This document shows positions 1 through 55,894 of a DNA stretch of 55,894 nucleotides, one piece after another. The DNA is from Acidobacteriota bacterium (GTDB taxonomy: Bacteria; Acidobacteriota; Thermoanaerobaculia; Multivoradales; JAHEKO01): contig JADFQD010000007.1 in the NCBI GenBank assembly GCA_022561975.1, forward strand, positions 1 to 55,894, written 5' to 3'. How positions within the stretch are numbered: the first letter of the stretch is position 1; every line of letters starts with the position of its first letter. Below the pieces are notes generated by a model that was not told where the DNA came from, did no database searches, and worked only from the letters and a program-made list of their open reading frames with translations. The translations under genes and the position numbers were made by a program.

Positions 1-234
1 GCCGGCTGCATTGAATGCGCCGGAACCGGTTACCGGGGCCGCACCGCGATTCACGAACTGCTGAATATGTCTGACCGCATCACCGAGTTGATCCTCGATC
101 GGCGTCCTTCGTCCGAAATTACCCGAGCGGCGCGCGATGAAGGCATGGCGACCCTGCGCGAATCGGCCGTCGAAAGAGTGAAAGCAGGGATCACGACCTT
201 GCGCGAGATCGACAAAGCGACGTTTATCGACTAG
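1..234 (+). CDS. GspE/PilB-type secretion ATPase, C-terminal end only
   Basis: The window opens inside this gene and shows its last 77 codons, ending in TAG. The visible part begins at the second half of the zinc-binding motif (C-x2-C-x-GTGYRGR), followed by a helical C-terminal domain typical of the hexameric ATPases that power type II secretion or type IV pilus extension. The Walker A and B motifs would lie upstream of the window. A PilM-like gene starts 12 bases downstream, which is the usual order in pilus and secretion operons. A second, complete GspE/PilB gene lies at 33880-35643 on the other strand, so the genome carries at least two of these ATPases. Which system this one serves cannot be told from the fragment. 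Confidence 0.85.
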   Translation, partial: AGCIECAGTGYRGRTAIHELLNMSDRITELILDRRPSSEITRAARDEGMATLRESAVERVKAGITTLREIDKATFID

Positions 235-246
235 CCCAGCGCCGCC

Positions 247-1167
247 GTGAACGGAAAACGATCCATGCTGCTTAGCCGGCTCAAATATCTTGTGATGGAC
301 CCGCCACCGCTGCTGGTGTTCGAGATCACCGACCGGACGGTTTCGGGTGTTCGCCGTAATGCGAAGAATTTCGATGTCGAGGCCGTCTCGTCGCGTGAAC
401 TGCCCGAGGGCGTGCTGGACCCCTCCCCGGCCCGGCCCAACGTGATCAAGCCCGATCTGCTGGAACAGACGATCCGCTCGATTCTCGATGAGCTGGGCGC
501 GGTGCGGCGTCCCGACGTCGCGCTCATTCTGCCCGACTCCTCCGCCCGGCTCACCGTGCTGGACTTCGACCAGCTGCCCAGAGATCAGAAAGAGCGCATG
601 CGTCTCATTCGCTGGCGGCTCAAGAAGACGGTACCGTTCGATGTCGATCAAGCGAGCATCGCCTGCCAGGTTTGGCCCGCCGGAGAGCGGGTTGCGGCAC
701 TGGTGGCGGTAACGCCTCCGGAGGTCGTGCGCCAGTATGAGGCGCCGTTTGAGAACGCCGGGCTCTGGCCTGGGTTTGTTTCCCTTTCCATGGCCGAAAC
801 GCTGAACCTGCTGCCCAGCGGCAAGATGACTCTGCTGGCGAAACGGTCCGGTCGCTCGCTAAGCATGGCCGCCGTCGAAAAAGGCATCGTGAAAATGGTT
901 CGCTGGGTTGAGTTGACACCTGGCCAGGGCCGCGCCGCCGATTCCTGGGCCGACATCGCCGGTGATCTCTATCCCACGATGATGTACGTAAACGACAGTC
1001 TCGGAGTCCCGGTTACAAAGCTCGTTGTTTGCGGCTTTGATCTCTCGGCGGGCGAGGCCGAACGGATCCCGGCTGAATTCGGCTGCGCTGTCGAGCCGCT
1101 GCGTACGCCGCGCGGCCACGCCAGCAGCCAGGACGCCGGCATCTGGGGCTATCTGAGTGTACATTGA
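247..1167 (+). CDS. pilM: PilM/GspL-like actin-fold assembly protein
   Basis: This 306-residue protein resembles PilM, the cytoplasmic actin-like component that links the pilus ATPase to the inner-membrane alignment complex. Supporting features are the N-terminal beta-strand pattern around VFEITDRTVSGVRR, the middle region with ALILPDSSARLTVLDF and RLIRWRLKKTVPFD, which is characteristic of PilM-like sequences, and the absence of a membrane segment. The chosen start is GTG at 247; ATG at 265 in the same frame is an alternative. It follows the ATPase end by 12 bases and its stop lies 10 bases before the likely PilN-like start. A GspL cytoplasmic domain is the other possibility. Confidence 0.7.
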   Translation: MNGKRSMLLSRLKYLVMDPPPLLVFEITDRTVSGVRRNAKNFDVEAVSSRELPEGVLDPSPARPNVIKPDLLEQTIRSILDELGAVRRPDVALILPDSSARLTVLDFDQLPRDQKERMRLIRWRLKKTVPFDVDQASIACQVWPAGERVAALVAVTPPEVVRQYEAPFENAGLWPGFVSLSMAETLNLLPSGKMTLLAKRSGRSLSMAAVEKGIVKMVRWVELTPGQGRAADSWADIAGDLYPTMMYVNDSLGVPVTKLVVCGFDLSAGEAERIPAEFGCAVEPLRTPRGHASSQDAGIWGYLSVH

Positions 1168-1177
1168 GAGTAGGGCC

Positions 1178-1664
1178 GTGAATCTGAAACTCAATCTTGC
1201 CACCCATCCCTTTGGCCGGGCAAGACTCTTCTGGTTCCTTACCGGAACCGCCGCCGCCGTGCTGATCGTGGCCGCTATCGGCATGATGGTTTTCTATGCC
1301 CAGGACTATGAGATGGACCCGGAACTGGTCCAGCGAGAAAACGATTTTCGCGCCGAATTGCGAAAGCTGCAGCTCGAAGAGGCCCGTTATAGGAGCGCTC
1401 TGGCTGAGGACAAAAACGCTCAAGTGCTGGCCCGGTCGCTGTTTCTCAACCAATTGCTTGTTCGCAAGGGCATCTCCTGGACGCGAACGTTCGCTGATCT
1501 CGAAGAAATATTCCCCCCCAGGGTCCGCATGATCCAGGTGCGGCCCGAGCTGGATGCCGAAAACAAAGTACTGCTTGAAATGATCGTCGGGGCCGAGACG
1601 CGGCCCGATTTTATCGAGTTGCTGATCGCACTGGAGAAGTCCAGCGCGTTTGGCAACCCCGATG
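1178..1664 (+). pseudogene. pilN: PilN-like inner-membrane protein, cut off at its 3' end
   Basis: The preserved part (about 160 codons) has a short cytoplasmic N-terminus (NLKLNLATHPFGRARLF), one membrane segment (about 20 residues rich in A, V, I) and a periplasmic coiled-coil region, which is the PilN/GspL-C architecture. The likely start is GTG at 1178, preceded by GAGAGTAGG; an in-frame GTG at 1157 would overlap pilM. Around 1661-1674 the reading frame changes meaning. The PilN frame runs on into low-complexity nonsense while frame 1 becomes acetoacetyl-CoA synthetase. The protein therefore lacks its C-terminal end and its expected PilO partner does not follow. Either a deletion or an assembly chimera explains this. 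Confidence 0.6.
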
Positions 1665-2862
1665 TGCGAGGCTCTTCGCCGCCGACGGATACTTCTACAA
1701 CGGCCGGAACCACGACTCCCTCGCGCATGTCGATGCGATCCGCGGCGAGCTTCCCTCACTGGAGCGGGTCGTCATCGTCCCGTACACGCGCGGGGCGAAT
1801 GCGGGGGCTCTCCGCGCTGCCGTGACCTGGGATGAAGCGCTCGGGGAGGCGACGGTGGATCCGATCCGGTTTCGGCAGCTTCCCTTCGATCACCCGCTCT
1901 ACATCCTCTACTCCTCGGGCACCACGGGTGCACCCAAATGCATCGTTCACGGCGCCGGAGGCACCCTGATCCAGCACCTCAAAGAACACCGACTGCATAC
2001 GGACGTGAAGCCCGGCGACCGGGTCTTCTACTTCACTACCTGCGGTTGGATGATGTGGAACTGGTTGGTGTCAGGCCTGGCCTCCGAGGCGACCTTGATG
2101 CTGTACGACGGATCGCCATTCCATCCCGACGCGAATGCGCTGTTCGACTTCGCCGAGAAGGAGCGCATCACCGTATTCGGAACCTCCGCGAAATTCATCG
2201 ACGCCGTCTCCAAGGCGGGCCTCCAGCCCGCGGATTCCCACGACCTGTCGAGCCTACGAACGATTCTCTCGACGGGATCCCCCCTGGCACCCGAGAGCTT
2301 CGACTTTGTCTATGCGAAGATCAAGCGGGACGTCTGCCTGTCGTCGATCTCCGGCGGCACCGACATCATCTCGTGCTTCGTCGTCGGAAATCCCATCGGA
2401 CCGGTCTGGTCCGGAGAGATCCAGGCCCGGGGCCTCGGCATGCGGGTCGAGGTGTTCGACGACGGCGGCAGGTCCGTGCGCGGCGTCAAGGGAGAACTCG
2501 TCTGCACCGCTCCCTTTCCGTCCATGCCGATCGGATTCTGGAACGACCCCGACGGTCGGAGGTATCACGCAGCCTACTTCGAGAAATACCCTGGGGTGTG
2601 GTCCCACGGCGATTTCGCCGAGCTGACTTCCCACGAGGGAATGGTCATCCACGGCCGCTCCGACGCCGTCCTGAATCCCGGTGGAATCCGGATCGGTACC
2701 GCTGAAATCTATCGACAGGTGGAGCAGATCGACCAGGTGCTCGAGAGCCTGGCGATCGGCCAGGACTGGCGGGGAGACGTGCGGATCGTGCTCTTCGTGC
2801 GGCTCCGCGATGGAATCCAGCTGGACGACGCACTCCGCAAGGCCATTGCGGATCGGAATCGG
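1665..2862 (+). pseudogene. Acetoacetyl-CoA synthetase, internal fragment
   Basis: About 400 residues of an adenylate-forming acyl-CoA ligase of the acetoacetyl-CoA synthetase type are read in frame 1. Coding identity begins at LFAADGYFYNGR near 1672, well inside the normal protein, so the N-terminal third is missing. The AMP-binding loop [10 protein letters not shown], the segment [10 protein letters not shown], the A5-like ISGGTD and the A8-like [14 protein letters not shown] are all present. The end is also missing: after ALRKAIADR the frame enters antisense of coxL, so the C-terminal catalytic lysine region is lost. There is no start codon with a ribosome site. The internal GTG at 1822 gives only an artificial ORF. 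The fragment cannot encode an active enzyme. Confidence 0.85.
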
Positions 2863-3531
2863 CGCCTGGGTGGTATCCCACATCGTCAACCGCTGTTCTC
2901 GTCCGTCCCAGTCGGCCACCACACCGCGGTTCTCCATCGCTGCCGCGAGGCCGTGGTTATAGGTGAAGCGCCGGGACAGAACCAGGTCGGCTTGCGCTCG
3001 TGCCGTTTCGTAGTCCCCTTTCTCTTGGGCGACCCACGCCGCCTCGTTCGAATCGAGATCGTCGTGCACCAGTGGCGCGCCTTCTTCGAGCGCGGCCTCG
3101 AGATCGACGACCGCGTCGAGCGGCTCATAGCTCACGAAGATCTCGGCAACGGCATCCTCGGCGATGTAGCGACTTTCGGCCACCACCATGACCACCGGCT
3201 CGCCGACGTGGCGGACCTTGTCTTTTGCGAGCGGCACTTGGGTGCGCTGATTGAACCGGATTCCCTCGATCGGCGGCGGCGCCACCAGCAGTGGTCCCGG
3301 CTGCCAGTAGTCTCCCAGATCCTCGGCCGTGTAGACCGCAATCACGCCCTCACGCGCGAGCGCGCTCTCGGTGTCGATGGCTCCGAGTCGAGCATGGGCG
3401 AACGGACTGCGGACAAAGGCCACGTGCACCATGTCCTTGAGCTCGACGTCGTCGACGAAGAGCGCGCGGCCGGTCAGAAGCTGCGGATCTTCGTTGCGCG
3501 TGATCCGTTGGCCGAAGGTTCGGGTCGACAT
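2838..3531 (-). pseudogene. CoxL/xanthine dehydrogenase-type molybdopterin large subunit, N-terminal fragment
   Basis: Only the first roughly 230 residues of the large subunit of an aerobic CO dehydrogenase/xanthine oxidase family enzyme are present. They begin at the family-typical TRTFGQRITRNEDPQLLTG and include FVRSPFAHARL, HVGEPVVMVVAES and the segment WDTTQAPIPIRNGLA. Beyond position 2838 the frame is antisense acetoacetyl-CoA synthetase, so the molybdopterin-binding domains are missing. The start at 3531 lies 17 bases after the stop of the M49-like gene on the same strand. The missing remainder matters because the coxM and coxS genes at 18498-19872 have no large-subunit partner in the window. 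Confidence 0.8.
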
Positions 3532-3548
3532 GAGCTCGAGAACCCCTT

Positions 3549-5255
3549 CTAGCTCGGCGGCGAGAGTTCGTCGGCCTGCGAGTAGATCGGCCGAATGTCC
3601 ACCGGAACACCTTCGAGGCGGGCGACCGCAGTAACCAGCGCCTCGGAAGCCACGCCATAGGTATCGAGAAATTCCTTGGTGCCGTCGTAGTCGCCGTTCG
3701 CCTGCAGCATGAGCATGGTGTTGAGAAGATCCCGGATCCCTCGTGGAAACTTCGCCGACACCGCGCGGAAGCGGCCCTCGTCATCGACCTCGAGCGCTCC
3801 CTTCTCCAGCAGGAAGTTGAACTGAGCGACCACGCCGCGGCCATGAGCCTCGCTGAGTCCGAACCGCGCCGAGCGGAAGAGCCCCGCGACATAGGACGGC
3901 TCGAGCGTGGTTCTGAATTCCGCGGCAATCTCGCCTTTCTCGATCAAGGCCAGGATGTTGTAGATCCCCATGACGTCGGCCTTGGCTTCCTCGAGAGTCG
4001 AATAGAGTTCCTTGAGCTCCAGGCGAACCTCGGTCTCCCGGCCGTTCACGGTGATCCTGCCCGGCCCCAGGCCATGGCTCAGCTCGTGGTGCAGGCTCTC
4101 GGCGAAAAAGGCGTCGAACGAGACCTCGCCGACTTGCTCCGAAGCAATCACCCGCTCGGCGATCGGCACCAGAATCTTCTCGAATTTGGCTCGCAGGACA
4201 TTCCTCAGCATGACCTTCTTCGAACCCTTGGTTTCGCGGACCCTCTCGTCATTGGGCAAATTAAAAGCGAGCGTCTGCACGCCGGCTTTCGAATCCCCAC
4301 CCACGTAAACCTCATCGACGACCCGCATCGGACTCTCGGTGCCGCGCTCGTTCTTGAGCTCGTCCGGAATTGGGAGATTGCTCTCGAGCCAGGGCAGCAA
4401 GCTCTTGAAACGGTCGAGCTTGGCCGATTCCTCGGGCAAATTGACCGTAACGAAAACCTCGAACGCGGCTTTGTATCCGAACAGGCCGTCCTCGTAGGTT
4501 TCATAGGGCCCGATCGTGACTTCGACCGGCGATTCGAGATCCATCCAATGCATGTCGCTTTGGTAGTAGTCATCCGAGAAGAAGGCGTCGGCGCGCGAGT
4601 CGAGGAAGACCCGGAGCGACTCGTTCTCGGTGAGCTCAGCCGCCCGCCGCAGATGATCCGCCGCCCGTTCCAGAGGCTCCTTGAAGGCCTGTGAATAGGG
4701 AACCGCCACCAGCGCGTCGCCGTCGCGACGCACCAGGGTGAAAAGACCGGTCAAAGCCTCACGATCCTCGGGATGCTCTTCGAGCCAGGCCTCGAACTCC
4801 TCCTTGGTCATGTCTTCGGGATAGTAGCCGGCTCCTTCGGGGTGCTCGGCATCACCAATGAAGGGCTCGTTTTCGGCCAGGCGATCCCAGGGGCCGAAGT
4901 TGATGTCGAAGAAAGTACGCAGATCCTCGCTCGCTTCCGCGAGGTCGGCGCGCATGCCCGCGTTGCCGGCCCAGACCTGGGCGAGAAAGATCTCGTCCAT
5001 GATGCGCCCCGCTCGAATGATCTCCTTCAGAGCTTCGATCTCAGCTTCGGGAACGCCGGAAAGATCCGCGGACAGTTCGGTGGGTGCGTATTGCGCCAGG
5101 CGCGTGGAGATGTCGTCGGCAACCGGGAGTCCGCCGACCCTTTCGTGCTGGCTTTCTTCGGCTTGCTGTCCGGACGGCGCGCACGCGGTTGTCTGAACCA
5201 GCAGGGCCAGCAGAGCGATCGGAGCCAGGCCCAGCGATGCCCGTAGATTCTTCAT
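3549..5255 (-). CDS. Dipeptidyl-peptidase III (M49)-like zinc hydrolase, exported
   Basis: This 568-residue protein starts at ATG 5255, chosen because AGGAG lies 9 bases upstream; an ATG two codons earlier is too close to that site. A hydrophobic signal segment (LAPIALLALLVQ) is followed by TTAC, a weak lipobox, so it may be a lipoprotein. The zinc motif HELSH lies at residues 390-394 and the third-ligand helix LEEAKADVMG about 30 residues later, the arrangement seen in bacterial relatives of dipeptidyl peptidase III. The classical family motif is HExxGH; this one has the shorter HExxH spacing. Related proteins are often annotated as M49-like Zn-dependent hydrolases of unknown substrate. It is divergent from a second small metallopeptidase gene at 5377. 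Confidence 0.75.
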   Translation of the reverse strand: MKNLRASLGLAPIALLALLVQTTACAPSGQQAEESQHERVGGLPVADDISTRLAQYAPTELSADLSGVPEAEIEALKEIIRAGRIMDEIFLAQVWAGNAGMRADLAEASEDLRTFFDINFGPWDRLAENEPFIGDAEHPEGAGYYPEDMTKEEFEAWLEEHPEDREALTGLFTLVRRDGDALVAVPYSQAFKEPLERAADHLRRAAELTENESLRVFLDSRADAFFSDDYYQSDMHWMDLESPVEVTIGPYETYEDGLFGYKAAFEVFVTVNLPEESAKLDRFKSLLPWLESNLPIPDELKNERGTESPMRVVDEVYVGGDSKAGVQTLAFNLPNDERVRETKGSKKVMLRNVLRAKFEKILVPIAERVIASEQVGEVSFDAFFAESLHHELSHGLGPGRITVNGRETEVRLELKELYSTLEEAKADVMGIYNILALIEKGEIAAEFRTTLEPSYVAGLFRSARFGLSEAHGRGVVAQFNFLLEKGALEVDDEGRFRAVSAKFPRGIRDLLNTMLMLQANGDYDGTKEFLDTYGVASEALVTAVARLEGVPVDIRPIYSQADELSPPS

Positions 5256-5302
5256 TCTCATGCTCTCCTTTGAACTTCCTACTCTTCCACACTCCTCACA
5301 CG

Positions 5303-5322
5303 AAATGTAGGGGACAGCCGCC
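5303..5322 (+). repeat. GGGGACAG-type repeat, left copy
   Basis: The sequence AAATGTAGGGGACAGCCGCC sits between the divergent M49-like and DUF1025 genes. An imperfect inverted copy occurs at 5828-5850, where the complement reads ATTTGTCAGGGGACGGC. The shared core is TGT, an optional base, then AGGGGACRGC. Such short GGGGAC repeats often form dispersed families in related genomes, but only this pair is seen here, so calling it a REP-type element is a guess. Confidence 0.35.
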
Positions 5323-5376
5323 TCTCTTATCGAGAGACAGGGCGCTCCTTGCCACCTTTGCCGTAGAGTCACCGGC

Positions 5377-5745
5377 GTGCTGCGAATGGGCGTTCGAGAA
5401 TTCGAGAAAACGGTGCGTCAGGCTCTCGAGAGGATCCCCGACGACCTCCAGGCCGCGATCGAAAACGTCGCGGTGACGGTCGAGGACCGGCCCCGCGTCG
5501 AGGACCTGCTCTCGGTGGGGCTGAATCCGAAAACCGACACCCTCCTCGGCCTCTATCAAGGGGTGCCACTGCCCGAGCGCGGCCCCTCGACCTACGGCCT
5601 CGATCTTCCCGACCGCATCGTCGTCTACCGCCGGCCGCTGCTCGAGATCTGCTCCAGCCGCCGCGAGCTTCTCGACGAGATCCGCGACACCGTGATCCAC
5701 GAACTCGGTCACTACTTCGGCCTGCCCGAAGACGAGCTGCCCTAG
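5377..5745 (+). CDS. Minimal zincin metallopeptidase (DUF1025 family)
   Basis: This 122-residue protein is a small zinc metallopeptidase-like protein. The motif IHELGHYFGLPEDEL near its C-terminus supplies the two histidines and the glutamate of HExxH, with a third acidic residue close behind, as is typical of the compact zincins of the DUF1025 family. There is no signal peptide, so it should be cytoplasmic. GTG at 5377 is the first start; ATG at 5386 is equally possible, and no strong ribosome site decides between them. It is transcribed away from the M49-like gene. Family members have no well-established substrate. Confidence 0.8.
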   Translation: MLRMGVREFEKTVRQALERIPDDLQAAIENVAVTVEDRPRVEDLLSVGLNPKTDTLLGLYQGVPLPERGPSTYGLDLPDRIVVYRRPLLEICSSRRELLDEIRDTVIHELGHYFGLPEDELP

Positions 5746-5827
5746 TTGATCAGCAGCCGGTGGTGAAACGTCGAGACCACAGCACGGCACTGGATTAGGG
5801 GCCGGGGACCCGTGCGATCGATTGTCC

Positions 5828-5850
5828 GGCGGAGCCGTCCCCTGACAAAT
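5828..5850 (-). repeat. GGGGAC-type repeat, right inverted copy
   Basis: On the minus strand this reads ATTTGTCAGGGGACGGC followed by TCCGCC, an imperfect inverted match to 5303-5322. Together the two copies bracket the DUF1025 gene. The gap 5746-5979 otherwise shows only the ribosome site of the next gene. Confidence 0.35.
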
Positions 5851-5979
5851 AGACGGAACTATCCCTCCATGTTAAGTTAATGTTTCGTCCGCTAGCTCCA
5901 AACCGGCGCGGCCTCCGCAAGAAGCCACGCGATCAGTCCTCGCCGGTCGTCTACCACAACTCGTCCAAAGGAGATTCTC

Positions 5980-6666
5980 ATGAAACGCAAGAAGCTTGTC
6001 ATTGCCACTCTCGTCCTGCTGGTCGTCGGCCTCGGCGCCCTGCTCGCCGCGCGGGAAGAGGCGGATAACACCTATCGGATCACGGCGACCGCGATCGAAG
6101 CGTGCTCGTGTCCGCTGTTTTGCTCCTGCTACTACAACACCGAACCGAGCGGCGGCCACATGTGCGAGTTCAACATGGCGCAGAAGTTCGCGCCTGGAAG
6201 CCATTGGGGCTCGGTCGACCTCTCCGATGTCGTCGTCTGGATCTCGGGAGACCTCGGCGACCACTTCGGCGACGGAACCACCGAGTGGGCCACGATCACC
6301 TTCGAGACCTCCACCAGCCCCGAGCAACGCGAAGCGATCGGTGGCTGGCTGGGCAAGATGTTCCCGGTTGAGTGGGCCTCGATGGAAACCCGCGAAGACG
6401 AGATCACCTGGGAGGATGGAGACTCCATGGCCAAAGCCACGCTCGGTAGCGGTCTCGCCGACATCCAGCTGACCAAGGTGATCGATGCCGACGGCCAGCA
6501 AGCGGTGGTGAAGAACACCGCCTATTGGGCGGCGAACAGCACCGAGAGTTTCCTTCTCGCGCGCTCGACCCACCATTTCGACGGTGAGGACCATGCATTC
6601 TCGTACGAGGGCCGCAACGGCTTCATGGTGACCACCATGATCGAGGGCAGTCTGGACCAGGAGTAG
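5980..6666 (+). CDS. DUF1326 domain protein with membrane anchor
   Basis: This 228-residue protein begins at ATG 5980, preceded by AAAGGAG at a normal distance. An N-terminal hydrophobic stretch (LVIATLVLLVVGLGALLA) acts as a signal anchor or uncleaved signal. Directly after it comes the cysteine cluster CSCPLFCSC that defines DUF1326, with a further cysteine and histidine in GHMCEF. The rest is a beta-rich domain of about 190 residues. The function of DUF1326 proteins is unknown; the cysteine cluster could bind a metal. It lies upstream of a metal-uptake locus, so a role in metal handling is a reasonable inference but not shown. Confidence 0.75.
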   Translation: MKRKKLVIATLVLLVVGLGALLAAREEADNTYRITATAIEACSCPLFCSCYYNTEPSGGHMCEFNMAQKFAPGSHWGSVDLSDVVVWISGDLGDHFGDGTTEWATITFETSTSPEQREAIGGWLGKMFPVEWASMETREDEITWEDGDSMAKATLGSGLADIQLTKVIDADGQQAVVKNTAYWAANSTESFLLARSTHHFDGEDHAFSYEGRNGFMVTTMIEGSLDQE

Positions 6667-6733
6667 GCCCAGAAGAATTAGGGGGCGAGGCCGCTTGCCC
6701 TCTCGCGACGGACCGGTCTAGGATGCAGGCCAC

Positions 6734-7096
6734 ATGAGGGCTCGCAGGTCATTCTGGAGCGTGCGCCCGATGCACCTCGTCGTACTCGCTGCCTGCACGC
6801 TGGTATTCACAGCACAGAGTGTCAGCGAGTTCGGTCATGCCCTGTCGCACGCGCCGCCCGGCGCTACGATCCACGACGAGGCCACGCACCCCGACGCGGC
6901 CTCCCACCTGGATCAAGAGGAGCACCGGGACCTCGACGAGTGTGTTGCCTGCATCCACACCAGCAAGAGGTTCGCCAGTCTCCAAGGGTCCTCCAGCACC
7001 CTCGCCGGCTCCGACTCGATCGCGCCGGTGGTCGTCCTGGCCGCGGCACATAACGCAGCACGGGTTTCCGGTCCCCCTCGCGCACCGCCCGCCTGA
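6734..7096 (+). CDS. Small exported histidine-rich CxxC protein
   Basis: This 120-residue protein has an N-terminal hydrophobic segment (MHLVVLAACTLVFTAQS), then a histidine-rich region (HALSHAPP, H-D-E-A-T-H, H-L-D-Q-E-E-H) and a CVACIH motif. It resembles the small DUF2946-like proteins found next to metal transporters, whose histidines and CxxC could bind zinc or another divalent metal. The family assignment is loose because identity is confined to composition and motif spacing. The start at 6734 has no strong ribosome site; ATG at 6770 is an alternative and would give a shorter signal segment. It is followed after about 100 bases by the metal-binding lipoprotein-like gene, so co-regulation is likely. 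Confidence 0.55.
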   Translation: MRARRSFWSVRPMHLVVLAACTLVFTAQSVSEFGHALSHAPPGATIHDEATHPDAASHLDQEEHRDLDECVACIHTSKRFASLQGSSSTLAGSDSIAPVVVLAAAHNAARVSGPPRAPPA

Positions 7097-7194
7097 CCTC
7101 CTGAGGTCACAAGAACGAGCCCACGCCTGTTTCGACAGGCGTGATCTTCCGCGCTCCGGCCTCGGCGCGAGGGTGCGCAATCCGGGAGGTCCCC

Positions 7195-8196
7195 ATGTTG
7201 TTACATCGCTTTCCCCAAAACGTCGTTGCTCTTGCATCGATGCTGTTCCTGCAAACGCTCTTCGTCCTTCGCCGCCTCGGCAACCCGACGCTGCTTCTCC
7301 TGCCGGTGCTGGTGCTCGCGGTCGAGCCCCTGCGAGCGGAGCTCAACGTGGTGGCCACGACCACCGATCTCGGATCGATCGCCCGGGAGATCGCCGGAGA
7401 TCTCGCCAAGGTGACGTCGATCGCCAAGGGGTACCAGGATCCTCATTTTATCGACGCCAAACCCTCCTACCTGGTCAGGTTGCAACGAGCCGATCTGTTC
7501 GTCCTGGTCGGGATGGACCTCGAAAGGGGTTGGGCTCCCAACCTGCTGATGAACTCGCGGAACGCCAAGATCCAGAGGGGAGGGGCCGGCTATGTCGACG
7601 CCTCCGAAGGTGTCGACAAGCTCCAGATTCCCGTCGCGGCCGACCGGACCATGGGCGACATCCATCCGTACGGCAACCCCCACTACTGGCTCGACCCTGC
7701 CAACGGGCGGATCATCGCCGCCAACATCGCTGCCGGCCTCATACGGGTGGACCCCGCTCACGCCCAGGAGTACGAGGCCAACTTGAGAGCCTTTCTGGCG
7801 AGGCTCGAGGCCGCCCTCGCGCGTTGGGCGGAAGACGCCGCCGCCCTCGAGGGCCTTGCCGTCGTCGCGTACCACGATTCCTGGCCGTACTTCGAACAGC
7901 GCTTCGGATTCGAGGCCGTGGCCTTCGTCGAACCGAAGCCCGGGATTCCCCCGTCGGGCCGATACATCGCCGCGCTGGTGGAAGAGATGAAGTCGCGGCG
8001 GATAAGCATCATCCTGATGACCTCTTTCTACAGCTCCAAGACGGCACGCCTGATCGCCAGGCAATCCGGTGCCACGCTCGTCACTCTCGGCCAGTCGGTC
8101 GACGGCATCGACGGCGCCGATGACTACTTCTCTCTGTTCGACACCAACCTCTCCCTGTTGCTCCAGGCCGCCCGCGAAGGGCAAGGGGGGCGGTGA
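7195..8196 (+). CDS. ZnuA-like metal ABC transporter solute-binding protein
   Basis: This 333-residue protein of the cluster A-I (ZnuA/TroA) family captures a divalent metal in the periplasm. ATG at 7195 is chosen because GGGAGGT sits 5 bases upstream; the reading frame is open further upstream but without a ribosome site. After a hydrophobic leader the mature part begins near ELNVVATTTDLGSIAREIAG. Family ligand positions are visible as H in DPHFID, H in NPHYWLD, and H in AYHDSWPYF, with the C-terminal acidic residue expected in SVDGIDGADDY. The typical histidine-rich charged loop of zinc-specific ZnuA is absent, so manganese or iron are also possible. Its stop overlaps the start of the permease gene. 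Confidence 0.85.
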   Translation: MLLHRFPQNVVALASMLFLQTLFVLRRLGNPTLLLLPVLVLAVEPLRAELNVVATTTDLGSIAREIAGDLAKVTSIAKGYQDPHFIDAKPSYLVRLQRADLFVLVGMDLERGWAPNLLMNSRNAKIQRGGAGYVDASEGVDKLQIPVAADRTMGDIHPYGNPHYWLDPANGRIIAANIAAGLIRVDPAHAQEYEANLRAFLARLEAALARWAEDAAALEGLAVVAYHDSWPYFEQRFGFEAVAFVEPKPGIPPSGRYIAALVEEMKSRRISIILMTSFYSSKTARLIARQSGATLVTLGQSVDGIDGADDYFSLFDTNLSLLLQAAREGQGGR

Positions 8197-10352
8197 TGTT
8201 CGAATGGTTCGAGTTCCCGTTCATGGTCCAGGCTCTGGTGGCCTGCTCGGTCATGGGCATCGTCCTTGCCTACTTCGGCATCCACGTCATCGGCCGCGGC
8301 ATCGTCTTCGTCGATCTGGCCCTGGGCCAGATCTCATCCATGGGGGTCGCCTACGCTGCCTACTCCGGCCGGGATCCGCTCCTGTGGTCCATGATCTTCA
8401 CCCTGATCGGCGCCGTGCTCTTCTCGGGCCTTCGAGTGCGCGATGTTCGCCTCCGTCTCGAGGCGATCATCGGCATCTTCTACGCGGGCTCGTCCGCGGT
8501 AACGGTGCTCTTGATCGCCAAGACCCCCCACGGCGAGGCGGACATCCAGGATGTGCTGTTCGGAAACGTGCTCGCCATCGACTCCAGCGAGCTTCGGCTG
8601 ATGCTCTTGGTGTTCGGAGTCGTCGCTTTCGTCAACGTGCTTCTCCGCAAGCGCTTCTTTGCGCTCACCTATCGCAAGGGGGCCGGTGAGGAGCTCGCGC
8701 TCCAAGACCACGCCATGAACCTGCTGTTCTACCTGCTGCTGGCACTGGCCATCGTCTTCGCCATCCGAGCCGGCGGCGTGATTCCCGTCTTTGCCTATCT
8801 CATCATTCCCCCGGTTGCCGCGGTTTTCCTCGCCCGGGGCACCGGAGCCGTCGTGGCGCTGACGCTCGGCGTCGCCGTCGTCAGCAGCTTTGTCGGGCTC
8901 CATCTCTCCTTCGCCTACGACCTCCCGGCCGGGCCATCCATCGTCGGCGTGCTCGCTCTGGTCGCCGTGCTAGCCGTCGCCGTCGGGAAGCTCCTGCGCC
9001 TCATCGGGCGCCATCGTAGACGCAAGGCAACGGCCCTGGTACTCCTTGGGCTCCTGGCTCTCGCACCATCTCGCGCCGCCGCGGCTCGGGACGGAGTCCC
9101 GAGGCCGAGTGACGAGCTGGCCGAGTTGAGGGCGATCGTGCTTCAGGCCAGCGAACGGATCGAGGCCCTCGAGGCGGAACTCGAAGAGCTGGCGAAGAGC
9201 CAGGGCGAACCGGCGCCGCCGGCGCCGGCCGCCACCGGCCTCAGGCTGATCGACATCTCCCTCGGAGGACTCTTCTCCGCCGGCGCCTCATCGGCGCGGG
9301 AATCCGAGCTGCGCATACTCGAGTTCGGCGCCCACGACCCCAAAAACCGGGGATTCACGGTACAAAACCTAGAACTCGCAATGTCTGGAGCCGTGGACCC
9401 CTACTTGCGAGGAGATGCCTTCCTCATCTTTCAGATCGACGAGGAAGGCGAGAGCTTCGTCGAGCTGGAGGAGGCGTTCTTCACCACGCTTTCACTGCCC
9501 GCCGGCCTCCAGGTGAAGGCTGGCACTTTCTTTTCCCCGTTCGGTCGCCTCAATCCGCAACATCCCCACAGCTGGGACTTCATCGATCAGCCGGTGGTGA
9601 ACTCGCGGCTGCTCGGGCCGGACGGGCTGCGCGGCCCGGGGATGCAGCTGAACTGGCTCCTGCCCACCCCCTTCTTTGCGGAGTTCACTCTGGACGTTCA
9701 GAACTCCCAAGGGGAGACCGCCTTCTCGTTTCGGTCGGAGCCCGGCGAGGAGTTCGCGGGTCGAGAACTCCTGGAGCGCGATGTGCGGACGGCTCGAGAC
9801 CTTCTGTTCCTCGGCCGGCTGTCGAGCTCGTTCGACCTCACCGATTCCTTCACAGTCCTCACGGGCCTGTCGCACGTGACCGGCCCCAACGCGACCGGCC
9901 CCGATGCCCGCACGGACATCACCGGCATTGACTTCTATGGCAAGTGGAAGCCGCTGAGAAATCAGAGGGGATGGCCCTTCTTTGCCGTCCAGGCGGAGGC
10001 GATGATGCGCGACTACCAGGCGGCCGCCCAGGTAACCGAAGACGGGACCCTGCTCCCCGCGGAGGTACTGCGGGACTGGGGCACCTACCTGCAGGGAACC
10101 TGGGGCTTCAAGCCTCGCTGGGTCGCCGGTTTGCGCGTCGATTGGGCCGACGGCAACGGCGACAACAAAACCGACCCCTTGCGTGACCGCCGGCTGCGGA
10201 TCTCTCCCAACGCCAGCTTCTACCCGACCGAATTCTCGAAGTTCCGGTTGCAGTACAACTGGGACCGGGCCGACCATCTCGAGCGCGATCAATCGAGCCT
10301 GTTCTTGCAATTCGAGTTTCGGTACGGCGCGCACGGTGGGCACAAGTTTTAG
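8196..10352 (+). CDS. Metal ABC permease (ZnuB type) fused to an outer-membrane beta-barrel
   Basis: One open frame of 718 codons joins two proteins normally encoded apart. Residues 1 to about 270 are an ABC-3 family permease: multiple membrane helices, DLALGQISSMGVAYA near the start, and RAGGVIPVFAYLIIPPVAAVFLA. Residues about 275-298 (arginine-rich, then a hydrophobic stretch ending in SRAAAARDG) look like an embedded signal peptide. A short coiled coil follows (about 305-335), then a 370-residue porin-like barrel with GAHDPKNRGFTVQNLELAMSG and alternating strand pattern, ending in an aromatic-poor RYGAHGGHKF. ATG at 8196 overlaps the solute-binding stop; GTG at 8193 is an alternative. An internal GTG near 8966 could start the barrel separately. 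No ABC ATPase gene is adjacent. Confidence 0.75.
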   Translation: MFEWFEFPFMVQALVACSVMGIVLAYFGIHVIGRGIVFVDLALGQISSMGVAYAAYSGRDPLLWSMIFTLIGAVLFSGLRVRDVRLRLEAIIGIFYAGSSAVTVLLIAKTPHGEADIQDVLFGNVLAIDSSELRLMLLVFGVVAFVNVLLRKRFFALTYRKGAGEELALQDHAMNLLFYLLLALAIVFAIRAGGVIPVFAYLIIPPVAAVFLARGTGAVVALTLGVAVVSSFVGLHLSFAYDLPAGPSIVGVLALVAVLAVAVGKLLRLIGRHRRRKATALVLLGLLALAPSRAAAARDGVPRPSDELAELRAIVLQASERIEALEAELEELAKSQGEPAPPAPAATGLRLIDISLGGLFSAGASSARESELRILEFGAHDPKNRGFTVQNLELAMSGAVDPYLRGDAFLIFQIDEEGESFVELEEAFFTTLSLPAGLQVKAGTFFSPFGRLNPQHPHSWDFIDQPVVNSRLLGPDGLRGPGMQLNWLLPTPFFAEFTLDVQNSQGETAFSFRSEPGEEFAGRELLERDVRTARDLLFLGRLSSSFDLTDSFTVLTGLSHVTGPNATGPDARTDITGIDFYGKWKPLRNQRGWPFFAVQAEAMMRDYQAAAQVTEDGTLLPAEVLRDWGTYLQGTWGFKPRWVAGLRVDWADGNGDNKTDPLRDRRLRISPNASFYPTEFSKFRLQYNWDRADHLERDQSSLFLQFEFRYGAHGGHKF

Positions 10353-10359
10353 CGGCGGT

Positions 10360-12138
10360 TCAAAAGGGCCACAGGATCGGGATGAGGATCGTCGACAGGA
10401 TCCAGAAGATCAGGTTGAGCGGGGCGCCGTAGCGGAGGTAGTCGATGAACTTGTAGTTACCGGGTCCGAACACCATGGCGTTGGTCTGATACGACATCGG
10501 GGTCATGAAGCTCGCCGAAGCGGCGTAGGTGACGGCCATCAAGAGCGGCTTGGGATCGACTCCGAGCTTGGCGGCGGTGGTGAAAGCGATCGGGACCATG
10601 AGGACGGCGGTGGCGTTGTTCGAGAACGTCGAGGTCAGCAGTGACGTCGCGAGGTAGATCACCGACAGCAGCGCCGTCGGTCCGAAGGAAATTCCGATCT
10701 GGCTGATGAACGAGCCGATCGACTCCGCGAGACCGGTGTTTTCCATCGCACGCCCCAGGGGAAGGATGGCCGCGAGCAGGACGATGACCGTCCAGTCGAT
10801 CGCCCGGTAGGCCTGCTGCGTCGTGACGCGACGGGTCACGAGCAGGACAACGACGCCCAGGATCGCGGCCTTCAGGATCGGCATCCACCCCAGGGTGGCC
10901 AACAGCACGACGATCGGGATGAGCGCACCGCTGATCCACCAGCGACTCGTCAACCGCAGCTTGACTTCACTCTCACCCAGGCGCACGAAGTCGTCCATCC
11001 CGTAGAGCGCCTCGATGCGGGACCGCGGTCCGAAGACGAGCAGCGTGTCCCACGCTTTGAGCGGAATCAGCGCGAGCTTGTCTCGGATCATCTGGCCGGT
11101 GCTGTTGATGCCGAGGACGAACGAGCCGAAGCGTTTCCGGAAGTTGATGTCCTTGATCGTCGATCCGAGGAGCCGCGAGAGCGACGTGATTTGGACCTCG
11201 GCCAGAATCGTGCCATGGTCGGAGAGATCGGCGTCGGTGAGCTTGATGTCTGTCAGGAGGAGCAGACCGTAGCGCTCCCGGAAGGCGACGATGTCTTCGA
11301 CGCTGCCGCGCACGAGCAGAACGTCGCCCGCCAGCAGCGCCGTGTTCCTGAGGTCGGAGGTGATCTTCTGCTTGCCGCGGATAATCTCCAGAACATTCAG
11401 GTGAAAGCGTTCGCTGACGTGCTCACCGAGGACCGTCTTGTTGATCAGCTTGGAGTTGGCGGGAATGCGCACCTCGGTCAGGAAGCCGGTGAGGTGATAC
11501 TTCCGCGTCAGGCTCGAGATGATGCTGCGCGAAGGCAGATACCGACGGAGAAAGAACACGTAATACGCAAGGCCGACGAGGAACAGAATGCTCCCCAGCG
11601 TCAGGAACTCGAAAACCGTGAACTCCGCCTCGCCGTGCTCGGCGGAGAGGGAGCTCACCAGCAGATTCGTCGACGTGCCGAGCAGGGTGCAGGTGCCACC
11701 GATGATCGCCATGTACGAGAGTGGCAGCAGAATCTTCGATGGGCTGAAGTCGAAGTGGCGCGCCAGCTTGATGGCGACCGGCATGAGAACCCCGACCGCC
11801 GCCGTATTGTTGATGAAAGCGGACGAGACACCGGCAACGACGAGCAGCAGAAGCACCGCCACGCGGTGATCGCCGTCACCGAACCGGGCGATACGGTTGC
11901 CGAACTTAGCGATCAGGCCGCTCTGGACGAGACCCTCGCTGAGCACGAACATCATCATCACCGTGATGACGGCCGTGTTGCCGAAGCCGGAAATCGCCTC
12001 CTCCGGGGTCACGAGATCGAACACCAGGAGGAGCCCGAGGCAGGTCATGGCGACGATGTCCATCGACATCCACTCGCGGGTGAACGCGAGGATCGTGAAG
12101 GCGATGATCCCCAGAAGGATGACCATGTCGAGATTCAT
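10360..12138 (-). CDS. SLC13/DASS family anion transporter with TrkA-C (RCK_C) domains
   Basis: This 592-residue inner-membrane protein belongs to the divalent anion:sodium symporter group with a central regulatory insert. ATG at 12138 is chosen because AGGAAG lies 9 bases upstream. Membrane segments fill both ends (VILLGIIAFTILAF, and near the end PTALLSVIYLATSLLT). The two SNNxTA-like hairpin motifs are visible as FINNTAAVGVLMP and TFSNNATAVLMVP. The centre (about 200-400) carries two RCK_C-like repeats such as AEVQITSLSRLLGSTI. Family members carry sulfate, phosphate or dicarboxylates; the substrate here cannot be read. It converges with the permease-barrel gene, only 7 bases apart, with no visible terminator between them. 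Confidence 0.85.
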   Translation of the reverse strand: MNLDMVILLGIIAFTILAFTREWMSMDIVAMTCLGLLLVFDLVTPEEAISGFGNTAVITVMMMFVLSEGLVQSGLIAKFGNRIARFGDGDHRVAVLLLLVVAGVSSAFINNTAAVGVLMPVAIKLARHFDFSPSKILLPLSYMAIIGGTCTLLGTSTNLLVSSLSAEHGEAEFTVFEFLTLGSILFLVGLAYYVFFLRRYLPSRSIISSLTRKYHLTGFLTEVRIPANSKLINKTVLGEHVSERFHLNVLEIIRGKQKITSDLRNTALLAGDVLLVRGSVEDIVAFRERYGLLLLTDIKLTDADLSDHGTILAEVQITSLSRLLGSTIKDINFRKRFGSFVLGINSTGQMIRDKLALIPLKAWDTLLVFGPRSRIEALYGMDDFVRLGESEVKLRLTSRWWISGALIPIVVLLATLGWMPILKAAILGVVVLLVTRRVTTQQAYRAIDWTVIVLLAAILPLGRAMENTGLAESIGSFISQIGISFGPTALLSVIYLATSLLTSTFSNNATAVLMVPIAFTTAAKLGVDPKPLLMAVTYAASASFMTPMSYQTNAMVFGPGNYKFIDYLRYGAPLNLIFWILSTILIPILWPF

Positions 12139-12262
12139 TTCGAGACACTTCCTGGCTCGCCCAGAGACCACGCATTCCACCGAGCGACGCGGTCTCGCTA
12201 GTGCTAGGGTACACCGGGGAGGTTCTCCAAACTACCGGCGCCAGCCCAGGACGGTCGAGACG

Positions 12263-12340
12263 GGTCGACCGCTACAACACGCCCAAGAACAATCACGGCG
12301 GCGCTCAACCGCCACAACACGTCCTACGTAGCGGTCGACC
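12263..12340. repeat. Inverted repeat with 13-bp perfect arms
   Basis: GGTCGACCGCTAC at 12263-12275 is exactly complementary to GTAGCGGTCGACC at 12328-12340, and pairing extends imperfectly outward (GAGACGG against the CCGTGTC side). The loop of 52 bases contains two CAACACG copies. It lies between the SLC13 gene start and the end of the cyclase gene. It has no T-run, so it is not a standard terminator. A structured RNA or a dispersed repeat is possible. Confidence 0.5.
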
Positions 12341-12397
12341 TCCGTGTCAACCGGGTGTTCTGGCCCATGGCCGTGTCGCCCAGGCGAACTCGTCCGC

Positions 12398-14098
12398 TTA
12401 CGCCTTCTCCCGAAAGGCCACGAATCGGCCCCAGCACGAGGCCAGTTCCATGCCGCGCTGAATGAACGCCGCGATGTAGTAGCGGCCGGTCTCGGCTTCG
12501 GCAATCGCGCCGCCGAGGTTCTCGGCATGGACAATGCCCTTGGGAAAGAGGTTCAAGTGCATGTCCTGGTAGTACTTGTCCTGCGGGTAGACCTCGTCCC
12601 AGTCCTTGCCGTACTGCTCCTCGAGCTTGGCGTTGGCGACCGCGAACTGCCCGGGATGGAAGATCCGCTGGATAGTGTTCATCGGGTGCTCCATCGCCAC
12701 GCAGTCGATCCCCAGCCATTTGATCTTGCGCTCGATGCACCAGTCCGCGAACTCGGGCGAGGGACCCGGGTGCTGGATCATGTAGCGGAACTCGTCGGAG
12801 TCCGGACTGTTCCAGCCGTACTTGTACCAGCCCGCCTTGATCAGAAGGATGTCGCCGTCGTGAAGATCGACCTTCTCTTCGATCATCGTCGGGGTATAGA
12901 CGCTCGAGTCGCTGACGTCGTCCGAGATGTCGACTATTACGCCGGGACCGTGCCAGTAATCGAGCGGCACCTCGCCGATGGTTTTACCCGCGGCCCAGAA
13001 GTGCTTCTCGCCGTCCATGTGGGTTGCGAGATGGAAGCTCGCCCGGCAGTGCGCGTTGTTGCGGCCCAGGCCTAGATCCTGGCCGCCCACCCGTTTGGTG
13101 TATTTGATCGAAAGCGGTTCGTAGTTCGCCCACTGCGGCGTCTGGACGCTGAACGGCAGCGTCATATCAAGCATCTCGATCTCGTGCATGGCGGCAAAGA
13201 ACTCATCTTCGTCGGCGGTATCAGAGCCAGCGGCGCCAGCGCCGGGGCCGCTTCGAGCCAGGGCGACCACCCGACTCCAGGAAGATTCCACTTCCATGAA
13301 CGGCAGCGGTGGAACAAAGAACCAGGCGCGCCGATTCAAGAGCTGATCGATTTCGCCGCCGAGGGCCTCGAGCAGCAACAGTCCCGACTTCGGCATCGTC
13401 CGATGGGTCAAGCCGTAGTACTCGGCGCTGGGAAACAACTCGTCCCAGCTCTTGCCGGTGGTTTCCAGGGCGGCCGCCTCGGCCTTCTCGAATTCAGCCG
13501 GGTGAAGCCGCCGGACAGCGGTGTTCATCGGGTGCTCGGCGGAGCCGCAGTCGACACCCACGACCTTGAGCTTCATGTCGAGCGCCCAGGGAAAGAAGTC
13601 GGGCGACGGTCCGGGGTGGCGCACGTAGTAGCCGAACTCTTTGTTCTCGATGCCGCCTTGCGCTTCGGGGTCGGCAATGTCCGGCTGGTCGTACGCGTAG
13701 CGGTGGTAGCCGGTATGGACGACGAGGATGTCGCCCTCTTTCACCGAGACCCGTTCGGTGATCATCTCGGGGGTGTAGAACCCGTAGTCCGAAACCGCAT
13801 CCGAGACGTCCGCGACCACGCCTTCGCCGCAGAGGTCGGTCAATGGGATATCGGCGAGGGCCCTGGCGCCCGAATGAAAGGCTCGCGGGCCGACCAGGTG
13901 CGTGCCGGTGTTGTTGCTCCACTCGATGAGCTGTCCGTTGGCGCCCTGACCGCCACCCCACGAGCCGGTCAAGCGTTTGAAGAAGTGCACCTGCAGCGGC
14001 ATCTCGCCCGGGGACGGCGGGGTGAAAATGGAAAGCGGCTGGGTCAGGTCGTACCAACGGGCAGCGGCCAGGGTGGCGATCGCTTGTTCGCGGTTCAT
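12398..14098 (-). CDS. Double-domain cyclase (KynB/isatin-hydrolase family), one half degenerate
   Basis: This 566-residue protein contains two tandem copies of the cyclase fold used by bacterial kynurenine formamidase and isatin hydrolase, which open amide or lactam bonds with a bound divalent metal. Domain 2 (about 300-566) keeps the metal motif HxxTHxDxxxH at H356, H360, D362 and H366. In domain 1 (1 to about 285) the same positions are N63, H67, V69 and A73, so three of four ligands are lost. Both halves keep the later GxDCxxxEHPMNT element. ATG at 14098 is the natural start. It is the last gene of the operon, 28 bases after allG, and most likely hydrolyses a pathway intermediate. Confidence 0.8.
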   Translation of the reverse strand: MNREQAIATLAAARWYDLTQPLSIFTPPSPGEMPLQVHFFKRLTGSWGGGQGANGQLIEWSNNTGTHLVGPRAFHSGARALADIPLTDLCGEGVVADVSDAVSDYGFYTPEMITERVSVKEGDILVVHTGYHRYAYDQPDIADPEAQGGIENKEFGYYVRHPGPSPDFFPWALDMKLKVVGVDCGSAEHPMNTAVRRLHPAEFEKAEAAALETTGKSWDELFPSAEYYGLTHRTMPKSGLLLLEALGGEIDQLLNRRAWFFVPPLPFMEVESSWSRVVALARSGPGAGAAGSDTADEDEFFAAMHEIEMLDMTLPFSVQTPQWANYEPLSIKYTKRVGGQDLGLGRNNAHCRASFHLATHMDGEKHFWAAGKTIGEVPLDYWHGPGVIVDISDDVSDSSVYTPTMIEEKVDLHDGDILLIKAGWYKYGWNSPDSDEFRYMIQHPGPSPEFADWCIERKIKWLGIDCVAMEHPMNTIQRIFHPGQFAVANAKLEEQYGKDWDEVYPQDKYYQDMHLNLFPKGIVHAENLGGAIAEAETGRYYIAAFIQRGMELASCWGRFVAFREKA

Positions 14099-14126
14099 CG
14101 GCACAATCTCCTCGAGAAACAGGTCT

Positions 14127-15395
14127 TCATCCGAGGTCGTAGCGCTCGGCGTAGGCCAGAAGCGCTTGTTCGAAAATCTCGATGGGGGGCCGGACCAAAC
14201 CCGCGCCGACCTGACCGACGCCGGCCTCGCGGTGGGCGATGCCGGTGTTGACCCGCGGCGTGATGCCGAGCTCGACCACCCGGCGAATATCGATACCGGT
14301 GGGCGAACCCCGAAAATCGAGCGGTGGAATCGTGAAGTGCGAGTGCTCGCCGAAGGTGATCTCGTACATCTCGAGAGTGGCATCCAGCGCATCCTGAGGC
14401 TTGCCCGAGACAAACTGGACGATCGCCGGCGCCGCGGCCATGGCGAAAGCACCGATGCCCGCGGTCTCGGTGATGGTCGAGTCGCCGATATCCGGATTGG
14501 CGTCGGCGGCTGAGAAGCCCGAAAAATAGAGACCTTCCGGTATCCCCGCCGGGGCCGTGAACCAGTCCGTACCGAGGCCCGAGACCCGGATTCCGAAGTC
14601 GGTGCCGTTCCTGGCCATGGCCGTGACGAGGGTCGAGCCCTCGACACCGTGGCCGGCGTCGGCCATCGCTTTGCACGCCGCCATGACCGGGTTTAGAACC
14701 GAGAGCGCGTTGTCGCCGAGAAACTCGACTACCTTGCGCCGAGTGGCGGCGTCGGCAGAGCTTTCCGCGATGTAGGGTGCGAGCAGCTTGGCGAAAAGAA
14801 GAGACCCCGCCTTGTTGCGATTATGCCCTTCGTCGCCCATATGCAGCGCCTCGGCAAGAAGTGCCCGGATATCGAGCCCGCCCGCCGCTTCGATCGCCAC
14901 CTTGACGATCGGTCCCATCTCGTCGTTCATCCAGCGCAGCTTGTCAAGAACCTCCGGCGCGTAGGCTCCGTAGCGGAGCACCTTGCCGTAGCCCTCGTTG
15001 AGGTTCGAAAACGCCAGATTCCCGTGGGTTTGGTTCTCGATCACATAGACCGCCATCGAGGGTGAAGTCACGCCGGCCATGGGTCCGACGGCTCCGTGGT
15101 GATGGCAGGGCTCGAAATCGATCGCGCCCGAAGACGCGAGTTCCTCGGCAGCCTCGGCGTCGGTGGCCCAGCCTTCGAAGAGAGTGGCGCCGATCACCGC
15201 GCCGCGCAGCGGTCCCGACATGCGATCCCACTCGATCGGCGGTCCGGCGTGAAGAAGCCGGCGCTCCCGAAGTGCCGGAATCACTTCGGAAGCCTGGGCT
15301 ATGGTCTTCAAAATCGGCCTGGCGCCGATCATGCGCTCGATTGTTTGCTGGTTGGCTTGATTGGCGTTCACTCGAACATGCTCCCTCTGGCTCAC
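14127..15395 (-). CDS. allG: AllG/YlbE-like protein (DUF1116), oxamate carbamoyltransferase-type subunit
   Basis: This 422-residue protein is a DUF1116 member. In E. coli the homologous gene (ylbE, allG) acts with fdrA (allF) and ylbF (allH) as the oxamate carbamoyltransferase of anaerobic allantoin degradation; that is family knowledge. Recognisable segments are ARPILKTIAQASEVIPAL, FEPCHHHGAVGPMAGVTSPS, GDEGHNRNKAGS and TAMARNGTDFGIRVSGLG. It follows allF by 9 bases on the same strand. No allH-type (DUF2877) gene and no carbamate kinase is in the window, so the substrate and even the exact reaction may differ from E. coli. Confidence 0.8.
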   Translation of the reverse strand: MSQREHVRVNANQANQQTIERMIGARPILKTIAQASEVIPALRERRLLHAGPPIEWDRMSGPLRGAVIGATLFEGWATDAEAAEELASSGAIDFEPCHHHGAVGPMAGVTSPSMAVYVIENQTHGNLAFSNLNEGYGKVLRYGAYAPEVLDKLRWMNDEMGPIVKVAIEAAGGLDIRALLAEALHMGDEGHNRNKAGSLLFAKLLAPYIAESSADAATRRKVVEFLGDNALSVLNPVMAACKAMADAGHGVEGSTLVTAMARNGTDFGIRVSGLGTDWFTAPAGIPEGLYFSGFSAADANPDIGDSTITETAGIGAFAMAAAPAIVQFVSGKPQDALDATLEMYEITFGEHSHFTIPPLDFRGSPTGIDIRRVVELGITPRVNTGIAHREAGVGQVGAGLVRPPIEIFEQALLAYAERYDLG

Positions 15396-15404
15396 GAAAC
15401 CACG

Positions 15405-17183
15405 CTAGCCCATTTTGGCCAGGATCGCCTGAAGTCTCTCGTTGCCACCTGCCGGCGGTCGCCATTCGACATGAACAACCCCGACCTCCTGGGCGGCGAG
15501 GCTGTCATGGAAATGCTCGAGGCCGACGTTGATGCATGAGATCGAATCGAAGTCTTCGAGCTCGAGGCGAGAGGGCAAAGGCGAAACAGCTCCTACGAAA
15601 CGATCCGCCACGAATTCGACCAGTCCCCCGATGGTACGAAACACCGCGGCGCCGGCCTGTTGCAACTGTTCGACTTGGCCATCGAGGTTTTGCGGATCTT
15701 TGTCGGTGCCGATCACGACGACGGCAACCTCGACTCCGGAGCGTTCGCAGGAGCCGGCGTCCGAGCGGGCGCCCGAACCGGCGCCCGGACCTTCCACTGC
15801 CGCGCGAATCACCTGCGCAAGCTCGCCGGCGGGATTCGGGTGCGCTCCGTCCCCGAGCACCAGATCGAGCAGAATCACCCGGGTGCTCGGGTCGGATGCC
15901 TCTTGGGAGATGCGGCGCTGTCTCAGGTCTGAATCGATCATCGGGTGCGGTCGCCCGACGGTGAATTCGTCGGCCCCCAGGTCCAGGATCGTATGGCCGA
16001 TGCTGGCCTCGATCGACGCGTCGGCGACTCCATCGACTCCGAGATTCGAAGCCAAGGGCGCGACCAGGAACCTCAGGGCCTGGGTTACCTCGAGAGCCAC
16101 TGTGCCACCCGAGAACAGCCCGCGCACGAAACCGGTATTGGAAGCCCTGGGGGAAGCCTTGGGGGAGTCCTTGGGGGCGTCCCCTGGCTGGGCGGGTGAG
16201 ACATGGGAGGCCGTGGGCTGGAGCCCCAGCAACTCGACAGCCCGATCGGCGGCGCCCTCGAGGCTCTGAGCAAACCAGAGGTTCGAGAGCTTCTCGAGCG
16301 GTGGCGCCGTGCCGCTCAAAGAGACCACCACCGGCTTGCGCGTTGCGCGTGCCGCGGCCAATACTCCGGCCGCGACTTCCGGCGCCGGTGGTTTCGAGAT
16401 CAACACGATGACACGGGTCGCGGGGTCGTATGCCAGCAGGTCGAGCGCCTGCAACGTCGTCGCGCCCGCGACCGCCTGGGACAGATCCCTGCCGCCGGTA
16501 CCGATGGCTTGCGAGATCCCGGCTCCGAGGGCGTCGATGCGGCTCGCCACCGACTGCAGGCCGGTTCCGGACGCCGCGACGATTCCAATCGCACCCGGTT
16601 GGACTCGATTCGCAAAGCCCAACCCCACGCCTCCTATGGTCGCGGTGCCACAGTCCGGCCCCATGACCAGAAGACCGCGCTCTCGAGCTTCGCGTTTGAG
16701 CTCGACCTCTTGGTCAATCGTGACGTTGTCGCTGTAGAGAAACACGTGGCGATCCGCTCGAATCGCCTCGCGGGCTACTTGCGCTGCGTATCGTCCCGGC
16801 ACCGACACCAGCACCCACCGCGCCTGCGGTGAACCGTCGAGCGCGGTGCGCAGGCTCTTGGGCCGGAACGCGGCGGTGCCTGAACCAGAGAAGCCAAGGG
16901 AACCGGCGTCCCGAGACATCAGGCGATCGATCTCAGCCAGGGCCGCCGCCGCGGCGTCATCCGACTCGGCCCGCACCACGATCAAGAGGTCATCGGGCCC
17001 GACCCCTGAAAGCGCTTCCGGAAGCAGACGGCTCGCCGCCAACAGTTCGAGGTTGACCTCGGTGGCCATCACCACGCCGGCGTCGTCGACGCCCTCGAGC
17101 TGGGCCAGGGAGCTCTGGAGTTGCATCAATACAATCGAGTCGGCGTAGGCGCCTCGGCGGATCTCGTGCGCGATGGTCGACAC
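15405..17183 (-). CDS. fdrA: AllF/FdrA-like carbamoyltransferase subunit with CoA-binding fold
   Basis: This 592-residue FdrA family protein resembles succinyl-CoA synthetase alpha subunits: a Rossmann-like region with SDNVTIDQEVELKREARERGL, MGPDCGTATIGGVGLGFAN and the ASGTGLQSVASRI loop, then a second GTGGRDLSQAV segment. The C-terminal tail INVGLEHFHDSL and VVHVEWRPPAGG is also family typical. Two low-complexity linkers rich in Pro, Ser, Lys and in Gly, Ala, Ser interrupt the middle; the first is encoded by a 12-base tandem repeat. With AllG it would transfer or release a carbamoyl group. The start at 17183 lies 10 bases after the amidase stop. Confidence 0.85.
   Translation of the reverse strand: MSTIAHEIRRGAYADSIVLMQLQSSLAQLEGVDDAGVVMATEVNLELLAASRLLPEALSGVGPDDLLIVVRAESDDAAAAALAEIDRLMSRDAGSLGFSGSGTAAFRPKSLRTALDGSPQARWVLVSVPGRYAAQVAREAIRADRHVFLYSDNVTIDQEVELKREARERGLLVMGPDCGTATIGGVGLGFANRVQPGAIGIVAASGTGLQSVASRIDALGAGISQAIGTGGRDLSQAVAGATTLQALDLLAYDPATRVIVLISKPPAPEVAAGVLAAARATRKPVVVSLSGTAPPLEKLSNLWFAQSLEGAADRAVELLGLQPTASHVSPAQPGDAPKDSPKASPRASNTGFVRGLFSGGTVALEVTQALRFLVAPLASNLGVDGVADASIEASIGHTILDLGADEFTVGRPHPMIDSDLRQRRISQEASDPSTRVILLDLVLGDGAHPNPAGELAQVIRAAVEGPGAGSGARSDAGSCERSGVEVAVVVIGTDKDPQNLDGQVEQLQQAGAAVFRTIGGLVEFVADRFVGAVSPLPSRLELEDFDSISCINVGLEHFHDSLAAQEVGVVHVEWRPPAGGNERLQAILAKMG
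16144..16191 (+). repeat. 12-bp imperfect tandem repeat inside fdrA
   Basis: Four units following the pattern GCCTTGGGGGAG run in tandem (GCCCTGGGGGAA, GCCTTGGGGGAG, TCCTTGGGGGCG, then a decayed unit). On the coding strand they give the linker DSPKASPRAS in FdrA. This is probably replication slippage within a tolerant linker. Confidence 0.6.
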
Positions 17184-17193
17184 GGCGCTAGCC

Positions 17194-18501
17194 TCACCCG
17201 TGGCCTGGCTTCGCGGCGGTCAGGACCTGCTCGATTTCGCGGCTCCAGCCGAAAAGCCGCTCGTCCTGTCGCCAACCCGCCGCGACCTGAAGCCCGATCG
17301 GGAGGCCGCCTGAAGGCGACCCGGCGGGGATGGCAAGCGTCGGCAGTCCGCAATGGGTCCAGGGAAGGTTCATGATCGGATCGCCGGTCGAATCGAGCCC
17401 GTACGGCGCGACCCCGGGTGCCGCCGGCGAAATCCAGAGATCGATCTGCTCGGCTTTCATCAAGGATTCGAGTTCCTCTCGCAAGGACTCGCACCCAACC
17501 AGGGCCGTCTGCAACTCGGAGTCCGAGATCTCGAGCCCCTGCTCGATCAGCAGAGCGGTCTTGGGGTGATACAAGGCTCGAAAGCGCGGGTACCAATCCG
17601 CATGAACCCGAGCGGCTTCGGCCGCAACGATAGCGTGGTGACGAACCTCGATACCCTCGAAGTCGGCCATGGCGTCAACCCGACGAACCTCGAAATCGGC
17701 ACCGCTCAGGCGCCGGCAAACGTCGCGAAACCATTTCCGCGCCTCGCTCCCGGCGCGACGCAAATACGCCCCGCCCGGAATCCCCAAGACCGGCCGGCGC
17801 CCTTCATAGACCGCTTCCCAACCCTCGCAAATGACCGCGGCGACACGCTCGGCGCCGGCAACGTCCGGGGCAAAGAGGCCGATGTGGTCCACCGAGGGTG
17901 CCAGCGGGATCACTCCGCTGCGGGAAATCCGCTCGTAGGTGGGCTTGTATCCCACGACTCCGCAGTAGGAAGCCGGTCTCGAAATCGAACCGATCGTCTG
18001 AGTTCCCAAAGCCAGCGGGCACAAACCCGCTGCGACCGCTGCCGCCGACCCGGAGGACGAACCGCCCGGTGTGTGGGCCGGATCGTGCGGGTTGGTGGTG
18101 GCAGCCGGCGCGAAATAGGCGAACTCGGTGGTGGCGGTCTTGCCCAGAATCAGCGCGCCGGCCTCTTTCAACTGAGTGACCACCGTTGCCTCGGGGCCCG
18201 CGAGCTCCTCGGGAGGCAACCGGCTCCCGCCCGTCGTCGGGAAGCCGTCGACGTGAAAGATGTCCTTCACGCCCACCGGAACTCCAAACAGCGCGGGCCG
18301 AGGGGCCTCTTGTGGAAACTTCTCGACCAGAATCTCCGCGTCGCGACGCAGGCGTTCGAAACGGCCTTCCTCGGGCATGAAGGCATGGAGCTTGGGCTCA
18401 CGCTCTCGAAAAAGAACTTCCAGTTGGTTCAGATAGTCGGTGAGAACCACGGTTCCCGATCGTAGGGACGCACTGGTACCGGCAAGATCGGTGGTTCTCA
18501 T
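17194..18501 (-). CDS. Amidase signature family hydrolase
   Basis: This 435-residue protein is an amidase signature enzyme, which hydrolyses C-N bonds with a Ser-cisSer-Lys triad. The lysine is in PVGVKDIFHV, the cis-serine in the glycine-serine loop TPGGSSSGSAAAVAAG, and the nucleophilic serine in TQTIGSISRPASYCG. The C-terminal hydrophobic pocket region ends with GLPIGLQVAAGWRQDE. Family members include allophanate hydrolase, aryl amidases and GatA; the missing GatBC partners and the neighbours argue against a GatA role. Its ATG overlaps the coxS stop by four bases (ATGA), so the two are translationally coupled. In this operon it probably opens or deamidates the oxidised substrate. Confidence 0.85.
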   Translation of the reverse strand: MRTTDLAGTSASLRSGTVVLTDYLNQLEVLFREREPKLHAFMPEEGRFERLRRDAEILVEKFPQEAPRPALFGVPVGVKDIFHVDGFPTTGGSRLPPEELAGPEATVVTQLKEAGALILGKTATTEFAYFAPAATTNPHDPAHTPGGSSSGSAAAVAAGLCPLALGTQTIGSISRPASYCGVVGYKPTYERISRSGVIPLAPSVDHIGLFAPDVAGAERVAAVICEGWEAVYEGRRPVLGIPGGAYLRRAGSEARKWFRDVCRRLSGADFEVRRVDAMADFEGIEVRHHAIVAAEAARVHADWYPRFRALYHPKTALLIEQGLEISDSELQTALVGCESLREELESLMKAEQIDLWISPAAPGVAPYGLDSTGDPIMNLPWTHCGLPTLAIPAGSPSGGLPIGLQVAAGWRQDERLFGWSREIEQVLTAAKPGHG

Positions 18502-18983
18502 GCGCTCCTCTTACGCATCCTCTCCGCCGTCAGCAGTACGGCATCGACGATGTGCTGATAGCCCGTGCAACGGCAGAGATTGCCCGAGAGCGCAGAACGG
18601 ACCTCGGCCTCGGTCGGATCCCGGTTCTCTTCCAGAAACGTAACCATCGACATCAGTATCCCCGCCGTGCAGAAACCGCACTGCAGGGCGTGCGCATCCC
18701 GGAAGGCGTTCTGCATCGGATGCATTTCCTCGGAAGACAGCGCCAACCCCTCGACCGTGGCGAGTTGGCGCCCATCGGCCTGCACCGCAAAGAGCAGGCA
18801 CGAACGAACCGGCTGTCCATCGAGAAGCACCGTGCAAGCTCCGCACACCCCGTGCTCGCAGCCCACATGGGTTCCGGTCAGACCCAGCTCGTGACGCAGG
18901 AAGTCCGAGAGCAACAGGCGCGATTCGACTTCCCGCTCGTAGACCCGGCCGTTGACCTGCGTGGAGACGTGGTGCCGGCTCAT
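18498..18983 (-). CDS. CoxS-type [2Fe-2S] small subunit of a molybdenum hydroxylase
   Basis: This 161-residue ferredoxin-like subunit passes electrons from the molybdenum site to FAD. The plant-type cluster ligands are in CEHGVCGACTV plus the following C in PVRSCLLF; the second cluster ligands are in QCGFCTAG and CRCTGYQHI, the full set for two [2Fe-2S] clusters. ATG at 18983 lies 4 bases after the coxM stop; an upstream in-frame start at 19028 would overlap coxM. It is co-transcribed with coxM and the amidase. No large subunit is adjacent. The only large-subunit sequence in the window is the N-terminal fragment at 2838-3531. Confidence 0.9.
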   Translation of the reverse strand: MSRHHVSTQVNGRVYEREVESRLLLSDFLRHELGLTGTHVGCEHGVCGACTVLLDGQPVRSCLLFAVQADGRQLATVEGLALSSEEMHPMQNAFRDAHALQCGFCTAGILMSMVTFLEENRDPTEAEVRSALSGNLCRCTGYQHIVDAVLLTAERMRKRSA

Positions 18984-18987
18984 GGCT

Positions 18988-19872
18988 TCACGCCGCTCTC
19001 GCCCGGTCGAGCGCGATCGCCAACGCACGTCGGGTCAGGGCTTCGGCGAGGTGGCGCTTGAAAGCGGCGGTCGCGTGAATATCGTCGCTCGGATCGATCT
19101 CGTCGCGAGCGGCTGTCGAGGCCGCTTCCGCGAACAGACCTTCCGAGGGCTCCTCGCCTTCGAGCATGGCGCACGCGCGAGGAGCGGACATCGGCACTTC
19201 GCCGGCACTCAGATAGACCAGCCGCGCGCTCACGATCTTGCCGTCGTCGGCGAGGGTCAAACGCGCGGCCAGTCCGGCATGGGCATAGTCGCCATGACGG
19301 CGCGCGACCTCGCGAAACGCCCAGCCCGTCCCGGGCGGTGCTGCCGGCACTCTGCACTCGCACAGAAGCTCGTCCTCGGCGAGTGCGGTCGTCATGAGAC
19401 CTTCGAAGAAATCGGTAGCCGGCACCACCCGTTCGCCGCGCCGACTATGACTGCGAAGAACGAATTCCGCGTCGAGCGCCACCGCGGCCACCGGCAGTTC
19501 GCCCGAGGGGTCTGCGTGCGCGAGGCTTCCGCCCACGGTGCCGCGATTGCGTATCTGCGGGTGGGCTATGAGCGGCATAGTCGCCGCGAGAAGCGGGGCT
19601 CGCAGAGGGATTCGAGGGTCGAGCTCGAGTCTGCGCTGTCGGGTCATGGCTCCGATCCGGAGCGAGCCGTCGGCCTCCACTTCGATGTAGTCGAGCTCGT
19701 CGAGACCGTTTATGTCCACCAGAAACGCAGGTTGCGCCAGTCGAAAGTTCAGGACCGGGACCAGGCTCTGGCCACCAGCGAGAACCTTGGCTTCGCCGCC
19801 CTTCTCCGCGAGCAGCTCCAGCGCCTCGTCGAGAGTTGCGGGGGCCAGGTACTCGAACGGCGGGGGTTTCAT
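18988..19872 (-). CDS. CoxM-type FAD-binding medium subunit of a molybdenum hydroxylase
   Basis: This 294-residue flavoprotein subunit accepts electrons from the iron-sulfur subunit. The two FAD-binding motifs are visible as KVLAGGQSLVPVLNFRL (residues about 29-45) and IRNRGTVGGSLAHADPSGELP (about 107-127). The C-terminal domain contains the CoxM-type motif FAEAASTAARDEIDPSDDIHATAAFKR split across residues typical of the family. It starts the operon: the next gene upstream (arfB, at 19963) is divergent. In xanthine or nicotinate-type hydroxylases this subunit needs a large molybdopterin subunit, which is not found next to it. Confidence 0.9.
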   Translation of the reverse strand: MKPPPFEYLAPATLDEALELLAEKGGEAKVLAGGQSLVPVLNFRLAQPAFLVDINGLDELDYIEVEADGSLRIGAMTRQRRLELDPRIPLRAPLLAATMPLIAHPQIRNRGTVGGSLAHADPSGELPVAAVALDAEFVLRSHSRRGERVVPATDFFEGLMTTALAEDELLCECRVPAAPPGTGWAFREVARRHGDYAHAGLAARLTLADDGKIVSARLVYLSAGEVPMSAPRACAMLEGEEPSEGLFAEAASTAARDEIDPSDDIHATAAFKRHLAEALTRRALAIALDRARAA

Positions 19873-19962
19873 GCCGCGACCCCGGCCCGCAAAAAGAACT
19901 TGCGAAGGTATTCACTCAAGCGGCTACCCTAGCAAAATGTTAGCGTCCGCAGGAGGCTTTGG

Positions 19963-20382
19963 ATGCTCCCCGTTGACGACCAACTCGTTCTCCCCGAGCG
20001 CGAGCTGAGCTATCGCTCATCCCGCAGCTCGGGGCCCGGCGGACAAAACGTCAACAAGGTCGAAACCCGAGTAACCCTCCTCTTCGACATCCCGGGATCT
20101 GCGGTGCTCGACGAGACGCAAAAGGAGCTCGTCCGGCAACGGCTGGCCACACGGATCAACAAAAAGGGCGTGCTGAGAGTGGTCTCGCAAAGGCACCGCA
20201 CCCAGAACGCCAACCGCGAAGCCGTCAGAACCAAACTCGCCGAGTTGCTCGCGGAAGCGCTCAGACCGCGACGGCCGCGACGGCCCACAAAGACGCCCGA
20301 GAAGGCCCGGCGCCGGCGCTTGGAAGACAAGAAGCGACGCAGCGAGCTCAAACGCCGGAGAGGTCGGGTACGCGAGTCTTGA
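19963..20382 (+). CDS. arfB: Alternative ribosome-rescue factor ArfB
   Basis: This 139-residue class I release-factor-like protein frees stalled ribosomes by hydrolysing peptidyl-tRNA without a stop codon. The catalytic motif SSGPGGQNVNKVET carries GGQ at residues 26-28, and the basic C-terminal tail (RRPRRPTKTPEKARRRRLEDKK and on, about 45 residues) is the segment that enters the empty mRNA channel. The absence of a codon-recognition domain separates it from PrfA and PrfB. The window also holds tmRNA, so the cell has two rescue routes. Its TGA overlaps the TTG start of the next gene. Confidence 0.9.
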   Translation: MLPVDDQLVLPERELSYRSSRSSGPGGQNVNKVETRVTLLFDIPGSAVLDETQKELVRQRLATRINKKGVLRVVSQRHRTQNANREAVRTKLAELLAEALRPRRPRRPTKTPEKARRRRLEDKKRRSELKRRRGRVRES

Positions 20383-20804
20383 GCGGTCAGGCCAAAACAA
20401 CCCATGTGGTGTTCTACGATGGGGTCTGCCGCCTCTGTGACCGAACCGTCCAGTTTCTTCTCGGAATCGATCGCCACCAGATCCTCACGTTTGCGCCTCT
20501 TCAGGGCGAAACCGCGAAACGACTGGCACGGCGCGATCCGAGGTTCCGAAATCTGGAAACCATGGTGTTTGTCGAGTCCTACGGCACCGACCGAGAGCGG
20601 GTCTCGTCCCGCTCGACCGGAATCCTCAGGATGCTCGCTCGCGTTGGTGGCTTGTGGCGGGTGGTCTCGTGGCTGCGCGCCGTGCCGACACCTGTGCGCG
20701 ATGGGGTCTACCGAACCGTTGCCCGCCATCGTTATCGCTGGTTTGGCCGCTTCGACGTGTGCAAGCTCCCCGGAGCCGAGGTTTCGGCACGATTCCTGAG
20801 TTAA
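20379..20804 (+). CDS. DCC family thiol-disulfide oxidoreductase-like protein (DUF393)
   Basis: This 141-residue protein begins with VVFYDGVCRLCDRTVQFLL, the DxxCxxC signature of the DCC family, with cysteines at about 17 and 20. Family members have a thioredoxin-like fold and are presumed to exchange disulfides; the function is not well established. The end, FDVCKLPGAEVSARFL, matches the normal family C-terminus, so the gene is complete. Translation most likely starts at TTG 20379, overlapping the arfB stop (TTGA), which implies coupling. Confidence 0.8.
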   Translation: MSGQAKTTHVVFYDGVCRLCDRTVQFLLGIDRHQILTFAPLQGETAKRLARRDPRFRNLETMVFVESYGTDRERVSSRSTGILRMLARVGGLWRVVSWLRAVPTPVRDGVYRTVARHRYRWFGRFDVCKLPGAEVSARFLS

Positions 20805-20832
20805 CCCGGCACTCAGGCGAGCAGCGGGCGTC

Positions 20833-20940
20833 AGCCAGCTCGCCGATCATCTCGACGATTTCCGAGGACGGGAACATCACCGACACACCAAACGCCGATT
20901 CGCCCGCCTCGATTTTCCTTTTCATCCGGTTCGGCTGCAT
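20833..20940 (-). pseudogene. HpcH/HpaI aldolase, N-terminal remnant
   Basis: About 36 codons read as the start of a HpcH/HpaI-type aldolase: MKRKIEAGESAFGVSVMFPS followed by SEIVEMIGELA, which matches the typical LKxxxxxGxxxxGxxxxxxSPxxxExxxxxG opening. After roughly 20832 the frame becomes unrelated, so the barrel domain is lost. It starts 12 bases after the moaB stop, as if it had been an operon member, and now runs into the 3' end of the DCC gene. The call rests on one short matching segment. Confidence 0.55.
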
Positions 20941-20952
20941 CGTGGATTCCAG

Positions 20953-21465
20953 TTAGCGCCGACGTTCCCATACCAAGTGCTCGAGTTCGGGCAGTATCAA
21001 GCGGTCGAGCGCCAGCTCGACTGCGGCCACCGAACCGGGCAGCGCGAACAGGACAATCCCGCGGGCGAGGCCGGCTACCGACCGACTGAGCATCGCCGCC
21101 GCGCCAATCTCCCGAAAACTGAGCATTCGAAACAGTTCGCCGAAGCCATCCAGCCGTTTCTCCAGAAACCGTTCCACGACCTCGACCGTCGTGTCGCGGC
21201 TGGAGATTCCGGTACCACCGGTAGTGAGGATCACCTGGAGATCCTTGCGTGCCAGCCACAGGGTAAGTACCCTGCCGATCTCCATGGCTTCGTCGCGAAC
21301 CCACTCACGCTCGACGACCTCGTGTCCAGCCTGCCGAAGACGTCGAGCGATCGTATCGCCGCCACCGTCGTTGTCGGCGGTCCGACTGTCGCTCACGGTC
21401 AACACGGCGCAGCGGGCAACTTGACCTATCGCGGCTCGGCGGTGGCGGTCGGCGGATTCACTCAT
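20953..21465 (-). CDS. moaB: MoaB/MogA-type molybdopterin adenylyltransferase
   Basis: This 170-residue protein is a MoaB/MogA family enzyme of molybdenum cofactor synthesis, which activates molybdopterin by adenylylation. The motifs CAVLTVSDSRTADNDGG near the start, VILTTGGTGISSRDTT in the middle, and the ALPGSVAAVELALDRLILPEL segment are all present. It supplies cofactor for molybdenum hydroxylases such as the one implied by coxM and coxS just downstream. It is divergent from the M28 peptidase gene at 21546. Confidence 0.88.
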   Translation of the reverse strand: MSESADRHRRAAIGQVARCAVLTVSDSRTADNDGGGDTIARRLRQAGHEVVEREWVRDEAMEIGRVLTLWLARKDLQVILTTGGTGISSRDTTVEVVERFLEKRLDGFGELFRMLSFREIGAAAMLSRSVAGLARGIVLFALPGSVAAVELALDRLILPELEHLVWERRR

Positions 21466-21545
21466 TGGCCAGCGTCGATCGTATCAATCGACTTCAACCA
21501 CGACCTCAACGGCAACGACAACCCGGTCTGCTACGCTCCCGCGCC

Positions 21546-23033
21546 ATGATCCAATCCAAAATACCCAAACGACCACAGGTAAGAACGACTCTGGCCGTCG
21601 GCTCTCTGCTCGTGGCGCTCACCGGCGTCAGAACGGTTTCGGCCGAGACCGCGCTCGAGCGGACCGCTGCGAGGCTACGCGACCGGGCACTCGCTTCCCC
21701 GATCGCCTGGCAACTCCTCGAGTCCTTGACGGTCGAGGTCGGTCAACGCTTTGCCGGCACGTCCGGCGATCGGGCCGCCGTCGCCTGGGCCGAGGCCAAG
21801 ATGCGCGAACTGGGTCTCGAGAATGTTCGGACTGAACCGGTGACGGTGCCGCGCTGGGTGCGCGGCGAAGCCCGGGGGCGGATCGTGGCTCCCTACCCTC
21901 AGGAACTGATGTTGATCGCGCTCGGCGGCAGCGTCGGAACTTCCGGAATCAGCGAAATCGGCGCAACCGGCGAAATTGGCGGAACCGGCGAGGCCGGCAT
22001 CGAGGCCGAGGTGGTCGAGGTCGCCGACCTCGAGGCTCTGGAAGAATTGTCGGACGAGGCCGTGGCCGGCAAGATCGTCTTCTTCAACAAGCGTATGGAG
22101 CGCCGGCGGGATGGGAGCAGCTACGGCGAGACCGTCAGGGTGCGCAGCCGCGGGCCCTCGGCGGCCGCCGCGAAGGGTGCGGTGGCGGTCCTCATTCGCT
22201 CGGTGGGCACCGGAACCCACCGTTTTCCGCACACCGGTGCTCTGCGGTATGCCGACGACGCACCGCAGGTTCCCGCGGCGGCCCTAGCTATTCCGGACGC
22301 CGACATTCTGGAGCTGCAGATTCGGCGCGGAGGGCCGGTGCGTTTCCATCTCTTCCTTGGCAGTCACACGCTCGAGGACACCGAGTCGGCCAACGTCATT
22401 GGCGAAGTCGTCGGCCGCGAGAGGCCCGATGAAATAGTTCTGATCAGTGGGCACCTGGATTCCTGGGACGTGGGCAGTGGCGCGCTCGATGACGGTGCCG
22501 GCTGCGCGATTTCGCTTGGCGCGGCGAAGCTCATTTCCGAGCTGGACACAGCGCCCAGACGAACCGTTCGGGTAGTGCTCTTCGCCAACGAAGAGTTCGG
22601 GCTTTCGGGCGCGCGCGCGTACAGCGAAGCCCACCGCGAAAGTCTTGGCAAGCACCAACTGGCGATCGAATCGGATTTCGGCGCAGGGCGCGTCTGGCGC
22701 TTCGCGGCATCGGTGCGCTCCGAGGCCATGGTGGCCACCGAGAATCTCGCCAAGCTGCTCGCCCCCCTGGCCATCGTTCACGACCGCACCGGAGCTCGCG
22801 GTGGAGCGGATCTTCTTTTTCTCCATCCTGCGCGGGTACCGATCGCCGATCTGACCCAGGACGGCACCCACTACTTCGACTTCCATCACACCGCAGACGA
22901 CACCCTGGACAAGGTCGACCGGGAAGCTCTGGCCCAGAATCTAGCCGCGTACACCACCCTCGCCTACTACGCCGCCGAGATCGAAACCAGTTTCTTCCCG
23001 GCTCCGGAGCGCCCCGAACAGCCGCGGCGATGA
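21546..23033 (+). CDS. Secreted M28 family zinc aminopeptidase/carboxypeptidase Q-like
   Basis: This 495-residue peptidase starts at ATG 21546 and has a signal peptide (TTLAVGSLLVALTGVRTVSAE). The di-zinc site residues are visible in ISGHLDSWDVG (H, D), ALDDGAGCA (D), FANEEFGLSG (catalytic and ligand E), ESDFGAG (D) and FDFHHTADDT (H). The order fits carboxypeptidase Q-like M28 enzymes, which cut dipeptides or remove terminal residues outside the cell. Between the leader and the catalytic core is a protease-associated-like region with a Gly-Thr-rich insert around residues 125-150. Its stop overlaps the next start (ATGA). Confidence 0.87.
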   Translation: MIQSKIPKRPQVRTTLAVGSLLVALTGVRTVSAETALERTAARLRDRALASPIAWQLLESLTVEVGQRFAGTSGDRAAVAWAEAKMRELGLENVRTEPVTVPRWVRGEARGRIVAPYPQELMLIALGGSVGTSGISEIGATGEIGGTGEAGIEAEVVEVADLEALEELSDEAVAGKIVFFNKRMERRRDGSSYGETVRVRSRGPSAAAAKGAVAVLIRSVGTGTHRFPHTGALRYADDAPQVPAAALAIPDADILELQIRRGGPVRFHLFLGSHTLEDTESANVIGEVVGRERPDEIVLISGHLDSWDVGSGALDDGAGCAISLGAAKLISELDTAPRRTVRVVLFANEEFGLSGARAYSEAHRESLGKHQLAIESDFGAGRVWRFAASVRSEAMVATENLAKLLAPLAIVHDRTGARGGADLLFLHPARVPIADLTQDGTHYFDFHHTADDTLDKVDREALAQNLAAYTTLAYYAAEIETSFFPAPERPEQPRR

Positions 23034-25999
23034 CTCGGCGACCCTGGCTCGAGCGGCGTCAACGGACCCATGTTCGGCTAGCAGCGGGGCTGGTCGCCGC
23101 CGCGTTGACCCTCCTCGGCTGTGCGGCCTCGGGTCTCCTGGCTCCGGCGGCTCCCCGGCCTCAGATACCCGGCCCGATGTCGACGCCATCTCCTGCGACC
23201 GCTCCTGTCGGGGCACCCGTCGCTTTCCAGGGGTTCGATCTCCTGGGGGAAGCCGTCATTTCGGCGCGCTTGACGATCGCAGGCGTACCGGTAGGCGGCC
23301 TCTCGGGTATCACCTACGACGCCGAGCTCGATCTCTACTACGCCATCTCCGATGACCCCGCCTCGAAGGGGCCGGCGCGTTTCTACACGCTTGACATCGA
23401 TTTGAGCGGTGCTTCGCTCGACTCGACCGACGTCGAGGTTGTCGCCGTCACCGAACTGCGCGACCGAAACGGCGCGCCCTTCGTGGAAATGACACTCGAC
23501 CTCGAGGCCATAGCCCTGACTCCCGAACGCACGCTCTATGTCTCATCGGAGGGTCAGGCGGATCAGGGCGTCGGGCCGTTTCTGCGTGAATACGAACTTG
23601 ACGGATCCTACCTCCGTGACCTTCCGGTCCCGAGAAAGTTTCGTCCCCGGGCCGGCGAGAGAACCGGAATTCGCCACAACCTCGGTTTCGAAAGCGTGGC
23701 ACTCGATGCTCGCCGGAACTACTTCTACACGGCGACGGAAAACGCTCTCTGGCAGGACGGTCCCGCGGCCGATGTGGGGGTCGCCAGCCCTTCCCGGATT
23801 CTGCGTCTCGACCGGACCAGTGGACGCCCGATGGCTGAGTATGTGTACATGGTCGAGCCGGTCGGCGACGCCCCTCCCGGCATCGACGACTTTCGCACTC
23901 GAGGCCTGGTCGACCTGCTGGCTCTCGACGACTCCCACCTGTTGACCCTCGAACGCGCCTATACCCAGGGGGTGGGCAACGTCGTCGAGCTTTTCCTGGT
24001 TTCGCTCGAGGGCGCCACCGATGTTCGCCGGTGGAAGAGCCTCGAAGGCAAGAGCTATCGGCCGGTGACCAAGACCAGCGTGCTGCCGCTCGAGGCCCTG
24101 GGCCTCGAGCTCGACAATCTCGAAGGCTTGACCTTCGGACCGCGCCTCCCCGACGGGCGCAGAAGTCTAGTGCTGGTCGCGGACAACAACTTCAGCCCGC
24201 GCCAGCGCAATCAGATCCTGGCCTTCGCGCTCGAAGAGCGGCAGCTCACTCCGAGCCTCATCCAGGGCTCGGGTCACAGGTCCCCGCTCGAAGGCGCTTG
24301 GGTTCGCGAGGTACCGGGGACCGTGACCTCCCCCGCGGCGCGAGGTCGAGGGTTCTGGATGCAGGGGGCGGGCGATCGGGACGACACGACAAGTGACGCC
24401 CTCTTCGTTCTTCCCGCCGGCGAAGCCGACGCCAGCCCCGGAGATGTCGTGCTTGTCGATGGTTTGGTCAGAGAGACCGGATTCCCCGGCGGCTTGACGG
24501 TGACGAGCTTGGAAGATGCCCGCTTCGTGATCGTCGAGCGAGGGGCGCGACTCCCGAGTCCGGTGGTGATCGCAACCAGCGCAGCCGGCGGAACCAGCGG
24601 AGCCCGCGTCCTTCCGCGCCAGATCGACGACGATGGGCTGGAGATCTTCGAGCCGACGGACGACGCGATCGACTTCTTCGAGAGTCTCGAGGGGATGCGG
24701 GTAGCGATCTCCAGCCCTACCGTTGTAGGTCCGACGACTCGTTTCGGGGAGTTCGCGGTGGTCGGCGACGACCTGACCGGAGACGACGTGATCCGATCTC
24801 CCACGGGCGGCTTGGTGGCCTCTTCCGCAGCAACCTACCCACAGCCCTTCCTGGTCGTGCCGCGACCCGGAACCGAAGCCCCCGAAGTGGCGGTCGGCGA
24901 CCGCCTCGACGACTCGATCACCGGGGTGATCGACTACGCCTTCGGTACCTTTCGGATTCTCGGTGGAGTCCTGCCCGAGCCGACTGCCGCGCTGCACCCA
25001 CCCCCCCGCACGGCGGCCGCGGCAGCGACTCCCACTACCGACCACGCACTGCTCATCGCCACCTACAACGTCGAGAACCTGAGTGGGCGCAGCGGGCCGG
25101 AGAAGTATCAGCGGCTCGCGCGCTCGATCACGGGGCCTCTCGGGTCACCGGATATCGTGGCCCTACAGGAGATCCAGGACGACACCGGACCCGAAGACGA
25201 TGGCACGGTATCCGCGGAGCAAACACTCGCTCGTCTGGCGGAGGCGATCGAAGCAGCCGGGGGCCCCCGCTACGAACACCTGTCCATCGACCCGGAAGAT
25301 CGGGCCGACGGCGGCCGACCCGGCGCCAACATTCGAGTGGCCTATCTCTACCGGCCGGAGAGAGTTCGGTTCGTTCCTCGCGGAACGGCCCAAGCCGATA
25401 CCGCAGCCGAGTGGCTGGTCGACGAGCGCGGGCCGTTTCTGTCGCCGAACCCGGCGCGTGTGAATCCCAAGCACCCCGCCTTTGCGGCCGACCCAGACCG
25501 CAACCAAGGCGGTTCCCGCAAGCCGCTGGCTGCCGAGTTCGAGTTCAAGGGTCGACGTCTTTTTATGGTCAACGTACACCTGCGCTCGAAACGTGGCGAC
25601 TCGCCAATTTTCGGGGCCTCGCAGCCTCCGGTGCGGCCGACCCAAGAGCTTCGAAGTGCCGAAGCTCTTGTCATCCGTGACTTTCTCGATCGCCTCTTGG
25701 CCCTGGATCCAGACGCAGCCGCGATCGTCCTGGGCGATTTCAACGAGCACCCCTATCGAGAACCGGTAGCTCTTTTCGCAGACTCGGGCCTCACCAACTT
25801 GGTCGAGCGGGTACCGCAGGACCGGCGCTATACCTTCATCTTTCGCGGGACAGCTCAAGTCCTGGACAACGTCCTTGTGACCGGGAGTCTGGCCAGAGAT
25901 TCTGTGGCGACAGTAGAGATCGTGCATCTCAACAGCGACCTGCCTGACAGTGTGCGCGCCGCCGATCACGATCCGATCGTGGTTCGACTCGAGTGGTAG
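23030..25999 (+). CDS. Lipoprotein: esterase-like phytase domain fused to an OB/EEP nuclease
   Basis: This 989-residue protein has a lipoprotein leader (ALTLLGCAAS). Residues about 60-430 form an esterase-like activity of phytase propeller (GGLSGITYDAELDLYYAISDD, LDLEAIALTPERTLYVSSEG, LDNLEGLTFGPRLPDGRR). Residues about 430-660 are a beta-rich OB-like region of the type preceding extracellular nucleases. Residues about 675-989 are an endonuclease/exonuclease/phosphatase domain: TYNVENL, IVALQEIQDD, GDFNEHPY and the terminal ADHDPIVV give the catalytic N, E, D-N and D-H positions. The combination suggests surface hydrolysis of phosphate esters and DNA. It sits between two secreted peptidases in one transcription unit. 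Confidence 0.8.
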   Translation: MTRRPWLERRQRTHVRLAAGLVAAALTLLGCAASGLLAPAAPRPQIPGPMSTPSPATAPVGAPVAFQGFDLLGEAVISARLTIAGVPVGGLSGITYDAELDLYYAISDDPASKGPARFYTLDIDLSGASLDSTDVEVVAVTELRDRNGAPFVEMTLDLEAIALTPERTLYVSSEGQADQGVGPFLREYELDGSYLRDLPVPRKFRPRAGERTGIRHNLGFESVALDARRNYFYTATENALWQDGPAADVGVASPSRILRLDRTSGRPMAEYVYMVEPVGDAPPGIDDFRTRGLVDLLALDDSHLLTLERAYTQGVGNVVELFLVSLEGATDVRRWKSLEGKSYRPVTKTSVLPLEALGLELDNLEGLTFGPRLPDGRRSLVLVADNNFSPRQRNQILAFALEERQLTPSLIQGSGHRSPLEGAWVREVPGTVTSPAARGRGFWMQGAGDRDDTTSDALFVLPAGEADASPGDVVLVDGLVRETGFPGGLTVTSLEDARFVIVERGARLPSPVVIATSAAGGTSGARVLPRQIDDDGLEIFEPTDDAIDFFESLEGMRVAISSPTVVGPTTRFGEFAVVGDDLTGDDVIRSPTGGLVASSAATYPQPFLVVPRPGTEAPEVAVGDRLDDSITGVIDYAFGTFRILGGVLPEPTAALHPPPRTAAAAATPTTDHALLIATYNVENLSGRSGPEKYQRLARSITGPLGSPDIVALQEIQDDTGPEDDGTVSAEQTLARLAEAIEAAGGPRYEHLSIDPEDRADGGRPGANIRVAYLYRPERVRFVPRGTAQADTAAEWLVDERGPFLSPNPARVNPKHPAFAADPDRNQGGSRKPLAAEFEFKGRRLFMVNVHLRSKRGDSPIFGASQPPVRPTQELRSAEALVIRDFLDRLLALDPDAAAIVLGDFNEHPYREPVALFADSGLTNLVERVPQDRRYTFIFRGTAQVLDNVLVTGSLARDSVATVEIVHLNSDLPDSVRAADHDPIVVRLEW

Positions 26000-26030
26000 G
26001 CTCGCGAGCCCAAGTAAGGAGAAAAACCAG

Positions 26031-27716
26031 ATGAAAGAAGTTCCTCCTGTCTTTTTCGCCGTCGCGCTTGCCACCGTTGTCGCCTGTGCGCCCCCGGCCG
26101 AGGAAATCGCGTCGACAGAGTCGGTCATGGGCGAGGCGGCCGGCGCTCTCATTCAGATCACTGCAGAAGCACTTCGTGCTCCGATCGCGGAACTCGCGAG
26201 CGACGAATACGGCGGGCGTGGTCCCGGCAGCGAGGGCGATACGATGGCGCGTCAGTACCTGATCGGCGAACTCGAAGAAATAGGCTACTCGCCCGGAGCC
26301 GAGGGCGGTTCCTGGGAGCAGTTCTTCGACATCGTCGGCGTCGAAACCTCGGCGCCTGAAACCTGGACTTTCACCAAGGGCGGCAAGTCGATTTCCCTTG
26401 CGTGGTGGGACGACTACATCGCCTCGAGTGGTGTGCAGAAGGAGACCGCCTCGATCGACAACGCCGAGCTGGTCTTTGTCGGCTACGGCATTCAAGCGCC
26501 CGAGTACGACTGGGACGACTTCAAGGGCATGGACGTCGCCGGCATGGTGCTGGTGATCGTCAACAACGATCCGGACTGGTCAGATGATCTCTTCGAGGGC
26601 GTACGCCGGCTCTACTACGGCCGCTGGACCTACAAGTACGAGAAGGCCGCCGAACTCGGCGCGGCCGGTGCGATCATCATTCACACGACTCCGTCGGCAG
26701 GCTACCCCTTCCAAGTCGTTCAAACCTCTTGGACCGGGCCCCAATTCGAGATTCCGGCCGGCGACGAGCCTCGGATTCAGATTCCGGCCTGGACCTCCGA
26801 AGAAGCCATGTACCGAATCTTCGAGCTCGCGGGTCGAGACCTGGACGAGCTGCGCGAAGCTGCCCGGAGCCGCGACTTCGAGCCGGTGCCGCTGGGCGTA
26901 ACGACCTCGCTCGCGCTCACCAACGAACTCCATCGGGTTCAGACCGCCAACGTTGTCGCGACGCTCGCGGGCCGCGATCCCGAGCTTGCCGAGGAGTACA
27001 TCGTCTACTCGGCCCATCACGACCATCTCGGATTCGGCAAGGCCAACGACGAGGGCGACGAGATCTACAACGGCGCGCTCGATAACGCCTCCGGCTGCGC
27101 GCAGGTTCTGGCGATCGCGCGAGCCTTCGCCGCCCTACCGGACAAACCGCGGCGCTCGATCATGCTGTCCTTCGTGGCGGCAGAGGAACAGGGCCTTCTG
27201 GGTTCGGCTTACTTCGCTCGGAACCCGCCGGTTCCGGCCGGTCGGATGGCGGCCAATATCAACTATGACGGCGCCAACATCTGGGGTCGCAACCGGGACG
27301 TAACCTACATCGGGTACGGCAAGTCTTCGCTGGATGATGTGGTCGAGAAATACGCAGCCGAGCAAGGCCGCAAAGTCATGCCCGACCAGTTTCCAGATCG
27401 CGGTTTCTTCTACCGCAGCGATCAGTTCAACTTCGCCAAGATCGGCGTGCCGGCGATCTATCTCGACACCGGCACCGACTTCATCGATCGACCCGCGGGC
27501 TGGGGCAAGCAACAGATCGAAGCCTGGGAAGCGATTGACTACCACCAGCCATCGGACGAACTCCTCGACAGCTGGAACTTCGAGGGCATGATCGAAGACT
27601 CTGTGCTCGGGTTCAAGATGGGGCTCTACCTCGCGGAACAGGACAACCTGCCGACTTGGAACGCGGGTGACGAATTCGAACCGGCGCGGCTGGAAGCCCT
27701 CGCCGCACTCGATTGA
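26031..27716 (+). CDS. Secreted M28 family peptidase with PA domain
   Basis: This 561-residue protein begins at ATG 26031 with TAAGGAG upstream. The leader ends in VACAPPAE, a likely lipobox, so it is probably a lipoprotein. A protease-associated domain fills about residues 130-260 (LVFVGYGIQAPEYDWDDFKG, KVVLVIVNND-like region, GAAGAIIIH). The M28 catalytic core follows: SAHHDHLGFG, GALDNASGCA, VAAEEQGLLGS, NYDGANIWG and IDYHQPSDE contribute the zinc ligands and catalytic glutamate. Substrate choice cannot be read. It is the third gene of the secreted degradation block and converges with xth. Confidence 0.88.
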   Translation: MKEVPPVFFAVALATVVACAPPAEEIASTESVMGEAAGALIQITAEALRAPIAELASDEYGGRGPGSEGDTMARQYLIGELEEIGYSPGAEGGSWEQFFDIVGVETSAPETWTFTKGGKSISLAWWDDYIASSGVQKETASIDNAELVFVGYGIQAPEYDWDDFKGMDVAGMVLVIVNNDPDWSDDLFEGVRRLYYGRWTYKYEKAAELGAAGAIIIHTTPSAGYPFQVVQTSWTGPQFEIPAGDEPRIQIPAWTSEEAMYRIFELAGRDLDELREAARSRDFEPVPLGVTTSLALTNELHRVQTANVVATLAGRDPELAEEYIVYSAHHDHLGFGKANDEGDEIYNGALDNASGCAQVLAIARAFAALPDKPRRSIMLSFVAAEEQGLLGSAYFARNPPVPAGRMAANINYDGANIWGRNRDVTYIGYGKSSLDDVVEKYAAEQGRKVMPDQFPDRGFFYRSDQFNFAKIGVPAIYLDTGTDFIDRPAGWGKQQIEAWEAIDYHQPSDELLDSWNFEGMIEDSVLGFKMGLYLAEQDNLPTWNAGDEFEPARLEALAALD

Positions 27717-27766
27717 GGCCGGGATTAGTTACCCGGGGCCACCCTCATGTTCCGAGCGGAACGCTA

Positions 27767-27781
27767 GCTCTACAATAGAGC
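27767..27781. terminator. Possible short hairpin between convergent genes
   Basis: GCTCTA-CAA-TAGAGC is a perfect 6-bp hairpin with a 3-base loop, followed by the palindrome CGAACGTTCG. It sits between the convergent M28 and xth stops. No T-run follows, so a terminator role is uncertain. Confidence 0.3.
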
Positions 27782-27792
27782 GAACGTTCGGT

Positions 27793-28566
27793 TTATATCT
27801 GAATGTCGGCCCAGACCGGCGCGTGATCGGAGGGAGTGAGGCCGTCTTGCTTTTTTCGAAACTCTCGATCGATCTCGATTTCGCGGACCTCGGCCACTCC
27901 TGAACTGCCCAGGAGAAAGTCGATCCGAAGACCAGTATTCCTATGAAACGACCCGGCACGGTAGTCCCACCAGGAGAACGCCTGGCGGTCGGGGTGCTGG
28001 CGGCGGTAGAGGTCGATGAACCCGAGAGCCAACAGATTTTGAAAACTCCTGCGCTCTTCTCGAGTGTGAAAGATCTTGCCCGCCTTACCGGCTTCGTTCC
28101 AGCTATCGATTCCCTGTGGACAGACGTTGAAATCGCCGCAGACGATTGCCGGATGCGTGGACATCGACGTCGCCTCGAGGTGGTCGGACAACGACTCGAA
28201 CCAAGCTAGTTTGCGCTGAAAATCCTCGTGTTCGACGTGCTTGCCGTTGGGACAGTAGAGACTGGTAACGGTCAGGCCGCCGACCCTTGCCGTGAGCAAC
28301 CGTGATCCGAACTCCGCCTCACCGGGTAGCCCGCTCTGAACCATATCCGGTTTCTCCCGCGCCAGAACCGCAACCCCGTTCCAAGCCTTCTGCCCGTGGA
28401 CCGCCGCAAAATAGCCCTCGGCCTCGAGTTCGGCACGGGGAAACCTGTCGTCCTCGAGCTTGAGCTCCTGAAGAGCCACGACATCGGGTTGGCGCTCTCT
28501 CAGCCAGATCTTGACGAAGTCGAGACGCGAGCGCAGGCCGTTGACGTTCCAGGTGGCAACTCGCAT
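27793..28566 (-). CDS. xthA: Exodeoxyribonuclease III
   Basis: This 257-residue enzyme of the AP endonuclease/exonuclease III family repairs abasic sites in the cytoplasm. Landmarks in order are RVATWNVNGLRSRL, VVALQELKLED (catalytic E34), the SLYCPNGK segment, CGDFNVCP and TPSDHAPVWADI at the end with the catalytic D-H pair. The middle WWDYRAGSFHRNTGLRIDF is characteristic of the XthA branch. Length is normal. It is transcribed alone, divergent from the selD fusion. Confidence 0.93.
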   Translation of the reverse strand: MRVATWNVNGLRSRLDFVKIWLRERQPDVVALQELKLEDDRFPRAELEAEGYFAAVHGQKAWNGVAVLAREKPDMVQSGLPGEAEFGSRLLTARVGGLTVTSLYCPNGKHVEHEDFQRKLAWFESLSDHLEATSMSTHPAIVCGDFNVCPQGIDSWNEAGKAGKIFHTREERRSFQNLLALGFIDLYRRQHPDRQAFSWWDYRAGSFHRNTGLRIDFLLGSSGVAEVREIEIDREFRKKQDGLTPSDHAPVWADIQI

Positions 28567-28654
28567 GCGGCCATCCTAGCAACGCCGGCGCACCCAGGCC
28601 GGAAAACAACGGCCTCTTCGAATCCGTTACAGTTCCCTGTCGCCCGAACGTCTC

Positions 28655-30928
28655 ATGAACATGCGAGCCCCAACCGACAAGCAAACCGATCTCGTCCTCG
28701 TCGGCGGCGGCCACTCCCACGTCCAGGTGCTCGAGAGCTTCGCCATGGAGCCACCGCCGGACACTCGGATCACACTGATTGTAGATCAGCCGGTCGCCAT
28801 GTACTCGGGCATGGTGCCGGGGTTCGTCGCGGGCCAGTACCGCCAAGAGGAACTCGAGATCGACGTTCTGCCGCTCGCCCGGTGTATCGGCGCCCGGGTC
28901 ATCGTCGCCCGGGCCGCCAGACTCGACGCCGCGGCGAAGCGCGTACACCTCGTCGGCCGACCTCCCGTTGCGTTCGACTTCGCTTCGATCAACGTCGGCT
29001 CGACGGTTGCAGGCCTCTCGACTCCGGGCGTGCGAGAGCACGCGCTCCCGACCCGGCCGATCGGAAAGTTCGTCACCCGGATTGACACCGTGTTCGCAAA
29101 CCTTGGCTCCAGTGGTACCGGCGGCGCCACAGAGCCCGTGCGCGTGGCAGTGGTCGGTGCCGGAGTCGGAGGTGTCGAAGTAGCGTTCGCTCTCGACCAC
29201 CGAATTCGCGAACTCGGCCGAGCGGTCGAAGTCATCCTGGTCGAATCCGGCCCGGAGATTCTTCCCGGCTACTCGGCCGGTATGCGTCGCCGCGCGCTGC
29301 GAGCCGCCGAAAAGCGCGGCATCCGAATCGTGACCGGCAGACGGGTCCGGCGTGTCGAGTCTGGACGCGCGTTTCTAGAGCAGGACGAAGACGGCATTCG
29401 CTTCGACATCCTGCTTTGGGTGACGGGTGCGTTCGGCCAGTCTCTCTTTCGCGCGTCAGACCTGCCGACGGACGAACGCGGCTTCGTCAAGATCCGCTCG
29501 ACCCTTCAGCTCGAAGACTACGACAACATCTTCGCCGTCGGTGATTGCGCCACGCTCACGCGACATCCGCAGACGCCGAAAGCCGGCGTCTATGCGGTTC
29601 GCCAGGGTCCGGTTCTGGCATCGAATCTCCGCCGGGTCCTCGCCGGCGGCCTACTCCTCGACGACTACAAGCCACAGCATGACTTCCTGACCTTGATCAA
29701 CACCGGCGACGGCAGTGCCATCGGCACTAAGTGGTTACTCTCGTTCGAGGGTCGCTGGGTGTTCCAACTCAAAGACCGCATCGACCGCAAGTTCATGCAT
29801 CGATTCCAGCCGCTCGATGACACCGAGCACGCGACGGCATTCTCCTCTTCCACCATGGGCGACGGCCCCGACGAGACCGAAACGGAGACCCTCTGTGGAG
29901 GTTGTGCGGCCAAACTCGGCCAGCAAGGCCTCGCTCGGGCTCTCGCTCGCATCGAGGAGCTACCGGAGAACAGCTCCGTCGAACTGGGACTGGCGCAGGC
30001 CGACGACGTGGCCTGCTACACCAGTCCCCAGGGACAGCGCATTGTTTCGAGCGCAGACCAGTTTCGCGCTTTCACCGACGATCCCTATTTGGTGGGCAGA
30101 GTCGGCGCGGTCAACGCCGCCTCGGACATCTATGCCAAAGGCGTTACGCCCCGCTTCGCCCAGGCCCTGGTCGCTCTGCCCGAGAGCGGCTCCGACGCCG
30201 AGCGGGAAGAAACTCTGTTCCAGCTCATGGCCGGAGCCACCGCCGCTTTCGAGGAACTCGGCGTGACCCTGGTCGGCGGCCACACCACGACAACCACGGA
30301 GTTGCTCGTCGGCTTTCACGTCGAAGGCTTTGCGGATCCCGATCAAGAACTCCTCAGGCTAGACGCCCTCTGCCCGGGACAGTCCTTGATTCTCACCAAG
30401 GCCCTCGGCACCGGCGTTTTGTTTCGGGCCGACATGATGGGACGTCTTCGCGGTCCATGGTTCGAAGAGGCGCTGTCTTCGATGCTACGACCAAACCGGA
30501 AAGCCGCCAGCATTGCTCGCGAGCACGGCGCCAGTGCCGCAACCGACGTCACCGGGTTCGGCCTCGCCGGCCACCTGGCGACAATGCTCAGGGCGGCCGA
30601 CCTCGCGGCCATGGTCAACGTCAGCGCTCTACCCGCGCTCCCCGGCAGCCTGAAACTGCTCGGGGCCGGTCTGCGCAGCACATTTCACAAAGAGAACGCC
30701 AAGACCGAGCGGGGCATGGAGATCGAGTCGGCGGCTCCACAACACCCGAAGTTCCCACTGCTGTTCGATCCCCAGACCTCAGGCGGCCTGCTGTTCGGCG
30801 TCCCGCAGGAAAACGCGGAGGCGGCTCTCGACGAGCTCCTGAAATCCGGACACTGCGCCTCTATCATCGGAATAACTTCGGAAGCCGGCCCCGACTCGCG
30901 AATCCGTATCTCAATCTCCCGTTCGTAG
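28655..30928 (+). CDS. selD: NADH dehydrogenase-like flavoprotein fused to selenide, water dikinase
   Basis: This 757-residue fusion joins two enzymes. Residues 1 to about 390 are a type II NADH dehydrogenase-like FAD protein: LVLVGGGHSHVQVLE, the second nucleotide fold VAVVGAGVGGVEVAFAL and NIFAVGDCATL. Residues about 405-757 are SelD, which makes selenophosphate from selenide and ATP; the catalytic pair aligns as C417 and K420 in CGGCAAK, followed by the ADD, SADQFRAF, GGHTTTTTELL and TDVTGFGLAGHL elements. The catalytic residue is an ordinary Cys codon, not a Sec UGA. The flavoprotein half may reduce a selenium compound for the kinase; this is inference. The same fusion is known from other bacteria. 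No other selenium gene is seen nearby. Confidence 0.9.
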   Translation: MNMRAPTDKQTDLVLVGGGHSHVQVLESFAMEPPPDTRITLIVDQPVAMYSGMVPGFVAGQYRQEELEIDVLPLARCIGARVIVARAARLDAAAKRVHLVGRPPVAFDFASINVGSTVAGLSTPGVREHALPTRPIGKFVTRIDTVFANLGSSGTGGATEPVRVAVVGAGVGGVEVAFALDHRIRELGRAVEVILVESGPEILPGYSAGMRRRALRAAEKRGIRIVTGRRVRRVESGRAFLEQDEDGIRFDILLWVTGAFGQSLFRASDLPTDERGFVKIRSTLQLEDYDNIFAVGDCATLTRHPQTPKAGVYAVRQGPVLASNLRRVLAGGLLLDDYKPQHDFLTLINTGDGSAIGTKWLLSFEGRWVFQLKDRIDRKFMHRFQPLDDTEHATAFSSSTMGDGPDETETETLCGGCAAKLGQQGLARALARIEELPENSSVELGLAQADDVACYTSPQGQRIVSSADQFRAFTDDPYLVGRVGAVNAASDIYAKGVTPRFAQALVALPESGSDAEREETLFQLMAGATAAFEELGVTLVGGHTTTTTELLVGFHVEGFADPDQELLRLDALCPGQSLILTKALGTGVLFRADMMGRLRGPWFEEALSSMLRPNRKAASIAREHGASAATDVTGFGLAGHLATMLRAADLAAMVNVSALPALPGSLKLLGAGLRSTFHKENAKTERGMEIESAAPQHPKFPLLFDPQTSGGLLFGVPQENAEAALDELLKSGHCASIIGITSEAGPDSRIRISISRS

Positions 30929-30962
30929 CGGCGACCGGCTAGCAACCGGTATATTGAGGCGC

Positions 30963-32066
30963 ATGAAGCCCCGGAGCGAAACTCGCGCTGACTCGAGCAC
31001 TTCGGTTCCATCACCGCGGGAAATCGCCTCCGCTCTCGAGGCCAGCGTCTTCGGGCAGCGGCTCGCCGTGCGAGAGATCTCGGTCGCCCTGTCCAAGAAG
31101 CTCGCCGGCATAGCGGCGGGAAACGTTCTCCTGATCGGTCCGTCCGGATCTGGAAAGACAACTCTGATGCGGGCCGTGGAGTCGTATCTGGACTCGGACC
31201 CGGCCCTGGCAAAGCGCTCCACCGTGATCCGGGTTCACGCCAACATTCTGGGCCAGGAAGCCGACGAAGGTGCCCCCGGCGAGCGGCTGCTGCAACGGCT
31301 CCTGGCACGGGCTCAGAAACAGCTGGGTGGCGACGCCTCGGTGGCTGAGCTTCTCGACCGGGTTGCCCACGGCATCGTCTTCGTAGACGAAATCGACAAG
31401 ATCAGGGCTCGCATCGGCGACCTCCCACACATCCCGGGCATCCGCGCCCAGGAGGCACTGCTGACGGTGATGGAGAATGAGAAGCTGCCTCTCATTCTGC
31501 CGGCCTCGACCGGCGGGGGGCGGACGTTTCTCGACACCCGTAGCATTTTGTTCGTCGCGGCGGGCGCCTTCGAGGGACTCTACGACGCCGTCTACGACCG
31601 CGTAACGGTCGGCCGGGACCGCGGAGCACTGCAGTCCGTGACCGTGCTCGACTCGGAGGGCGTGCGCGAAGAGACCCCGTTCTCACTCCGCGACTGGCTT
31701 CGTAGCCAGGACCTCTTCGACTACGGAATGTCACCTCAATTTCTGTCGCGATTCGACGGCGCTGTCTTGCTCCAGAACCTGAGCGAAGGCGATCTTCTGA
31801 AGATATTCTTGGGAGCACCCGACTCCGGGCTCGAAAGCGCCAAGAAGTTCTTCGCCAGGTTTGGTGTTGACCTGGTGCTCTCACCCGAAGCGGCACGCTT
31901 GATCGCGGCTCGAGCCGCCGGTCAGCCCCGCCTGGGAGCACGGGCTCTGAAAGAGGTCTTCCGCCAAGTAATTCGCGATTACGAGTTCGAGCCGTCCGCA
32001 CACGCCGAGAACGGCGCCCTGGTAATCGACCGCACCGAGGTAGAAGAGGCGCTGGCCAAGGCTTGA
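30963..32066 (+). CDS. ClpX/HslU-like AAA+ ATPase without zinc-binding domain
   Basis: This 367-residue protein has a single AAA+ module of the ClpX/HslU type. Walker A is GPSGSGKT (about residues 59-66), Walker B IVFVDEIDKI (about 138-147), and the sensor II region is GQPRLGARALKEVFRQVI. The FGQRLAVREISVALSKKL opening is ClpX-like (box II). It lacks the N-terminal cysteine zinc-binding domain of ClpX, and I do not see the IGF-type loop that docks ClpP. It may therefore work as a stand-alone unfoldase or with an unknown protease. The start at ATG 30963 follows selD by 34 bases. Confidence 0.78.
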   Translation: MKPRSETRADSSTSVPSPREIASALEASVFGQRLAVREISVALSKKLAGIAAGNVLLIGPSGSGKTTLMRAVESYLDSDPALAKRSTVIRVHANILGQEADEGAPGERLLQRLLARAQKQLGGDASVAELLDRVAHGIVFVDEIDKIRARIGDLPHIPGIRAQEALLTVMENEKLPLILPASTGGGRTFLDTRSILFVAAGAFEGLYDAVYDRVTVGRDRGALQSVTVLDSEGVREETPFSLRDWLRSQDLFDYGMSPQFLSRFDGAVLLQNLSEGDLLKIFLGAPDSGLESAKKFFARFGVDLVLSPEAARLIAARAAGQPRLGARALKEVFRQVIRDYEFEPSAHAENGALVIDRTEVEEALAKA

Positions 32067-32092
32067 GCGGAAGGCATGCTTTGGACGCTCAA
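32063..32092. terminator. Possible hairpin at the end of the ClpX-like gene
   Basis: TTGAGCG at 32063-32069 pairs with CGCTCAA at 32086-32092, with a further short pairing inside the loop. The gene's TGA stop lies in the first arm. There is no T-run, so it may only stabilise the transcript end. The rest of the gap to 32242 shows no gene. Confidence 0.3.
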
Positions 32093-32242
32093 TGGCGGGT
32101 AGGGTCGCCCCAGAGCAACCAGGGACCAGGTTATGGCTGCCAAGACGACCGCTGCGGCAAGAGCCGTGAGAGCCCCAGGCAAACGGAAACGGCGATGTAA
32201 GCGGCGCCCGCGGGCGGGCGGCTACTCAGACAATTGAGTCGC

Positions 32243-33709
32243 TCATTCGGTCTTTCCATTCGTCGAAACAAGTTCTATGATTAGTGCATCGAGGTCGCTG
32301 CGCTGGAGCAACTGGCCATTGAGCATGACCGCGTGGATCCGCTGGGTGTTCGTGATCAACTCGAGCGGGTTGGCGTCGAGCAAAACGAGATCGGCGAGCT
32401 TGCCTTCCGCGACCGTACCCAGTAAATCGGTGACGCCAAGGTAGCGCGCAGGATCAAGCGTGGCAGCTTGCAATGCTTGCAGCGGAGTCAGACCTGCTCC
32501 GACGAGCATCTCCATTTCCTCATGCACACTCGCTCCAGGAAAGATGAATGGGTTACCGAAATCTGTCCCCACCAGGATGCCCGCCCCCTCATGGTTGAGC
32601 ACGTCAACCACTTTCAGCGTCGCCTCCCACCCGCGTTGCAGCGAGAGCGAGTCGCCCGTGTACATCTCGACGCCCTCGTCGTAGAGCTGCCTCCAGGCGG
32701 CACGCTCGTCCGGGGGCAGGTGCGCCAGCCGCGCATCATCGTCGCGCTCGCGGGTGATGCCGAGGAACCACCGCCGCTCGTTCACCAGCGTCGGGATCTG
32801 CCACTGCCCGGCCTCCGCCAGGGCACGGGCGACGGCTCGACAGATCTGCTCGTCGTAGGCCTCCGCCGTCCGATGCACCTGCTCGTCCAGGAAGGCGACC
32901 TCCTCATCCGTCTCGTGGGACCGGGAGTAGAATTGCTGCCGCTCCTCGATGAACCCGTCCTCGATCTGCGTGCAAGCCTCGCGAACCTGTTGGAGATGCT
33001 CGTTCGTCCGCTGGCCCGCCCGCGCCGCTTCGAGGGCATGAACCTGTAGCGGGGTGTGCCCCGCTACTTGGAGGCCAGCGTCGCGGGCCTCCTCGGCGAT
33101 AGCGTGGTAGACCTCCGGAGCCAGCAGTGAGTAGACCTTGACGAAGTCCAAGCCGGCCTGCACGGTCTCACGCACGAAGCGGCGCGCCTCGGCAGGCGTC
33201 GTAACCTCCGGCATGTTCGGGTGCCACGAGCCCGGCCCGTTTACGATCGCCCCCGCGGCCAACACGCGAGGAGCCAATAGTTGTCCGTCCGATACGTCAC
33301 GTCGCCATTGCTCGACGGTCGGCATCGATGCAAATTCCGTCCACATCTCTCGCACCCCCGTGACGCCATTGACAATGAAGAGCGGGAAGGCCCACGTGCT
33401 TGGCGGCCGGCGGGAGACGTTGTTGAAGAGGTGGACGTGCATGTCCATAAGGCCAGGGATGAGGTACTTGCCCGAGGCCTCGACGACCACCGTACCTCTC
33501 GGTACGGAAGTCTCGCCAACTGGCCCAATGGTGTAGATTCGATCGCCTTCGATGAGGACGGTCTGGTTACGTATCAGCAGACCCTCAGCCACATCGACAA
33601 CCGCCACATCGTGGAATGCGACCGTCGGAGACTCTTCTGATGCTGTGCAACGGCTCGCCGCTGAAAGAAGCAGCAGAAAAAGGGCAAAAGGGGGAAGCCT
33701 ATGCACCAT
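32243..33709 (-). CDS. Secreted amidohydrolase (imidazolonepropionase/prolidase-like)
   Basis: This 488-residue metal-dependent hydrolase has a signal peptide (PPFALFLLLLSAASRCTA). The amidohydrolase barrel markers are in order: PGLMDMHVHLF (first two metal histidines), VKVYS (the lysine that may be carbamylated), AGHTPL and TNEHLQ (metal histidines), and GILVGTDFGNP (catalytic aspartate). The end, EGKLADLVLLDANPLELI, closes the composite beta-sandwich. Relatives include secreted dipeptidases and hydrolases of unclear substrate. It stands alone between the ClpX-like gene and a repeat at 33788. Confidence 0.88.
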   Translation of the reverse strand: MVHRLPPFALFLLLLSAASRCTASEESPTVAFHDVAVVDVAEGLLIRNQTVLIEGDRIYTIGPVGETSVPRGTVVVEASGKYLIPGLMDMHVHLFNNVSRRPPSTWAFPLFIVNGVTGVREMWTEFASMPTVEQWRRDVSDGQLLAPRVLAAGAIVNGPGSWHPNMPEVTTPAEARRFVRETVQAGLDFVKVYSLLAPEVYHAIAEEARDAGLQVAGHTPLQVHALEAARAGQRTNEHLQQVREACTQIEDGFIEERQQFYSRSHETDEEVAFLDEQVHRTAEAYDEQICRAVARALAEAGQWQIPTLVNERRWFLGITRERDDDARLAHLPPDERAAWRQLYDEGVEMYTGDSLSLQRGWEATLKVVDVLNHEGAGILVGTDFGNPFIFPGASVHEEMEMLVGAGLTPLQALQAATLDPARYLGVTDLLGTVAEGKLADLVLLDANPLELITNTQRIHAVMLNGQLLQRSDLDALIIELVSTNGKTE

Positions 33710-33787
33710 TGCATCCCGTCCCCTCGGGCCGCGTGCAGGCAGCCGCTTCGAGCGCCGGTTTGGCTTGCGATCGTAGGGGGCTCACGG

Positions 33788-33885
33788 CTCTAGCAGCCCG
33801 TGGTAGAGGTCCTGCGGGTCGCGTTGGGAGCGCGCTTTCGGGTGCTCTGCAAGGCCCACAGGACTTCTACCACGGGCTGCTAGAG
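33788..33885. repeat. Inverted repeat with 27-bp arms
   Basis: Arms at 33788-33814 and 33859-33885 are complementary in 26 of 27 positions; the shared sequence starts CTCTAGCAGCCCGTGG. The spacer is 44 bases. The right arm contains the TAG stop codon of the GspE/PilB gene. A related single copy (CTAGCAGCCCATGCTAGAAG) lies at 44701-44720, again on the stop codon of a gene. This looks like a dispersed palindromic repeat family or a miniature element. Confidence 0.75.
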
Positions 33886-35643
33886 TGCCGTCACCCGCAC
33901 GACCTCCTGATACGAAGTCGCGCCGCTCGACAGTTTGCGCAGCGCCGATTGACGCAGTGAACGCATGCCGTTCTTGATCGCTTCGCGTTTGATCCGCGAA
34001 GCATCGGCGCCTTCCAGAATCAAGGCCTGAATCGCATCGTCTACCGGCAGAACCTCGAAGATCGCGGTGCGTCCGAAGTGGCCGGTCCCACGGCATTCCG
34101 CACAACCGTCGCCTATTTTTACCTTGATCTGCTTGCCCTCTGGAACCGCCAGTCGAAGAGACTTGGTCTCGAGGGCACTCAGCACATGTTCCGTCGAGCA
34201 ATGCGGACAGATCTTTCTCACCAAGCGTTGCGCGACAATACCGACCAGCGTGGACGAAATAAGATACGGCTCTACCTCGAGATCGACGAGCCGCGTGACC
34301 GAGGCCGCCGCGTCGTTGGTGTGCAGGGTCGAAAACACCAAGTGGCCGGTCAGGGCTGCCTGTACCGCGTACTGAGCGGTCTCGGCGTCACGGATCTCTC
34401 CGACCATGATGACATCCGGATCTTGGCGCAGAATATGGCGCAGCGCCGTGGCGAACCCGATGCCCGCCCGGTTCTGAACCGCCGTCTGATTGAACTCCTC
34501 GTCCACCATCTCGATCGGGTCCTCGATAGTGGTCACGTTCAGTTCACGGCTGGCTATCGTCTTGAGCGCCGAATAGAGCGTTGTGGTTTTGCCCGAGCCG
34601 GTCGGCCCGGTCACCAGAACAATCCCGTGAGGGCGGGTGATGAAATCGTTGAAATGATCGAGTTCGTCGGTGAAGAAACCGAGATTTTCCAAGTCTTGGC
34701 TCAAAACCTCGGGATCGAAAATTCGCAGCACCACTTTTTCGCCGAAAACAACCGGCAGAGTCGATACCCTCAACTCGATCTCGAGACCACCGCGAGTGGT
34801 CTTGACACGGCCGTCCTGAGGGCGCCGCTTCTCCGCGATATCGAGTCGTGACATGGTCTTGATCCGGTTGACGACCGCCTTGTGCACCACCTTCGGGAGG
34901 GTCTGAATGTCGTGCAGAACGCCATCGATCCGAAACCGAATGAGCGACACGTCGCGCTTCGGCTCGATGTGGATATCGCTCGCGCGTGTGTCGTACGCGT
35001 GCTGAAGCATGAACTCGACCGCGTTGATGACGTGCTTGTCGCTCGACTCGATCTCGGCCGAGCTGCGCATCTTGACCAGTTGTTCGAGATTTCCGAGATC
35101 GAATCCGGCCTGGAGATCGTCTTCGGCGCGCTTGATCGAGTGCCTCAACCCATAGAATTCATTGATCGCGCGCAGAATCTCTCGCTCCGATGCCACCAGG
35201 ATCTCGAGTTCGCGACCGACGATTCTTCGGTAGGAGTCGATCGCCTCGATGTCGAAGGGATCGGCGCACGCTACCTGGAGCCGCCCCTTCGACAACCCCA
35301 GCGGCAGCATGCGATGGCGCTTGGCAAACGGCCGCGACATCCGAGCTTCGATGAAATCGGCGTTCAACTCGAGTGGATCGATGCGAACGAACTCGACGCC
35401 GGCGTCGTTCGCGATCGCGCGCGCGATATCCATCTCGCCGATCGTTCGCTCGGGGTCCTCACGACTTGGAAAACTCATCGCTTCCACGACGTCATAGGCG
35501 GGCGCCTGCTGCTCGAAGGCGCGCGCGTTGCCCGGCCTTACCGGCAAGAGCTTCGCCTCGCGCTGGACCTCCTTGCCCTGCGTTTCCGTCAGAACCCCCT
35601 GGCGGACCAGGATCTCGGCGATCAACTCTGGATTGAGCGTCAT
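33880..35643 (-). CDS. GspE/PilB-type secretion or pilus assembly ATPase, complete
   Basis: This 587-residue hexameric ATPase drives type II secretion or type IV pilus extension from the cytoplasmic face. ATG at 35643 is the conventional start; the open frame extends further upstream without support. The N-terminal MshEN-like domain (SRPFAKRHRMLPLGL) precedes the core. Walker A is GPTGSGKT (residues about 346-353); the Asp box (EDPIEM), Walker B (DPDVIMVGEIRDAETA) and His box (TGHLVFSTLHTNDA) follow. The zinc motif is CPHC...CAEC. No pilus or secretion neighbour is adjacent; tsaD lies upstream on the same strand. The stop codon lies in the 33859-33885 repeat arm. Confidence 0.92.
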   Translation of the reverse strand: MTLNPELIAEILVRQGVLTETQGKEVQREAKLLPVRPGNARAFEQQAPAYDVVEAMSFPSREDPERTIGEMDIARAIANDAGVEFVRIDPLELNADFIEARMSRPFAKRHRMLPLGLSKGRLQVACADPFDIEAIDSYRRIVGRELEILVASEREILRAINEFYGLRHSIKRAEDDLQAGFDLGNLEQLVKMRSSAEIESSDKHVINAVEFMLQHAYDTRASDIHIEPKRDVSLIRFRIDGVLHDIQTLPKVVHKAVVNRIKTMSRLDIAEKRRPQDGRVKTTRGGLEIELRVSTLPVVFGEKVVLRIFDPEVLSQDLENLGFFTDELDHFNDFITRPHGIVLVTGPTGSGKTTTLYSALKTIASRELNVTTIEDPIEMVDEEFNQTAVQNRAGIGFATALRHILRQDPDVIMVGEIRDAETAQYAVQAALTGHLVFSTLHTNDAAASVTRLVDLEVEPYLISSTLVGIVAQRLVRKICPHCSTEHVLSALETKSLRLAVPEGKQIKVKIGDGCAECRGTGHFGRTAIFEVLPVDDAIQALILEGADASRIKREAIKNGMRSLRQSALRKLSSGATSYQEVVRVTAL

Positions 35644-35683
35644 CTTTCCCAATGTAACAAAACAGCGACTCCGAAGAAGCGCT

Positions 35684-36775
35684 TCACGGCGAGCCCAAGG
35701 GCAAACGGCTCGCAGCTTCGACTGTCGAGAAGTCTCCGCGGTCGCCGGCGAGAAGCCGCTTGCCGGCGGCATGGGCGATCATCGCGGCATTGTCTCCGGA
35801 AAACGTCAAGGCGACCAGGCGAAGATCCACGGCCCGCTCGGCGGCCCAGTCCGGCAAACTCCTTCTCAGCAGCCGGTTGGCCGCGGCACCGCCGGAAACC
35901 GCGAGGGTTTCGAAGGTCTCCTGCCGAAACAGACGATCGAGGCGGTTCAGGATCTGGCCGACGGCCGCCTCGCGAAAGCCGGCCAGAACGGCGCGGACAC
36001 CATCGGTCCGAACCAGCTCGTCCGCCGGCAGTTCGCTCGGTCCGCTCACGGCGCTGTCAGATACCCGGGCGAGTACTCGGTCGAGCGCGCGCAGTGTTTG
36101 AGTCTTGAGCCCCGAAAAGGAGAAGTCGAGACTGCCGTCGCGGCAGCGCGCGATTGAAAACCGCTGGCCCGACTCGGCCCAGCCTTCGGCGATTTCATCG
36201 ACCCGCGGTCCCTGCGGATAGAGCAATCCGAGACGCTTGCCGACCTTGTCAAAGACCTCGCCCATGGCATCGTCCCGAGTCTCGGCCAGGGTCGTGATGT
36301 CGCCGTTCGCGACGCGGTAGAGCGCCGTGTGCCCACCCGACACGACCAGCGCCACGAAACGCTCGGGCGCAACATCCGCAACCTGCCCGGTCGGCTTCAG
36401 GAACGGCGAATAGAGGTGCCCTTCCAGATGATGAACGCCGTAGAACGGTTTCTCGAGGCCGCGGGCGAGCGCCTTTCCCAAAGACAAACCGACCAGCAGC
36501 GAACCGATCAGGCCTGGAGCGCGCGTCGCGGCCACGGCATCCACCGTTTCGAGATCCAGGTCGGCCCGACGCAGGGCTTCGGCCAGTACCGCCGGCCAGT
36601 TTCTGAGGTGCTCTCGCGACGCGATTTCCGGAACCACGCCGCCATAGGGCCGGTGCTCATCGAGTTGACTCGAGACAACCGACGACAACACCTTGCCGGC
36701 GGTATCGACCACCGCACACGCGGTATCGTCACACGAGGTCTCGATACCGAGAATCAGGCCTTCGAAGCTCGTCAT
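35684..36775 (-). CDS. tsaD: tRNA N6-threonylcarbamoyladenosine transferase TsaD
   Basis: This 363-residue enzyme transfers the threonylcarbamoyl group to A37 of ANN-decoding tRNAs, in complex with TsaB and TsaE. ATG at 36775 is chosen because the conserved opening GLILGIETSCDDT follows five residues later. The iron-binding histidines are H116 and H120 in HHLEGHLYSPF; the ATP-binding SGGHTALY and the C-terminal SGGAAANRLLRR and FSGDNAAMIAHAA segments are intact. It is divergent from gap, with 65 bases between the starts, and precedes the GspE/PilB gene by 40 bases. Confidence 0.95.
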   Translation of the reverse strand: MTSFEGLILGIETSCDDTACAVVDTAGKVLSSVVSSQLDEHRPYGGVVPEIASREHLRNWPAVLAEALRRADLDLETVDAVAATRAPGLIGSLLVGLSLGKALARGLEKPFYGVHHLEGHLYSPFLKPTGQVADVAPERFVALVVSGGHTALYRVANGDITTLAETRDDAMGEVFDKVGKRLGLLYPQGPRVDEIAEGWAESGQRFSIARCRDGSLDFSFSGLKTQTLRALDRVLARVSDSAVSGPSELPADELVRTDGVRAVLAGFREAAVGQILNRLDRLFRQETFETLAVSGGAAANRLLRRSLPDWAAERAVDLRLVALTFSGDNAAMIAHAAGKRLLAGDRGDFSTVEAASRLPLGSP

Positions 36776-36840
36776 CGCGATATCAATTGTAACTCCGGCA
36801 CCTTGATAGAATTTCGCCTCGCTTCGGAAGCCCACTTCCC

Positions 36841-37857
36841 ATGCCGTTACCTTTTGCCATCAACGGCCTCGGCCGCATCGGACGCGCCCTGCTGCGGATT
36901 GCTGCCCAGCGCGACACGATCGCACTGGTCGCCGCCAATGACCTTGCGCCGGCCGATCAGCTCGCACATTTAGTGGCACATGACACGCTCCACGGCGCCT
37001 TCGACGGCACCGTCGCCGCGGACGACGGCGCCATGGTCGTCAATGGTCACAGGATCGTGGTTTTCGGAGAGGCCGAGCCCGCGAGGGTTCCGTGGCCTGA
37101 CACCGACGCCCGCGTTGTGGTTGATGCAACCGGCAGATGTTTGACCCGCGAGTGCGCCGAATCTCATTGCCGCGGACAGGTGGAGAAGGTCATCGTGTCG
37201 GCCAACGCCAGGGGGATGGATTTGACTCTGTGCCCCGGTGTCAACCATGGTGCCTATGACCCTCAACGACACCGGCTGTTGAGCGGCGCTTCATGCACGA
37301 CCAACTGTATCGCTCCGATCGCCTTCCTGCTCAACCGGGAGTATGGCCTCCGCCGAGCGATGCTCAACACCGTGCACAGCTACAACAACGACCAGCGGCT
37401 CCTCGAATCAGCGCATTCCGACCCGCGCCGCGCGCGCGCGGCGGCACTCAACATGATCCCGACTTCGACCAGCGCGGTCGAGGCCCTTGGCCGTGTTCTC
37501 CCCGAGCTCGCCGGAAGGATCGAGGGCTTCGCGATTCGGGTCCCCACTCCCAACGTGTCATTGATTGATCTGGTCGCCGAACTCGAACGGTGCCCCACGG
37601 TCGCGGAGATCAACCAGCTCTTCGAGACCGCCGCCGGAGGCGAGCTGGCGGGAGTCCTCGCAACGACACGCGACGAGTTGGTTTCCTCCGACTTCATGGG
37701 CGATCCTCACTCGGCAATAGTCGATCTATCTTTGACCCAAAGCGTTGGGCGGAATGGAAACGGCGCGCTCTACCGGGTCGTCGCCTGGTACGACAACGAA
37801 TGGGGGCACGCCTCCCGCCTGGCGGATATTCTCGAGCTCATCGCAGAGCGCGGCTAG
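36841..37857 (+). CDS. gap: Glyceraldehyde-3-phosphate dehydrogenase, type I
   Basis: This 338-residue enzyme oxidises glyceraldehyde-3-phosphate in glycolysis, or the reverse in gluconeogenesis. The NAD-binding opening FAINGLGRIGRALLR, the catalytic cysteine C152 in SGASCTTNC, the partner H179 in NTVHSYNNDQ and the closing WYDNEWGHASRL are present. It heads the gap-pgk-tpiA-secG block; pgk starts 28 bases after its stop. The intergenic region with tsaD contains a TAGAAT box at 36807-36812 that could be a promoter -10 element, but the -35 is unclear. Confidence 0.96.
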   Translation: MPLPFAINGLGRIGRALLRIAAQRDTIALVAANDLAPADQLAHLVAHDTLHGAFDGTVAADDGAMVVNGHRIVVFGEAEPARVPWPDTDARVVVDATGRCLTRECAESHCRGQVEKVIVSANARGMDLTLCPGVNHGAYDPQRHRLLSGASCTTNCIAPIAFLLNREYGLRRAMLNTVHSYNNDQRLLESAHSDPRRARAAALNMIPTSTSAVEALGRVLPELAGRIEGFAIRVPTPNVSLIDLVAELERCPTVAEINQLFETAAGGELAGVLATTRDELVSSDFMGDPHSAIVDLSLTQSVGRNGNGALYRVVAWYDNEWGHASRLADILELIAERG

Positions 37858-37885
37858 CTCGTTAGCCGCGCAACTCTCGACAACC

Positions 37886-39079
37886 ATGTCCCGACTCCCA
37901 ACACTCGACGATCTCGGACCGATCAAAGGCCGCATCGGCTTGGTTCGGGTCGACTTCAACGTACCCTTGGTCAACGGCCGAGTTGCGGATGACACTCGCA
38001 TTCGCGCGGCGCTACCAACTCTGAACGAGCTGCGCCAGCGCGGCGCGCGCCTGGTGCTCATGTCACACTGCGGCCGCCCCGAGGGCGCGCCCGACCCGGC
38101 CTTGAGCCTCGAGCCGGTCGCCCGTCACCTAGCGGGCATCCTGGATGTGCCGGTGCCGTTCGTGCCCCAAACCGTCGGAGCCGAAGCCTCGAAAATCGTG
38201 GCAGCACTGCCTGCGGGCGGAGTCGCGATGCTCGAAAATTTGCGGTTTTCCGCCGGTGAGACATCGAACGACCCGGATTTCTCGGCGGCGCTCGCCGCAC
38301 TCGGCCATTTCTACGTCAACGACGCCTTCGGCACCGCCCATCGCGCGCACGCTTCGGTGCTCGGTGTTGCCGAGCACTTCGAAGAGAGCGTTGGCGGGCG
38401 ACTGCTCGAACTCGAGATCCGAGCCTTGAGCGCACTCCTCGATAGTCCCCGCCGACCGTTCGTCGGAATTATCGGAGGTGCCAAAATCGAGGGCAAGATC
38501 GAAACCTTGGTCAACCTCATGCCGAGACTCGACGCCTTGGCGGTCGGCGGTGGCATGGCCAACACGTTTCTGACCGCGCAGGGCTTTAATCTCGCCCAAT
38601 CCCTGGTCGAGCACGGAAGCCTGGACCTGGCACACGATCTGATCGAACAGGCCGAGGCGTCGCATACCGACCTTTTGCTGCCACCCGACTTGGTGATCAC
38701 CGACGATCTCGACCACCCACGCCGGATCGAAACGGTATCGCCAGACAAGGTTCCCGAGAAAACCAGGGCCGTCGACGTCGGGCCCGCTACTTGTGAGGCG
38801 ATCCGTGAATTGATTTCGGACGCGGGCACCGTCTTTTGGAACGGTCCTCTGGGCGTGTTCGAGACGCCGCCCTTTGACGCCGCCACGCTCGCAACGGCAC
38901 GCGCGCTCGGCGCATGTCCGGGCTGGACGGTCATCGGCGGCGGCGAGACCGTAGCGGCTGCCCGGCGCGCCGGCGTACTCGACGCGCTCGGTCACGTCTC
39001 CACCGGCGGAGGCGCTTCGCTCGAGCTTTTGGCCGGCAAGCCGTTGCCCGGCGTAGCCATTCTGAGGAAATCCAAGTGA
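37886..39079 (+). CDS. pgk: Phosphoglycerate kinase
   Basis: This 397-residue kinase transfers phosphate between 1,3-bisphosphoglycerate and ADP. ATG at 37886 is chosen from homology of the start (LPTLDDLGPIKGRIGLVRVDFNVPL); the frame is open further upstream but overlaps gap. Substrate-binding elements VRVDFNVP, LMSHCGRPEG, NDAFGTAHRAHAS and the C-terminal nucleotide loop GGGETVAAARRAG with STGGGASLELL are intact. The stop overlaps the GTG start of tpiA (GTGA), showing tight coupling. Confidence 0.96.
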   Translation: MSRLPTLDDLGPIKGRIGLVRVDFNVPLVNGRVADDTRIRAALPTLNELRQRGARLVLMSHCGRPEGAPDPALSLEPVARHLAGILDVPVPFVPQTVGAEASKIVAALPAGGVAMLENLRFSAGETSNDPDFSAALAALGHFYVNDAFGTAHRAHASVLGVAEHFEESVGGRLLELEIRALSALLDSPRRPFVGIIGGAKIEGKIETLVNLMPRLDALAVGGGMANTFLTAQGFNLAQSLVEHGSLDLAHDLIEQAEASHTDLLLPPDLVITDDLDHPRRIETVSPDKVPEKTRAVDVGPATCEAIRELISDAGTVFWNGPLGVFETPPFDAATLATARALGACPGWTVIGGGETVAAARRAGVLDALGHVSTGGGASLELLAGKPLPGVAILRKSK

Positions 39080-39831
39080 GCGCAATTCAAAGACGGCCTC
39101 TGTTCGGGGGCAATTGGAAAATGCACAAGGTAACCGCCGACGCCGAGGCCTATTGCGCGAAGTTGCCCGGCCTCGTCGGTGAGAGTTCCGCCGAGATCGT
39201 GATCTTTCCGCCGGCTCCCCTTTTGCGCTCGGTGAGCGCCGCTCTTCGCGGCAGCTCGATCGCCGTGGGCGGACAGGACATTCATCCCGACTCCGCCGGA
39301 GCCTTCACCGGCGACGTCTCCGCCGTTCAGCTCGTCGACGCCGGTTGTCGCTGGGCCCTGTGCGGTCATAGCGAGCGGCGCAGGGACCACGGCGAGACCG
39401 ACGAGTTGATCGCCGGCAAGGGGTTGGCGGCCGTCGCGAGCGGTCTTTCGGCGCTGATCTGCATCGGGGAAAGCGCGGCGGAGCGCGAAGCCGGTCGGGC
39501 CTTCGAAGTGCTCGAGCGTCAGCTTGCCGGGGCCCTCGCCGGCCGTCCGGAGCCGTTCGCCCTCGCCTACGAGCCGGTCTGGGCAATCGGCACCGGCAAG
39601 ACCGCAACTCCCGAGACCGCTCAGGAAACCCATGAATTTATCCGGGACGCGCTCTCCGATCTCATCGGCCAGGCGGCCGCGGCGAGCAAGAGAATCGTCT
39701 ACGGCGGTTCCGTCAACCCCGAAAACGCCGCCTCCCTGATCGCCAAAAGGGACATAGACGGCTTCCTGGTGGGCGGCGCAAGCCTTGACCCCGACCAATT
39801 CTCGGCTATCATCCGCTCCTGCGGTTCGTAA
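39076..39831 (+). CDS. tpiA: Triosephosphate isomerase
   Basis: This 251-residue isomerase interconverts dihydroxyacetone phosphate and glyceraldehyde-3-phosphate. Translation starts at GTG 39076 inside the pgk stop; the conserved FGGNWKMHK follows nine residues later. The catalytic histidine in CGHSERR, the glutamate in AYEPVWAIGTGKTAT and the phosphate-binding YGGSVNPENA and GGASLDP loops are all present. The frame upstream of 39076 belongs to pgk in another phase. Confidence 0.95.
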   Translation: MSAIQRRPLFGGNWKMHKVTADAEAYCAKLPGLVGESSAEIVIFPPAPLLRSVSAALRGSSIAVGGQDIHPDSAGAFTGDVSAVQLVDAGCRWALCGHSERRRDHGETDELIAGKGLAAVASGLSALICIGESAAEREAGRAFEVLERQLAGALAGRPEPFALAYEPVWAIGTGKTATPETAQETHEFIRDALSDLIGQAAAASKRIVYGGSVNPENAASLIAKRDIDGFLVGGASLDPDQFSAIIRSCGS

Positions 39832-39855
39832 GCGCCGCTCCAGGAAGGATTCTCC

Positions 39856-40257
39856 ATGCTCTACATCATCTACACAATTCACATCGTCATCTGCCTCTTC
39901 TTGATCATGGTCGTTCTACTTCAGCAAGGCAGCGGTGCCGATTTATCCGTGTTCGGAGGGGGTGCAACGCAAACCGCCTTCGGCGCTCGTAGTGCTACCA
40001 ACCTTCTGCACAAGCTGACGGTGGCCGGCTTTGTCGGCTTCATTCTGACCACGATTGCTTTCGGCTTTCTCAAAAGCGACAGCAGCGCCAGCTCGGTGAT
40101 GGGCGACGTCGAACAAACACGGCCCTCTGAGGCCGTGCTGGAAGACAGCGCAGAGCAAGCACGCGAGCAATCCGAGGACGCGGTCCCGACGGCGGAACCG
40201 GATGCCGGCAACGGCGAACTGGAATCGGTGCCGAAGCCTGGGTCCGACGGGCCTTGA
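39856..40257 (+). CDS. secG: Preprotein translocase subunit SecG
   Basis: This 133-residue membrane protein supports the SecYE channel. Two membrane segments (YIIYTIHIVICLFLIMVVLLQ and a second after LHKLTVAGFVGFILTTIAFGFL) frame the conserved LLQQGSGADLSVFGGGATQTAFG loop. The C-terminal 50 residues are an acidic, low-complexity tail longer than usual. A good AGGAAGGA ribosome site precedes ATG 39856. It follows tpiA, the classical position of secG. Confidence 0.93.
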   Translation: MLYIIYTIHIVICLFLIMVVLLQQGSGADLSVFGGGATQTAFGARSATNLLHKLTVAGFVGFILTTIAFGFLKSDSSASSVMGDVEQTRPSEAVLEDSAEQAREQSEDAVPTAEPDAGNGELESVPKPGSDGP

Positions 40258-40274
40258 ATACGATTGACAAGCAC

Positions 40275-40359
40275 GCCGAAGTGGCGGAACTGGTAGACGC
40301 GCACGGTTGAGGGCCGTGTGGGGCAACCCGTGCCGGTTCGACTCCGGCCTTCGGCACCA
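40275..40359 (+). tRNA. tRNA-Leu (GAG anticodon)
   Basis: An 85-base tRNA folds with a 7-bp acceptor stem (GCCGAAG with CTTCGGC), a 5-bp anticodon stem (CACGG with CCGTG), a long variable arm typical of leucine tRNA, and an encoded CCA end. The anticodon GAG is at 40309-40311, reading CUC and CUU codons. It lies directly after secG, a common arrangement. Confidence 0.95.
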
Positions 40360-40376
40360 TTTCTCTTTCAAAAAGC

Positions 40377-42578
40377 ATGAGTAGACCCTCGCGGCTGTTC
40401 TCGCCTGCCGTGCTGGGCGGACTCGGTCTTCTCCTCGCAGCAGTAAGTTGCCGGGCTCCGCCGCAGGTCGATACTCCTCTTTTCGACGCGCTGCACCGGC
40501 CCCTGATCCTCACCGAGAGCCAGAATATCGGTTGGCCGGCGTCGAACGAGCCCAATCGCTTTCTGCAGGGCTGGTGGGACGTCGCCACCAAGGGTCCACC
40601 GCGGCTTGTGGCGCTCGAAAGAGCTCGAATACAGGGCGTCAAGCTCGGGGACGCGGGCAAGGCGCTCAGAATCACCGCCAGCATCAAGCCCGAAAGCGGA
40701 GGGTCGTTCGAGGCCCGGGTTTCGGGTCGAAAGTGGAAGAGTTTTCCGCTCGCTCGCCGCATTCAAATTCCAATCCCGAAGAATACCCCCGCCGGACGTT
40801 TCACGGTCGACTTCAGGCTTCCCGACGGCTCCAAGCTCGGTGTTCGCCGGGCCGAGTTCCTCCACCCGCAGCCCGCGGGCGAGGTCACGGTCGAGAGCAA
40901 GACCCTGGTGCAAAGCGGATTCTCGCTGGTCGAAACCGTCCGGCGGCTCGAATCCGCGACCGTCCTGTCGGGTCGATTCCGCCCACCCAGCCCCGCCGCG
41001 GCCGGACAGCATTTTGCCCTCGAGATCGAGCGTAGCGACGGCTCCAAAGAGACCGTCTTCGAATGGAGCGGGGACAGCCGTGACGCCGGAGATTTCGAAA
41101 TCAGTATCGAAGCGAAGGACCCTTGGGTGCGAATCCGCTTCCTGGCTCTTGGCGAAGGCGCTCCCGGACGCTGGTCGGAGCTGACGCTTCGCGCCCGTGA
41201 AACCACCGTCCCCGAATCGGTTCCTGCCCCCTCGCCGCCCAAGGTCGTGATTCTCTACGTCATGGACGCGCTACGCAGCGACTTTGTCGGCCACCTCGGG
41301 GGTCCCAACGGAATCACCCCGACCATCGACAGGCTCGCCGAGCAAGGGGTGACGTTTCGCAAGCACTTCAGCGTTGCGCCGAACACCGTCCCGTCAACCA
41401 AGAGCCTGTTCACGGGTCAAGTATTTCTCTACAAAGGAGGGCACAAATTGACTCCCGAGAGCGGGCCGACCCTGGCCGAACGCTTCTCGAACGCCGGATT
41501 TCGGACCGGCCTGTTCTCGGGCAACGGCAACGTCACCCCGTGGCGCGGCATGGGTCGCGGCTTCGAGAAAATCGCGAGCGGCGTGCTCTGGAAGGGAGAC
41601 GATAGCCGAGCGATCACCGGCTACAACAACAACGCCGAGCGGATTCACGCCGCGGCGCTCCACTGGATCGGGAGGCAGGATCCCAACGACAGCCTCTTTC
41701 TTCACATTCAGGCGATTCATCCCCATAACCCCTACGCTCCGCCCGAGCCGTTTCTGAGCACGTTCGCTCCGGACAACGACTCAAAAATCGACGGGCGCAC
41801 TGCCACGTTGCTCGGAATCCTCTCGCGCAGGATCGAGGTCGACGAGGCGGACCAGGAGAAGCTGCGTGGCCTCTACGCCGGAGGCGCGGCCTACAACGAC
41901 GCTCATATCGAGAGCTTTCTCGAGGCCGTGCTCGAACGCTACCCAAAAGAGGAAGTGCTATTCATTCTGACGTCGGACCACGGCGAAGAGCTTTTCGAAC
42001 ACGGCGGCGTGCTCCACGGCTACACCCTCTACGACGAGATGCTTCATATACCTCTGGTTGCCTGGTGGCCCGGTACCATCCAACCCGGCGCCATCGAGAG
42101 CCTGACCGACAATCTCGATCTCTATAGCTCGATCGCCAACCTCGCGACCCCGGGCGGGCCCATCACCGGTGGTGGCAACTCGCTGTGGCCGTATCTTCTC
42201 AACCGCCGTAGCGGCGAGGCGACGGGTCGCGAGGTTGTCTTCGCCTCCGCCTCGGCGGTGCGCGGCGGCATCTTTATGGCCCGCTCGCCGCGCTACAAAT
42301 TCGTCTACGCGCCCCGGCTCAGCAGTCGCCGCGGAGGCCGCTGGGGCATGGGCCAGGGCAGGGGACGGGGCTACGACGGCGAGTACCTCTTCGACATGGG
42401 CGGGGATCCGGCCGAGATGACCAACTTGGTCGGCGACAACATCCTCGAGGCGGATTGGCTTCAGACCCGGTTGATGGCTTGGATCAAGGCCGGTGAGGCG
42501 CTCGAGGCCGGTGAGGCGCTCGACGAAATGGACGAGGAAACGCGAAACAGCTTACGCGCGCTCGGTTATCTGCAATAA
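40377..42578 (+). CDS. Sulfatase-like alkaline-phosphatase superfamily lipoprotein, non-classical nucleophile
   Basis: This 733-residue protein has a lipoprotein leader ([12 protein letters not shown]), an N-terminal beta-sandwich region of about 280 residues, and a sulfatase-fold domain from about 288. Metal ligands are visible in [12 protein letters not shown] (D297), and [12 protein letters not shown]. At the nucleophile position the classical CxPxR or SxPxR is replaced by T337-V-P-S-T: neither the formylglycine cysteine or serine nor the arginine is present. It may use threonine directly, as in phosphoethanolamine-type transferases and phosphatases of the superfamily. The C-terminal tail contains an 18-base tandem duplication. 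It starts 17 bases after tRNA-Leu. Confidence 0.78.
42488..42523 (+). repeat. 18-bp perfect tandem duplication in the sulfatase-like gene
   Basis: Two perfect copies of GGCCGGTGAGGCGCTCGA lie end to end and give the peptide repeat [12 protein letters not shown] near the C-terminus. The duplication keeps the frame. Confidence 0.85.
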
Positions 42579-42629
42579 GCGGAAGCCCTTTGGCACTCCT
42601 CCGGCGAACTTCGATACAGTCTCCCTCTA

Positions 42630-43250
42630 ATGACAGACGAAACGCAAAACACTGCGCAAGCCGCAGCAGCGGAAACCTCGAACGAACCGAAGGCGACAGC
42701 CGCCTTACCTGCCGCCGAACCGGCCACGAAAAAGCCGGCGCCTCCACCCCCCCGTGAGCTTCCGAATCTCGAGGGCATCGCTCGCTGGGCCCAGGGCGAG
42801 GACTACCCCCTCCTCGGTGTGCTCTTCGAAAACTTGCCCTTGCCCAAGTTCGACATCCTGGTCATGCAAATCAAAAAGGCGGAGTTGCTTCCTCAGCACT
42901 GGCAGGTCATCAGCTCACATCAAGTGCCGGAGGGCCTACGCTTCAATGATCTCTATGAGGCCGGTAAGCTCCGCCTTCAATATCGCGACCAGGAGATTTC
43001 TCGGCGCAGACTCGGTGCGCTCGAGGTCGCCTGGGAAGAACTTCGCGGCAAGGCGCCGTCCCTGTGGAACGCTTCGGACGTTTTTGCCGCGCTGCGCCGA
43101 ATCATTCAGAAGAAACGGGAGGTTGATTTCTACGATCTCCTGACCGCGGTGCGCGACGTTTGGAGCAACCTCTCGTTACCCCACGGCCGCGAGCAGCTCG
43201 AAGTGCTTTGGGGTTGCCTCGAGTTCGTGCGCAAGAAAACCAAGAAGTAG
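42630..43250 (+). CDS. Unknown cytoplasmic protein, Ala/Pro-rich N-terminus
   Basis: I do not recognise this 206-residue protein. Residues 1-45 are low-complexity (Ala, Thr, Pro, Lys) and probably disordered. From about 45 on it is a mostly helical domain with several Trp, Leu and charged residues (GIARWAQGEDYPLLGVLFENLP, DLYEAGKLRLQYRDQEISRRRLGALE, VRDVWSNLSLPHGREQLEVLWG). There is no signal peptide and no membrane segment. Codon use and GC pattern match the neighbours. It is 51 bases after the sulfatase-like gene and ends at a clear hairpin at 43254. Confidence 0.7.
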   Translation: MTDETQNTAQAAAAETSNEPKATAALPAAEPATKKPAPPPPRELPNLEGIARWAQGEDYPLLGVLFENLPLPKFDILVMQIKKAELLPQHWQVISSHQVPEGLRFNDLYEAGKLRLQYRDQEISRRRLGALEVAWEELRGKAPSLWNASDVFAALRRIIQKKREVDFYDLLTAVRDVWSNLSLPHGREQLEVLWGCLEFVRKKTKK

Positions 43251-43253
43251 CTC

Positions 43254-43278
43254 GGGGACACTATTCCTTGGTGTCCCC
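43254..43278. terminator. Strong hairpin between convergent genes
   Basis: GGGGACAC at 43254-43261 and GTGTCCCC at 43271-43278 form a perfect 8-bp stem with a 9-base loop, immediately after the stop of the unknown gene and facing the cyclophilin stop. There is no long T-run, but the position suits a two-way transcription end. The GGGGACA arm also resembles the repeat at 5303. Confidence 0.55.
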
Positions 43279-43301
43279 CCTCCCAACTGGTTTTCGAAGC
43301 C

Positions 43302-43901
43302 TCACTCTTCGCCGGCCGTGGCCGACTGCGGCGCCACGCGCTTCGCGCTCTCGATCACCACGGGCTCATCGGGAACGTCGCCAAAGGCGCCGACCCGGCC
43401 TCGGGCCACCTTGGAAATCGCATCCGCCACGTCCATCCCCTCAACGACCCGGCCGAAAACCGCGTACCCCCATCCTCGGGGACTCTTCGATGTGTGATCG
43501 AGTGCGACGTTATCGACCACATTGATGAAGAACTGAATCGAGGCGCTGTCCGGGTCTTGCCGGCGTGCCATGGCGACGGTGCCGCGAAGGTTCTTGAGAC
43601 CGTTATCGGCCTCGTTCAACAGGCTCTTGTCGGTCTCGATGGGTTTCATGCCCGGCATGAAGCCGCCGCCCTGGATCATGAAATTCGGCATCACCCGGTG
43701 AAAGAGCGACCCCTCATAAGTCCCGGCGTGGACGTTCTCGAGAAAACTGTCGACGGTTATCGGTGCGTTCTCCCGATCGAGTTCGATCACGATCGTGCCG
43801 TGGTTGGTTTCGAGCACCACCCGCTCTGCGAGGTCGCTCTGTGCAAAGGCGGCCGTTCCGAAGAACAAGAATCCAAGGAAGAGCATCAAGCTTTTCATCA
43901 T
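43302..43901 (-). CDS. Exported cyclophilin-type peptidylprolyl isomerase
   Basis: This 199-residue protein has a signal peptide (LMLFLGFLFFGTAAFAQS) and a bacterial cyclophilin domain. Active-site residues are in SLFHRVMPNFMIQGGGF (catalytic R, F, Q), GTVAMARR and SIQFFINVVDN. It would fold periplasmic proteins at X-Pro bonds. Its ATG overlaps the DUF971 stop by four bases (ATGA), so the two are coupled. Confidence 0.92.
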   Translation of the reverse strand: MMKSLMLFLGFLFFGTAAFAQSDLAERVVLETNHGTIVIELDRENAPITVDSFLENVHAGTYEGSLFHRVMPNFMIQGGGFMPGMKPIETDKSLLNEADNGLKNLRGTVAMARRQDPDSASIQFFINVVDNVALDHTSKSPRGWGYAVFGRVVEGMDVADAISKVARGRVGAFGDVPDEPVVIESAKRVAPQSATAGEE

Positions 43902-44299
43902 TCGTCTCCGTTTTCGGTTGCATTGTGTTGTTTGACACCCGGCGCGAGCGGCGCTTCGTCGCGTTTCTTCGAACTCTCACGCGCCTCGGAGCAGGGAGCA
44001 CACGGACAGATCTGGCGCAGGAAATCGAATCGATAGATCCCGGTGGCATGGCCGTCGGACCATTGAATCGAGATGCCGTAATTGCCCACCGGTTCGATTC
44101 TCCACGGTTCGACCGCGGCCGCTGGCGGTTTGTATCGAATCTCGCTCGGCGTGTGGCCCTGGCAACCGGCGCACGGACAGTAGCCGCGAACATAGTCATA
44201 GGGATACTCGGCCTGGTGACCGTCGGACCAGACCAGGCGCAACTCGCGGCTTTCGGCAAGCCGGCGGATTTCGGTCGGGTAGGCGGCGGTTTCGGTCAT
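43898..44299 (-). CDS. DUF971 (GBBH-like) domain protein
   Basis: This 133-residue protein carries the DUF971 pattern: LRLVWSDGHQAEYPYDYVRGYCPCAGCQGH in the first half and VGNYGISIQWSDGHATGIYRF with a final ICPCAPC in the second. The four CPCxxC-type cysteines could bind zinc or an iron-sulfur cluster. The domain occurs alone or fused to gamma-butyrobetaine hydroxylase and ApbC; the function of the stand-alone form is not known. The tail of about 25 residues is polar. It is the first gene of the pair with the cyclophilin. Confidence 0.85.
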   Translation of the reverse strand: MTETAAYPTEIRRLAESRELRLVWSDGHQAEYPYDYVRGYCPCAGCQGHTPSEIRYKPPAAAVEPWRIEPVGNYGISIQWSDGHATGIYRFDFLRQICPCAPCSEARESSKKRDEAPLAPGVKQHNATENGDE

Positions 44300-44334
44300 G
44301 CGCGCGCGATGCTACCAGTCCGCGCGCCACCTCC

Positions 44335-44652
44335 CTAGGGAGGTGGATCGACAGTTCCCGCCGGAGTCCATGGACCGCATCTCGCGATTCGGGCCAACGC
44401 CAGGCCGGCACCCTCGAGCGCGCCGTATTTGCGAATCACCGCCTCGCCGTAATGGCTACAGGTGGGCTCGAACCGGCAACGGGCGCCGGTCGCTCCCAGA
44501 ACGCGGGAAAGAGTCGCCTGGTACACGTCGATTGCGCCCAGGAGCGACTTCGCCGTCCACTGTGTTTCGGGTGCCCGGGACAGGTCGAACCCCAGTAGCA
44601 ACAAACCCACGAGAAGGTACAGAACGATCCGATGATCCGCGATCCTCGGCAC
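44335..44652 (-). CDS. yidD: YidD-type membrane protein insertion efficiency factor
   Basis: This 105-residue protein contains the YidD core: IDVYQATLSRVLG, then ARCRFEPTCSHYGEAVIRKYGALEG split over the conserved cysteine, and ARCGPWTPAGTVDPP. An N-terminal hydrophobic segment (IVLYLLVGLLLLGFDL) is an addition that may anchor it. YidD helps YidC insert membrane proteins. It is not beside rnpA, rpmH or yidC here, unlike the classical arrangement. Confidence 0.88.
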   Translation of the reverse strand: MPRIADHRIVLYLLVGLLLLGFDLSRAPETQWTAKSLLGAIDVYQATLSRVLGATGARCRFEPTCSHYGEAVIRKYGALEGAGLALARIARCGPWTPAGTVDPPP

Positions 44653-44700
44653 TCCCGGATCTTAGCTCGGCGAGCAAGCCCGTAGGATCCGACCTGCGCG

Positions 44701-44720
44701 CTAGCAGCCCATGCTAGAAG
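44701..44720 (+). repeat. Third copy of the CTAGCAGCCC repeat
   Basis: CTAGCAGCCCATGCTAGAAG matches the inverted-repeat arms at 33788 and 33859 in 18 of 20 positions. The DUF2752 stop codon lies inside it, as the GspE/PilB stop lies inside the other. Confidence 0.5.
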
Positions 44721-45100
44721 GGAAGTGATCCGGTGGCCGCCCGTCCCAGCCAAAGCCCAAGCAACGGCACCGCGTTGGCAAGAACCAGGACCTCGGCCCG
44801 AAGCGCAATCTCTCGCCCCAGCCGGTCACGGCCTAGAACACCCCAAGCCACCCAGCCCAAGCCGGCCTCAAGCGCCAAGAGCGGCGCCAATGGATGTACG
44901 TCCAAAGCGCTTCGCAGCGATCCATGTGCAAGGAGAGACATCGCCCGAGTCAACCCGCACCCCGGACACGGGAGGTCGAGAAGAGTTCTGAAAACGCAAA
45001 TCTGGAACCCGGAAGATTCTGGGTTCCAGACTCTCAAACCCGCAAAAACCAAGATCCCGACAAGACCCAGCAGCCACCAAAGCAGGCCTCTGCGGGGCAT
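44714..45100 (-). CDS. DUF2752 membrane protein
   Basis: This 128-residue protein has three or four hydrophobic segments and the DUF2752 signature LPCPGCGLTRAMSLLAHG following the first. ATG at 45100 is preferred; an earlier in-frame start at 45157 would overlap the neighbour. The CPGCGxTR motif is typical; the function is unknown. It is 5 bases after the stop of the DUF4190-like gene and the last gene of a three-gene set of small membrane proteins. Confidence 0.82.
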   Translation of the reverse strand: MPRRGLLWWLLGLVGILVFAGLRVWNPESSGFQICVFRTLLDLPCPGCGLTRAMSLLAHGSLRSALDVHPLAPLLALEAGLGWVAWGVLGRDRLGREIALRAEVLVLANAVPLLGLWLGRAATGSLPF

Positions 45101-45105
45101 TGTCG

Positions 45106-45396
45106 CTAGCCTCCCATGGCCTGAAGAATGGCCATACCCCCGGCGAAGAAGATCCAAAGCAGCCCGACCAGCAGAAGGACGGTGCCGATGATCCCCAAGA
45201 TCATGCCGGCCTTGGCCAGACCTTCACCCGCCGCCGGCGCCGAGCCGGCTCGGATCGCCTTGAGCTCCGCAGAACCCATGAACCACGCCACCGGCGCCAC
45301 GAGCCCACAACACACCACTCCCAGAATGCCGAGCACCAGGGCGATGGTCGGACGGTTGCTGGACGCAGGGGCCGCGCCCGAAATCGGTTCGCTCAA
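45106..45396 (-). CDS. DUF4190-like two-helix membrane protein
   Basis: This 96-residue protein has two membrane helices (ALVLGILGVVCCGLVAPVAWFMG and MILGIIGTVLLLVGLLWIFFAGG) around a polar loop with GSAELKAIRAGSAP, the pattern of DUF4190 and related CD225-like proteins. The short N-terminus is Ser/Pro-rich. It lies 12 bases after the DUF4870 gene and directly before DUF2752. Its function is unknown. Confidence 0.75.
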   Translation of the reverse strand: MSEPISGAAPASSNRPTIALVLGILGVVCCGLVAPVAWFMGSAELKAIRAGSAPAAGEGLAKAGMILGIIGTVLLLVGLLWIFFAGGMAILQAMGG

Positions 45397-45408
45397 AGTC
45401 GGTCTCCC

Positions 45409-45813
45409 CTAGAAACGATCCGCATACTGGCTCACACCGGGAATGAGAAAACGCTCGCCCTTGATTCCCTTGACGATGCAGATGATGTGAACAGCGATTA
45501 TTGCGATGAAGAGAACCAGTTGAACGATCGCCAGGACGCAGGCAAGCGGGCCCAGGACCATGCTGAGGATTCCGAAGACGATCCACAAAGCTACCTCGGC
45601 GACCAACAACGTCAGACCGTGCTTCGCGTGCCACTGCACTTCGGCATCGTCTTTCTCGACCAGCAGCGGTATCAGCGCCAGCAGCCACAGATAGGACAGA
45701 GCGATCATCAAACCTCGGTTCGAAGATCCGCCCGTACCCGACGAAGATGGGGCCGGGGCCGGGGGCGGGGGCGGCGGGGTCGCAGATGTCGTCTGAGTTT
45801 CTTCTTCACTCAT
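45409..45813 (-). CDS. DUF4870-like membrane protein
   Basis: This 134-residue protein begins with a disordered Thr/Pro/Ser stretch of about 32 residues, then three membrane helices. The segment LIPLLVEKDDAEVQWHAKHGLTLL is characteristic of DUF4870. The end, KGERFLIPGVSQYADRF, is also typical. It heads the small membrane-protein set; the first upstream gene on this strand is the remnant at 45919, with about 100 bases between them. Function unknown. Confidence 0.8.
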   Translation of the reverse strand: MSEEETQTTSATPPPPPPAPAPSSSGTGGSSNRGLMIALSYLWLLALIPLLVEKDDAEVQWHAKHGLTLLVAEVALWIVFGILSMVLGPLACVLAIVQLVLFIAIIAVHIICIVKGIKGERFLIPGVSQYADRF

Positions 45814-45918
45814 CGCACACTCCTTTTGGAACGGTCGCGCGCCGTGTCAGCGGCGTCGAACGCATTTGAAAACTCTGCCGATGAGTGTAGCTGAAGGAAC
45901 CCTCGCGCGGCAAGGGGG

Positions 45919-46165
45919 TTACGGGTCATCTTCAGCTTCGGAGACGACCTCTGCACGCAGGTCGGCGAGAGCCGAGCGCACCGCCTCCTCCGCGTCCGCG
46001 CGCATGCGAAGCGTCACTTCAACATCAACACCGTAGCTTTCCGCCAACCCATTCAGCCGCATGCGCCCTCGCGAGGTGTTTGACCAGGAATCTCGAGCCC
46101 TTCTCGCGCAGCTCTCCCGAGCCGGGCTCCCGGAGGACGCGGTATGACCCTGGAGGAGTGCTCAC
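45919..46165 (-). pseudogene. YigZ/IMPACT family gene with collapsed centre
   Basis: The first about 27 codons (GTG at 46165) read STPPGSYRVLREPG and then ELREKGSRFL, the usual opening of YigZ/IMPACT proteins. The last about 42 codons, in a different frame, read LAESYGVDVEVTLRMR followed by a helical end (VRSALADLRAEVV), consistent with the DUF1949 C-terminus. The central IMPACT domain of roughly 110 residues is missing, and the frame is shifted at the join near 46060. It starts 9 bases after the bshA stop, so it was probably the last gene of the bacillithiol operon. Confidence 0.55.
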
Positions 46166-46174
46166 CTTCGAAGG

Positions 46175-47296
46175 CTAGCGGGAAAGCACCGAGTTGTAGA
46201 CATCGCGATAGAGTTCGACCACCCGATCTTCGCTGAAACGCTCGATCGCGCGCACGCGCCCGAGCCGCCCCATCGCAAGCCGGCGGCGGTCGTCGCGCAG
46301 AAGCTCGAGCGCGCCGTTTGCCATGGCTTCGGTGTCGCCCACATCGAAGAGCAAACCGGTCTCTCCATGATCGACGACTTCCGGAAGTCCGCCGACGTTG
46401 GTGGTGATCACCGGCACCTCGCACGACATCGCTTCCAAAGCCGACAGGCCGAAGGATTCGGTTTCGGACGGCAACAGAAACAGGTCGGCCCCGGCCAGGA
46501 CCTGCTCGACCAGCGCGACGTTGCCGATGAAGGTGATGTCGTCGCAGGTATCGCACTCTCGGCAATGACGCTCGACCTTGGCTCGATCGGGTCCGTCGCC
46601 GACCAGCAACAGCCGGACCGCAAGCTCGCGCCGTACCCGGTGGAAGACCTCGACCACGTCGAGAACTCGCTTGACCGGACGGAAGTTCGAGACGTGAACG
46701 ATGATCTTCTCGTCGCCCTTGGCCCAACTGCGAGCGCCGCCCCCGAGTCGCCCGCGATCGAAGCGCTCGGGTTCGATGAAGTTGGGGACTACGATAATCT
46801 CGCTACGCACAGAGATCTTCTCAATCGTGGCTTTCTTGAGCGCTTCCGACACCGCGGTCACGGCGTCGCTCTTCTCGATTCCGAAACGGGTGGTCTCGAG
46901 ATAATTCGGATCGTTGCCGACCAGAGTGATATCGGTTCCGTGAAGCGTCGTCACCACCTTGAGCGGCTGCGGATCGAGGATCTGCCGCGCCAGAACCGCG
47001 GACACCGCGTTGGGCACGGCGTAGTGAACATGGACCAGATCGAGCTGGTAGTGCCGGGCGACCTCGACCATCTTTGTTGCCAGGGCCAGCGAGTACGGCG
47101 GGTAGTCAAAAAGCGGGTAGTGCGGCACCACGACCTCGTGAAAGGTCAGCCGCGCCGCGACCAGATCGAGTCGAAACGGCAGCGCGTAACTGATGAGGTG
47201 GACCTCGTCGCCGCTGGCCGCAAGCGCCATGGCCAGCTCGGTAGCCACGACGCCCGACCCCCCGAACGTCGGATAACAGCTGATAGCGATCTTCAA
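46175..47296 (-). CDS. bshA: Bacillithiol biosynthesis glycosyltransferase BshA
   Basis: This 373-residue GT4 glycosyltransferase joins N-acetylglucosamine to L-malate in the first step of bacillithiol synthesis. Typical BshA features are the opening KIAISCYPTFGGSGVVATELA, HVHYAVPNAVSAVLARQI, TTLHGTDITLVGNDP, VSNFRPVKRVLDVVEVF and the E-x7-E type ESFGLSALEAMSC. The start is TTG at 47296, overlapping the bshB stop (TTGA), and the start sequence matches the family without extension. Confidence 0.93.
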   Translation of the reverse strand: MKIAISCYPTFGGSGVVATELAMALAASGDEVHLISYALPFRLDLVAARLTFHEVVVPHYPLFDYPPYSLALATKMVEVARHYQLDLVHVHYAVPNAVSAVLARQILDPQPLKVVTTLHGTDITLVGNDPNYLETTRFGIEKSDAVTAVSEALKKATIEKISVRSEIIVVPNFIEPERFDRGRLGGGARSWAKGDEKIIVHVSNFRPVKRVLDVVEVFHRVRRELAVRLLLVGDGPDRAKVERHCRECDTCDDITFIGNVALVEQVLAGADLFLLPSETESFGLSALEAMSCEVPVITTNVGGLPEVVDHGETGLLFDVGDTEAMANGALELLRDDRRRLAMGRLGRVRAIERFSEDRVVELYRDVYNSVLSR

Positions 47297-48039
47297 CGCA
47301 GACCCCGAGGCAGTACGGACATCAAGTCGGAGACCGCGAGCGGCAATCGGCTTCCAAACGGTTCACCGAACTCGGCGCCGATCAGGAGCCCGTAGTGACG
47401 GGCACGACCTTCGACCGCCAGCCAGTACTCGGGCGAGGAGACCTTGGTTTCGGGCTCACGCTCGTCTCGCGACCCGCCGCTCTGCCCCGTGCTCTGATAC
47501 AGCTGGCTTTGGTAGCACGCCAGCGCCGCCATCTTCTTGTTCCAACTCGAGGTGACATCGATGACGAAGCGCGGCTCGAACGTATCGTGCAGCATGTAGT
47601 GGAATACGGCTGCCGGACGGTGAGGTTCACCGCGCCCGGGCACTTTCCGCTTGGCCAGACCGGCGTAGAAGCACGCCGCCTCGACCAGACGATGAGCCCG
47701 GCCGTGGTCGGGATGGCGATCCGACGCCGCAGGACCGAGCACCATTTCGGGCCGGAGCCGGCGCAAAACCTCTATCAGGGCGTCTTCTTCGGCGGCACCC
47801 GTGCGCAGCGCGCCGTCACCGCAGTCCAGAAATTCGACCGACTCCGCTCCCAGGGCGCGCCCGGCGCATTCGGCTTCACTCTTGCGCTCTTCGACCGTGC
47901 CGCGGGTTCCGGCCTCCCCGCGCGTCAGGTGAAGCAGGCCGACCCGCGCACCGGACTCCACCGCCCGCGCCAACGTTCCCCCACAAGCGAGCTCCACGTC
48001 GTCGGGATGGGGGCTGATCGCCAGAATGTCGAGGGTCAT
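47293..48039 (-). CDS. bshB1: Bacillithiol biosynthesis deacetylase BshB1
   Basis: This 248-residue zinc deacetylase of the PIG-L family removes the acetyl group from GlcNAc-malate. The zinc site is visible as SPHPDDVELACGG (H, D, D) and the later SDRHPDHGRAHRL (H). ATG at 48039 is preceded by AAGGAG five bases upstream; the open frame extends further but overlaps bshC. It is the second gene of the bshC-bshB-bshA operon. Confidence 0.92.
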   Translation of the reverse strand: MTLDILAISPHPDDVELACGGTLARAVESGARVGLLHLTRGEAGTRGTVEERKSEAECAGRALGAESVEFLDCGDGALRTGAAEEDALIEVLRRLRPEMVLGPAASDRHPDHGRAHRLVEAACFYAGLAKRKVPGRGEPHRPAAVFHYMLHDTFEPRFVIDVTSSWNKKMAALACYQSQLYQSTGQSGGSRDEREPETKVSSPEYWLAVEGRARHYGLLIGAEFGEPFGSRLPLAVSDLMSVLPRGLR

Positions 48040-48062
48040 GAATACTCCTTCAAGGCGTCGCC

Positions 48063-49781
48063 CTACGACGGGTCGATCACCGACAAGCGCCGCCAATCGA
48101 GATCGAGTTGTTCGAAGAGCGCTTCCACAAAGCGGTCACCGTACTTGCCGGGAAAGTAGGCGCTCGATACCACCCGCTCCTGCAGGGCGCCCTGCGGCCG
48201 GCAAACCTCGCGCAGAGCCTCCGCTCGCTGCCGGGTGACCTGATCGCGCTGCGCCACCGCCATGGCCGCTCTGGCCGCGAAACCCGACAGAGCTCCCTCG
48301 ATCCGGCTCTTGGTCTTCTCAAACGGTCCGGCGAGAGTGGCATCGACCTCGAGCGCTCGAGCACCCAGTTGGTCGAGGCGTTTGCCGATGTCGGCCGCGG
48401 CTCCGGCGACCAATTCGTCGCCTTCTTCGCCTCCCAGCACCCGATCCAAATCCAAATTTGGCGCCACGAGATCGGCCAGCTCGAGACCGCTCGCGTCGAG
48501 CTTGTCGAGCTGGTGCCGGCCCAGCACCAAGGCGTGTGGGCGTATCGCCACGAGCGGCGGAGGGATCTCGAGGTAATCATAGAGCGGCGCCACTTGCGGC
48601 ATATAGGAAACCTCGCCCGGGCCCAGAATCTGGAGGTGAGTGCCCAGAATGGCGTCCTGAATCGCCGGCCGGGCAAGGACTCCGGGGCTCACCACCGCCG
48701 GGTTTTCGCGCACGGCCTCCTCCAGCCAAGAACGGGTCTCGGAGAAGGCGTCTCGGCCACGCAAGGAGACTTGGTCGCCCTCGAGCGCCAGCCGTCGGCG
48801 CTCCATGCCGTGAAGATAGAAAAGCGGACTCGCTCCGAGCTGCGGCTGCACCTGAAGCTCGTAGCCGGCCGCCTGGATCGCATCCTCGCGCGCGCTCTGG
48901 GCCGCAGTGATTTGCTCATGCTCCACAACGATTCTCTCGAGCCAGGGCCGCTCGGCCTCCTTGACCGCGGGCAGCATCGCGTCGAGAAGCAGCGGGCAAC
49001 GATCGCCCAAGAGACCCACCATCAGCCGGGCAAACGCCTCGCCGAAACGCGCGTTCGGCCGGTACCAGGACGCCAGACGATCGACCCATTCCGAGAACCG
49101 CTCGCCGGGAAATGCGCCGCGCAAGGTCTCGAGCACCTGGTCGACATTGGGTCCCAGAGCGCGCATACCCACCGGCATGAGCGGCGTCGGGTCGTCTCCC
49201 AGCTCGAGAGCCAGGAGCTTGGAGCCGGTCGCACTGGAAACCACCGGGAAGGTCGCGCGGGCGACTTCGCGATAATCATGGTCTTCGGTGGCCATCCAGA
49301 AGACCGCCACCGCGGGTCGCCCTGCCGCGGTGAGACGCTCGGCCCAAAGCGCCGCGGCCACGGCCTTGGTCAGGGCGTAGAGTGGACCGCCAAAGAGACC
49401 GGTCTGCTGTCCGGTTACAACCACCGCGGTAGCCGGGTCGGCCAAGAGCGCCGCAAGAGCCTCGGCTCGCCGGTGTCCGTAGGCGGCATTGGCCACGCCC
49501 AGGGCTTCGGCCAGCTGCCTGCGATCGGCCCCCGGGAGGGGCCTGTCCAGGGAGTCCGCTGCCGAACCGAGAAACTCGATCGGTTCGAGCAGCTCGAGGG
49601 CCTTGCCGGAGGCGAACGCCGCAGGGAGCGCCGGTACCAGCCCGGCGGCCACCAGATCCACGTCCCGTGGGCTGCCGGCCGGCCGATCGGAGTCCCGCTG
49701 ATCTCGGCCCCGCTGATCCGGAATATCGGCTTTCGAATCAGCTCGGCTTGCGGCCGACGAGGATGAGTCGTTCACTGTCAT
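48063..49781 (-). CDS. bshC: Putative cysteine ligase BshC
   Basis: This 572-residue protein adds cysteine to glucosaminyl-malate to finish bacillithiol. BshC features include AVVVTGQQTGLFGGPLYALTKA (the nucleotide-like loop), FWMATEDHDYREV, GASPLFYLHGMERRRL, PGVLARPAIQDAILGTHLQILGPGEVSYMPQ and the C-terminal coiled coil ending in YFPGKYGDRFVEALFEQLD. ATG at 49781 overlaps the methyltransferase end by 44 bases; GTG six bases later is an alternative. The N-terminal 40 residues are low-complexity and charged, which is unusual for the family. Confidence 0.9.
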   Translation of the reverse strand: MTVNDSSSSAASRADSKADIPDQRGRDQRDSDRPAGSPRDVDLVAAGLVPALPAAFASGKALELLEPIEFLGSAADSLDRPLPGADRRQLAEALGVANAAYGHRRAEALAALLADPATAVVVTGQQTGLFGGPLYALTKAVAAALWAERLTAAGRPAVAVFWMATEDHDYREVARATFPVVSSATGSKLLALELGDDPTPLMPVGMRALGPNVDQVLETLRGAFPGERFSEWVDRLASWYRPNARFGEAFARLMVGLLGDRCPLLLDAMLPAVKEAERPWLERIVVEHEQITAAQSAREDAIQAAGYELQVQPQLGASPLFYLHGMERRRLALEGDQVSLRGRDAFSETRSWLEEAVRENPAVVSPGVLARPAIQDAILGTHLQILGPGEVSYMPQVAPLYDYLEIPPPLVAIRPHALVLGRHQLDKLDASGLELADLVAPNLDLDRVLGGEEGDELVAGAAADIGKRLDQLGARALEVDATLAGPFEKTKSRIEGALSGFAARAAMAVAQRDQVTRQRAEALREVCRPQGALQERVVSSAYFPGKYGDRFVEALFEQLDLDWRRLSVIDPS

Positions 49782-50484
49782 GTTGAAAGGATTCTCTCTC
49801 GAAATTGCCATAGAGCGATTCGACCTCGAGTCCGGCCCATTTGAGGCCGATGGTAACTTCGTCGGGACGGTAGGCGCGCACGCTCTCGAGAAACGTCCGG
49901 ATCGGCTCGCCGGGCTTCTCGGAATCGTCACGCGCGTGAAGGTGGATGCGCTTGTTGACCCGCTCGGTCTCTGGGTCGAACCAGCGTTCGATCACCGCGC
50001 GATAGCGGCCGCGCTCTTGCGTCTCCTCGGCCACCAGGTTCTTGATTACCTGCTCCCGATTGAAGAGGTCGATCAGGAACCTGCCGCCCGGAGCGAGCAC
50101 CCGCTCGATTTCTTCGAGCACCTGGAAGTTCTGGCGCTCGGTTTCGAAATACCCGAAGGAAGTGAAGAAATTGAGCACCCAGTCAAAGCTGGCACTCTTG
50201 AAGGGCAAGCGGCACATGTCGCCGGCAGTGCGGGGTAGGCCGGGTGCCTGCGCCAGCAGGGTCAGCGAGAGATCGACACCCAGCGCTCGAAAACCGTGCC
50301 GGCGCAGCTTCTCCGTGTGGCGGCCGGCGCCGCAGGCCAGATCCAGCACGGCCCGAGGGCCTGGGTGGTTCGGAACCAGCATCACTTTCTCGACGAACGC
50401 GACGTGGCGCTCGGCCTCGTTCTCGTCGCGATGGGCGTACAGCTCGAGGTATTCCGCTCCGAACCACTCTTTATACCAAGCCAT
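49738..50484 (-). CDS. Class I SAM-dependent methyltransferase
   Basis: This 248-residue protein has a class I methyltransferase fold. The SAM-binding motif I is AVLDLACGAGRHTEKL, motif II-like ALGVDLS, then AGDMCRLPFKSASFDWVLNFFTSFGYF and LAPGGRFLIDLFN. The opening WYKEWFGAEYLELYAHRDE is common among methyltransferases near bsh genes in several phyla; that association is from general knowledge. The substrate is unknown. It is the first gene of the bacillithiol operon, divergent from dusB, and overlaps bshC by 44 bases. Confidence 0.85.
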   Translation of the reverse strand: MAWYKEWFGAEYLELYAHRDENEAERHVAFVEKVMLVPNHPGPRAVLDLACGAGRHTEKLRRHGFRALGVDLSLTLLAQAPGLPRTAGDMCRLPFKSASFDWVLNFFTSFGYFETERQNFQVLEEIERVLAPGGRFLIDLFNREQVIKNLVAEETQERGRYRAVIERWFDPETERVNKRIHLHARDDSEKPGEPIRTFLESVRAYRPDEVTIGLKWAGLEVESLYGNFERESFQHDSERLILVGRKPS

Positions 50485-50569
50485 TCGCGAGGATCTTACA
50501 GCCCGCTTGCCAGAGTCTCGCCGTCTCTTCGTCTCTCGAGAAGAGCACGAAGGGTAAAATACCAAGGCG

Positions 50570-51553
50570 ATGCTTACGATCGGCTCAGTTCCCGTCAATC
50601 CGCCTCTGATTCTCGCGCCCATGGCGGGCGTGACCGATCGGGATTTCCGACTGATCATCAAGCGAATCGGAGGGGTCGGCATAGTCACCATGGAGTTTAT
50701 TTCGTCCAAAGCCATCGTTCAGGGCAACCAACGCACGCGTGAACTCATGCACTTCGCCGAGGAAGAGCGGCCCCTGTCGATCCAGATCTACGGCTCCGAC
50801 GTCGACACCATGGTCGAAGCGGCGCGGATCGTCGAAGAGCTGGGGCCCGATCTTTGCGACATCAACATGGGCTGCCCGGCCAACAGGGTGCTCAAGGGCT
50901 GCGCCGGCGCCTCGCTCATGGGTGATCTGCCGCTGGCCGAGCGCATGGTGCGCGAGGTGGGAAAGGCACTGACCATCCCCTTGACCGTCAAGTTCCGGCT
51001 CGGCATTCGCGACAACGAAAAAACCTATCTCGAACTCGGCAGAATCTGCGAAGCCAACGGCGTCGCCGCCGTCGCCATGCACGCCCGAACCGCCAAACAG
51101 GGGTTTTCCGGAGGGGCCGACTGGTCCGAGATCGCTCGCCTCAAAGAGATTCTGTCGATTCCGGTGCTGGGCAACGGCGACGTGAGAAGCGCCGACGACG
51201 CGCTCGCAATGATCGAGAGAACCGGCTGCGACGGTGTCATGATCGGGCGCGCCGCAACCCGGAATCCATGGATCTTCCGGCAGATCGCAGCGACGATGGA
51301 AGGCAGCAAACTCACCGACCCAACCACGGGAGATCGCCGCGATCTGATCCTCGAGCACTTCCGCATGATCGCCGAACGCGAGCCCCCCAGGTTCGCCCTC
51401 CACAAGCTGCGAAAATTCACCGGCTGGTACACCCATGGCCTGCCGCATGGAGCCAAGCTGAGGCGGCGCATCAACGACCTGCCCGATGTCGAAGCCTTCC
51501 TGGACGCGGTCGAGGAGTTCTTCGAGGAACTCCTCCTGAGAGAAGCCGCTTGA
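50570..51553 (+). CDS. dusB: tRNA-dihydrouridine synthase DusB
   Basis: This 327-residue flavoenzyme reduces uridines in the tRNA D-loop. The features are in order: LAPMAGVTDRDFR, QIYGSDVDTM, DINMGCPANRVLKGCAGASLM (catalytic cysteine in the CPANRVLK motif), TVKFRLGI, AMHARTAKQGFSG, GNGDVRSADDA and MIGRAATRNPWIF, all FMN-barrel elements. Its TGA overlaps a TTG start for the next small gene. Confidence 0.94.
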   Translation: MLTIGSVPVNPPLILAPMAGVTDRDFRLIIKRIGGVGIVTMEFISSKAIVQGNQRTRELMHFAEEERPLSIQIYGSDVDTMVEAARIVEELGPDLCDINMGCPANRVLKGCAGASLMGDLPLAERMVREVGKALTIPLTVKFRLGIRDNEKTYLELGRICEANGVAAVAMHARTAKQGFSGGADWSEIARLKEILSIPVLGNGDVRSADDALAMIERTGCDGVMIGRAATRNPWIFRQIAATMEGSKLTDPTTGDRRDLILEHFRMIAEREPPRFALHKLRKFTGWYTHGLPHGAKLRRRINDLPDVEAFLDAVEEFFEELLLREAA

Positions 51554-51717
51554 GGAGCCGCTTCAAGGGCCGTCCGACCGAAAGCTCGGTTCCTCGCCGG
51601 TTCCTCGGGATGATCCCGCGCACGCGCGCCGTGCTGCTGCCCGCTCTTTTGGCCGCGCTCGCACTCTCGTGGCTCGAGCCCAAAAATCTCGGGGCCCCGG
51701 GCGAAGTGCCGGTTTGA
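51550..51717 (+). CDS. Small single-helix membrane protein, translationally coupled to dusB
   Basis: A 55-codon frame starts at TTG 51550, which overlaps the dusB stop (TTGA). Residues about 1-25 are basic (RSRFKGRPTESSVPRRF), then one membrane helix (AVLLPALLAALALSWL) and a short end. Its TGA in turn overlaps the TTG start of the next gene. No family is recognised. Coupling at both ends supports it being real; there is no other evidence. Confidence 0.45.
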   Translation: MRSRFKGRPTESSVPRRFLGMIPRTRAVLLPALLAALALSWLEPKNLGAPGEVPV

Positions 51718-52253
51718 AACGGACCGGCGTGCAGGACTTCCGCCTCAGCGTCGCCCTGAGCGCCGAAGAAAGTCTCGACGCTGTCGAACGCGCCGCCGAG
51801 CTTTGGGGCGCCGACTGGCACCGCCACGGCACCGGTGGCCGGCTCGAGCTACCGGTGCATGCCGGCGTTCGGCGCGGCACGCTCACCGCGCGACTCTCGA
51901 CCGAGCCCGTGGCCCAAGGTGAAGCCCTGGGTGAGGGCAACGGCACGGTGCTCGTGGTTCATGTCGAGTCGAGTCACTACCGGCTCCAGACCACAGCGGT
52001 TTCGATTCTCGCCGCCGGCGGCCTGGGAGCCCTCGCCCTGACCCTCTGGCCGCTGTACCCGCCGCTTCTGGCGCTGGCGCCCCTGGCCCTGATCTTCGTT
52101 GTTGTTGCCTGGCTGGTCATCGCTTCGCGCTTGCAGAATTCAGGAGTCGAGGAGTTTCTCGACCTGGTCGCGTCTGCCGGTACAGCCGGTGAAGCCAGTG
52201 AACAAGACCTGGTTGCGTCGCAGGCCGAGACGTCGCCGAACCAAGGCCGCTAG
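51714..52253 (+). CDS. Unknown two-helix membrane protein
   Basis: This 179-residue protein is read from TTG 51714, overlapping the previous stop; GTG at 51669 is an alternative start. Residues 1 to about 90 form a soluble beta-rich domain (RLSVALSAEESLDAVERAAELWGA, ELPVHAGVRRGTLTARLS). Two hydrophobic helices follow (TAVSILAAGGLGALALTLWPL and LLALAPLALIFVVVAWLVIA), then a helical C-terminal tail. No family is recognised. It is the last gene before the tmRNA. Confidence 0.65.
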   Translation: MKRTGVQDFRLSVALSAEESLDAVERAAELWGADWHRHGTGGRLELPVHAGVRRGTLTARLSTEPVAQGEALGEGNGTVLVVHVESSHYRLQTTAVSILAAGGLGALALTLWPLYPPLLALAPLALIFVVVAWLVIASRLQNSGVEEFLDLVASAGTAGEASEQDLVASQAETSPNQGR

Positions 52254-52295
52254 GCCGACCTCCAAGGCCGGGAATCTCTTTCGCTCGCCGGGCGT

Positions 52296-52301
52296 TATAC
52301 T
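52296..52301 (+). promoter_or_regulatory. Candidate -10 box for ssrA
   Basis: TATACT lies 25 bases upstream of the mature 5' end of tmRNA, a good -10 match that leaves room for a short processed leader. No convincing -35 box is seen at the usual distance. Confidence 0.4.
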
Positions 52302-52326
52302 CACCGAGGTTCTTTGATTTCCTTTT

Positions 52327-52678
52327 GGGGGCGCTCCGGTTTCGACGGGGAACAGGGCGGTTCCGTAACTGCGTGTCGAGGTTTCCGCTCGTAAAAACGG
52401 AAAACTATAGTTGCCAACGATAATTTGGCACTGGCTGCTTAACTGCTAGCCACGCTCTCGTCGAGGCCTTGATTCACGGCGCCGGCGAAGAGCGACACTA
52501 AAGTGGATCGAAAGGTGCGTCGCGCCCCGGAGCGCACCTGGATACTTTCGGGGCTGGCCCTGGCGGCGGTGGCCGTCAGCCTAACCGCTTGGGCGAGACA
52601 TTGAATCGACGGCTACTCACGTAGATGTTACGGGGACGCGTTCTTCGGACGTGGGTTCGAGTCCCACCGCCTCCACCA
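52327..52678 (+). ncRNA. ssrA: Transfer-messenger RNA (tmRNA, ssrA)
   Basis: This one-piece tmRNA of 352 bases rescues stalled ribosomes. The acceptor stem pairs GGGGGCG at the 5' end with CGCCTCC at the 3' end, followed by ACCA. The T-arm carries GGTTCGAGTCC. The 5' segment has the conserved CGACGGGG. The tag frame at 52413-52442 encodes ANDNLALAA followed by TAA. The 3' end overlaps the last codons and stop of the recombinase gene on the other strand, which marks ssrA as the probable attachment site of the downstream element. Confidence 0.95.
52628..52678. other. Probable attachment site region (ssrA 3' end)
   Basis: This 51-base overlap is shared by the tmRNA T-arm and acceptor stem and by the last 16 codons plus stop of the recombinase gene. 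Integrases commonly use the 3' part of ssrA as target and leave the RNA gene intact. No second copy of this segment is seen to the right within the window, so the other end of the element should lie beyond 55894. Confidence 0.5.
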
Positions 52679-54328
52679 ACGCAATGAATTCGAACCACCT
52701 TCCGGGCCTGTGCCCGAGGGTGGTTTTTCTATGAGCACCAAGGCGTCCAGGGCCGTCCTGGCCAGGTAGTAAGGCCTGCCGATGTCGACCTGCTGGGGCT
52801 CCAGGCGGATCGGACCGACGATCCTTCGCAGCAGCCGGGCAGACGTCTCGGTGCGCCGCTCGAGAACCTTCTGGAATTCGCCGAGTCGCTCCTCGACCCA
52901 CTCGATCGGCGGCGCCTGGAAGACCTTCTCACGACTGCGCTGCAGGCCTTCGAGCTCCGCTCTCAGGGCCTCGACTCGACGCTCTGTTTCGACCAGGGCC
53001 TTCCCCAGCGCCGTGCTGCCTCGACCCTCGCCGATGAAGTCGACAAAGTTTGCGCGCCGCCGCTCCTCGGCCGTCAGCTCGGTCTCGCGCAGCCGGATCG
53101 TCTCCGGGACATCAGCGTAGAGCTTGCCCACCTCCCGCTCGACTCGCTCGAGAACTTCCCGGAAACTCGCAACCGAGGAGAGGCGCTCCCCGACTGCTGC
53201 CAGGATTATCTGCTCCGCCAGGGACCGGCGAACGAGCATCTTGTTCTCGCAGGCCCCCTTCACCGCGCCGAGACAGCCGTAGTAGCCCCCCGCCTTGCCG
53301 CTCACCTGACCCATCGCGGCGCCACAAGCTCCGCAGGCCATCCCTCCCGAGAGCAGATGGGTCGGGTAGTGGTGCTGACGGCTTCCTTGCTTCTTTGAAA
53401 AACCCCGGCGCCCCTTGCCGCCGGGCCAAGTGCGTCGCGCAGCTTTCCGCTTGGCCAGAACAGCCTCCCACAAGCTCTGTGGCACGATGCGCAGCCGCTC
53501 CTCCTTGTGCACCACCCACTCGGACTCTGGCTTCTCGAAACGTCTCCTCCGGCCCGTGCGGGGGTCTCGCCGGCTCTCAGTACGGTTCCAGACCCAGCGG
53601 CCCATGTACTTCTCGTTGTCGAGCATCCGGCTCACTGTTGCCGGCGACCAGCCCTTGCTGGTACGAAACCTCCCGGGAACACCCTCCTCGTTCAACGCCC
53701 GAACGATTCTGGTCATGGATTGCTCTTCTGCGTAGGCCTTGAACACTCGCAGCACCACCGCCGCCTCTGTTGGCTCGATTTCCATCCGGTAGCCCTCTGG
53801 CCTCGGCCGCCCCTTCTTGTCCATCCGCATCTCGCCGACAGGCACCGACTTGTAGCCGAGGGTTCTCTCCCCGACCGAGAAACCCCGCCGCTTCTGCCCC
53901 AACTGGCCTCTCAGGGTCTTCTTCTTGAGATCCCGCAGCTGCAGTTCGTTGAAGATCCCCCGAATCTGGATCCCGAGGGTCGCCTCCTCGTCGCTGCTAT
54001 CAAGCCCGTCGGCGACCGAAATGCAACGAATTGCAATGAAATGCAACTCCGCGAGTATCTGCAGCATGAGGAAGTTGTCGCGCGCCAGCCGCGAGAGGTC
54101 GTCGACCAACAGAACTTCGAATTGATGGTCCTCGGCGGCGGCCATGAGAGCCCTAAGACCTTCCCGATCCCGCCGCGCTCCTGAGCAAGCAGGGTCTGCA
54201 TACACAGAGCCATCGGCCACCTGAAAGCCGCGCTCGGCCGCCAGCCGTCGACAGGCGGTGACTTGGTCCTCGATACTCTCCGGCCTCTGGTTCTCCGAGC
54301 TGTACCGAGCGTAGATTGCCGCGCGCAT
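52628..54328 (-). CDS. Large serine recombinase (site-specific integrase)
   Basis: This 566-residue recombinase cuts and rejoins DNA through a serine. The N-terminal catalytic domain has AIYARYSSENQ with nucleophile S10, and LLVDDLSRLARD. The recombinase domain (EGYRMEIEPTEAAVVLRVFKAYAE, GWSPATVSRMLDNEKYMG) and the zinc ribbon (GMACGACGAAMG...YYGCLGAVKGACENK) follow, then a coiled coil. The last about 25 residues are unlike the family: they come from reading the ssrA terminator and the 3' end of ssrA in antisense. The ATG at 54328 follows the 66-codon gene by 2 bases, with GGAGGA as its ribosome site. Confidence 0.92.
   Translation of the reverse strand: MRAAIYARYSSENQRPESIEDQVTACRRLAAERGFQVADGSVYADPACSGARRDREGLRALMAAAEDHQFEVLLVDDLSRLARDNFLMLQILAELHFIAIRCISVADGLDSSDEEATLGIQIRGIFNELQLRDLKKKTLRGQLGQKRRGFSVGERTLGYKSVPVGEMRMDKKGRPRPEGYRMEIEPTEAAVVLRVFKAYAEEQSMTRIVRALNEEGVPGRFRTSKGWSPATVSRMLDNEKYMGRWVWNRTESRRDPRTGRRRRFEKPESEWVVHKEERLRIVPQSLWEAVLAKRKAARRTWPGGKGRRGFSKKQGSRQHHYPTHLLSGGMACGACGAAMGQVSGKAGGYYGCLGAVKGACENKMLVRRSLAEQIILAAVGERLSSVASFREVLERVEREVGKLYADVPETIRLRETELTAEERRRANFVDFIGEGRGSTALGKALVETERRVEALRAELEGLQRSREKVFQAPPIEWVEERLGEFQKVLERRTETSARLLRRIVGPIRLEPQQVDIGRPYYLARTALDALVLIEKPPSGTGPEGGSNSLRWWRRWDSNPRPKNASP
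52693..52730 (+). terminator. Rho-independent terminator of ssrA
   Basis: AACCACC at 52693-52699 pairs with GGTGGTT at 52719-52725, and an inner CGGGC pairs with GCCCG; a run of five T follows. It starts 15 bases after the tmRNA end. It also lies within the recombinase frame, where it encodes a Gly/Pro-rich stretch. Confidence 0.8.
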
Positions 54329-54330
54329 TG

Positions 54331-54531
54331 CTAGTCCTCCCCGTCCTGGGACTGTCCGCTCCTGGACTGGTTCGTCGCCGCTGCCTTCTTCATCAGCCCC
54401 ACGTACTCCAGCGCCAACTCCTCGGCGATGTGATCGAGCAGATCGGCAACAGCCGAATCGATGACGGGACTCCCGCCCGCTTCGTTCTTTTTTCCTGCTG
54501 CCTTCCAGGCTTTACTGCCTTCCTTCGCCAT
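54331..54531 (-). CDS. Small 66-residue protein between regulator and recombinase
   Basis: This 66-residue protein starts at ATG 54531 with GAGGAGAG upstream. The N-terminus is basic (KEGSKAWKAAGKKNE); the middle is a helix (IDSAVADLLDHIAEELALEYVGLMKKAA); the end is polar. It is not recognised by family. Its position directly before a serine recombinase, with stop and start 2 bases apart, suggests an accessory role such as a directionality or regulatory factor; this is inference. A palindromic operator lies 15 bases before its start. Confidence 0.65.
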   Translation of the reverse strand: MAKEGSKAWKAAGKKNEAGGSPVIDSAVADLLDHIAEELALEYVGLMKKAAATNQSRSGQSQDGED

Positions 54532-54545
54532 AGTCGCTCTCCTCA

Positions 54546-54566
54546 ATGATAGGCAACGTCTATCAT
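54546..54566. promoter_or_regulatory. Palindromic operator, copy 1
   Basis: ATGATAG-N7-CTATCAT is a perfect 7-bp inverted repeat with a 7-base spacer. It sits between the regulator stop and the start of the 66-codon gene, a position suited to control of that gene and the recombinase. A near-identical site lies at 55165-55185. Confidence 0.7.
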
Positions 54567-54581
54567 TCATTTCAAAAAAAC

Positions 54582-55175
54582 TCACCTCTCCAGCTTCAGA
54601 TCACGTGCAATCCCCGTCACGCTGACCTCCAGACGCGTATGTCTGCTGCCTTCCGGCCGCCCGAACCCGCCGATCCCCGTCAGCTCTTTCTCCTCGACCG
54701 GCCTCCCCAGCCTGCGCTGCAACGCCCGCTCACCGGTTCCCTCAACACCCACCTCCTGCAAATCGACCCCCCCGAACACTTTCGGTGCCGCCTTCCCCGT
54801 TGCTAGCGTGAAGTAGAGCCGCCGACCGTCTCCGATGATCACCCGGAGATCCGGAGCACCGACCTTGCGCAAACTCTCCGGCAGACGAAAACTTGTGATC
54901 TCCTCCCGGACGCTCCGCTCGAATGCCCTAAGCACGTGGATCACCACCACCGCCAGAGAGACGGCCATCTCTAGCTCCCTTAGCCGCAGAGCCAGGGCGA
55001 ATTCGAGTAAATTCCGTGCCGAGAACCGCCGACTGCTCCCTCGCCCCTCAGCATCCTGAATGTCCGGCCGAACAACGCCTTTCTCGCAGAGGTAGATCAG
55101 GCGGTGCTGGGCTTCCCCAAGAAGCTTCGCCGCTTCCGTTAGGCTCCACTCCTCGCGCCGGCTCATGATAGTCAT
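54582..55175 (-). CDS. MerR-like helix-turn-helix regulator of the element
   Basis: This 197-residue protein has a MerR-type winged helix at the N-terminus: EWSLTEAAKLLGE, then HRLIYLCEKGVVRPD and SSRRFSARNLLEFALALRLREL, the winged part and linker. The rest (about 85-197) is a beta-rich domain of unknown type. ATG at 55175 or at 55166 can start it; both lie in the second operator. Two operators of the same 7-7-7 form flank the gene, so it very likely controls itself and the 66-codon/recombinase pair. Confidence 0.75.
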   Translation of the reverse strand: MTIMSRREEWSLTEAAKLLGEAQHRLIYLCEKGVVRPDIQDAEGRGSSRRFSARNLLEFALALRLRELEMAVSLAVVVIHVLRAFERSVREEITSFRLPESLRKVGAPDLRVIIGDGRRLYFTLATGKAAPKVFGGVDLQEVGVEGTGERALQRRLGRPVEEKELTGIGGFGRPEGSRHTRLEVSVTGIARDLKLER

Positions 55176-55185
55176 TGTCTATCAC
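55165..55185. promoter_or_regulatory. Palindromic operator, copy 2, at the regulator start
   Basis: ATGATAG-N7-CTATCAC repeats the operator at 54546 with one change in the right arm and the same spacer. It covers the translation start of the regulator, which fits autorepression. Confidence 0.7.
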
Positions 55186-55232
55186 CAGGGAGGCGCTGTC
55201 AACTTGGGCGTGTGCTGGCAACGCTCGGAAAG

Positions 55233-55263
55233 TGACCCAGTCCAACGTTTTGAAACTGACCCA
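55233..55263. repeat. TGACCCA direct repeats
   Basis: TGACCCA occurs at 55233-55239 and 55257-55263. Closely spaced short direct repeats of this type are seen at the ends of some insertion sequences (for example IS21-like ends). No matching transposase is seen next to it, so it may be an IS remnant. The rest of 55186-55389 shows no gene. Confidence 0.3.
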
Positions 55264-55389
55264 CCTCGGCCGGGTTTGATTGTAGTCGAGAGTCGTTCTC
55301 TCTTCACCTCCTAAGATCTATTACTTCGTCGTGGCGTTGTTGCACGATTCAACCTTGGCACGAGTCGGGCTGCCTTCCCAACCCCTCTT

Positions 55390-55894
55390 TCACGAAACCA
55401 CGGCGTAGGACTGCGGCCTGCCGAGCTCGCCCATGCGGTTGAGGATGTGACACCCGATGATGGCCTCTCTCGCCTGCGCGTTGCTGTTCCTCGCCTTCAG
55501 GCCACCTCCGAGCACTGACTTGTATCGGAAGAACCCGTTCTCAACGCGCGCCTGCTGTCGATAGCCCGACTCCTTGTGCCACTCTCGTCGTCCGACTTGG
55601 TGAATCCTCTGAAGAGCCGCTTCTCGCTGCGCCCACGGGCCGTCCGTGGGCCCTGTGGACACGGCAGAGCGACGAGGGGGGATCACGATCACGACCTCCT
55701 CTGTTCCGGCCGCGCCGACCCGATCGTAGACCGACTTGTGGTCATAGGCCCCGTCCGCCGTGAAACGCCGGATTGGAGCGTCGATCTGGTCGAGGAGATC
55801 AGGGAGGGTGGAGGCGTCGCCCTCGCTGCTAGCCGTGAGCTCGGCCGCCACAATGAACCCCTCGTCATCCACTCCGATGTGCAGCTTGCGCCAA
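55390..55894 (-). CDS. IS5-type DDE transposase, C-terminal part
   Basis: The frame enters from beyond the window and shows 167 residues of an IS5-type transposase: WRKLHIGVDDEGFIVAAELT, then RRFTADGAYDHKSVYDRV (containing the second catalytic D) and the ESGYRQQARVENGFFRYKSVLGGGL segment with the catalytic E. The end, REAIIGCHILNRMGELGRPQSYAV, is typical. The first catalytic domain lies outside the window. It shows that the integrated region also holds insertion sequences. Confidence 0.85.
   Translation of the reverse strand, partial: WRKLHIGVDDEGFIVAAELTASSEGDASTLPDLLDQIDAPIRRFTADGAYDHKSVYDRVGAAGTEEVVIVIPPRRSAVSTGPTDGPWAQREAALQRIHQVGRREWHKESGYRQQARVENGFFRYKSVLGGGLKARNSNAQAREAIIGCHILNRMGELGRPQSYAVVS

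Follow-up and report, generated by a model that had tools for sequence, protein, structure and literature searches.

A single reading frame joins an ABC-3-type permease to a porin of outer-membrane type

The genomic locus

The window, that is the whole 55.9-kb stretch of DNA analyzed here, contains a gene in which an ABC-3 permease and a porin share one reading frame (Table 1). From N- to C-terminus, its 718-aa product comprises the permease, a signal-peptide-like segment, a predicted coiled coil and a predicted 16-strand barrel. The original prediction, made from the sequence of this DNA, had proposed one continuous frame running from permease to barrel, and this is borne out both by the absence of stops over the full length and by the presence of the same join in a second genome (see below); the two remaining forward frames of the window carry two to three stops at the junction. 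The gene follows that of a ZnuA-like metal-binding protein, and the two overlap as TGATG, the stop codon TGA of the first sharing bases with the start codon ATG of the second. The small His/Cys-rich protein encoded at the start of the unit matches DUF2946 at E 0.21 only, below the cut-off. By eye, small His/Cys ORFs resembling it can be recognized ahead of the binding-protein gene in locus L002 (2602-3060) and ahead of the porin in locus L005 (about 1050-1380).

The unit lies within a 6.7-kb segment that, besides the small gene, the binding protein and the fused gene, contains a DUF1326 gene and a gene for a CitMHS-type transporter. In two genus mates, the matches to window positions 2835-5745 and 12408-18161 that flank this segment lie only 284 bp apart in G002 and about 580 bp apart in G001. 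Both genomes possess elsewhere an unfused set of porin, binding protein and permease, the permease being about 33% identical. Horizontal acquisition of the segment would be the simplest reading, with loss in the genus mates as the alternative.

Table 1. Coordinates of the features at the locus, in positions of the window
Feature	Position	Strand	Remarks
6.7-kb segment bearing the unit	5746..12407		Missing at the same place in G001 and G002
Small exported His/Cys-rich protein, possibly DUF2946-like	6734..7096	+	From the ORF list; first gene of the unit
ZnuA-like periplasmic metal-binding protein	7192..8196	+	PF01297, 199.6 bits (cut-off 29)
Fused permease-porin gene	8196..10352	+	718 codons, single stop-free frame
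Permease half	8196..8990	+	Residues 1-265; PF00950 at 7-263; unfused permeases end here
Cytoplasmic coupling loop	8667..8723	+	Residues 158-176; ABC-3 A...G motif lost
Embedded putative signal peptide	9009..9086	+	Residues 272-297, RHRRRK / ATALVLLGLLALAP / SRAAA-A; from sequence and relatives
Coiled coil, N-terminal in the mature porin	9105..9200	+	Residues 304-335; helix 6-37 of model ma5bcfa573124
16-strand porin barrel	9252..10325	+	Residues 353-710; AlphaFold2 pLDDT 93, pTM 0.84

A second fused copy and the relatives

A scan of one genome per species across 84,980 species (GTDB) gave 274 relatives in all, whose best 80 loci were sorted in six frames. Among these best 80 of 274, the fusion occurs in one record only, G039 (WYBK01000125.1, Acidobacteria bacterium isolate ACD1; loci L002/L032), where a frame without stops encodes permease, signal segment, coil and barrel, with the parts of the junction in the same order; residues 1-512 are 66% identical, and a contig end cuts this copy off inside the barrel. 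Two fused sequences are known, that of the window and that of G039. G055 is left out of this count, since its contig, which carries a porin 72% identical, stops before the junction; at the end of this contig (L003, G055:C214), part of the porin recurs in inverted orientation, which is probably an assembly artefact and obscures the junction.

Otherwise, wherever both are present among the best 80 of 274 relatives, permease and porin are encoded in separate frames, usually with the porin first, upstream of the ZnuA-like gene, and the permease last. The porin gene adjoins the binding-protein and permease genes across several phyla. In Minicystis rosea (L105, 3497-6259), the order is binding protein, permease, porin, and the porin is in frame with the permease but follows a stop and a gap, which represents an unfused counterpart of the order seen in the fused gene.

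The permease-porin fusion is real and not an assembly error, since a second species has the same join. The window contig is itself genuine, as the genes flanking the segment on both sides are 80-95% identical to those of the genus mates G001 and G002, and misbinning was rejected on the same ground. If a frameshift or stop had been missed, or if the assembly were chimeric, two normally separate genes would have been brought together; this would agree with the separate genes of nearly all relatives and with the splitting of both fusion-bearing genomes into many contigs. However, given the same join in the independent assembly of another species, as well as these contig flanks, we regard such an error as exceedingly improbable. 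The original prediction had looked to related genomes for the same junction and would have given way to genes that were always separate: separate genes in nearly all relatives count against it, whereas the same join in G039 speaks in its favour.

Both halves are under selection in one frame, as indicated by the differences between the window and G039 at codon positions 1/2/3, which amount to 0.24/0.17/0.46 in the permease half and 0.20/0.14/0.47 in the barrel half; the lower divergence at position 2 than at position 3 reflects purifying selection in both.

The permease half

The ABC-3 family PF00950 matches this half at 129.9 bits (cut-off 20.1). A model of the permease and junction (AlphaFold2, pLDDT 90) has as its closest solved fold PsaC of the pneumococcal manganese importer (7kyp; Foldseek E 8e-12, TM 0.66-0.71 by query), and the model thus has an ABC-3 fold. 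Its description as a ZnuB-type permease was nevertheless too strong: the ZnuB and AztB equivalogs (NCBIfam) reach 51 and 115 bits, far below their cut-offs of 284 and 280, the permease falls beside a branch devoid of adjacent ATPase genes, and the coupling motif is lost. In the fused pair, the A...G motif that is present in PsaC and ZnuB is replaced at both positions (A164 by G/H and G168 by A/T), and the model shows no helix at residues 159-168. The metal ligands of PsaC, D46 and H50 (PMC11779740), align with L41 and Q45 of the window permease. Nearly all other strongly conserved positions are retained (alignment A4). Porins and permeases were aligned separately (A3 and A4, respectively), replacing a joint alignment of fused and half-length sequences (A2) that misplaced the permeases, with about 20% identity against 25-37% in A4.

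We could not find a conventional ABC ATPase gene anywhere in the 55.9 kb of the window, nor any ZnuC-like ATPase at E 1e-28 in the genome it comes from (G000, 87% complete, which holds other ABC ATPases) or in G001, G002, G005, G008, G011 and G088; this threshold is arbitrary, and the genomes checked hold many other ABC ATPases. At the same threshold, a ZnuC-like ATPase is present in G018, G021 and G025, all of which also possess canonical ABC-3 permeases. C101, the best match of G000 to the AztA profile, was considered as the cognate ATPase and set aside: it adjoins a weak ABC-3 match that we take for FecCD-type, and probably belongs to another importer.

The loci of the relatives are of two kinds, those with an ABC ATPase gene adjacent to the permease and those with none, and each kind forms one side of a well-supported branch of the permease tree (96 and 99). 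The fused permeases make up a pair of their own (SH-aLRT 99) that adjoins the ATPase-less kind. Some of the ATPase-less loci are short, and a distant ATPase gene could be missed there; the longer ones (L056, L068, L073, L097, L124, L125, L127 and L129) contain no ATPase gene. Conservation in the coupling loop is 0.39 vs 0.52 overall in the ATPase-less branch, and 0.42 vs 0.37 overall in the ATPase-adjacent set, so that the ATPase-less branch, otherwise the better conserved of the two, is no longer so in this loop. These data suggest that the permeases of the ATPase-less branch either borrow an unusual ATPase or use none, and the fused permease may likewise be independent of an ATPase.

The ATPase-less branch is marked by the motif FVDLALAQ[IV]AALG and by adjacent porin and binding-protein genes with no adjacent ATPase gene. 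It includes loci L034-L036, L044, L050, L056, L058, L059, L061, L067, L068, L070, L073, L086 and L097 as well as members in genomes G001, G002, G008 and G088, and is distributed over Acidobacteriota, Verrucomicrobiota, Lentisphaerota, Planctomycetota and Nitrospirota. The coupling loop is eroded in several of its members.

The porin half

Modelling with AlphaFold2 of 420 residues, aligned with 62 relatives, gave one long N-terminal helix followed by 16 strands (mean pLDDT 93). A short coiled coil and then a porin-like barrel had been anticipated, and this high-confidence model agrees (coil at about residues 304-335, barrel at about 353-710). The best matches of the barrel model among solved structures (VIA-align) are OprP and OprO (Z 28) and DcaP (Z 24); the superposition on 2o4v (Z 28.3, rmsd 2.8 over 296 residues) points to a 16-strand porin fold. 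Sequence profiles reach less far. Porin_O_P (PF07396) does not match the window protein and matches 2 of 63 relatives, with a best E of 0.005, and a search of PDB sequences with the porin profile returned chance matches only. The profile of the siderophore porin LbtU (NF033652) weakly matches 11 of the 63 members of the porin family (best E 0.00026), and in this the family resembles LbtU, but the window protein itself is unmatched. In the porin tree, the window, G039 and G055 form one group (SH-aLRT 98).

The junction

A signal-peptide-like segment had been placed at about residues 275-298, and its parts can indeed be recognized in the window: a basic n-region (R272-K277), a hydrophobic core (A278-P291) and a c-region (SRAAA). 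Signal peptidase I would likely cut after A296 or A297. This assignment draws on composition, on the AxA rule and on comparison with relatives. At the same place, G039 reads WRKRRSG-AAVLVALALLGAAP-VAAQA; although the two fused proteins are only 47% identical there, both have retained the basic residues, the AxA site and a hydrophobic core of about 14 residues. In the separate porins of the family, an N-terminal signal peptide precedes a linker or coiled coil and aligns with the embedded segment, and the unfused permeases stop at the point where the fused protein turns basic (alignment A4). By this comparison, the fused gene joins a complete permease to a complete porin precursor, since separate porins start with a signal peptide and unfused permeases end at the basic stretch. 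On this evidence, both fused sequences contain an internal, in-frame signal peptide between two mature proteins.

Proposed processing and function

We propose that the product is probably a polyprotein from which signal peptidase generates two proteins, a permease of the inner membrane and a porin of the outer membrane. We infer the topology, cleavage, targeting and metal of the fused product as follows. The ribosome would make an ABC-3-type inner-membrane permease ending in the basic RHRRRK, with a C-terminus that fold and charge predict to be cytoplasmic. The segment that follows would serve as a signal peptide, Sec would thread the remaining chain into the periplasm, and signal peptidase I would cut after the AxA site. 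A cytoplasmic end, a basic stretch, a hydrophobic core and AxA are what Sec and signal peptidase I need. The permease would stay in the inner membrane and the coiled-coil porin, once released, would be folded into the outer membrane via the usual assembly path; pore and permease would be produced in equal amounts. Together with the co-transcribed ZnuA-like protein, they would offer one metal a pore in the outer membrane, a carrier in the periplasm and a channel in the inner membrane; the family of the binding protein suggests that this metal is most likely zinc.

Cleavage by signal peptidase was one of three options in the original prediction, and is the best of them in view of the AxA site kept in both fused proteins and of the signal peptides of the separate porins. 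Another was that the barrel starts internally, at a GTG near 8966. Two in-frame GTGs, at 8949 and 8967, do lie upstream of the signal segment in the window, and the porin could also, or mainly, be translated from such a start inside the last permease helix, giving two proteins from one frame. However, neither GTG is preceded by a Shine-Dalgarno sequence within 20 bases, G039 has no in-frame ATG, GTG or TTG at residues 235-280, and the full-length fusion would still be produced, all of which makes this scenario quite improbable. The last option, an uncleaved chain forming an envelope-spanning permease-porin conduit, with the coiled coil bridging the periplasm, takes the single frame and the position of the coil between the two halves at face value. 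The periplasm is some 20 nm wide, whereas the stretch from signal segment to barrel has about 55 residues, with one 32-residue helix of about 5 nm; moreover, the separate porins have ordinary N-terminal signal peptides and a coil of this kind although no permease is attached to them, and both fused proteins retain a classical AxA site. We therefore hold such a conduit to be very improbable.

It could also be argued that the permease half no longer transports and is now a bulky leader for the porin, as no usual ABC ATPase gene is present in the window, no ZnuC-like ATPase was found in the genome (87% complete), and the coupling motif is lost in both fused proteins. Yet nearly all other strongly conserved positions of the permease are kept and it is under purifying selection, and the missing ATPase gene is no sign of decay, since the ATPase-less branch is widespread and conserved. 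We consider this unlikely. A further step beyond the signal-peptidase-processed polyprotein would be that the fused gene encodes both membrane parts of an ATPase-free, binding-protein-dependent metal uptake system, namely an uncoupled permease of ABC-3 fold and its own porin; this we put forward tentatively, as a rather doubtful possibility.

Comparison with known systems

The nearest known precedent for such a process would be FbcH, the cytochrome b/c1 polyprotein of Bradyrhizobium, in which a multi-span inner-membrane protein and an exported protein are joined through an internal signal peptide that is cut by signal peptidase. The fused protein would share with FbcH this arrangement of an inner-membrane protein, an internal signal peptide and an exported protein. 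It differs in that both FbcH products belong to one inner-membrane complex, whereas the second product here would be an outer-membrane porin, and the two polyproteins have no homology. In the open literature, outside of which most subscription journals lie, we found no description of a permease-porin polyprotein, and nothing on point concerning internal signal peptides in bacteria or porin-linked ZnuA operons.

With ZnuABC, AztABC and PsaABC, the fused system has in common the permease fold (PsaC, 7kyp) and the family of the binding protein, but there is no adjacent ATPase gene, the coupling motif is lost, the ligands D46/H50 correspond to L41/Q45, and a porin is attached. The barrel resembles OprP/OprO and DcaP in its 16 strands and N-terminal extension, and DcaP also has a coiled coil at its N-terminus; however, identity is about 10-14%, and the window porin is genetically linked to a metal-binding protein and a permease. 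Finally, the unfused operons of Acidobacteriota, Verrucomicrobiota, Planctomycetota and Nitrospirota contain the same three protein families, as three genes with the porin first, while in the fused lineage the binding protein comes first and the porin last. Each half therefore belongs to a known kind by its fold, and it is the union of an inner-membrane permease and an outer-membrane porin in one frame that we have not found described.

If the polyprotein reading is correct, this would be a natural bacterial polyprotein whose products reside in two different membranes, and a clean test of whether a cleavable signal peptide placed after the C-terminus of a multi-span protein can still deliver an outer-membrane barrel. 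The association of a specific porin family with a metal-binding protein and a permease may point to a dedicated outer-membrane entry route for the metal. The locus also draws attention to an ABC-3 permease branch whose members apparently dispense with the usual ATPase. Should the ATPase-free reading hold, this branch might represent a widespread and unrecognised class of transporters in Acidobacteriota, Verrucomicrobiota, Planctomycetota and Nitrospirota.

The same porin family also adjoins a ZnuA-like protein in anammox planctomycetes (L037-L049, L051, L064 and L096; many of them Brocadia and Kuenenia), where ATPase and permease genes are present as well in most loci. The anammox porin is thus a candidate metal-specific outer-membrane porin.
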